A DNA stretch of 32,510 nt from an uncultured bacterium (GTDB taxonomy: Bacteria; Verrucomicrobiota; Kiritimatiellia; CAIKKV01; CAIJXV01): the NCBI GenBank assembly GCA_903824675.1, contig CAIJXV010000094.1:1-32510 (forward strand). The letters run 5' to 3'. Within the stretch, counting starts at the first letter, position 1. Every line of letters begins with the position of its first letter. Made by a program: the position numbers and the translations under genes. The notes below the pieces were generated by a model. It ran no database searches. It had not been told where the DNA came from and was given only the letters and a program-made list of their open reading frames with translations. Shown here piece by piece: positions 1-32,510 of this stretch.

Positions 1-51
1 ATGTACCGACTGGCAATCCGTCCTCCCCCACTCTCCCCTCCGACCAAACCA

Positions 52-138
52 ATTGGCAGACTGAATGCGCCCTACACCCTTGGCAAACTAAATGCGCCCC
101 TTCCGCCCATAGGGGGTCGCAGTTAGTTTGTCAATTCA
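52..138. repeat. Three copies of a ~21-bp motif, two direct and one inverted
   Basis: A motif of the form TTGGCARACTRAATGCGCCC occurs at 52-71 and 81-100. A diverged inverted copy lies at about 115-138, where the complement reads TTGACAAACTAACTGCGACC. Multiple short copies in both orientations in non-coding DNA look like insertion-sequence end remnants or a small repeat family, but no transposase lies nearby and I cannot name the element. Confidence 0.4.
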
Positions 139-176
139 CCGATCCAAGCATTTTCCAAGCATTTCCGATCGGGGGA

Positions 177-205
177 TTGACCTGCCCCCAATAACCCGTT
201 ATAGT
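177..205 (+). promoter_or_regulatory. Sigma70-like promoter of the aldolase gene
   Basis: The -35 box TTGACC (177-182) and the -10 box TATAGT (200-205) each match the consensus at five of six positions and are 17 bp apart. Transcription would start near 212. This places any start codon at 204 inside the promoter and supports the ATG at 240. Confidence 0.65.
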
Positions 206-239
206 GTTCGGGCATTTCTCAATTGAAAGGATTCGCCCA

Positions 240-1184
240 ATGATCGTAACTACCAAGGATCTGTTTAAACATGCCTACGGGAAATATGCCGTCGGCGCCT
301 ACAACATCAATAATGCTGAACAAGCCATGGGGCTTTTTCGCGGTTGCATCGAAAGCAAGTCGCCCTTTATTATTCAGATCTCCAAGGGAGCGCGTTCCTA
401 TACTGACAAACGCATGTTGGAAGCCATCATCCGCGCGGCAGACCAGATATTTCCGGATGCAATCTTCGCCGTTCATCTGGATCACGGCGATGAAGCCGCC
501 TGCATGGATTGCATTTCCAGCGGGTTCTACAGTTCGATCATGATTGATGCCAGCCATGAATCCTACGAAAAGAACATTGAGATCACCCATCGCGTGGCTC
601 TGGCCGCACATGCCAAGGGAATTGTAGTAGAAGCTGAACTCGGACAACTCGGCGGTGTCGAAGAACATGTTTCCGTCAGTGAAGACAAGGCTCATTTGAC
701 AGACCCCAACCAAGCCCGCGACTTCGTGACCCGCTCGGGTTGCGACAGTCTGGCCTGTGCGATTGGCACCAGCCATGGCGCGTTCAAATTCAGCGGTTCA
801 CAGGGCATTCATTTCGATGTTCTCGAAAAAATCAAAAATCTCCTGCCGGGATTCCCCCTGGTCATGCATGGGTCCAGTTCGGTCCCTCAGGATGAAGTCG
901 CTCGCATTAACGCGGCCGGCGGTGTGCTCAAGGGCGCCAAAGGGGTCGACGAAAACCAACTGCTTAAGGCCGCCAAACTCGGTGTCTGCAAAATTAATAT
1001 TGATACCGATGGCCGCTTGGTCTGGTGCCGGGTCCACCGGGAAGAATTCAAGACGCATCCCGAGAATTTCGATCTGCGTCCCCCGGGAAAAGTGTTCATG
1101 GCTGAATACGCCAAATATATCGTCCATAAAAACACCATGCTCGGAAGCAACAACCAATTGGACGACCTGAGGAAAACCCTGTAA
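240..1184 (+). CDS. fba: Class II fructose-bisphosphate aldolase
   Basis: A 314-aa zinc-dependent aldolase that should cleave fructose-1,6-bisphosphate to dihydroxyacetone phosphate and glyceraldehyde-3-phosphate in glycolysis and gluconeogenesis; cytoplasmic. Family hallmarks are visible: HLDHGDE near residues 79-85 (catalytic Asp and first zinc His), EAELGQLGG with a conserved Glu, GTSHGAFKF with a second zinc His, and LVMHGSSSVP with a third zinc His followed by the phosphate-binding region. Length fits the family. The ATG at 240 is chosen because the frame extension to 204 lies within the promoter, and AAAGG sits just upstream. It appears to be a single-gene unit, with its own promoter and a terminator after it. 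Specificity for tagatose or ketose bisphosphates cannot be excluded. Confidence 0.93.
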   Translation: MIVTTKDLFKHAYGKYAVGAYNINNAEQAMGLFRGCIESKSPFIIQISKGARSYTDKRMLEAIIRAADQIFPDAIFAVHLDHGDEAACMDCISSGFYSSIMIDASHESYEKNIEITHRVALAAHAKGIVVEAELGQLGGVEEHVSVSEDKAHLTDPNQARDFVTRSGCDSLACAIGTSHGAFKFSGSQGIHFDVLEKIKNLLPGFPLVMHGSSSVPQDEVARINAAGGVLKGAKGVDENQLLKAAKLGVCKINIDTDGRLVWCRVHREEFKTHPENFDLRPPGKVFMAEYAKYIVHKNTMLGSNNQLDDLRKTL

Positions 1185-1215
1185 GACGGGTGATTGAAAA
1201 GTACATCCGCGATCA

Positions 1216-1260
1216 AAAGCCCTGGATTGAGTTTCCCTCAATCTGGGGCTTTGCGTTTTG
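1216..1260 (+). terminator. Rho-independent terminator after fba
   Basis: AAAGCCC plus GATTGAG (1216-1231) pairs with CTCAATC plus GGGCTTT (1238-1253) across a small internal loop, followed by GCGTTTTG. It lies about 30 bp after the aldolase stop codon. Confidence 0.65.
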
Positions 1261-1285
1261 CCTGGTTATCTGACAGTCATACGGA

Positions 1286-1534
1286 TTGGGAGATTGGGTG
1301 GCACGTTTGGCGCCCGTTCTTCAATTGATCCGCATCCATCAAGTCACCCTGACCAACGGACATCTCAGCAACCACCATGCAATCCTTGACGGGTATGGTC
1401 CGCGGATCAATTTCGCCGGTCTCTTGCCAATCATTCAAGAACTGGTCCCACGCCAAGTGCCGTTGTTACTCGAGATACCCGAACGGGAAGCTGTTCTTGA
1501 AAGTCGTCGCATCCTCGCTGCCCTCCCGCATTAA
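1286..1534 (+). pseudogene. Possible C-terminal remnant of a sugar-phosphate isomerase/epimerase
   Basis: This open frame has only TTG/GTG starts and no clear ribosome-binding site. Its translation contains a segment of the type HHAILDGYGPRINFAGLL followed by VPLLLEIPER. That resembles the last strands of TIM-barrel sugar-phosphate isomerase/epimerase proteins (pattern: His, Gly-x-Gly, Ile-Asp/Asn-Phe, Leu-Leu, Leu-Glu-Ile). No N-terminal part is found upstream, because the aldolase terminator lies directly before it, so I treat it as a decayed fragment. Without a profile search this is only a suggestion; it could also be non-coding. Confidence 0.3.
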
Positions 1535-1644
1535 AAACTGCCCATCTGATATTTCGACTCGATATAATTCGACTGTTTTGCGATAAATGCAGACTTGAGG
1601 TTGCAGTTGAACTGGGTACGGCTTCAATAATCGGAGGATTCAGC

Positions 1645-2505
1645 GTGAGTTCATTTCCCCGGACGACGGTCGGTGGTGTATCTTTATCGCGCATGATCAT
1701 TGGCACTAACTGGTTTCTCGGGTTCAGCCATACCTCGGTGGCCAAAGATAATTTCATCAAGGAAAATATTCGCCAACGAAAAGCCATCGCCGACATCCTC
1801 GAAGTTTTTTTTAAGGCCGGGATCGATACGGTCATGGGGTTGATCGATGTCGAACCGTTGGCAGAGGCTATCCGGGAAGCAGAAGATCGCACCGGGATTA
1901 AAGCCATCGTGGTTTCAACCCCCCTCTTTCCCATCGATAATACCGTCGCGGCCCAGGGACTCGATCCCCGAAAGGCCGATGCCATCCTCGACACCCAGGT
2001 CAAATTCGGCGCGCGTTTCTGTTTCCCCCACCAAAGCACCACCGACGCCCTCGTCGACCGCTGTACCCGCGAAATTCGGCATATTACCCCTCTTATTAAA
2101 AAAATCCGCGAACGCGGCATGATTCCCGGTCTCAGTACCCATATGCCGGAATCCATTGTCTATGCTGATGAAACCAACATCGACATCGAAACCTACATCG
2201 CCCTCTATAACTCCATGGGTTTCCTGATGCAGGTTGAGGTCGATTGGATCGCCAGCATCATACGCAACGCTCACAAGCCGGTAATGACCATAAAACCTTT
2301 GGCCGCCGGTCAATTGCGTCCGTTTCAGGGCCTGAATTTCGTCTGGAATACCATCCGCCCTCAGGATATGGTCACCATTGGAACGATGACAGCAGAAGAA
2401 GCGCGGGAAGTCATTGATATTTCGCTCGGAATTTTGGAAGGGAAAACAGCCCAGATCAAGCTTCAGGAAACCCGGTCCAAGTCCTCCATTACCAGCAAAC
2501 ATTAA
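1645..2505 (+). CDS. Uncharacterised TIM-barrel protein, aldo/keto-reductase-like
   Basis: A 286-aa cytoplasmic protein with no signal peptide. The GTG at 1645 is preceded by GGAGGA at about 1633-1638, which fixes the start. The N-terminus has GVSLSRMIIGTNWFLGFSH. The C-terminus has PVMTIKPLAAGQL, then a Trp-containing helix, then MVTIGTMTAEEAREVID. This layout is like the end of aldo/keto reductases, where a Lys-Pro-Leu strand and a 'x-x-Gly-x-x-x-x-Glu-Glu' helix bind cofactor phosphate. I do not see a clear catalytic Asp-Tyr-Lys-His tetrad, so reductase activity is not shown. A TATAAT hexamer at 1563-1568 could be part of its promoter, but no good -35 box is present. I recall similar unnamed proteins from PVC bacteria. 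Confidence 0.75.
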   Translation: MSSFPRTTVGGVSLSRMIIGTNWFLGFSHTSVAKDNFIKENIRQRKAIADILEVFFKAGIDTVMGLIDVEPLAEAIREAEDRTGIKAIVVSTPLFPIDNTVAAQGLDPRKADAILDTQVKFGARFCFPHQSTTDALVDRCTREIRHITPLIKKIRERGMIPGLSTHMPESIVYADETNIDIETYIALYNSMGFLMQVEVDWIASIIRNAHKPVMTIKPLAAGQLRPFQGLNFVWNTIRPQDMVTIGTMTAEEAREVIDISLGILEGKTAQIKLQETRSKSSITSKH

Positions 2506-2527
2506 ACTGTTTCATCAGTTTACCTTG

Positions 2528-3646
2528 ATGAGCCGACCGACCCACCCACCCAGCCATCTGATCATCCCCGCCAAACCCCTTCGGATTCGGGCCTTCGGTG
2601 ACGCGCATGTTGGAACCGACCTCAAACAGAAGCGCGAAAGCCTGTCATTGGCCATCCGTCACAGCGAGTTCGGTGATGAAAAGGGAGCTCCCGCTTTTGA
2701 GTGGGATCTAGGGATCGATGTCGGGGATAATTCCGGCGGACAGGAAGTTCCCGAAGATGATGAGGGCCGTGAAGTGGTCCGACAATTCAGCGCCCTCCAA
2801 AAACATCGTCGCGAACAGATATACAATGTCTGTGGCAACCATGATCGCAGCCATCTCACCGAACCCGACGCCTGGTAGTTTCGCAAGTGGATTGATCCAT
2901 TAGGCGAAAATACCCCCTTCTCCCAAGTCCATAGCGAACGTCGGCCCTACCCCATCGAAGGAACCTGGGAACGCTACTCGTTTCGGGTTGGCAACCTCCT
3001 GTTCCTGATGATGAGCGACATCAATGAAACGACTCAGACCATCGGGCGCGGTGACTTGGGAGGGAACCCGGCGGGCGTGGTATCGGTCGAAACATTTGAA
3101 TGGTGGGAACAGAGGGTCGAGTCCAATCCCGATTCAATCATTATCTCTGTACATCATTACCTGCTCAAAGATACCACCACCGCAACCGGCGAATACGAAG
3201 GCATGGTTAAGGCTGCTTCCGGGAAATGGAACAGCGGGTATCATGGATACAAATCCCAAGGCGCGCCAAAAGGCGCCGCCTATCTCTATTCTGTAGGCGG
3301 AGTACCGGATGCTCAAGCCTTTGAAAGCTACCTGGCCGCGCACCCGGGTGCCATCGATCTCTGGTTGGGCGGACATACCCACCCGCTGAATCCGATGGAT
3401 CGAGCCGGAAACAAAGCGCTGATCGAAAAAAAATGGAATGTCCATTTCATCAACGTCTGCCCTCTGACCCGTCATCACGTCAATTCAGCCTTCCCAACGA
3501 CACCCATGAGCCGACTCCTGACTTTCACCCCTGGTTCGAATGAAGTGCGCATCCAATGCTACCTGCATTCCGACCACTTTCAGCCCAAGGGTTGGTTTCC
3601 TCCGTCCGAGCACGTTTTGAGACTATCCCGACCATTTCACGGGTAA
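2528..3646 (+). pseudogene. Metallophosphoesterase interrupted by an in-frame amber codon
   Basis: The frame 2528-3646 encodes one calcineurin-like phosphoesterase of about 372 residues, broken only by TAG at 2876-2878. Before the stop are the metal-binding motifs FGDAHVGTD (Asp-x-His) and CGNHDRS (Gly-Asn-His-Asp). After it, in the same frame, come FRKWIDPLGE, RPYPIEGTWERYSF, the His-rich SVHHYLL and LGGHTHP (Gly-His-x-His). Both halves are needed for a di-metal centre, so the truncated N-terminal product (116 aa) should be inactive. The codon before the stop is TGG (Trp), and a single G-to-A change in a second TGG would create the TAG, so a recent nonsense mutation is the simplest reading. 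Readthrough or a sequencing error is possible. The start has no good ribosome-binding site, and the C-terminal end may also be altered near 3640. Confidence 0.75.
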
Positions 3647-3734
3647 TGAAATTGCGACAGAGCGTTCTGCAGCTTGACCCCAAATCTAAATCCCCCAGGT
3701 ACTCAGGTCGCATTCTCATTAACGGTCCCGAGTC

Positions 3735-3795
3735 TGAATGGAACCGCCCGGTGCGGACCCGCATATCGGGTGGGGTGGCACTCGTGAACTGACCT
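3735..3795 (+). other. Group II intron domain V/VI-like hairpin remnant
   Basis: At 3744-3773 CCGCCCGG and TCGGGTGG form the lower stem, TGCG and CGCA form the upper stem, GACC is the tetraloop and TA is a two-base 3' bulge. A short stem, a two-base bulge and a capped upper stem are the layout of group II intron domain V. The sequence resembles the 3' ends of bacterial group II introns as I remember them. The usual AGC triad is not clearly present (AAC/ACC), and no intron-encoded reverse transcriptase lies nearby, so this would be a relic only. Confidence 0.3.
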
Positions 3796-3879
3796 ATACG
3801 CAAAAATGGGAAAGCGCAGAAAAATCGAAATGAACTGCAAAAATAAGGCAAATTAATTAGGAAATAAGAGTGATTTTAA

Positions 3880-3931
3880 TGGTGCGCCTAGCTGGGATCG
3901 AACCAGCAACCTTCAGCTTCGGAGGCTGAAA
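3880..3931 (-). tRNA. 3' fragment of tRNA-Arg (anticodon CCG), probable attachment site
   Basis: Read on the minus strand this gives an anticodon arm TCAGC-CTCCGAA-GCTGA (anticodon CCG, Arg), a 5-nt variable loop, a T arm GCTGG-TTCGATC-CCAGC, the 3' acceptor strand TAGGCGC, discriminator A and encoded CCA. The D arm and the 5' acceptor strand (expected GCGCCTA) are missing: the sequence to the right becomes AT-rich and unrelated. A tRNA cut in this way, 236 bp from a tyrosine recombinase gene, is the classical mark of integration into the 3' part of a tRNA gene. The intact tRNA should be at the other end of the element. Confidence 0.8.
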
Positions 3932-3962
3932 GTATTTTTCATATTTCCCAATGTTTATTGTG

Positions 3963-4025
3963 TTTGTTGCCAATAATTGCCGCATTGTTTGATAATTGTT
4001 TGACATTCGGGCCGAATTCTACAAT
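3963..4025. promoter_or_regulatory. ATTGTTTGA direct repeats and possible integrase promoter
   Basis: ATTGTTTGA occurs at 3985-3993 and 3995-4003, about one helical turn apart, with a looser relative (TTGTGTTTG) some 25 bp before. Repeats between the attachment core and the integrase gene could be arm-type recombinase sites or an operator. TTGACA at 4000-4005 and TACAAT at 4020-4025 resemble promoter boxes, but their spacing is only 14 bp. TTGTTT (3996-4001) gives 18 bp with a poorer -35. Confidence 0.35.
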
Positions 4026-4166
4026 GATTCGCGCATGGGGTTTAGCAAGTGCGCAGGGCGTTGCGGAAGTTGGCGTTTGGCTGTTCATGTCAGAATTTCT
4101 AACACCCGCCCCCTGCCCTTGTCAACCGGTTCTGTGTTGATACAAAACCTGAGCGGGAGGGTCGTC

Positions 4167-5882
4167 ATGCCTCTTGAAATGCGAAAAACAAGTCAGTGGT
4201 GGTACGGGCGCTACAACGTGGGTGGAAAGGTTCATTGCGTGAACCTTTGGGTTCGGATTGAGGGAAAGCGTCCGGACTCCATTACTCAAGATGGAAACGC
4301 GGAATATCAAGTGTCGAAGGGAAAGGCGCAGGGAAAGTTCGAGTCGATGGTCAAGCAGGCGCAGGAGAAGCGTCAGTCGGAAGAGTACGTCCAGAAACTG
4401 CACGAGATTCGCACGGGGCGACGGATCGATTCGATCCCCCTGGGTGATTTCTCGGCTGAATGGGACAAGGCTGGACGAAAACGGAGCGGATCCCCTCGCT
4501 ATGTCGCACAGGCACATTCTCTGTTCGATCGCTTTGTGGGGTTCGTGCAGAAGGGATACAAGGACGCAAAAACCCTGGGGGATGTGACCGCGGCTATGGC
4601 GGAAGCTTTCATGGGTGGTGAGCGGGCGCGCGGGGTGAGCGGGCGAACGTTCAACGCGGCGCTTATATTGCTGCGGTCAGCCTTCAAGGTTCTCGCACAG
4701 AAGGCCAACCTCGCCCGTAATCCGTTCGCCGGCATCATGACGGCCGACGAGGATACGACCCACCGCAAGCCTTTCACACAAGATGAATTACTGGCGGTCC
4801 TAAAGGCAACGGAGGCGGACCCTTTCATCCGGCCGGTGGTCGTCACCGGGGTGTGTACGGCGATGCGGCGGGGCGATTGTTGCCTGTTGCGTTGGGCTGA
4901 TGTGGACCTCAAGGAACGTTTCGTGCGGGTCAAGACGGCGAAAACCGGAGAGACCGTCGAAATCCCCATGTTCCCGATACTCTGCCAGGAGATACAGAAG
5001 CATGGCACACCGGGAGCTGAGTTTGTCTTCCCGGAACAGGCGAAAATGTACCTGAAGAATGCTCACGGCGTGACTTACCGGGTAAAGCGCGTGCTTGAAG
5101 CCGCCGGGTTCTTCGATGTGGACGAGGAGGATGAATCAGACAAGAAAGCCGAAGTTGTCGAGGATCCGCGTCCCCTACTCCCGGCGGATGAACTCCTTAC
5201 TCGTGGGTTGAAGTTCCTGGCCGAAGTGCCTGAAGGCGAGATAGAGACCACGAAACGCGAGCGGATGACGGCGGCCTTCAAGGCGTATGTGGGCGGGGTT
5301 TGCTTGCCTGAAATCGCCGCGAATATGGGGGTGAGCAAGTCGACCCTTTCGTTAGACCTCCACGAGATCGAAAAACGAACCGGGCTGAGGGTGCTACGGT
5401 CAACTGGGATGAAACGGCCGCCAAAGAGTTTGGGCGAAGTCAGTGCCGCACGTAAAAAGGGACTGCGACGGGCGTCAGTCCGCGATTTTCACAGTTTTCG
5501 TGTGACGTGGATCACCCTCGCACTGGCCGCCGGAGTGCCCATGGAGTTGGTCACGCGGGTGACCGGACACAAGACCGTGGACGTGGTTTTGAAGCACTAT
5601 TTCCGGCCGGGACGGGAAGATTTCCGGCACGCGATCGAGAGCGCCATGCCGAAGTTGCTCATGGAAGGCGGCGGCGCGGTCGAAGCAGTGGACAAAGGGC
5701 CGGGCGAGACGTTGGACGAGGCGCTGAAGGCCTTGGAGGCCATGACGGAGAAGACCCCTTCGACAAACTCAGGGCGGGCATGGAAGAAGGAACTGGCAGA
5801 AGTGGCGGCGTTGATCCGGCAGGCGAAGGAATGGGTTGATGTGCGGGTCGTGCGGGAGGTCAGAGAAGAGGTCAAAGGTTGA
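4167..5882 (+). CDS. Tyrosine recombinase/integrase with an inserted HTH segment
   Basis: A 571-aa site-specific recombinase of the phage integrase family that should integrate and excise the element at the tRNA-Arg site. The ATG at 4167 follows GGGAGG at 4155-4160; the frame is open further upstream, but that part overlaps the attachment region. Catalytic residues: Arg in TAMRRGDCC (about 234), His-x-x-Arg in FHSFRVTW (about 441-444), His in VTGHKTVD (about 467) and the Tyr nucleophile in LKHYF (about 478). Arg and His-x-x-Arg are about 207 residues apart, roughly twice the usual distance. The extra part holds an acidic stretch and a helix-turn-helix-like segment, CLPEIAANMGVSKSTLSLDL (about 380-400). 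The C-terminal tail (residues 480-571) is charged and includes a short repeat insertion at 5755-5780. Confidence 0.9.
   Translation: MPLEMRKTSQWWYGRYNVGGKVHCVNLWVRIEGKRPDSITQDGNAEYQVSKGKAQGKFESMVKQAQEKRQSEEYVQKLHEIRTGRRIDSIPLGDFSAEWDKAGRKRSGSPRYVAQAHSLFDRFVGFVQKGYKDAKTLGDVTAAMAEAFMGGERARGVSGRTFNAALILLRSAFKVLAQKANLARNPFAGIMTADEDTTHRKPFTQDELLAVLKATEADPFIRPVVVTGVCTAMRRGDCCLLRWADVDLKERFVRVKTAKTGETVEIPMFPILCQEIQKHGTPGAEFVFPEQAKMYLKNAHGVTYRVKRVLEAAGFFDVDEEDESDKKAEVVEDPRPLLPADELLTRGLKFLAEVPEGEIETTKRERMTAAFKAYVGGVCLPEIAANMGVSKSTLSLDLHEIEKRTGLRVLRSTGMKRPPKSLGEVSAARKKGLRRASVRDFHSFRVTWITLALAAGVPMELVTRVTGHKTVDVVLKHYFRPGREDFRHAIESAMPKLLMEGGGAVEAVDKGPGETLDEALKALEAMTEKTPSTNSGRAWKKELAEVAALIRQAKEWVDVRVVREVREEVKG
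5755..5780. repeat. CCCTTCGAC...CTCAGGGC repeat, copy 1 (inside the integrase gene)
   Basis: The sequence CCCTTCGACAAACTCAGGGC is followed by GGGC. The arms CCCT and AGGG, and partly GA/TC, make it an imperfect palindrome. It lies in the integrase tail and keeps the frame. Related copies are at 26007 and 27305. Confidence 0.6.
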
Positions 5883-5957
5883 TGGAGGCCGGTGATTGAG
5901 CAGGACAATCTGACTCGAGCTTGATCTTGTCCGAAAAGATGCGATACACGCGCGTAC

Positions 5958-6029
5958 GGGCAGGACTATGATGCCTTGGCGGATTTCTTTACCAAGGCCA
6001 TCGAAGCGCGCCTGGCGGAGGGGACTTGA
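5958..6029 (+). pseudogene. Possible C-terminal tail of a Fic-like protein
   Basis: This frame reads GQDYDALADFFTKAIEARL and ends in a stop. It looks like the last helix of a Fic-type protein that has lost the rest of its gene; nothing upstream continues it. The region 5883-6377 (495 bp) otherwise holds only the small minus-strand frame listed next and a 12-bp-period direct repeat CCCCGGAAGT at 6262-6283. Confidence 0.22.
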
Positions 6030-6151
6030 CGTGCGAACGGAGGCAAACGGGCACCCTCGAAGATCGAGGATTGGCGGGCATTAGCCTGCAACATTTCGAG
6101 ACGTTTCACGGGGTCGCGCAAATACGGATTTGATTGATTCAAGGTAACCAT
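5966..6151 (-). CDS. Small hypothetical protein with an NPYLRDP motif
   Basis: A 61-aa frame whose first 40 residues read like a recurring small protein family: QSNPYLRDPVKRLEML, then QSSIFEGARLPPF, matching the remembered pattern Asn-Pro-Tyr-Leu-x-Asp-Pro...Ser-Ser-x-x-Glu-Gly...Pro-Phe. I recall such proteins beside Fic or toxin-antitoxin genes, but their function is unknown to me. The last third is antisense to the Fic-like tail and probably not native. No ribosome-binding site is evident upstream of 6151, so it may be a remnant. Confidence 0.35.
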   Translation of the reverse strand: MVTLNQSNPYLRDPVKRLEMLQANARQSSIFEGARLPPFARQVPSARRASMALVKKSAKAS

Positions 6152-6377
6152 GACACTGTTTATGATGCGCTATTAGGGTCAAAAATGCAAGCAGCAGGTG
6201 AAGCCCCAAATGGGATCATGGGCTTGGCGGTGGGTCGCGCCCGTGTAGGTCGCAACCCCTACCCCGGAAGTCACCCCGGAAGTGGGCCAAGGCCGTCCGA
6301 TCCAACGGGCAGAACAGAATATCAATTATCCCAGGTTGGCCCTGAAGCCCCCCGCACTGAATATGACGTCGCGAAGT

Positions 6378-6779
6378 TCACGTTTGTTGCTCCCGGTCTC
6401 TTCCCGTGAGCATGTATTCCAGCGTATCGCATGCGCGAGCCAGTGTAACAAGGTACAGCATAAACTCGTCAGGCGTGAGGCATGGTTTAGGTACGTTGGC
6501 CTCGCCTATCAGTCTGCCGCGGTCGTCGATGTGCAGATGATAGAGTCTGGCTCCGGAGTTCTGACGCCATGCCCAGACCGCTGAAGGTCCATCGAGCGCA
6601 TCAAGAACAGATGCTCCCGCAACGAGGCTTTGCAGCACATAGTGGCCAGCGGCTGCTGACACCGTAACACGGTGGCCTCGGCCGTTTCCGAGACGAACGA
6701 TCACACTTGACCCTTCAACTTGAAGAGCCTCGCCCCGGATCAACTTGGTCCACTCAGGTTGGTTCTTTGTTCTCATCAT
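6378..6779 (-). CDS. Hypothetical protein, last gene of the PLD-helicase operon
   Basis: A 133-aa soluble protein with no family I recognise. The first part looks beta-rich (GSSVIVRLGNGRGHRVTVSA) and the end helical (TPDEFMLYLVTLARACDTLEYML). There is no signal peptide or membrane segment. The gene overlaps the end of the helicase gene by 26 bp and has no clear ribosome-binding site of its own, so translation is probably coupled and the product made together with the helicase. Two adjacent ATG codons (6777-6779 and 6774-6776) could start it. No obvious terminator follows. It could be a small accessory or regulatory subunit. Confidence 0.65.
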   Translation of the reverse strand: MMRTKNQPEWTKLIRGEALQVEGSSVIVRLGNGRGHRVTVSAAAGHYVLQSLVAGASVLDALDGPSAVWAWRQNSGARLYHLHIDDRGRLIGEANVPKPCLTPDEFMLYLVTLARACDTLEYMLTGRDREQQT

Positions 6780-9700
6780 CTATTGACTGTTTGAAAGTAT
6801 CGATCGTTGCGTCGCGGCCTGCGAACAGTTGCATTTCGAGTCGGTCGGCGTCGTCGGTAACGCGTTTCAGGGTTTCGGCAACGCGCGACACGTCGCACGT
6901 TGGATCACCGAGAATCACGTCATCTTCGACTGCCAGGTTGAAGGTGGAGTCTTCCCTCTGTGGCAACAACACCATCCGGGCTAAACGGACACGCGGGCGT
7001 TCCACGGACGACAACGTCATGTCGTTGGGATCAACGAGGCCGACGGGACTGGAAACATGGACAAGCAGATGGCCTTGGAACGTTTCCAGCGATAGGCAAA
7101 AGGGCTGGCGACGTTCACCCATCGTTCGAGTTCCGAAGATACGGGTCGTCGTGCCGCCTTCTTCCCAGACCAGTGAGCCTTTGCCGTTCAATGCAGTGGC
7201 GAGGTCGCGGAAACGTTGCACAGCCAATCGGGACTGATCCGGGGTGGTTTCCAGCGTTGCTATATCTCCTTTCAAAAGTTCCGGGTCGACCGGAAAAGCG
7301 CTCTTGAGGATATCTGTGATCTGTGGCACGGCACTGAGGCCAAGCAGAATCTCTCGATCAACGTTCAGTTTCTTCTCTCCACTCACTGGAGCACACAGGC
7401 TTTCGTGCATGAGCCTGATGAATGTGTTCATTCGTGTAAGAACCCGTTGTACCTGTAAGACCTCGATGGTGTCGCGCAAATGCGGGAAATAGACTTGAAG
7501 TTTGTCGGTTCCCGCCGGTTCGGTTGTGAGCATGGTCAAGCGGCGTTCGCTTTGCGACCAGACGCGATCTATACGGCCGATGCGTTGTTCCATGGATGAG
7601 GGCGTCCACGAAATGCCGTAGTGATGGACTGCGGAGCAGAAGGTGTGCAAATCCTCGCCCTCCTGGAGCAAATCCGTTGTGAACAGGACAAGCGGATAGG
7701 CAGGCATCCGGAATTGCCGAACTAGCGTTTGGTTGATCTGTCCGGACATGCCGCCGACTGGTTGTTGCTGGCGGAGAAGCGCGCCGAAGGCGCGCGCCGT
7801 TTCGGCAAGGGAACGCGTGCGGGCACCGGGATCGTTGACATCCAGAATGAGATCGAAGCACTCGGATATTTGAGACAATTCGTCGAAGGCTCCCCAGCAG
7901 CGTTCCTTCAATGGGGTATCCATTTGGCGAGTGAGTAGGTCGAGATAAGCTTCAATGCGCTGTTCCTCCGCCTCGCGGCCAGCCGTGTCCGAGTCCTCCT
8001 GTGCGCGAAGGTCCAGGCTGCCAATACGCTGAATGGTCAGAACGTATAGGTCAATGAATGCATGCCCCAGTCTAGCCGCAGTCGCAAGGAGCCTCGCCCG
8101 AAGTTCTGACTCTCGACAGGACTGGTGACAGTCTTCCGTCTGGGTCTCTGGCCAAAGTCTTGTGCGCAGAGCCGGTCGCTGACGGATTTGGGTGAAGAAC
8201 GTTTTCAACTCCAGCCAATCACCAATTTCCGGTGCCTCTGTGGCGTGATTTGTGCGAATATAATCGGAGAACCATTCATGCCACAGTTCAGCCGCCTGGG
8301 CGTGCAGAGGGCCATCGATTTCCTTTATCCACTCAACGGCGGCGGCTTGAACCGCCTCAAAACGGTCGCTTCTGGTGAGTTTGGCTAACGTGGGCAGGAA
8401 TCGGCATGACCGGCGGCGCACCTCGGATCGAACCGTTTCGACGTCACGACCGGAATACTCGGCCAGTCTGGTCACCACTGCGCCGGGGGCGCAACCCAGA
8501 AGGGCGGCGACATGGTTTTCCTCAAAGAAGGTTGCATACTCGGCACCTCGTTGGATGAATCGCCGCTGAATGTTTGCCCCGCTCAGGATGCCGCGCGGCC
8601 CGTCGCCCCGGAAGAACCATGCGAAGAATGTGTCGAGACCTCCCCTGTCTTCAATGGCGGCGGCTGCATTTGGTGCCGCAATATCCTGTGGTGTTTCGAC
8701 CCCTGATTGCCGCTCACGTGCTTCGATCTTCAGTGTTCGATATTGGGCAACCACTTTCCGGAAGCGATCCAATGTGGAGGGTGGCAGTTCTTGCTCCATG
8801 CGAGCCAAGAGCCAGGCATCATACTGGTCATCCAGTTTGCGCTTGAGTTCCTTGACCGAGGCAACGCGGCGCACGAAAACCAGGGCCTTTTCACCTGTTT
8901 TCCACGCGGATGACAAACGGGCCACGACGGCATCCATCTTCGGGTGCGGCAGTTCCTCGCCGTTGAACGTCCTGCGGTATGAGCGCGAAAGGCGGTTCAC
9001 GTCGGCTACATCGATGCCTTCCCGCTCGGATGGGTCTTCCGTCTGTTCGCCGTCGTCGAAGTTCCCGTTGTCATCCTCTGTTCTCTTCACTCCGGCCGTC
9101 TCCAAGAAACTCTCGAAGGAGGCGAGCATTCCCATCTGGAAAGAGCGGTTAAACCGCTCGCTGCCAAGAATCTCACTGACCTTCTTCTGGACCAGGGCGA
9201 CGACAAGTTTCTGTCTGTCGCCAAGGACGCGCAACGGGTCGTCGTGCTGGTCTACCCCGCCACCGCGCCATTCACGCCGGTAAATGTTCTTCGTATACTC
9301 GGCCCCACCAATGCGAATCGATGTCACGCGGCGTATCAGGATGGTCCTAGCGAGTTCCCTAAGCACATCCTCATCTTCGGTATCGCGCAAGTCGCGAAGC
9401 GTGCCGCCGTGACCCAGAATATCCAGCTGGTTCCACAGGTGACGGTAGTTCTCCTCGATGGGTGTTGCTGACAGAAACAGAACCCGTTTGGCCTTCGGGC
9501 GGTATCCTGGGAAGAGGCTATGGTTCACGCTCTGCCCTGGGTGGCCGAAGGCCAGCGCCATGACCCGGTTACGCGCGGCGACACCGGCGGAAAATCCATG
9601 TTTCAGATTGTGCCCCTCATCGACGATGACGAGGTCGAATTCAGGTAATCCGCAGCAAACGGCACGAGCGAAGTTATCCTTGAACGCCTGTTTTGATCGA

Positions 9701-10239
9701 AGGTCGAACACCTCGTCGGGAAGCCAGGGAAGGCAGCGCCGCAGGGCGTCCCGGAGCATCCGGGCGCTTGCGGGATCCACCTCGTCGTCCCCGCGAACCG
9801 GGAGACTGAAGCTGGACAACCGGGCGAAGAAATCACGGTTCGCATCGAGTGAGGTCTCCCGGATCAATGCGATGAGGTTCTCGCACAGAACGAGCGGGCG
9901 CGCCGGTTCACCTTCAATTCCCTTCACGCGGAGGTCCGCGAACCTAACGTTGTGCGCCACGAAGTTGCGAAGTTCCTTCATCCATTTCCTTTGGATGTTC
10001 TCGCGGGGTGCGATGACGAGCACGCGGAAGTCGGGGTCATAATGTCTGAATAGAGCGAGCGCCCCGAGTGCGACGTATGTCTTGCCCATGCCCACTTCGT
10101 CTGCGAGGTATGCGACATTGTGGCGGCAGAGGATGTTGTGTATGGCGACAGCGCCCTCAAGTTGTTCCTGAGCGCGTTGCGCACTCTTGATGCGTTTGCC
10201 AAAGTCGAGAAGTTGTTCCGCTGCGCGGAGATCAATCAT
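6754..10239 (-). CDS. SNF2/HepA-like helicase with a large insertion in the second RecA lobe
   Basis: A superfamily 2 ATPase of about 1161 residues that should translocate on DNA or remodel nucleoprotein. Motifs, numbered from the GTG at 10245: Walker A in ADEVGMGKT (48-56), Walker B in VDEGHN (208-213), motif III SATPIEE (259-265), a lobe-2 strand KALVFVRR (453-460), motif V LLQEGEDLH (859-867) and motif VI QRIGRIDR (887-894). Motif IV and motif V are therefore about 390 residues apart, far more than usual, so the second lobe carries a large, partly helical insertion. The ATG at 10239 is preferred over GTG 10245 because GGAGG lies 6 bases before it. The gene overlaps the PLD gene upstream and the 133-aa gene downstream. 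The C-terminal 250 residues have no recognised domain. Nearest known relatives by layout are RapA/HepA-type and DISARM/Dpd-type helicases, but identity is not established. Confidence 0.85.
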   Translation of the reverse strand: MIDLRAAEQLLDFGKRIKSAQRAQEQLEGAVAIHNILCRHNVAYLADEVGMGKTYVALGALALFRHYDPDFRVLVIAPRENIQRKWMKELRNFVAHNVRFADLRVKGIEGEPARPLVLCENLIALIRETSLDANRDFFARLSSFSLPVRGDDEVDPASARMLRDALRRCLPWLPDEVFDLRSKQAFKDNFARAVCCGLPEFDLVIVDEGHNLKHGFSAGVAARNRVMALAFGHPGQSVNHSLFPGYRPKAKRVLFLSATPIEENYRHLWNQLDILGHGGTLRDLRDTEDEDVLRELARTILIRRVTSIRIGGAEYTKNIYRREWRGGGVDQHDDPLRVLGDRQKLVVALVQKKVSEILGSERFNRSFQMGMLASFESFLETAGVKRTEDDNGNFDDGEQTEDPSEREGIDVADVNRLSRSYRRTFNGEELPHPKMDAVVARLSSAWKTGEKALVFVRRVASVKELKRKLDDQYDAWLLARMEQELPPSTLDRFRKVVAQYRTLKIEARERQSGVETPQDIAAPNAAAAIEDRGGLDTFFAWFFRGDGPRGILSGANIQRRFIQRGAEYATFFEENHVAALLGCAPGAVVTRLAEYSGRDVETVRSEVRRRSCRFLPTLAKLTRSDRFEAVQAAAVEWIKEIDGPLHAQAAELWHEWFSDYIRTNHATEAPEIGDWLELKTFFTQIRQRPALRTRLWPETQTEDCHQSCRESELRARLLATAARLGHAFIDLYVLTIQRIGSLDLRAQEDSDTAGREAEEQRIEAYLDLLTRQMDTPLKERCWGAFDELSQISECFDLILDVNDPGARTRSLAETARAFGALLRQQQPVGGMSGQINQTLVRQFRMPAYPLVLFTTDLLQEGEDLHTFCSAVHHYGISWTPSSMEQRIGRIDRVWSQSERRLTMLTTEPAGTDKLQVYFPHLRDTIEVLQVQRVLTRMNTFIRLMHESLCAPVSGEKKLNVDREILLGLSAVPQITDILKSAFPVDPELLKGDIATLETTPDQSRLAVQRFRDLATALNGKGSLVWEEGGTTTRIFGTRTMGERRQPFCLSLETFQGHLLVHVSSPVGLVDPNDMTLSSVERPRVRLARMVLLPQREDSTFNLAVEDDVILGDPTCDVSRVAETLKRVTDDADRLEMQLFAGRDATIDTFKQSIDDENKEPT

Positions 10240-12280
10240 TGGCACCCTCCGCGGGCAAAGCCTTCTTTAGAAACCAGCCTTCGAACCAGTCCAAGAAGGG
10301 TTTCATGTCTTCCTGGGTCTTCGTCGCGAGCGCCTCCTGCATTCTTGCAGCGGTTTCGCCGCACAGGCGCTCGATTTCCTTAGCGTCAGCGGGATGATTT
10401 TGCCAGAACTCGGCGTAATCCTTCCTCACCTGTTGACATACTTGCTTGGCGCAAAGTGCCAGGACATAGCGTTCGACATCATCCTGTTTGGACTCCGTGC
10501 CAGCGACACGTGTCAGGAGACTCCCCAGCGAATCGTACTTCTTGCCGAACAGCAGGTAGACGGCCTCCAGCTCCCGGTTCTCTTCGATGGCCTTTTTCAC
10601 TGCTCGCTCCAGGCAGCCGAAAGCGTGAAAGAAGCCGGCAAATCGGTCGAAGAGCGTATCTTGTTCGGCCTGGAGCCTCTGTGTTGTTACCAGATCGAGA
10701 CCTTGTCCGGTCTTGATGAGTTCCGTGGCCCGCAGTTCCAGAAACGCGCTGCGTTGCTCCGACGTGAGAAGCGACCAGTAACGTAGAATGTCTTGAACCG
10801 AAAGGTCGGCGAGAAGAGAAGGTTTGTGTGTCATCCCCTCTTCCTGGACCAGCACGGTCACGGGATCTTTTCCGTCCTCGCGCACAGATATGAAGGACGT
10901 CCGCCTGAGTACCGTTTGGAGCATTTCTGAAAAACCGGCGTCCAAGGATGTCCATTGGCTGGATGGCAAGGGACCAATCTTGCCCAGTTGCTGGCCTTGC
11001 GCGTCCAACTCCAGGCAAGGGGATGCCGGCCGATTCTCGGGTTCATTCCAGAAAGCGGAGGCTTCGCCAGTGTCCCATCGGTAGCGTAAAACGAGATGCG
11101 TGACGGTCTCTTTAGTTGTTCCCTCAGCCTCGTCATTTGGTTTGAAGTCCAGGGGCACCTTTGTTTGGGCCGAGAGCCAGAATTCGCAGGCGCCTGGGGG
11201 AGCCAGTTTGTCGACGATGAATCCGGTTTCCAGGTTGCCGCCTTTCTGGTGGGCCGCCGTGGTGAGATTTGGCGACCCGATGAAGAACAGTTCCCATTTC
11301 GGCTTCTGACGGAAGAAACGGTAGACCTTGGCGTGAACCATGCGGTCGCCGGCGTCTTCGGTCCGGCCAAGCCGCAGAAGATCCCTTGGGAGACTTCCCC
11401 ACGAAACATTCGGCAATGCGCGAACAGACTGGTAAAGCTCCTTGCGACAAGTGGCATCACCATTGGGTGCGCGGGGAAGGAAGACCCTGACTTCCCTGGG
11501 GCGAAAGCGATGGATGAGTTCTTCCAACGGTCGGCACGTATCGGCATCGTCGAGGTACGGGGAGATGACTTCAAGATATGCATCGCGGATGTATTGGCCG
11601 GCCACTTCTTCGAGGAAATCGGGCACAGATGTCTTCCCGTCATAGAAATGGGTATGTAGTTGTTGGCCCGATGATTTCTGTGCGCGTTGTTCTGTTTGCC
11701 TAAGAAAGTCGGAAATGCTCTGTAGGGCTGGATGGGCAGTTTCCGATGCCGTCCTTCGCTTGAGCCCGGCTAGAAATCCCAACACGTCATCCCGAAGTCG
11801 AGTCTTCGTCCCGATTTCTATTTCTTCGACGTGGCAGACCTCTACATTCCTCCACCAGCCCGCCTCTGTTAGGTTGGCGGACATGCAGGCGACCAGCAAT
11901 GTTTGTTCGCGGTTGCCATCTGCGTCGGGTTCGGCCGATTCCGTGAGTAGGAATACATTCTTTGGGTGGAAGTAACCCGTGGGGTGACGGACCGGAACGC
12001 GTTGGATCGGCAGTTTGGCCGATGTTTCGCCGATCATCAGGCCGTTCTCGGCGTAGTAGACAGCCATTTGAGCGCCAATGCGGTTCAGTACACCCTCCAT
12101 CTGGACCAGCCGGATCGCGGAAGCATGGCTCAGCGGAATATCCAGAAAGATGGGCAGCACCTCTTGTTCAAAGAACGCAGGATCGAAACGGAATGTAAGG
12201 AAGACGGCGCTGATAAGACGCTTGCCCTGCATAAGTTCTTGAAAGTGATCGGACAGCACAGCACGGGGAAGTTCGCTCAT
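10232..12280 (-). CDS. Phospholipase D-superfamily protein with two HKD-like motifs
   Basis: A 682-aa protein with two PLD-type half-sites, numbered from the ATG at 12280: GYFHPKNVFL (His105, Lys107) with MSANLTEAGWW (Asn136), and MVHAKVYRFF (His316, Lys318) with GSPNLTTAAH (Asn338). Both have His-x-Lys and the Ser-x-Asn element; the Asp of the classical His-x-Lys-x4-Asp is not in place, as in many PLD-family nucleases. The two halves probably form one active site that cuts nucleic acid. The last 300 residues are helical and charged with no recognised domain. The ATG at 12280 is chosen because it overlaps the stop of the preceding gene (ATGA) and because the 84 codons upstream lie antiparallel to nothing but the neighbour's coding sequence. 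Pairing with a SNF2 helicase suggests a helicase-nuclease machine. Confidence 0.85.
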   Translation of the reverse strand: MSELPRAVLSDHFQELMQGKRLISAVFLTFRFDPAFFEQEVLPIFLDIPLSHASAIRLVQMEGVLNRIGAQMAVYYAENGLMIGETSAKLPIQRVPVRHPTGYFHPKNVFLLTESAEPDADGNREQTLLVACMSANLTEAGWWRNVEVCHVEEIEIGTKTRLRDDVLGFLAGLKRRTASETAHPALQSISDFLRQTEQRAQKSSGQQLHTHFYDGKTSVPDFLEEVAGQYIRDAYLEVISPYLDDADTCRPLEELIHRFRPREVRVFLPRAPNGDATCRKELYQSVRALPNVSWGSLPRDLLRLGRTEDAGDRMVHAKVYRFFRQKPKWELFFIGSPNLTTAAHQKGGNLETGFIVDKLAPPGACEFWLSAQTKVPLDFKPNDEAEGTTKETVTHLVLRYRWDTGEASAFWNEPENRPASPCLELDAQGQQLGKIGPLPSSQWTSLDAGFSEMLQTVLRRTSFISVREDGKDPVTVLVQEEGMTHKPSLLADLSVQDILRYWSLLTSEQRSAFLELRATELIKTGQGLDLVTTQRLQAEQDTLFDRFAGFFHAFGCLERAVKKAIEENRELEAVYLLFGKKYDSLGSLLTRVAGTESKQDDVERYVLALCAKQVCQQVRKDYAEFWQNHPADAKEIERLCGETAARMQEALATKTQEDMKPFLDWFEGWFLKKALPAEGAND

Positions 12281-13584
12281 GGAGTACCTACCTGAAGTTG
12301 CGCGGTAACTGTACGGAGCGAATCGATGAAATAGGAGTGACGCCACAGATTCGGCAATTCCGTCCGGCGCGGCAAGACGGCCGACTCGTCGCGGACCCGA
12401 ACCTGGAGTCTGTTCTTTTCCTGAGTGACCCAAGGTGCGCCGCCTCTGGAGAGCATGACCTCCTGGTTCTGACGGATGAGCAAGTTGACAAGGTCCGCGT
12501 ATTTGCCGGCAGCGCATGCCTTCGCCATGCACAACCAGCGTTCGCCCTCACCATCGTCCCGACCGTTATTCCCGAACTCCTGGGTGAGTGCGGATAGCGC
12601 TTCGACTTCGATGGTGTTTACCATTGCCCCCCATTGCTTTTCCAGGATGGCCGCGAGTTGATCGACTGTGATGTCATCCTGTGCGAGCACAAAATCGAAG
12701 AGCGCGGCGACCGGCGCCAAGAGCGATTCAGCGGCCCGGATGCGTTCGAGTTGGACGGCCAGCGGTTGCCCGGATTCCCCACGCACGCGCGCCTCTTTCG
12801 CGAAAGCGGTCATCATTTTGGGTGTGATGGGATCCATCTGTTTGGTGCGCTCGAACAATTCAGCAAGGAGATTTTGACGTCCGTTTGTGGAATCGGCTGG
12901 GCCACCGGTCAAGAGGTGTTCACGGTAGAATGACCTCTCTTCTTGCCGCAGTTGTTTGTCTAGGATTCTGGCCACAGCCCGCACAATCTGGCGGTCCCGT
13001 CCTTCAATTTCGATGCGGGACGATGGCTGGCGAAGGATTTCGATTATTCTCGCGCCGTCCCCGAGTTTTTCGGCCTTCAGGATGGGCAGGCATTCTCTTT
13101 CGACATACTGCAACGCACGCGGGGTAAGTCGTGTCGGTTCACCCTCGAGCAACCCCGATGCTCGGCCAGCGACCGTGTAGAGGCCCCATAGGCCGTAGGT
13201 CTTCTGGTTGCTGAGTATCTGGCCCGCACTGTCAGCGGACAGGCGGATGTTTGTGCTTTCGCCCAGGCGCTTCTTGACCCGCTCAACCCCGCGGAATGCC
13301 CAGTCGCGATTGACGTGGCCTCGGGCGTATGCCGCGAGTTGTTCCCATTTGAGAAATACGTCGAGTTCGCTCTCGGCGCCTCCTGCTTCTGCCGCCCGGG
13401 TAGCAAAGTAGTAACCGAGCAGCAGTGTGGTGAAATCTCTGACGGATGTGCTGACCGTGGTGAGATTGCCGACAACCTGCCTGCCCATCTTTGTCCAGAT
13501 TGATTGCGCCCCCAGAGGGTCACGGGAGCCCTTGACGGCGGCGCGCGTGTCAAGGTCCGTGAGAAATGGCGATTGGACCGTCAT
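12277..13584 (-). CDS. Hypothetical protein, first gene of the PLD-helicase operon
   Basis: A 435-aa, mostly helical soluble protein that I do not recognise. It starts MTVQSPFLTDLDTR and has a segment LSNQKTYGLWGLYTVAGRASGL around residue 130 that resembles a winged-helix element in a targeting or sensor subunit. A region of long helices follows (LARs rich in Arg/Glu) and then a compact C-terminus with LPNLWRHSYFIDSL. It has no membrane segment or signal peptide and no recognisable nuclease or methylase motif. It leads the operon and overlaps the PLD gene by ATGA. No strong ribosome-binding site precedes 13584. By position it could be a recognition or adaptor subunit; that is inference only. 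Confidence 0.75.
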   Translation of the reverse strand: MTVQSPFLTDLDTRAAVKGSRDPLGAQSIWTKMGRQVVGNLTTVSTSVRDFTTLLLGYYFATRAAEAGGAESELDVFLKWEQLAAYARGHVNRDWAFRGVERVKKRLGESTNIRLSADSAGQILSNQKTYGLWGLYTVAGRASGLLEGEPTRLTPRALQYVERECLPILKAEKLGDGARIIEILRQPSSRIEIEGRDRQIVRAVARILDKQLRQEERSFYREHLLTGGPADSTNGRQNLLAELFERTKQMDPITPKMMTAFAKEARVRGESGQPLAVQLERIRAAESLLAPVAALFDFVLAQDDITVDQLAAILEKQWGAMVNTIEVEALSALTQEFGNNGRDDGEGERWLCMAKACAAGKYADLVNLLIRQNQEVMLSRGGAPWVTQEKNRLQVRVRDESAVLPRRTELPNLWRHSYFIDSLRTVTAQLQVGTP

Positions 13585-13730
13585 TCAGGTAGCTTTCGCA
13601 TTTGGTGATTCGTCGATTGAAGAAAGCCCATGCATGGCACCGAGAATTGGTTCCAAAGCAAATAGATCGGAAGAAGCGATTTGTGTTTCATGTCGGGCTT
13701 GTTTCCTCTGGCTCAATATGCAACACTCCG

Positions 13731-13768
13731 CATCGGTTTGCAACGCCGATGATCATGTGATCATGTGA
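13731..13768. promoter_or_regulatory. Operator-like repeats between the divergent operons
   Basis: CATCGG (13731-13736) and CCGATG (13746-13751) form an inverted repeat around TTGCAA. It runs directly into two tandem copies of TGATCATG (13750-13757 and 13758-13765), each containing the palindrome TGATCA. The block ends at the ribosome-binding site of the HTH gene at 13779. It is placed to let that regulator control itself, the hsd genes and perhaps the leftward operon. Confidence 0.45.
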
Positions 13769-13778
13769 GGGCCTGGCG

Positions 13779-13991
13779 ATGAATGCTGAGCCGTGGGTTT
13801 CGCTGGAAGAGATCGCACAGCACCTGAAGGTCAGTACGGACACGATTCACCGCTGGATTCGGGCCAAAAGGATCCCCGTGCAGCGGGTTGGGCGGCAGTG
13901 GAGGTTCAAGGTGTCGCAAGTGGATGAATGGGTCCAGGCTGGCGAGGCCGGGACCGGGCGGGATGTGAGGAATGGGAAGAAGGCGGAATGA
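13779..13991 (+). CDS. Excisionase-type helix-turn-helix protein
   Basis: A 70-aa DNA-binding protein of the HTH_17/MerR-like excisionase type. It has VSLEEIAQHLKVSTDTIHRW as the helix-turn-helix, then IPVQRVGRQWRFKVSQVDEW, the small wing and final helix typical of these proteins. GAGGG lies 7 bases before the ATG. It precedes hsdM by 66 bp in the same direction, an arrangement seen in other type I restriction loci, so it probably regulates the operon. It could also be the element's excision factor, though it is 8 kb from the integrase. Confidence 0.85.
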   Translation: MNAEPWVSLEEIAQHLKVSTDTIHRWIRAKRIPVQRVGRQWRFKVSQVDEWVQAGEAGTGRDVRNGKKAE

Positions 13992-14057
13992 AATTGCCGA
14001 GTCCTGATGGAATTCAGGCTGGGGTGTGGATAAAACGGACGATCAAGGTGATGTGTT

Positions 14058-16046
14058 ATGGCGACAGTCCTAAACAAGGCGCGGCTCGATAATCTGGCGG
14101 GTGATATTTGGAAAACCGCTGAACGCCTGCGGGGGAAGTTCAAGCCCTACGAGTATCAAGGCGTCATCCTTCCCATCATCGTTATTCGACGCCTCGAATG
14201 CGTGCTCCTTGCCTGGCGCGAGGTCAAGCGAGCGGAGGTGCTGGGAAAACGCCCCCACCTGAAGGACAAGGAGAAGGAACTCGTCACGTTGGTGAAGGAA
14301 CTGGAACTTAATCCCAAGCAATGTCCCTTCTCCAACAAAACGGATTGGACGCTCCGCAAGGTCTACGAGGAAGACCACGCCCTCCTGGATGAGAACTTTC
14401 GCGCCTATATCAACGGATTCTCGGAAAACGTGGCGGACATTATCGAGCATTTTAACTATCGCGCCACCATCGGTACGATGGTGAAGAATAACCGGCTTGC
14501 CCCGATCCTTAATCAATATAAGGAACTGCCTCTCGGTCCGGATCGGCTCTCCGGCCTGGAAATGGGTTATATCTACGAGGAATTGCTACGGCGGTTTTCG
14601 GAGCAAAGTGGCGAAGAGGCCGGGGAACACTTCACCCCGCGCGAAGTCATCCGGCTCATGGTTGAATTGCTGGATATTCCCAGTCCCGACCGTCACTTTT
14701 CCATTTACGATCCCGCCAGTGGCACGGGGGGGATGCTCTCTGTGACCAAGGAACATCTGCTCGATCGTGCAACAACGACGGAGGAAAAGGAGCACGTTGA
14801 AAAGTTTGTCACCGTTCACGGTCAGGAATTGTCGCCCACAAACTACGCCATTTGTCAGGCTGACCTGCTCATCAAGAACGATAAGCAGGCCAAGGTAACG
14901 TTGGGCAATTCTCTCATCCCACACGATCCGCACGGGAAAGAACCGGGCGACCAGTGGCCGGAAAGTAAGTACCGGTTCAATCGCATGTTGAGCAATCCGC
15001 CGTTCGGTGTGACCTGGGGCGGCAAGGATGGATACGAAGCTGAGGCGCGCAAGTTGGAAAAGACGCGTTATCAGGCCGGAATGCCCCGGTCCAATGATGG
15101 CGCGCTGCTGTTTCTGCAAACCATGCTGGCCAAGATGGTGCCCCCGGCTGAAGGCGGGAGCCGTATCGCCATCATCTTCAACGGTTCGCCCCTCTCCAAT
15201 GGCGACTGTGGATCCGGCGAAAGCGAAATCCGGCGCTGGATTCTGGAAAACGACTGGCTTGATGCCATCGTCATGTTGCCGGACCAACTGTTCTACAACA
15301 CCGGCATCTTCACCTACATCTGGCTGTTGCGGAACGACAAGCCCGCCAGCCATCGCGGGCGCGTCATGCTCATTGACGCCCGGCAGCAATACGAGAAGGA
15401 GCCAAAATCGTTCGGGAACAAACGCAATCGGATCACCGATGAGCATCGCCAATGGGTCGAAACCCGTTACCGCGACGGCTGGGCCAAGGGGTATGCCGAT
15501 GAGCAGGTGAAGATATTTCGGCGCGAGGATTTCGCCTACCACAAGGTCGGCGTCGTGTTCTGGCAGACCGACGAGAACGACAAGCCCGCCATCATCACCG
15601 AACCTTACGAAAAGGCGTTCACTGCGGCCAACGTCGCCAAGGAGTTGGAGTTTCACGACAGTGAACTCAGTTTCCGCGTTCGCGTGAAGGCTGGCGGCAA
15701 GGAAAAGACCGTTGAACTCGCCTTGAAACCGGGAGACAGCGCGGCCAAGAAGTTCAAGGCGGCGTTTGCCGGTGCGGGGGAAATCGTCTCCGTCGAGTGG
15801 ACCCACCGGCATTACGTGCAAGACGACGAATACATCCCGCACGGCGAAGACATCGAGGCGTTCCTGAAACGGGAAATTGCCAAGCCGATCATCCGGTGGG
15901 AGGACAGCCCGCAACTGGGCTATGAAATCCTTCCGAACAAGTACTTCTACCGCTACCAGCCGCCCACCCCCGCCAAGGAACTCCTGGCCGAATTCTGGAA
16001 ACTGGAGAAGGAGGCGGAGAAGATGTTGGAGGGGTTGGCACGATGA
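14058..16046 (+). CDS. hsdM: Type I restriction-modification system, modification (N6-adenine methylase) subunit
   Basis: A 662-aa methylase subunit that, with HsdS, methylates adenine in a bipartite site and forms part of the HsdR2M2S complex. The N-terminal helical HsdM domain (FKPYEYQGVILPIIVIRRLE) is followed by motif I YDPASGTGGML (about 217-227, SAM binding) and motif IV SNPPFG (about 312-317, catalytic). It is longer than the roughly 500-aa classical HsdM because of a C-terminal extension (about 490-662), which I have seen in the longer subfamily. It overlaps hsdS by 4 bp (ATGA), so the two are coupled. Confidence 0.95.
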   Translation: MATVLNKARLDNLAGDIWKTAERLRGKFKPYEYQGVILPIIVIRRLECVLLAWREVKRAEVLGKRPHLKDKEKELVTLVKELELNPKQCPFSNKTDWTLRKVYEEDHALLDENFRAYINGFSENVADIIEHFNYRATIGTMVKNNRLAPILNQYKELPLGPDRLSGLEMGYIYEELLRRFSEQSGEEAGEHFTPREVIRLMVELLDIPSPDRHFSIYDPASGTGGMLSVTKEHLLDRATTTEEKEHVEKFVTVHGQELSPTNYAICQADLLIKNDKQAKVTLGNSLIPHDPHGKEPGDQWPESKYRFNRMLSNPPFGVTWGGKDGYEAEARKLEKTRYQAGMPRSNDGALLFLQTMLAKMVPPAEGGSRIAIIFNGSPLSNGDCGSGESEIRRWILENDWLDAIVMLPDQLFYNTGIFTYIWLLRNDKPASHRGRVMLIDARQQYEKEPKSFGNKRNRITDEHRQWVETRYRDGWAKGYADEQVKIFRREDFAYHKVGVVFWQTDENDKPAIITEPYEKAFTAANVAKELEFHDSELSFRVRVKAGGKEKTVELALKPGDSAAKKFKAAFAGAGEIVSVEWTHRHYVQDDEYIPHGEDIEAFLKREIAKPIIRWEDSPQLGYEILPNKYFYRYQPPTPAKELLAEFWKLEKEAEKMLEGLAR

Positions 16047-17392
16047 CGAGTGTCGAAGAAACCGAACTGCTCGCCCCGTGGACGAAAACTGTGCCGGAGG
16101 ATTGGCGGGTCACGCGCCTTGATGCGGTTGCCGATGTCCTTTTCAGCAACGTTGACAAACATACCATCGAAGGTGAAGAACCTGTTCGACTCTGCAACTA
16201 CGTTGACGTTTACAAGAACGACCGCATTACGGCGTGTATTGACTTCATGGAAGCGTCGGCCGATGAGCGCGAAATCCGGAAGTTTCAGATTCGACGGGGC
16301 GACATACTGGCGACAAAGGATTCGGAGGAAGCCGATGACATTGCGATACCGGCGCTTGTCACCGAGGATTTGCCGGGAGTCTTGTGCGGATACCATCTGG
16401 CAATGATTCGTCCGCGGCTTGCATCGGTTAATGGTTCGTATCTGGCCTGGCTGCACACCTCGAAATGTTTCCGCGCTCAATATGAAGCCAAAGCCGTTGG
16501 CGTGACGCGATTCGGACTCCCGCAATACGCTTTTCGCGCAGCACGCATACCAGTTCCCTCCCTGGCTGAGCAAAAGCGTATTGCCGCGTACCTGGATGCC
16601 AGTTGCGCGGCCATTGATGGGGCTATTGCCGCCAAACGACGCCAACTTGAAACCCTCGACGCGGTGCGGGATTCCATCCTCAATCGCGCGGTGACGCGGG
16701 GGTTGAATCCACAAGCGAAGATGAGAGTCTCCGGTGTGGACTGGTTCTCTGAAGTGCCAACCCACTGGAAGGTGCAGCAGATTAAACGCGTATGCAGTTT
16801 GGTCCGCGGCCAGTTTACACATCGGCCGAGAAATGACCCCGCGCTTTACGATGGTCCGTATCCATTTGTCCAAACCGGTGACATCACAGCCGCAGGTAAG
16901 TATATCCGCACGTATTCGCAGACGCTCAATGAACTTGGCCTGAGCGTGAGTAAGCGATTCCCGCGCGGAACCCTTGTTATGTCCATCGCCGCCAACATTG
17001 GTGATGTCGCCATTCTCGACTTTGAAGCCTGTTTCCCTGACAGCATGATCGGCATGATTCCGGGTCACAAAATCCACCTCGACTTCCTGTATTACCTCAT
17101 GCGGGCGATGCGTGGCATTATGTTGCGTTCCGCCGTGCAGAGCACCCAACTCAATCTTAACTACGTCCGTATTGGGACGAATTTCGCTCCTTTCCCTCCG
17201 TTAGAGGAACAGGTTGCCATTGCAGAATACTTGGATGCAAAGGAACGGGAATCGCACTTGATAAGCAAAGGGATCGAAACCCAAATCGCCACCCTTACCG
17301 CGTATCGCAAGTCCTTGATACATGAATGTGTTACGGGGCAGAGGCGGGTCACGGAGTCTGATTTAGTGGTGATAAAAGACGGACGTATCTGA
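16043..17392 (+). CDS. hsdS: Type I restriction-modification system, specificity subunit
   Basis: A 449-aa subunit that recognises the target site. It has the usual two-fold layout: a first target-recognition domain (about 20-165), a central conserved helix region PSLAEQKRIAAYLDASCAAID (about 170-225), a second recognition domain opening with VPTHWKVQQIKRV, and a final conserved region PLEEQVAIAEYLDAKE (about 390-440). The two domains differ, so the site should be asymmetric and bipartite. The sequence contacted cannot be read from the protein. The gene is translationally coupled to hsdM. Confidence 0.95.
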   Translation: MTSVEETELLAPWTKTVPEDWRVTRLDAVADVLFSNVDKHTIEGEEPVRLCNYVDVYKNDRITACIDFMEASADEREIRKFQIRRGDILATKDSEEADDIAIPALVTEDLPGVLCGYHLAMIRPRLASVNGSYLAWLHTSKCFRAQYEAKAVGVTRFGLPQYAFRAARIPVPSLAEQKRIAAYLDASCAAIDGAIAAKRRQLETLDAVRDSILNRAVTRGLNPQAKMRVSGVDWFSEVPTHWKVQQIKRVCSLVRGQFTHRPRNDPALYDGPYPFVQTGDITAAGKYIRTYSQTLNELGLSVSKRFPRGTLVMSIAANIGDVAILDFEACFPDSMIGMIPGHKIHLDFLYYLMRAMRGIMLRSAVQSTQLNLNYVRIGTNFAPFPPLEEQVAIAEYLDAKERESHLISKGIETQIATLTAYRKSLIHECVTGQRRVTESDLVVIKDGRI

Positions 17393-17457
17393 ATAAAATA
17401 CGGAAACACCTCAAATATGTATTGCATAGCCGCCTCAACAAGGTACAGTATCCCTGG

Positions 17458-17484
17458 TTTTTGTGAAGAGTTCACAAAAAGGAG
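17458..17484 (+). promoter_or_regulatory. Perfect 10-bp inverted repeat before rloA
   Basis: TTTTTGTGAA (17458-17467) and TTCACAAAAA (17471-17480) are exact inverted copies separated by GAG. The right arm merges with the ribosome-binding site AAGGAG (17479-17484). It is the only sizeable gap (98 bp) within the hsd operon, so the repeat could be an operator or an RNA hairpin that hides the ribosome-binding site. A weak promoter (TTGCAT...TACAGT) lies just upstream. Confidence 0.55.
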
Positions 17485-17490
17485 TTACCC

Positions 17491-18792
17491 ATGTTGATTG
17501 AATTCGAGGTCGGCAACTATTTGTCATTCAACGCGCCTGTGCGCCTGAGCATGGTGGCGGCGAACCCGATCAAGGAGTATCTGGAAGAGAACACCTTCCA
17601 GGCGGGGCGTCATCGCCTGTTAAAAAGCGCTGTGGTGTATGGCGCCAATGCCAGCGGCAAGTCCAACCTGCTGGCCGCGATGGCGTTCATGCGGACCTTC
17701 GTACTGAACTCCTCGAAAGAGATGCAGGTTGAGGAGGAAATTCGAGTGATGCCGTTCAAACTTGAAGTTTCCACCAAGGACAAACCGAGCCATTTCGAGG
17801 TTTGTTTCCTTTGGAGCGGCTTTCGCTACCGCTACGGTTTCCAAGTTGACCGCAAGAGGGTTCGGCGAGAGTGGCTTTTCCGCACGGAAAAGGTCAAGGA
17901 GGATACCCTGTTCCTGCGTGAAGATGACGGCATCGACGTGCGTGAGGGGTTTCGCGAAGGGAAGGGCCTTGAAGACAAAACCCGCGACAATGCACTCTTC
18001 CTTTCCGTGGCGGCCCAATTCAACGGGACGATTGCCGGCGATGTCGTGAAATGGTTTATCAATTTCAGGTCGCTCCATGGATTGCGCGATCAGACCTATG
18101 AGCGGTACTCGACCGAACTCCTGCAGAAGGAAGAGATGCGCCCCCTGCTGGTCGAGTTCATCCGGCGCGCGGACGTGGGAATCGAGGACTTAATCGTCAA
18201 CGAGGTGCTGATCAGGGAAGACGACTTAAAGGACGTGCCTGATGAGACCCGGCAACGCCTCATGAAACAGAGGCAGTTCAAGATAGCAACCGTCCACAAG
18301 AGTTTCCGCGACGGCGTTGAGGAAGGCATTACGCACTTGGATTTTGCTTCGGAGGAATCCGAGGGCACCAAGAAATTCTTCCGGATAGCCGGCCCGATCC
18401 TGGACTGCCTAAAGAATGGGTACATCGTGGCCGTGGATGAATTGGATGCCAAGTTGCATCCGCATTTGACCAGAGCCATTGCGCGGCTATTCAACTCGCC
18501 CGTTTCGAACCCGAAGAATGCCCAGTTGATCTTTGCCACACACGACACGAATCTGTTGCACTACGGCAATCTGCGGCGTGATCAGGTATGGTTTGTGGAG
18601 AAAACCAATCAATCGGCCTCTTCGCTGTACTCGTTGGCCGAGTTCAAGTCGGTCAGGGGGACCAAGGTTCGCAACGATGCCGCGCTTGAGAAAAACTACA
18701 TCCAAGGGCGGTTTGGCGCCATCCCCTATCTTGGAGATTTTTCAACGCTGCTGAAGGAGGCCGGCGATGGGACGCCCAGTCAAACTGAGTGA
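17491..18792 (+). CDS. rloA: RloA-like AAA ATPase (AbiLi/AAA_15 type)
   Basis: A 433-aa ABC/SMC-like ATPase of the OLD/AAA_15 group. The N-terminus MLIEFEVGNYLSFN is typical. Walker A is YGANASGKSN (50-59), Walker B lies in VAVDELDAKLHPHL (about 312-325), and the switch His is in FATHDTN. AAGGAG precedes the ATG. The gene sits between hsdS and hsdR and overlaps rloB, as 'restriction-linked' rlo genes do in Campylobacter type I loci. Related ATPase-plus-TOPRIM pairs (AbiL, PARIS AriA/AriB) trigger abortive infection; in PARIS the trigger is an anti-restriction protein. A role as a backup to the restriction system is therefore plausible but inferred. Confidence 0.9.
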   Translation: MLIEFEVGNYLSFNAPVRLSMVAANPIKEYLEENTFQAGRHRLLKSAVVYGANASGKSNLLAAMAFMRTFVLNSSKEMQVEEEIRVMPFKLEVSTKDKPSHFEVCFLWSGFRYRYGFQVDRKRVRREWLFRTEKVKEDTLFLREDDGIDVREGFREGKGLEDKTRDNALFLSVAAQFNGTIAGDVVKWFINFRSLHGLRDQTYERYSTELLQKEEMRPLLVEFIRRADVGIEDLIVNEVLIREDDLKDVPDETRQRLMKQRQFKIATVHKSFRDGVEEGITHLDFASEESEGTKKFFRIAGPILDCLKNGYIVAVDELDAKLHPHLTRAIARLFNSPVSNPKNAQLIFATHDTNLLHYGNLRRDQVWFVEKTNQSASSLYSLAEFKSVRGTKVRNDAALEKNYIQGRFGAIPYLGDFSTLLKEAGDGTPSQTE

Positions 18793-19459
18793 CCGTGGTA
18801 AAGCATGGTGCAACCATGAATCCCGAGCGATGAAACGCGCCGTGCGTATAAGTGCGGCGCGTGAACGAATCCTTATTGTCTGTGAAGGAACGAAAACAGA
18901 ACCCAACTATTTCAGGGCATTCAAGGCCTTATTGCCCAACCATGTAGTGGAACTGGACATACAAGGCGAGGGCTTCAACACATTGAGTTTGGTTGAACAG
19001 GCCCAGAAATTGCGTATGGACCGGGCATCGGGCGACTACCCTTTCGACCAGGTCTGGGTGGTATTTGACCGGGATAGTTTTGAGCCTGATAACTTCGACA
19101 ACGCCATACACAAGGCCACGACCGACAAGATCGAGTGCGCCTGGTCCAACGAGGCCTTTGAACTGTGGTACATCCTGCACTTCGAATACCGGACGACGGG
19201 GATGTCCCGTGACGAATATGAAGGTAAGCTGACTGGCTTGCTGGGCCAAGAGTACCGCAAAAACGCGACGGACATGTACCGGCAACTCGCGGCAAAGGGC
19301 AATCAGAAACAGGCCATCGCCTGGGCGCGGCGACTGCATGACGAGATTGAGGTGGCGGGCACACCCGCCTCCAGAGCCAATCCCTGCACCACGGTTTTTA
19401 AACTCGTGGAGACGCTGAATGGGTTCAAACCCGTTCAAAAAGAGGAAGGAAACACCTGA
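18767..19459 (+). CDS. rloB: RloB-like protein (TOPRIM-like, AbiLii type)
   Basis: A 230-aa partner of RloA. RILIVCEGTKTEPNYF (about 34-49) carries the conserved Glu, and VVFDRDSF (98-105) the Asp-x-Asp, which together resemble a TOPRIM nuclease site. A conserved CAWSNEAFELWYILHFEY follows, characteristic of RloB. The ATG at 18767 has AAGGAGG upstream and overlaps the end of rloA by 26 bp, so the two should be made together. The expected role is the toxic effector (probably RNA or DNA cleavage) held in check by RloA. The substrate is not known from the sequence. Confidence 0.88.
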   Translation: MGRPVKLSDRGKAWCNHESRAMKRAVRISAARERILIVCEGTKTEPNYFRAFKALLPNHVVELDIQGEGFNTLSLVEQAQKLRMDRASGDYPFDQVWVVFDRDSFEPDNFDNAIHKATTDKIECAWSNEAFELWYILHFEYRTTGMSRDEYEGKLTGLLGQEYRKNATDMYRQLAAKGNQKQAIAWARRLHDEIEVAGTPASRANPCTTVFKLVETLNGFKPVQKEEGNT

Positions 19460-19461
19460 TC

Positions 19462-22383
19462 GTGGCGCGGAAGAAACACCCAGAGTTAACGTTCCAAGAT
19501 CATGTGTCGGCCTACCTGACCCGGCAACACCGGTATGGCGTGCTGGAACAGCCAGACATCACGGATACGGAGCACTTCATCGCTGAAGATCACCTTTGGG
19601 CTTTCCTCAAGGCCACCCAAGGGGACACGCTCAAGAAGTTGGAAACCGATTACGGCACCGACGCCCGGGACGAGGTGTTTAAGGCGCTGCGCAAGGCGTT
19701 GGAGCACACTCCGCTCTGGATGCTGCTGCGTGGCGGGCTCAAAGTGAGGGAGCTTGAGTTCAGGTTGTTTTATCCCACCCCTCGTTCCGCAGCCAGCACC
19801 GCGGCGGAGAAGCACGTTGAGAACCGCATCACGTACCGTCCCCACTTCTATTTCGGGGAAACGAATGAGGAAATTGATTTCGTGTTCTTTCTCAACGGGC
19901 TGCCGATTGTGGCCCTGGAGTTGAAGCACGAGGCCAATCAAAACGTGCATGATGCCGTGGCGCAGTTTGCCAAGCGCGACCCCGCCCGGCGGATATTCCA
20001 GCATCCGTTCCTTTATCTCGCCGCCGACACCAGCGACGTGATGGCCGCGACCGATCCCCGCCGAGTAGAAAATTTCCGCTGGCACAACATGGGCCTGACC
20101 AACACGCCGCAAGACCCGAACGAGTATCCGATCGAGTTTCTTTACCGGGAAGTACTGGCCAAAGACCAATTGCTGGAGGCGCTGTCGTTCTTCCTCATTT
20201 ACGTACCCAAACGCGAGGAAGAGGCGGACAAGACCGAGCGGCCGGCGTTCACCATTTTTCCGCGTTATCACCAAAGTCGCCTGGTGCGGAGGATCGCCGA
20301 TGACATCACCGTCCACTTTGGCGCAACGGGCAACGTCGGCAAGAAATATCTGGCCGACCACTCCGCCGGCAGCGGCAAGACGCTCTCAATTTGCTGGCTC
20401 GCCGATCGCCTGCACAGTCTCTACAAACCCGGCACGAATCAAAAATTGGTGGACATCACCGTCATCCTTACCGACCGGACCGCCCTGGATGACAACATCC
20501 GGCGTGACATCGTCAATTTCGGACATTTGAAAGACGTGGTGGGGCTGGCGGACCGCGCGGACGACCTACCGCGATTCCTTCAACAACGCAAGTCCATCAT
20601 TGTCACCACTCAACAGAAATTCGCCTGGATACTTGACCAGATCCAAAACGACCCGGAACTGAAGAAACTGCGGGTTGCCTTTCTGATTGATGAGGCACAC
20701 CGTTCCCAAGAAGGACAGATGGGCGCGGCGATCCGCCTCCCCTTCCGGAAGGCGGACGAACCCGATGCCGACGTGCCGCTCCCCGACCCTGAAGAGTTGA
20801 TCGCCAAGGTGATTCGCGAACACGACCTGAATCAGTTGTTCGTGGCTTTCACGGCCACGGCGTCGCAAGCGACCCTCGACCTATTCGGGAACCCCTTCGA
20901 CACCTACAGCGAGGCGGAAGCGATCTCCGAGGGTTACATTGTGGACGTGGCGACCAGCATCATCTCCTACAAGACCCTTTACAACCTCCATTGTCATTTC
21001 GTTCCGCCGCCCGGAGACGAGGAGAAACTGTATCCCAAAGGCACTGTGGCGAAAGCCTTGATGAACGTGGCCTTTCAGGACGACGGCTTGATCCAATACA
21101 AGTCCGAGGTCATGCTGCGCATTTTCGAGGAAAAAGTTATGCCGCTCATCGGTGGCCGCGCCAAAGCGATGATCGTCACCAGTTCCCGCGTGGCCGGTTT
21201 GCGGTATTTCACCATCATCAAGGAAAAGCTCAAGGAACGTGGCGCAAAATACAAAATCCTTTACGCCTTCTCGGATTTTACCCATCCCGAGACCAATCAG
21301 GAGATTCACGAGCACGCCGTCAACCAACTGGATGCCGGGGAACTGATTGAAGACCGGTTCGAAGGCGAAGAATACCGGCTCCTGGTGGTGGCCAACAAAT
21401 TCCAGACCGGGTTCGACCAGCCCCTGCTCGCCGGCATGTTCCTCGACAAACCGGTCGTGGACCGAAACGCCGTGCAGACGCTGTCACGGTTGAACCGTTG
21501 CCACGAAGGAAAGAAGGATGTGGTGGTGGTGGACTTCACCAACAATTCGGCCGCCATCCTCAAGGCCTTCAAGAAATACCGCAAAGGCACGCCCTTCGTG
21601 CCGGAAGAACCGGACAAAGACCTTGCCCCGAAACTCTATGGCGACCTTCTGGCCACGGGGGTATTCACGCAGAAAGATGCCGCTGACTTTGCGAAGTTGA
21701 TTGTGACCGGGACGGACGCCCAGGTGCAGTTTTTCGTCAACGCACTGCGGATACGCTTTCAAAACAAAATCGCCGCCGCCGAAGAACGCAAGACGTTCGT
21801 CTATTTGCTGACCCGCTATGTGAAGGTGTACCACTTTCTCACCTGCTTCTTCTCGTATGCACAGGAATTGAAGGAGTTCGCCACCTTCGCGGAATACATC
21901 GGCCCGCAACTCATCAAAATTGGTACCGTGTCCGACTTGATGAAACAGATTCGTCAAACCGAAGTCATCAAAGCGGCTGTCGAGTTTCAGGGCGTTACGA
22001 CCAGTACCGGCCCGGTAAAACTCAAGTCCGGCAAGGGAAAAAAAGGGACAGGCCCGCCACCCCAGAAGGTGTCGGTTCAAGACCTGATTGACGAGATACG
22101 AGCTAAGTTCGACATCAGTGATGAAGAAGCGCTCTACATCAAGCAGGTGACGGAAGAAAAGGTTGCCGATCCTGTCATCCGTATCACCGTGCAGGCGCAC
22201 CGAGAGGATCGTGTCTTCTTGGATAGCACCTATCGCGGGCAGGTCAATGGAGAGATACAGAACGCGTACGACGAACGAGGCCGCTATAACGAACTGGCCA
22301 ACCCGGACTACACCCGGTCGGGCGGCATCTTTGACCTGATGGCCGTGACGGTCATAGACACCCACCTATCAACCGCGGCGTAA
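19462..22383 (+). CDS. hsdR: Type I restriction endonuclease subunit
   Basis: A 973-aa motor and nuclease subunit that cuts unmodified DNA after ATP-driven translocation. The N-terminal PD-(D/E)xK nuclease has Asp139 in NEEIDFVFF and Glu-x-Lys at 153-155 in ALELKHEA. Motor motifs: SAGSGKT (301-307), a DEAH box in FLIDEAHRS (408-415), AFTATAS, and a second lobe with NKFQTGFDQP and LSRLNR. The GTG at 19462 follows AGGAAGG and lies two bases after the rloB stop. The C-terminal part (from about 740) would contact HsdM. All catalytic residues I can identify are present, so the system looks active. Confidence 0.95.
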   Translation: MARKKHPELTFQDHVSAYLTRQHRYGVLEQPDITDTEHFIAEDHLWAFLKATQGDTLKKLETDYGTDARDEVFKALRKALEHTPLWMLLRGGLKVRELEFRLFYPTPRSAASTAAEKHVENRITYRPHFYFGETNEEIDFVFFLNGLPIVALELKHEANQNVHDAVAQFAKRDPARRIFQHPFLYLAADTSDVMAATDPRRVENFRWHNMGLTNTPQDPNEYPIEFLYREVLAKDQLLEALSFFLIYVPKREEEADKTERPAFTIFPRYHQSRLVRRIADDITVHFGATGNVGKKYLADHSAGSGKTLSICWLADRLHSLYKPGTNQKLVDITVILTDRTALDDNIRRDIVNFGHLKDVVGLADRADDLPRFLQQRKSIIVTTQQKFAWILDQIQNDPELKKLRVAFLIDEAHRSQEGQMGAAIRLPFRKADEPDADVPLPDPEELIAKVIREHDLNQLFVAFTATASQATLDLFGNPFDTYSEAEAISEGYIVDVATSIISYKTLYNLHCHFVPPPGDEEKLYPKGTVAKALMNVAFQDDGLIQYKSEVMLRIFEEKVMPLIGGRAKAMIVTSSRVAGLRYFTIIKEKLKERGAKYKILYAFSDFTHPETNQEIHEHAVNQLDAGELIEDRFEGEEYRLLVVANKFQTGFDQPLLAGMFLDKPVVDRNAVQTLSRLNRCHEGKKDVVVVDFTNNSAAILKAFKKYRKGTPFVPEEPDKDLAPKLYGDLLATGVFTQKDAADFAKLIVTGTDAQVQFFVNALRIRFQNKIAAAEERKTFVYLLTRYVKVYHFLTCFFSYAQELKEFATFAEYIGPQLIKIGTVSDLMKQIRQTEVIKAAVEFQGVTTSTGPVKLKSGKGKKGTGPPPQKVSVQDLIDEIRAKFDISDEEALYIKQVTEEKVADPVIRITVQAHREDRVFLDSTYRGQVNGEIQNAYDERGRYNELANPDYTRSGGIFDLMAVTVIDTHLSTAA

Positions 22384-22387
22384 AACC

Positions 22388-23053
22388 ATGAACAAATCCA
22401 TCAGCCAGATGCATGAATCTGACCGTCCGCGCGAGAAACTCCTGCGTAAAGGCGCCCAGGCCTTGAGTGACATAGAGTTGCTGGCGGTTTTGCTTGGCAA
22501 GGGCACAGTCGGCATGGATGTGATGACGCTCGCGGGTAATCTGGCGCGTCTGATTGACGAGAAGGGGCTGAAGGTGACGGCGGAAGACCTGTCCCAGTTT
22601 GAAGGTGTGGGCGACGCGAAAGCAACGCTGATTCTGGCTGCCATTGAGTTCGCACGCCGCCGCATCAAGCCGGAAGGCGCAAAAATCGAAACACCAGCCG
22701 ACTTGCTGCCGCATGTCCGGCATTACGCGGATCGTAAGCAGGAACACTTCCTCTGCGCGACGATCAACGGAGCCAATGAGTTATTGAACATCCGGGTTGT
22801 CTCCATTGGCCTGGTGGATCGAAGTCCGGTGCATCCGCGCGAGGTATTTGCGGATGCGGTGGCAGATCGCGCCTGTGCGGTCATGCTTGCGCACAACCAT
22901 CCAACGGGCCCACTGCATCCTTCTGATGCCGACATAGAAACGACGCAAAGACTACGGGCGGCCGGCGACATTATGGGAATCGCCGTTCTCGATCATCTGA
23001 TCTTCAACCGAACCGATTATTTCAGTTTTCTTGAGGAGGGTAAGGCTTTTTAA
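22388..23053 (+). CDS. radC: RadC/JAB-domain protein
   Basis: A 221-aa RadC-family protein. The N-terminal helix-hairpin-helix-like part has FEGVGDAKATLILAAIEFAR (71-90). The JAB/MPN metal site is LAHNHPTGPLHPSDADIE (167-184) with His169, His171 and Asp180. It lies 4 bp after hsdR and is the last gene before a terminator, so it is co-transcribed with the restriction genes. RadC proteins are frequent on mobile elements and in defence islands, but their biochemical role is unsettled; recombinational or single-strand DNA functions have been proposed. The original radiation-repair role in E. coli is not supported. Confidence 0.92.
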   Translation: MNKSISQMHESDRPREKLLRKGAQALSDIELLAVLLGKGTVGMDVMTLAGNLARLIDEKGLKVTAEDLSQFEGVGDAKATLILAAIEFARRRIKPEGAKIETPADLLPHVRHYADRKQEHFLCATINGANELLNIRVVSIGLVDRSPVHPREVFADAVADRACAVMLAHNHPTGPLHPSDADIETTQRLRAAGDIMGIAVLDHLIFNRTDYFSFLEEGKAF

Positions 23054-23094
23054 ATTATCCGTGCCAGCCCGTGATGGCACATTTGTGTGAGCAG

Positions 23095-23123
23095 CCCCGG
23101 CCATGTTCATGCGCCGGGGTTTT
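23095..23123 (+). terminator. Rho-independent terminator after radC
   Basis: CCCCGGC (23095-23101) pairs with GCCGGGG (23113-23119), followed by TTTTCGTTTG. A second small hairpin, GTGCCA/TGGCAC at 23061-23080, lies between the radC stop and this one. It ends the hsd-rlo-radC operon. Confidence 0.7.
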
Positions 23124-23150
23124 CGTTTGTTGTTAGATTAGGAGTAAGAA

Positions 23151-25553
23151 ATGGCCATCCGATACGAACCGAAAGAGCATATTCAACTTATCGAGAATGC
23201 GCCGCGTGCCGAGGGAATCCTCGACCAGCGCGAAATCACCATACAGTCCTATCAGACAAGCGTGCCATTCGAGTTCGCCAAGTTGGATGCGGACTTGGAG
23301 ACGGCATGGCTTTCCCCCACTACCCGTTTGGGTGTGTTTTTTCGCAGTTCCTCATCCGAGGCAGACGGCTGTGCTGCCGTGCTCGGGTTTCAAGACCAAC
23401 TCACGGTTCGCGCCTACAATTACGACGAACGAACGCCGCTCTGGTACTCATGGAAGGACGTGGTGGTGGATACTGCGTCCATACGTTACTTCAGAGGCGT
23501 TGATGGGTTGCTGTGGTTCATCACCACGGGCGGCGGACGGCGAATCACGGAAGAGAAACTGGCGGAGTTCAACAGCACCTTCCTGGGAATCCCGCCAGCG
23601 GCCGTTACCAAGCAACTGTTCGACCTGGCAAAGTTGCGCGAACTGTGTTTCTGCCGTTTTGTAAGCCGCCTCTACATGGTGCGGTTTACGGATCCTTCCG
23701 GCAAGGAGTACCAGAGCATTGACCATGCGCTCTTCCAGAGCAGGGAATATATCGATCCCGAGACACCGCGCCTGAGGGAGGTGGGTGCCGATAATCATGT
23801 CAAAATCGAGTCCTTTGACTCGGACATAGACGTGCGATGCAGTGATCTCGCGGCACCGGTGCGGGTACGTTTTTTCATAAGAGGCCTTTCAGGCGCATTG
23901 CGGTTACGATTCCCGAGACTTGTCCTTAAGAGCGGCACACAGAAACCCGAAAAACAGGTAGAAGCCTTCTACCGAATCGTCAATGCGACAAGGGATTCGA
24001 TCCTTGACGCAAACTACTATCAGGAAAACCAGGATTCGCTGGAATTTTTGCATAATACGGACCAGGACCTATTTCCCGAGACGGTGAATCTCTCATCGTT
24101 TCGAAAGGTGTTGAACAAGCCGGAGAGGTTGGAGAAGTTCTTTGCCGGATTAAACCTGAGCGGACAGAAGAACGAATGGGCGCCGCATCTGCTGGCGGTC
24201 GACCAATTAATGATGACGGATACAGTGAGCGGGCATGTTAAAGACCTGGTGGGCTCCATGGCCACCGACAATCCGCAACTGGCGACTAAACTTCTGGATG
24301 TGTGCCGACTTGACGCAAGGTTGTCACGTCTCGGGGCGATGACAGCAGCGATCGTGTGCGCGAAACTGCATGCGGTACCCACCGAAACGCGCGCGCAGGC
24401 CGAGGGAGCGTTCCTGGCATGGGCAGTCGAGCGCGAGAAAGCTGGATGGGACGTGGATGCCGACACCGGGGAGATCGCCGTGCTGAAATGGCGAGGACGG
24501 ATGGACAGTCTGACCCTTGGGCTACGGATGAAGGTGATGGCGAACCTAATGGACCAGGTTCATGCGAGACTGACGGGGGCGGAAGGAGACGTCGGCCTGC
24601 TTTTGAACAAGTTTAACTGGTGCGTTGAGGCCGCCAAGGAGTTGCCAGCAAATCATGCGGAATGCCCAGTATCGCTACGGCTGATCATTGAGGGGAAAGT
24701 TCCGATGACTGTCGGGGATGGGAACAAGGTACTGAGGGAGCCCGTGTATGATCTGGCAGCGCTCGATGCGGAGGTGTTGAGACATTTCGGACTCGCCCTG
24801 TGGCCATTGATGACTCCGGTGCGACAGAACGGGAAGATTGTGATTGCCAATTTGGGTATTGGTACGGCCCGATCCATTCGCATTTTGCGAGCGGGCGAAC
24901 TTTTCGGCGTAAACGACACGCCCAGCGTGGATCTTGGTCCCGGCAAGGAAATCACGCTATCCGTCAAAGGCGACCCCACTGCGATTGAGATAATTTTCAC
25001 GAAGTTTGGGAAGGAACGACGCGCCACATTGCCAGTGGTTGCGGCACAAACTGCAACTGGCACCCACGGGCAACAGGCCCCTGGAACGTCTGTCGAAGCA
25101 GCGAAGTTGGACGCGATTATCGGCCAAGTTCAGGACCTGAAAGGTGTTGTGTTTCAAGCTGTGGATGAGACCGGACGGTTGAGAACCGAATCGGACAGAC
25201 GCAAGCTTGTCATCGAAGAGATGGCTGACGGGCCAGACAAATTCCTCGCTGGGATGCGTGCGCGGATTACCGGGTCTGAGAACCTGAATCTTTTCATGTC
25301 TTTGATAGAGAAAACGGTGTTGGATGGGCAGAAAGAATATCTGTCCTATACTGAAATCGGCAGACGACTGGGTGGTGTCACCAAGCAGGCAATCGGGGCG
25401 CGTGTAACGCTGTTCAAGGGAAAATACCCCGAGGTATGGGACTACGTGGATGCGGTGCGTAATCCTGAGAAGCCAGTTGATTTTTCAGAGTTGGCCCCTT
25501 CCGATCGCCGCAAACGCGGCATCGATGAATCCTACAACTACGACGCAAATTAA
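23151..25553 (+). CDS. Large protein of unknown function in the defence cargo
   Basis: An 800-aa protein I do not recognise. AGGAG lies 7 bases before the ATG. No signal peptide, membrane span, Walker motif or obvious nuclease motif is visible. The N-terminal 270 residues look beta-rich (GVFFRSSSSEADGCAAVLGF, then a Tyr/Trp-rich stretch). The middle 280-560 is helical. Residues 570-650 look like a beta-sandwich (IVIANLGIGTARSIRILRAG). A Gln/Thr-rich linker follows, then a helix DAIIGQVQDLKGVVFQAVDE. The C-terminus has an HTH-like segment YLSYTEIGRRLGGVTKQAI (about 736-754). It has its own transcription unit between two terminators. Position among defence genes suggests a defence or regulatory role; this is inference. 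Confidence 0.8.
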   Translation: MAIRYEPKEHIQLIENAPRAEGILDQREITIQSYQTSVPFEFAKLDADLETAWLSPTTRLGVFFRSSSSEADGCAAVLGFQDQLTVRAYNYDERTPLWYSWKDVVVDTASIRYFRGVDGLLWFITTGGGRRITEEKLAEFNSTFLGIPPAAVTKQLFDLAKLRELCFCRFVSRLYMVRFTDPSGKEYQSIDHALFQSREYIDPETPRLREVGADNHVKIESFDSDIDVRCSDLAAPVRVRFFIRGLSGALRLRFPRLVLKSGTQKPEKQVEAFYRIVNATRDSILDANYYQENQDSLEFLHNTDQDLFPETVNLSSFRKVLNKPERLEKFFAGLNLSGQKNEWAPHLLAVDQLMMTDTVSGHVKDLVGSMATDNPQLATKLLDVCRLDARLSRLGAMTAAIVCAKLHAVPTETRAQAEGAFLAWAVEREKAGWDVDADTGEIAVLKWRGRMDSLTLGLRMKVMANLMDQVHARLTGAEGDVGLLLNKFNWCVEAAKELPANHAECPVSLRLIIEGKVPMTVGDGNKVLREPVYDLAALDAEVLRHFGLALWPLMTPVRQNGKIVIANLGIGTARSIRILRAGELFGVNDTPSVDLGPGKEITLSVKGDPTAIEIIFTKFGKERRATLPVVAAQTATGTHGQQAPGTSVEAAKLDAIIGQVQDLKGVVFQAVDETGRLRTESDRRKLVIEEMADGPDKFLAGMRARITGSENLNLFMSLIEKTVLDGQKEYLSYTEIGRRLGGVTKQAIGARVTLFKGKYPEVWDYVDAVRNPEKPVDFSELAPSDRRKRGIDESYNYDAN

Positions 25554-25573
25554 TCCCGTCAATTGACGGGATT
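25552..25573. promoter_or_regulatory. Perfect 22-bp palindrome at the end of the 800-aa gene
   Basis: AATCCCGTCAA is followed at once by its exact complement with no spacer, starting inside the TAA stop codon. With no T-run after it and a full terminator 24 bp further on, it looks more like a dimeric-protein binding site or part of a double hairpin than a terminator itself. Confidence 0.5.
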
Positions 25574-25596
25574 GACGCTGCTAACTCCCTGAATTT

Positions 25597-25630
25597 GAGG
25601 AGGTTGCTTCGGCAACCTCCTCTTTTTTTT
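25597..25630 (+). terminator. Strong Rho-independent terminator
   Basis: An 11-bp perfect stem (25597-25607 with 25612-25622) is capped by a TTCG tetraloop and followed by eight T residues (25623-25630). It separates the defence cargo from the replication module. Confidence 0.92.
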
Positions 25631-25770
25631 GACCTCCCCGGAAACATGTAGGGCTGCAACGCCGTGAACGATGGCAACGAGATCGATCACCGCAAGCGGT
25701 CCCCGTGAAAAGCCGGCTTCCTGTTGATTTACCGGCTATTGGTGAAACAGCATTCAGAACGGAGGTCGAC

Positions 25771-25902
25771 ATGAAGAAAAGCAAGCGATTCGATCAGTTG
25801 ATGGCCTTGGCGCTAGATGGCGATGAGTCGGCTCCCGGTGACCTGTGGTTGGAGTTCGGCTATCGGTTCCCTTTGCAGGCGGAGGGCTCCACCCATGAGT
25901 GA
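25771..25902 (+). CDS. Small 43-aa protein before the HTH gene
   Basis: A short frame starting at ATG 25771 with GGAGG 5 bases upstream. It reads MKKSKRFDQLMALALDGDES and ends QAEGSTHE. It is acidic and helical in part, with no recognisable domain. Its stop overlaps the start of the next gene (ATGAGTGA), and it begins the replication-module transcription unit. Good ribosome-binding sites on both genes support real expression. It may be a leader protein for coupling or a small regulator; its function is unknown. Confidence 0.6.
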   Translation: MKKSKRFDQLMALALDGDESAPGDLWLEFGYRFPLQAEGSTHE

Positions 25903-26347
25903 CCTGACCGGCGAATTGTTGGCGGCGGTGGTGGCGGCGCCGGATGCGCGGAAGCGTGAGGCGTTGAAGGTGCTACGGGGGGAACTTCCACCCGCTGATG
26001 CGGAGACCCTTCGACGGTGCTCAGGGCAAGCAGAACCGTACCTGACACTCCGGGAAGTCGGACGGCGGTTGGGCGTGAGTCCCTGTTCGTTATGGCGGTG
26101 GGGCGTGCCGGGACACGAACTCGGGGGGCGTCGTCGGTTCCGGATGAGTGAGGTCGAGGCGTACCTGGCGGGTGAAGAATTCAAGCAAAGGGCCTCCAAT
26201 CTGAAAGAAGATCGGCGGGATGCCAGCCTCCTCCGCACGGAGGCTACGGCGAGCGGCCCGGCTTCGCCCGAAGCGGGCTACGCCGCGGCGACCCGGCTTG
26301 TGCCAGATCGAAAGGAGGTGAAGGCGGGGATCGGGCAAAGGGCATAG
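25895..26347 (+). CDS. Helix-turn-helix protein with a repeat-derived C-terminus
   Basis: A 150-aa protein. GGAGGG lies 8 bases before ATG 25895. The middle contains an excisionase/AlpA-type helix-turn-helix, YLTLREVGRRLGVSPCSLWR, followed by the wing LGGRRRFRMSEVEAYLAGEE (about residues 49-92). A CCCTTCGAC repeat (26007-26031) forms residues 38-46 just before the HTH. The tail from about residue 108 is encoded by palindromic GC-rich repeats (26222-26298), so the native protein probably ended near there. It may act as an excision factor or regulator of the replication genes. Confidence 0.75.
   Translation: MSDLTGELLAAVVAAPDARKREALKVLRGELPPADAETLRRCSGQAEPYLTLREVGRRLGVSPCSLWRWGVPGHELGGRRRFRMSEVEAYLAGEEFKQRASNLKEDRRDASLLRTEATASGPASPEAGYAAATRLVPDRKEVKAGIGQRA
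26007..26031. repeat. CCCTTCGAC...CTCAGGGC repeat, copy 2
   Basis: CCCTTCGACGGTGCTCAGGG followed by CAAGC. It lies inside the HTH gene and keeps the frame. It differs from copies 1 and 3 mainly in the central four bases. Confidence 0.6.
26222..26298. repeat. Palindromic GC-rich repeats in the HTH gene tail
   Basis: CCTCCGCACGGAGGCTACGG and CCGGCTTCGCCCGAAGCGGG form back-to-back hairpins. The GGCTACGGCG part recurs at 26669-26694 in non-coding DNA. They look like dispersed palindromic elements that have extended the coding frame. Confidence 0.5.
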
Positions 26348-26388
26348 GGCAGAGGGCCCTGTGATCAGTGATCGGTGATCAGTAAACA
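26333..26388. repeat. Heptanucleotide array in the gap before the membrane protein gene
   Basis: Period-7 units: GGGCAAA, GGGCATA, GGGCAGA, GGGCCCT, then GTGATCA, GTGATCG, GTGATCA, GTAAACA. It begins in the last codons of the HTH gene. This is the typical look of short tandemly repeated (STRR-like) elements. Confidence 0.7.
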
Positions 26389-26418
26389 TCGAAAATCAAT
26401 AGTCGAAAGGACAAGGAC

Positions 26419-26652
26419 ATGAATGGGACGACAAAGACGAAACAGGAGAAGTTGATTCAGTTGTTGGGTGGAATGCGGAGGCTGGGATTGTTCCTGCTCG
26501 GTGTGGGTGTTTACGCCGTCGTTTTGGCGAGCGTCTTCTACCTGTTGTTTGAGGCTGCCGCGAAGGGACGCATCTGCGTTAGCGATGCGGTCTTCTTCGC
26601 TGTGATGTGGGCGTCGATGGCGCAGGCGTTCCTTTTCGCCGCGTGTGTGTGA
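26419..26652 (+). CDS. Small membrane protein with two transmembrane helices
   Basis: A 77-aa protein with a basic N-terminus (TKTKQEKLIQLLGGMRR) followed by helix 1 (about residues 22-48, GLFLLGVGVYAVVLASVFYL) and helix 2 (about 57-77, AVFFAVMWASMAQAFLFAA). The AAAGGACAAGGAC before the ATG provides a ribosome-binding site. I recognise no family. By size and position in a replication module it might be a phage-type inner-membrane or superinfection protein, but nothing in the sequence shows that. Confidence 0.6.
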   Translation: MNGTTKTKQEKLIQLLGGMRRLGLFLLGVGVYAVVLASVFYLLFEAAAKGRICVSDAVFFAVMWASMAQAFLFAACV

Positions 26653-26668
26653 GTGAAATCAAAATGAT

Positions 26669-26694
26669 CCGCCTACGCATCAAGGCTACGGCGG
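26669..26694. repeat. Palindromic repeat CCGCC...GGCGG
   Basis: CCGCCTACGC and GCTACGGCGG flank ATCAAG and form an imperfect hairpin between two genes. It matches the GGCTACGGCG part of the repeats at 26222-26298. Confidence 0.5.
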
Positions 26695-26713
26695 TCTAAC
26701 GGGAGTTACAAAA

Positions 26714-27376
26714 ATGGCAATTCTGCAACAGCCGGTGGTTGGTGGAAATGTGTTCGGGGATGAGATTGGCGATGACCTGGCTCCGGCCGGGACGTTCATG
26801 GCGACGGTAATCGACATCCGCGATGAGTTCGGGGTTCAGCGTACGAAGTTCCAGAGCACGGAGACCGAGATGGTTGATCTGACGACCTTCCTGTTCGGGT
26901 TCCGTGACGCACAGGGATTCGAGCATCGCGTCGCGAGTCGGCGCATGAAAATCAGTGGGAACGAGAAGTCATCGCTCTTCGCGTTCCTGAAAAGTCTGCT
27001 CGGACGGGCTCCGACGTTTGGGTGGGATTACTGTGAACTGAGGGACGCACAGTGCCTCCTGACGGTGGAGCATATCCAGCGGCGGGATGGTACGGGTGTG
27101 TTCGCCGCGATCGCGGCGTTGAGCCCGGTGCCCCAGGGGATGGGGAATGGGCAGGTTTCAGGGGGCGGGGTTCAGGGGTCAGGAGGAAGCCCCCCACCCC
27201 GGTCCACTCTCTCGCGGGGAGAGGGAGGTCAGGGAGCGGCGGGCGGCTTGAGGCCACAGTCGGCACGGCCCGTAGGGCCTGCGCCCGTCAGGCCGGCCGC
27301 AAGGCCCTTCGACAACGCTCAGGGCAGGCCAAACGCGCCGAGTTCGGCGCCAGTAAACGATCCGATCCCGTTTTGA
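26714..27376 (+). CDS. Single-stranded-DNA-binding-like protein with a repeat-rich tail
   Basis: A 220-aa protein; GGGAG lies before the ATG. The first 140 residues look like one small beta-rich domain: LAPAGTFMATVIDIRDEFGV opens it, as in phage ssDNA-binding or DUF669-type proteins that sit beside nuclease and polymerase genes. KSSLFAFLKSLLGRAPTFGW follows. After residue 145 the protein is made of repeats: a heptanucleotide array gives GGGVQGSGGSPPP, and a CCCTTCGAC element gives RPFDNAQGRP. It ends NDPIPF, an acidic-hydrophobic tip like that of SSB proteins. Its neighbours (nuclease, polymerase, primase) support a role in replication. The ssDNA binding is inferred, not shown. Confidence 0.6.
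   Translation: MAILQQPVVGGNVFGDEIGDDLAPAGTFMATVIDIRDEFGVQRTKFQSTETEMVDLTTFLFGFRDAQGFEHRVASRRMKISGNEKSSLFAFLKSLLGRAPTFGWDYCELRDAQCLLTVEHIQRRDGTGVFAAIAALSPVPQGMGNGQVSGGGVQGSGGSPPPRSTLSRGEGGQGAAGGLRPQSARPVGPAPVRPAARPFDNAQGRPNAPSSAPVNDPIPF
27154..27188. repeat. Heptanucleotide array inside the SSB-like gene
   Basis: Units GTTTCAG, GGGGCGG, GGTTCAG, GGGTCAG and GAGGAAG run at period 7. The frame is kept and gives the peptide GVQGSG. Confidence 0.7.
27305..27330. repeat. CCCTTCGAC...CTCAGGGC repeat, copy 3
   Basis: CCCTTCGACAACGCTCAGGG followed by CAGGCC. It lies inside the SSB-like gene tail and keeps the frame. Confidence 0.6.
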
Positions 27377-27396
27377 TGGAATAGGAAGAACAACTA

Positions 27397-27437
27397 AAGG
27401 CGGTGGCGACCTGGCAACGGGTCGCCCCGCCTTGAGG
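27397..27437 (+). promoter_or_regulatory. Leader hairpin before the nuclease gene
   Basis: AAGGCGG and GGCGACC (27397-27411, one bulged T) pair fully with GGTCGCC and CCGCCTT (27420-27433) around an 8-nt loop. The ribosome-binding site GAGG (27434-27437) follows at once. There is no T-run, so it is more likely a translation-controlling or mRNA-processing hairpin than a terminator. Confidence 0.5.
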
Positions 27438-27445
27438 TAATCACA

Positions 27446-28252
27446 ATGGCAGTTTTGAGCAAGAACACGATTAAGGCGGGGCATTGGTATGCCCCAGATG
27501 GGACGCCGATGCACCGGATGCCGACGGCAGATGGTTCTGGCGAGCGGATTACGACGATTCGGGATGCGAAGCGGATGGGGCTCTTCCCCAGTGTGACAAG
27601 CATTCTGGGCATCCTGGCAAAGCCGGGTTTGGAGACCTGGAAGCTGAACCAGATGGCGCTGGCGACGCTCCGGACGCCGAAAGGAGAAGAGGAAGGCGAT
27701 GAGTACTGGTGCAACCGCGTTCGTAACGCGGCGTTTGAGCAGGTCGAGGAGGCTGCCGATCTCGGGGGCATGATCCACGGGGCGCTGGAAGCAGCGATGG
27801 CCGGGGAGGCATTCGATCCGGCGTTGGCCGTTTACGTGGATCCGGTTCTCGCGTGGAAGGGAAAGACGGGGATCGAGATTCTGGAGCGGGAGGCGCGGCT
27901 GGTGAATACGGCGAACGGGTTCGCCGGCACGGCGGACGTTCTGTTCCGGTACGGTCAGAACGGCATCGGCATCCTGGATTACAAGACGAGGAAGACCCAG
28001 CCGGGCAAACCGGTCGGGGCGTATGAGGACCAGGCGATGCAGCTCGCGGCGTATGCCGCGACCTACTGGGGCGAGGCGGAGGTCGGGCGGGTGCTGGCGG
28101 CGAATGTGTTTATCAGTACGACGGAACCGGGTCGGGTGGAGGTGGTGAAGCATGCGAATCCGGAGAGGGATTGGCAGGCGTTCAAGCTCATCGCGGCCTT
28201 CTGGCGGTACGTCAAAGGCTATGACCCCCGCGCCGCCGCGCAGGCGGCATGA
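27446..28252 (+). CDS. Cas4/RecB-like PD-(D/E)xK nuclease
   Basis: A 268-aa nuclease. The active-site series of the RecB/Cas4 group is visible: His111 in GGMIHGALE, Glu149 in EREARLV, Asp164 in GTADVLF, Asp178-Tyr-Lys180 in GILDYKTRK, and Gln196...Tyr203 in EDQAMQLAAYA. An upstream LFPSVTSILGILAKPGLETW matches the helical start of phage exonucleases of this kind. The four-cysteine iron-sulfur cluster of true Cas4 is not seen. With an SSB-like protein before it and a polymerase after it, a role in recombination or processing of replicating element DNA is likely. Confidence 0.85.
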   Translation: MAVLSKNTIKAGHWYAPDGTPMHRMPTADGSGERITTIRDAKRMGLFPSVTSILGILAKPGLETWKLNQMALATLRTPKGEEEGDEYWCNRVRNAAFEQVEEAADLGGMIHGALEAAMAGEAFDPALAVYVDPVLAWKGKTGIEILEREARLVNTANGFAGTADVLFRYGQNGIGILDYKTRKTQPGKPVGAYEDQAMQLAAYAATYWGEAEVGRVLAANVFISTTEPGRVEVVKHANPERDWQAFKLIAAFWRYVKGYDPRAAAQAA

Positions 28253-28276
28253 GGGCTATGGCATGACGTCTCAAGA

Positions 28277-28446
28277 GCGTTGCGCATTTCGTGGGCAAAG
28301 CGGTGGGGTGATCTCGCCCCATCCGCTGCGTTCTCGGGAGTGCCGCGTATACGTATACAGCGGCACCCCCGACGCCTTGCGGCTGAAACAAGCTGACCCC
28401 GCCATTTTCCCATCCCGGCAAAGCCGGGCAACGAAATGCGCAACGC
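28277..28446. repeat. 170-bp segment bounded by perfect 16-bp inverted repeats
   Basis: GCGTTGCGCATTTCGT (28277-28292) and its exact complement (28431-28446) bound a segment with three internal hairpins: GCGG-GGGG/CCCC-CCGC (about 28300-28325), GTGCCGC/GCGGCAC around GTATACGTATAC (28339-28366) and CCCGGC-AAA-GCCGGG (28415-28429). It has no coding content I can support. It could be a small non-autonomous mobile repeat or a structured origin. No target-site duplication is obvious. Confidence 0.5.
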
Positions 28447-28449
28447 GGT

Positions 28450-28544
28450 TTGCCCCATCGCGCAGACGCGATGGAAAAGACATTCCAGGACCTGCGGGGA
28501 CCGACATGCGCGTCACAGATTGCCCCATCGCGGGAACGCGATGG
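28450..28544. promoter_or_regulatory. Two identical-stem hairpins 70 bp apart before the polymerase gene
   Basis: TTGCCCCATCGCG occurs at 28450-28462 and 28520-28532. Each copy forms an 8-bp perfect hairpin CCATCGCG/CGCGATGG, with loops CAGA and GGAA, at 28455-28474 and 28525-28544. The second ends 14 bp before the polymerase start. They could be iterons, an origin element or mRNA hairpins. Confidence 0.5.
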
Positions 28545-28558
28545 ATTGGGAGTTCAAA

Positions 28559-30475
28559 ATGACGATGCCAAAGGCCAAGCGAGTAACACCTGTGGAATGG
28601 GCTGACGGAAGTGTCGGGCCGGTGGCGACGCCGGTTTCCGGCGTCGTTGGGGTGGACTTTGAGACCTTCTATTCGTCCACTTACTCGGTCAGGCAGATGG
28701 GGAATTGGGCATATTGCCATGACAAGCGGTTCAACGCCTGGGCGGTGAGTGTGTCGAATGGGGCGCGAACCTATGTATGCACACCGGCGGAGTTCCCCTG
28801 GGGAACGATCGCCGGGCGGGAGTGGGTCAGCCACAACCGCGAGTTTGATGAGGCGGTCTTCTTGCGGTTGGTGGAGTTGGGGATCATCGGCCGCGACGGA
28901 GCACGTCCCTCCAGCTGGCACTGCTCGGCTGCGCTTTGCGCGTTCCTGCAACTGCCCCGCGACCTGGCGGGCGCGGCATGGGCGGTGTTTGGGGTGGAGT
29001 TGGATAAAAGCGTGCGGTCGCGCGCGAAGGGCAAACAAAAGGGTTCAGGGGTCGGGGTTCAGGGTTCACTGTTTACAGATGGAATCTCGGATTCTGAGCA
29101 GGATTACGCGGCGACCGATGCGGAGATGGCGCTGGCGTTATGGCGGGAACTGGAGAAGCACTGGCCGGCGCACGAGCGTCGGTTGTTCGACTTGACGTGT
29201 GACATGGGGCGGCAAGGTGTTTGGGTGGACTGGGATTATATCGAAGCGAACCTGACGGAATTGAACAATACAGTCGTGAATGTCGGAGGTTCCCTCCCCT
29301 GGCGACCGGCGTTGTCCATCCCGAAGTTTGAGGAAGCGTGCACAGCAATCGGAACGCCCCCACCGCGGTCCACATCGGCCAGTGATCCTGATTTCTTGAC
29401 GTGGGTGCGCGAGCAGATTCGGAGTGAGGCCGTAACCTGGGTACGTTACATGCAGCGGATTCGTTCCGCCAATCGGACCGCAAAGGTTTTGGAGAGTATG
29501 CAGGCACGGCGAATGCCGGACTGCCGCATGGCCTATGAACTCAAGTATTTCGGCGCGAGCACGGGGCGATGGTCGGGCGGCGGTGGTCTGAACGTTCAGA
29601 ACTTCAACCGCAAACCGGCGGAGGGCGTAGACCTACGCCGGTGTATCACGGCGCCGCCGGGGTTCGTTTTGGCGGTGGTGGATTACTCGCAGATCGAGAG
29701 TCGGGTGTTGCTGTTCTTGGCCGGAGATGCCGAGACCCTGGACATGTTCCGGGCGAATCCGGAGGCGGATGCCTATGAGATTCATGCGCGGGCCACCATG
29801 GGATGGAAGCCGGAAGACGGGGTTCAGGGTTCGGGGTTTAGTGGAGAAGAGACCTTGAAGGAATACTGCGAGCGGACTGGATCGGGTCTGCGGCAGTTGG
29901 CAAAGGCCCGGGTGCTTGGGTTGGGTTTTGGTTGCGGGGCGCGGCGTTTCGTCGAGGTTGCGAAGGTCATGGCCGGGCTGGAGATCGGCGAGGAAGAGTC
30001 CGAGCGGATCGTCCGGGAGTTCCGGGAATCAAACCCAAAGATCGTGTCGCTGTGGCAGAACCTTAACGATGCCTGTGCGTCTTGCGATGGCGGCAAGTAC
30101 CTTCTCCCTCTTCCCTGCACCCAGGTCAACCCGGAACTCGGTCGGTTTCTGATCTATCGGGATGTGAAGGCGGATTCTGAAGGCATCGAATGCACGGTCG
30201 GGGGCGAACGGATTCGTGTCTATGGCGGGTTGCTTGCCGAGAACTGGACACAGGCGACGGCACGGGATGTCCTGGCATCGGCCTGGTTGCGGTGTGATGC
30301 ACAAGGTTTCCGGCCCGTGTTGAGCGTGCATGACGAGTTGGTCTTTGAAGTGCCGGAGGCATCCGCCGAGGAGAATCTGAGGCGGATTGTCGGGATTCTG
30401 GAGGAGCCGTTGTCATGGGCGCCGGGGTTGCCCCTGCGTGCTGACGGCAAGCTTTGTTCGGTCTATGCCAAGTAG
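28559..30475 (+). CDS. Family A DNA polymerase with 3'-5' exonuclease domain (phage/plasmid type)
   Basis: A 638-aa polymerase. The ATG at 28559 follows GGGAG with a 6-base spacer; earlier in-frame ATGs lie within the hairpin region. The exonuclease domain has VDFETFY (Asp33, Glu35), SHNREFD (91-97) and DYAATD (182-187). The polymerase domain has motif A VDYSQIES (374-381), motif B LAKARVLGLGFGCG (447-460, Lys449) and motif C SVHDELVF (589-596). It lacks the 5' nuclease domain of bacterial Pol I and is the size of phage replicative polymerases. Two heptanucleotide arrays add GSGVGVQGS (162-170) and GVQGSGF (421-427), both outside the catalytic motifs. The second sits just before motif B, within the fingers domain. 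Confidence 0.93.
   Translation: MTMPKAKRVTPVEWADGSVGPVATPVSGVVGVDFETFYSSTYSVRQMGNWAYCHDKRFNAWAVSVSNGARTYVCTPAEFPWGTIAGREWVSHNREFDEAVFLRLVELGIIGRDGARPSSWHCSAALCAFLQLPRDLAGAAWAVFGVELDKSVRSRAKGKQKGSGVGVQGSLFTDGISDSEQDYAATDAEMALALWRELEKHWPAHERRLFDLTCDMGRQGVWVDWDYIEANLTELNNTVVNVGGSLPWRPALSIPKFEEACTAIGTPPPRSTSASDPDFLTWVREQIRSEAVTWVRYMQRIRSANRTAKVLESMQARRMPDCRMAYELKYFGASTGRWSGGGGLNVQNFNRKPAEGVDLRRCITAPPGFVLAVVDYSQIESRVLLFLAGDAETLDMFRANPEADAYEIHARATMGWKPEDGVQGSGFSGEETLKEYCERTGSGLRQLAKARVLGLGFGCGARRFVEVAKVMAGLEIGEEESERIVREFRESNPKIVSLWQNLNDACASCDGGKYLLPLPCTQVNPELGRFLIYRDVKADSEGIECTVGGERIRVYGGLLAENWTQATARDVLASAWLRCDAQGFRPVLSVHDELVFEVPEASAEENLRRIVGILEEPLSWAPGLPLRADGKLCSVYAK
29041..29075. repeat. Heptanucleotide array 1 inside the polymerase gene
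   Basis: Units GGGTTCA, GGGGTCG, GGGTTCA, GGGTTCA and CTGTTTA at period 7. It lies between the second and third exonuclease motifs and keeps the frame. Confidence 0.75.
29819..29841. repeat. Heptanucleotide array 2 inside the polymerase gene
   Basis: Units GGGGTTC, AGGGTTC and GGGGTTT, about three repeats of 7 bp (21 bp, seven codons), inserted between motif A and motif B without changing frame. Confidence 0.7.
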
Positions 30476-30481
30476 AAAGGG

Positions 30482-31450
30482 ATGGAACGAATGGCGAACC
30501 TTTACCCATTTTCGGGCAAGACAGCCGAACGGTTGGCGGAAGCGCCGGCCGCCGGTGGGACGCATCGGTGGCTGGCGCAAGTGGCGAGCGGTGTGAGCCA
30601 TGTCCTGACTCCAGCCAAGTGTTTCGAGTTCCTGCGGCGATGTTGCGACGTTCACGTTGCGCACCGATCCGTCCCGGATCGGGAGATTGAGGCGGCGGTC
30701 GAGTTCGCCTATAGCAGCGAAATTCAGGGGTCAGGGATCGAGGTTCAGGCGAATTACGGAAGGAGAACAATCGAATGGCCGGAGCCGAACGCGAACCTGA
30801 TTCGGAAGGTTCTGGAAACGACTGAACCCCTCTTTGATGGCGAAACGAGCACGGGCCTGCGGCCCGGCGATGTGCTCCTCCACCTTTTCCGTGGCGAACT
30901 GGTCTGCACGGGGGCAGACAGCGAGCGGGCGGTGGTGCGTCTGGTCGAGGATGTCCTGACTGATGCGGAAGGTTTGCAGTTCATCTGCGTGAACCCGATG
31001 CGTGGGTCTCTGGCCGTGAATCATGCGGGGCGACCCTCGGCGCGGTGTCAGAACAACGTGCTGGTACGGCGGCACCTGGTGGCGGAGTTCGACGATGCGG
31101 CGCTCACCAAGCGGCAGCAAGCTCAACTTGCGACCGCCTTGGCGGATGTGGCACCGCTGGTGATGGCCGTGGATTCCGGCGGGAAGAGCGTCCATGCCTG
31201 GTATTACGTCGAGGGCATGAGCCGACAGGATCAGGCCCGGTTCTTCGTGATGTGTTGCCTCCTGGGCGCGGATCAGACGCGGTGGGACATTTGTGGGTGG
31301 TTGCGAATGCCGGGCGGGTTGCGTGTGAAATCGGATTCGTCCCGTGCGCGGCAACGGATTTTGTACTGGGAGCCGGCCGCGATTGGTCGTGGTCCCCTCT
31401 TCGATTTTGAAAGGATGGTTGCGAATGGAACGGAAACCCAGCCCGCTTGA
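30482..31450 (+). CDS. AEP/PrimPol-like primase
   Basis: A 322-aa protein that resembles the archaeo-eukaryotic primase type found in plasmids and phages, which would make primers for the element's polymerase. Suggestive motifs: VAEFDDA (200-206) as the first acidic site, VDSGGKSVHAWYYV (230-243) as the Ser/His motif, and GWLRMPGGLR (272-281) as the conserved Arg-Met-Pro-Gly near the third. ATG 30482 and ATG 30491 are both possible starts; AAAGGG suits the second better. A heptanucleotide array adds EIQGSGIEVQ (80-89). The end overlaps the next gene by 26 bp. The N-terminal 180 residues carry no domain I know. The assignment rests on motifs only. Confidence 0.65.
   Translation: MERMANLYPFSGKTAERLAEAPAAGGTHRWLAQVASGVSHVLTPAKCFEFLRRCCDVHVAHRSVPDREIEAAVEFAYSSEIQGSGIEVQANYGRRTIEWPEPNANLIRKVLETTEPLFDGETSTGLRPGDVLLHLFRGELVCTGADSERAVVRLVEDVLTDAEGLQFICVNPMRGSLAVNHAGRPSARCQNNVLVRRHLVAEFDDAALTKRQQAQLATALADVAPLVMAVDSGGKSVHAWYYVEGMSRQDQARFFVMCCLLGADQTRWDICGWLRMPGGLRVKSDSSRARQRILYWEPAAIGRGPLFDFERMVANGTETQPA
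30722..30749. repeat. Heptanucleotide array inside the primase gene
   Basis: Units ATTCAGG, GGTCAGG, GATCGAG and GTTCAGG at period 7, in frame. Confidence 0.7.
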
Positions 31451-32510
31451 GATCCTGATGACGGAGTTCCTGCCGGCGGCGGAAGCCGCGGCGGTCGAGA
31501 CGCAGGTGGCGAGGATTCAGGAGCCGCCTGTCGTGAAGGCCCTGGGTGACCTGCGGACCCCGGTCTATGGCAACGACCCCACCGAACTGCTGAAACACCG
31601 CTTCCTGTACCGGGGCGGCATGTGTCTGCTTTCCGGGCCGACCGGGGTTGGTAAGTCGGCGCTCCTCATGCAGGAGGCAATCCACTGGGCGGTCGGCAAG
31701 GCTTGTTTCGGGATCATGCCGGGCGATATCTACCAGAAGCAAGGCATGCGGATTCTCCTGGTTCAGGCGGAGAACGACGAGGGCGACCTGGCTGAGATGC
31801 GGGATGGCGTCCTGGCCGGCTGTGATGAACTGACGGACGCCGAAAAGGCTCTGGCGCTCCAGCGGATTATCGTGCGCACGGTGTGCGACAAGACCGGAGA
31901 AGGATTTGCTGCCGAACTCGCTGTGCTACTCCTTGAGTGCGGTCCGTTTGACCTGGTGATGGTGGATCCAGCCTTCGCGTATCTGGGCGGGGACAGCAAT
32001 AGCCAGAAGGATGTAAGCCATTTCATGCGGAATCTGCTGAACCCCCTCCTGCAGAAACACAATGCCGGAATGATCATCGCCCACCATACGAACAAGCCGC
32101 TTCGAGGCAAGGAGAAGGATAGCTGGGAGGCCGGGGACTTCGCGTACCTGGGTGCCGGTTCAGCCGAGTGGATGAACCCGTGCAAATCCGGGTTGGCTAT
32201 CCGCTCGATCGGGTCGGACAGCATATTCGAGTTTCGTGCGGTTAAACGCGGAAAGCGGTTGCGGTGGGTAGACGATGACGGGAACCCGACGGTGGCGCAG
32301 TACATAGCTCATGACGGACGGCCAGGGATAATCTGTTGGCACAAGGCGACGGCGGAAGATGTCGAGGACGTGGCGAACAAGGACAAAGGTGGACGGCGAA
32401 AGCAATACGACGATTTCGAATGCGTACATGCCGTGATGCACCGACCTGGGGAAAGCCAGACGTTCTACGTGGATCTGATTGCCGGGAAGCTGGAGTGTGG
32501 AAAAACGACG
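31425..32510 (+). CDS. RepA/DnaB-like hexameric helicase ATPase, incomplete at the window end
   Basis: A RecA-fold ATPase of which 362 codons are in the window, with no stop. Walker A is LSGPTGVGKSALL (about 69-81), the acidic motif is LLVQAENDEGD, Walker B is FDLVMVDP (about 175-182) and a sensor motif is IIAHHTNKP. These fit the AAA_25/RepA group used by plasmids and satellites to unwind DNA at the fork. The ATG at 31425 overlaps the primase gene by 26 bp, so primase and helicase are likely translated together. The C-terminal part from about residue 300 looks like a start of a winged-helix region (QYDDFECVHAVMH). The element continues to the right. Confidence 0.85.
   Translation, partial: MERKPSPLEILMTEFLPAAEAAAVETQVARIQEPPVVKALGDLRTPVYGNDPTELLKHRFLYRGGMCLLSGPTGVGKSALLMQEAIHWAVGKACFGIMPGDIYQKQGMRILLVQAENDEGDLAEMRDGVLAGCDELTDAEKALALQRIIVRTVCDKTGEGFAAELAVLLLECGPFDLVMVDPAFAYLGGDSNSQKDVSHFMRNLLNPLLQKHNAGMIIAHHTNKPLRGKEKDSWEAGDFAYLGAGSAEWMNPCKSGLAIRSIGSDSIFEFRAVKRGKRLRWVDDDGNPTVAQYIAHDGRPGIICWHKATAEDVEDVANKDKGGRRKQYDDFECVHAVMHRPGESQTFYVDLIAGKLECGKTT

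Follow-up and report, generated by a model that had tools for sequence, protein, structure and literature searches.

The described systems closest to the locus reported here are PDC-M27, Azaca, DISARM and Dpd. PDC-M27 belongs to the PDC systems, the phage defence candidates of PADLOC-DB 2.0, which have been described as unvalidated (PMC12988326, PMC10855318), and our literature search for PDC-M27 and DUF6361 found no paper; as canonical PDC-M27 we used the plasmid loci of Vibrio nigripulchritudo (L007) and Rhodoferax antarcticus (L006). Azaca (ZacABC) is a validated system that combines an unknown protein, a PLD nuclease and a helicase, and DISARM (DrmD/DrmC) and Dpd (DpdE) include SNF2 helicases. 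The canonical examples come from annotated plasmids, and profiles confirmed their identity (L007 for PDC-M27, L008 for Azaca). In CglI, a restriction nuclease and an SF2 helicase work in one translocating complex that cuts on collision (PMC5737866).

A conserved four-gene operon

The window, by which we mean the whole stretch of DNA that was analysed, is an entire 32.5-kb contig of a draft genome (4.24 Mb in 124 contigs). Six-frame ORFs and their translations confirm what a sequence-only reading had described, namely four overlapping minus-strand genes, here A-B-C-D, at window positions 6378-13584:

12277..13584, minus strand: gene A, 435 aa, ATG start; distant PDC-M27A homologue
10232..12280, minus strand: gene B, 682 aa, ATG start; PLD-superfamily nuclease, distant homologue of PDC-M27B and ZacB
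11840..11968, minus strand: first PLD half-site of B (H105, K107, N136, E147), the same in all 30 sequences compared, PDC-M27B and ZacB among them
11228..11335, minus strand: second PLD half-site of B (H316, K318, G335-S336-x-N338, E351), invariant in 30 sequences; the BfiI nuclease domain aligns at H, K, N and E
6754..10245, minus strand: gene C, 1163 aa, GTG start; SNF2-type SF2 helicase/translocase with a C-terminal extension, distant PDC-M27C homologue
10078..10101, minus strand: Walker A of C, DEVGMGKT, residues 49-56, motif present in 24/24 complete homologues
7564..7587, minus strand: motif VI of C, QRIGRIDR, residues 887-894, motif present in all complete homologues
6378..6779, minus strand: gene D, 133 aa, ATG start; type III secretion chaperone/YbjN-like fold

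The overlaps are 4 nt (A/B), 14 nt (B/C) and 26 nt (C/D). The longest ORF for gene B (12532-10232, 766 aa) opens at GTG 12532, and the true start is almost certainly ATG 12280 instead (MSELP..., 682 aa), since this codon overlaps the stop of A as ATGA and homologues align from there.

When two aligned A sequences were used to scan some 85,000 species genomes, 32 loci were returned, a count that is a lower bound because the scan was built on short conserved peptides. Among these and a further locus (L002), B follows A wherever the contig continues (31/31), C then follows B in 27, and strand and order are always the same. The A-B-C(-D) order is kept in about 30 loci from at least seven phyla (Planctomycetota, Acidobacteriota, Myxococcota, Pseudomonadota, Verrucomicrobiota, Gemmatimonadota and Sumerlaeota), with junctions that are mostly short overlaps, commonly of 4 or 8 nt. 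Individual loci are interrupted: in L011 an ISL3-like transposase is inserted between A and B, in L013 B is truncated, and in L032 (4118-7992, plus strand) C lies in two overlapping ORFs of 765 and 526 aa that split it between its two RecA lobes. Conservation of order across the loci excludes a chance arrangement, and A-B-C-D is real, conserved and almost certainly a single functional unit, in line with the earlier reading from the start and stop overlaps that the four proteins are made together.

Motor, nuclease and protein A

Each of the 24 complete C sequences keeps the Walker A, DEAH/DEGH, SATP and VI motifs, and most also keep motif V, consistent with C being an SNF2-type ATPase that would translocate on double-stranded DNA. 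Protein B had been read as a double-HKD PLD protein; two half-sites are indeed present, each being more exactly H-x-K ... S-x-N ... E, and the 28 family members carry the H-K-N-E pattern. The restriction nuclease BfiI (PDB 2c1l, E 2.4e-8), which is metal-independent, can be aligned with the second half-site, although the likeness is limited to the nuclease part of BfiI and B carries two half-sites in one chain. A recognition domain was not identified in B. With two BfiI-like half-sites in a single chain B is predicted to cut DNA, probably without metal ions.

Protein A is mostly helical and confidently modelled (pLDDT 91.3, pTM 0.88), its best-conserved stretch lying near the N-terminus (KGSRDPLG...IW...GR...GNLTT). 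This core protein matches no solved structure: Foldseek searches of PDB and BFVD with the model gave nothing at E<=0.001, and a profile search of PDB sequences gave nothing significant. We propose that A is a constant third subunit whose probable role is to bind DNA or to act as a scaffold for B and C, the DNA-binding role being a guess given that A has no recognisable fold.

Relation to PDC-M27

The sequence-only reading could match the set to no named system, and this holds only in part. In single-protein profile scans (PADLOC, hmmscan), A matches PDC-M27A in two pieces (E 1.4e-20), B matches PDC-M27B over residues 11-647 (E 5.6e-14) and C matches PDC-M27C (E 6.7e-78); the match to this PADLOC candidate is distant, and D matches no PADLOC profile. 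In Pfam and NCBIfam, C yields only helicase domains and B has sub-threshold PLD/DrmC matches, while neither A nor D gives a useful hit. Comparison of family alignments with hhalign agrees with the PADLOC scans (A against PDC-M27A, P 99.4, E 3.9e-21 over about 400 columns; B against PDC-M27B, P 99.5; C against PDC-M27C, P 100). All three proteins are homologous to their PDC-M27 counterparts over most of their length and share the A-B-C order. However, the relationship is distant, with A of the window only about 20 percent identical to A of L007, and canonical C, at about 870 aa, has no C-terminal extension. In a midpoint-rooted tree with long branches, ZacC, PDC-M27C and the family of the window separate, and C of the window groups with PDC-M27C apart from ZacC. 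A distant relative in a genome of the same phylum (L052 6107-10081, plus strand) has a C of 1324 aa and matches D marginally (E 3e-5); it may stand between the family of the window and canonical PDC-M27.

We favour the reading, with a probability of roughly 0.6, that the operon is a deep-branching PDC-M27 variant enlarged by a chaperone-like domain, D, and that its four proteins form one complex that attacks invading DNA.

D is a split-off domain of C

The 133-aa protein is no independent unknown: D is the split-off C-terminal domain of C, and in 8 related loci it is fused to C. D aligns with the C-termini of fused C proteins (hhalign P 99.3, E 3.9e-20), and a profile of separate D proteins places the domain at the C-terminal end of C, or close to it, in L028, L031, L033, L036, L037, L038, L002 and L040 (E 4e-12 to 2e-34), where L002, whose 1253-aa C ends in a D-like domain, and L038 are near-copies. 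The same profile did not find the domain in canonical PDC-M27C or in ZacC, and D is a subunit absent from the catalogue entry PDC-M27. Across the 24 loci with a complete C, D is a separate gene in 15 (the window included) and fused in 8, and it was not detected in L039; on the C tree, fusion maps to a beta/gammaproteobacterial group and to one independent event in L028. In L037 (12175-16425, plus strand) the D domain is internal to C (residues 1143-1248), and the approximately 170 residues after it form an extra C-terminal domain.

The AlphaFold2 model of D (pLDDT 88) has as its top PDB matches in Foldseek class-I type III secretion chaperones and YbjN-like proteins (probability 1.00, E ~2e-4, TM 0.5-0.6). 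'TY-chaperones' of this type III secretion chaperone/YbjN fold have been predicted in other immune systems (PMC9503650). D has the fold in common with them, but it is fused to or encoded beside an SNF2 helicase and has no sequence match. From its fold and its fusion with C we suggest that D, sitting at the C-terminus of C or beside it, would be a peptide-binding module serving to assemble the complex or to restrain it.

A different role for D is possible, though we consider it unlikely: D, and perhaps A, might be a sensor in whose chaperone-like pocket a phage protein is bound, releasing the C/B motor-nuclease so that DNA is destroyed regardless of self in an abortive response. The peptide-binding fold and its prediction in other immune systems speak for this, as does the fact that D is the least conserved subunit (40 percent identity between the window and L010, compared with 52 for A, 55 for B and 59 for C), and no methylase travels with the operon. 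Moreover, the sensor helicase of Hachiman sets a nuclease free when it detects damaged DNA (PMC12278908). However, Hachiman senses DNA and not a peptide, and fast divergence of D fits a small assembly subunit too. The narrower proposal that D is itself the sensor of an invader protein, its secretion-chaperone-like pocket capturing a phage polypeptide and thereby licensing the PLD nuclease, is in our judgement more doubtful still; were it true, it would amount to peptide-triggered DNA degradation that needs no self-methylation.

Distribution and genomic neighbourhood

The operon is rare, its own genome being the only one to carry it among 346 genomes of the class, and the PDC-M27A profile matches 2/388 genomes of the phylum. 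The C gene tree does not follow phyla, and this mixing points to horizontal transfer. Searches with A of plasmids, and of viral contigs with the single A sequence, gave no match; a search of viral contigs with the family alignment found two related IMG/VR contigs. These contigs (L050 and L051) carry the operon with percent identities to the window equal to those of a Bryobacterales locus (L014) and have a serine-type integrase downstream of it; owing to an 11-nt difference, C of L051 falls into two ORFs. A record labelled 'Bacteriophage sp.' (L002, MT835507.1) holds an A-B-C operon that hardly differs from the one in Pseudomonas laurylsulfatiphila (L038) and is probably bacterial or island DNA rather than phage.

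Defence genes often lie beside the operon, and the recurrence check suggested with the sequence-only reading comes out strongly positive. In a qualitative tally of 96 profiled neighbouring ORFs from related loci these are BrxC (L011), a type III REase (L025), a ZorD/DpdE-like protein (L026) and a DruE-like protein (L020), and further neighbours are IetA, WYL regulators and GajB-like helicases. In the window itself a type I R-M operon (HsdM/S/R) is divergent to the operon at a distance of about 470 bp, and an RloA-like ATPase and RloB (AbiLi/AbiLii profiles; 17491-19459, plus strand) are embedded in it between HsdS and HsdR, which bears out the restriction and abortive-infection neighbours named earlier.

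The window also encodes a 628-aa tyrosine recombinase, a phage-type integrase that is weakly GmtZ-like (3996-5882, plus strand), and an excisionase-like HTH protein (25817-26347, plus strand). Since these flank the defence genes the stretch may be an integrative island; a search for attachment-site repeats around it gave no convincing pair. An 800-aa ORF 3' of a RadC-like gene (23151-25553, plus strand) has no match in Pfam, NCBIfam, PADLOC or PHROGs. Genes for a phage-type exonuclease (PD-(D/E)XK) and for a family A DNA polymerase, with matches in PHROGs (27446-30475, plus strand), lie in DNA whose G+C is higher (60-64 percent). Two 51-nt imperfect direct repeats at 28425-28545 contain CCATCGCG...CGCGATGG palindromes, and three 29-nt repeats of the GGGTTCAGGG type are found within 27153-29847.

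Helicase-nuclease pairs serve repair too, and with the integrase at 3996-5882 nearby the operon could be read as a function of DNA repair or mobile-element maintenance, not defence; we hold this improbable, as its distribution is patchy, rare and cross-phylum, its neighbours include defence genes, and its homologue is catalogued as a defence candidate.

Sparing of self-DNA

That the operon has no methylase of its own was rightly noted before, and across the loci a methylase is no constant companion. It had further been suggested that self-marking could be borrowed from the neighbouring type I methylase, in which case the operon would be a restriction system of the usual kind, its self-DNA protected by HsdM methylation. 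The divergent HsdM/S/R genes of the window invite such a reading, which we nevertheless regard as very improbable and reject as a general rule: a type I system lies beside the operon in just one other locus (HsdS/HsdR in L017), L040 has a weak HsdM-like ORF, and N6_Mtase is not one of the Pfam families that at least two of the 96 neighbours share. We suggest instead that self-DNA is probably spared because the complex would need a structure or trigger found in infection, and not by a cognate methyl mark.

Azaca, DISARM and Dpd

Azaca has the same three-gene layout as A-B-C, B matching ZacB over the PLD part (hhalign P 97.6) and C matching ZacC in the helicase (P 97.4, over 72 columns only). 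However, ZacA (DUF6361) is not homologous to A (hhalign P 0.2; no PADLOC ZacA match), Azaca has no D, and the helicases group apart; on these sequence comparisons Azaca is a more distant relative than PDC-M27, linked through nuclease and helicase. C is likewise related to DrmD and DpdE, and B and DrmC have the PLD nuclease superfamily in common, but profile scans of the window genes uphold the earlier statement that there is no DrmB and that the operon is neither DISARM nor Dpd, the DrmA/DrmB set, an own methylase and 7-deazaguanine genes all being absent. Least probable of all the readings is that the operon is a diverged Azaca, DISARM or Dpd itself: although B scores about as well against ZacB as against PDC-M27B in a single-sequence hmmscan (E 5.1e-14) and part of C matches ZacC, DrmD and DpdE, we rejected Azaca because A is not ZacA-like, DISARM on the missing DrmB match, a DrmC match of only E 0.005 and NCBIfam scores far under the cut-offs (DrmD 69 of 610), and Dpd on the lack of 7-deazaguanine genes among the window genes scanned and a DpdE match that is partial and under the cut-off (61 of 500).

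Proposed mechanism and implications

Judged from its genes, the operon most likely encodes an ATP-dependent, DNA-restricting defence complex. Under the favoured PDC-M27 reading the four proteins would act on invading DNA as one assembly, made up of the motor C, the nuclease B, the constant subunit A and the chaperone-like D on the tail of the motor. The closest characterised precedent for this mechanism is CglI, though it is an R-M system: similar to what we propose for B and C, its restriction nuclease and SF2 helicase act together, whereas the operon of the window has neither a cognate methylase nor a known recognition domain, and its motor is of the SNF2 type. Through these observations the catalogue entry PDC-M27 becomes a defined family, for which the subunits are listed, the conserved catalytic residues are named and an extra subunit, D, is added, and they make it possible to ask how a restriction-like nuclease can work without a methylase that travels with it.
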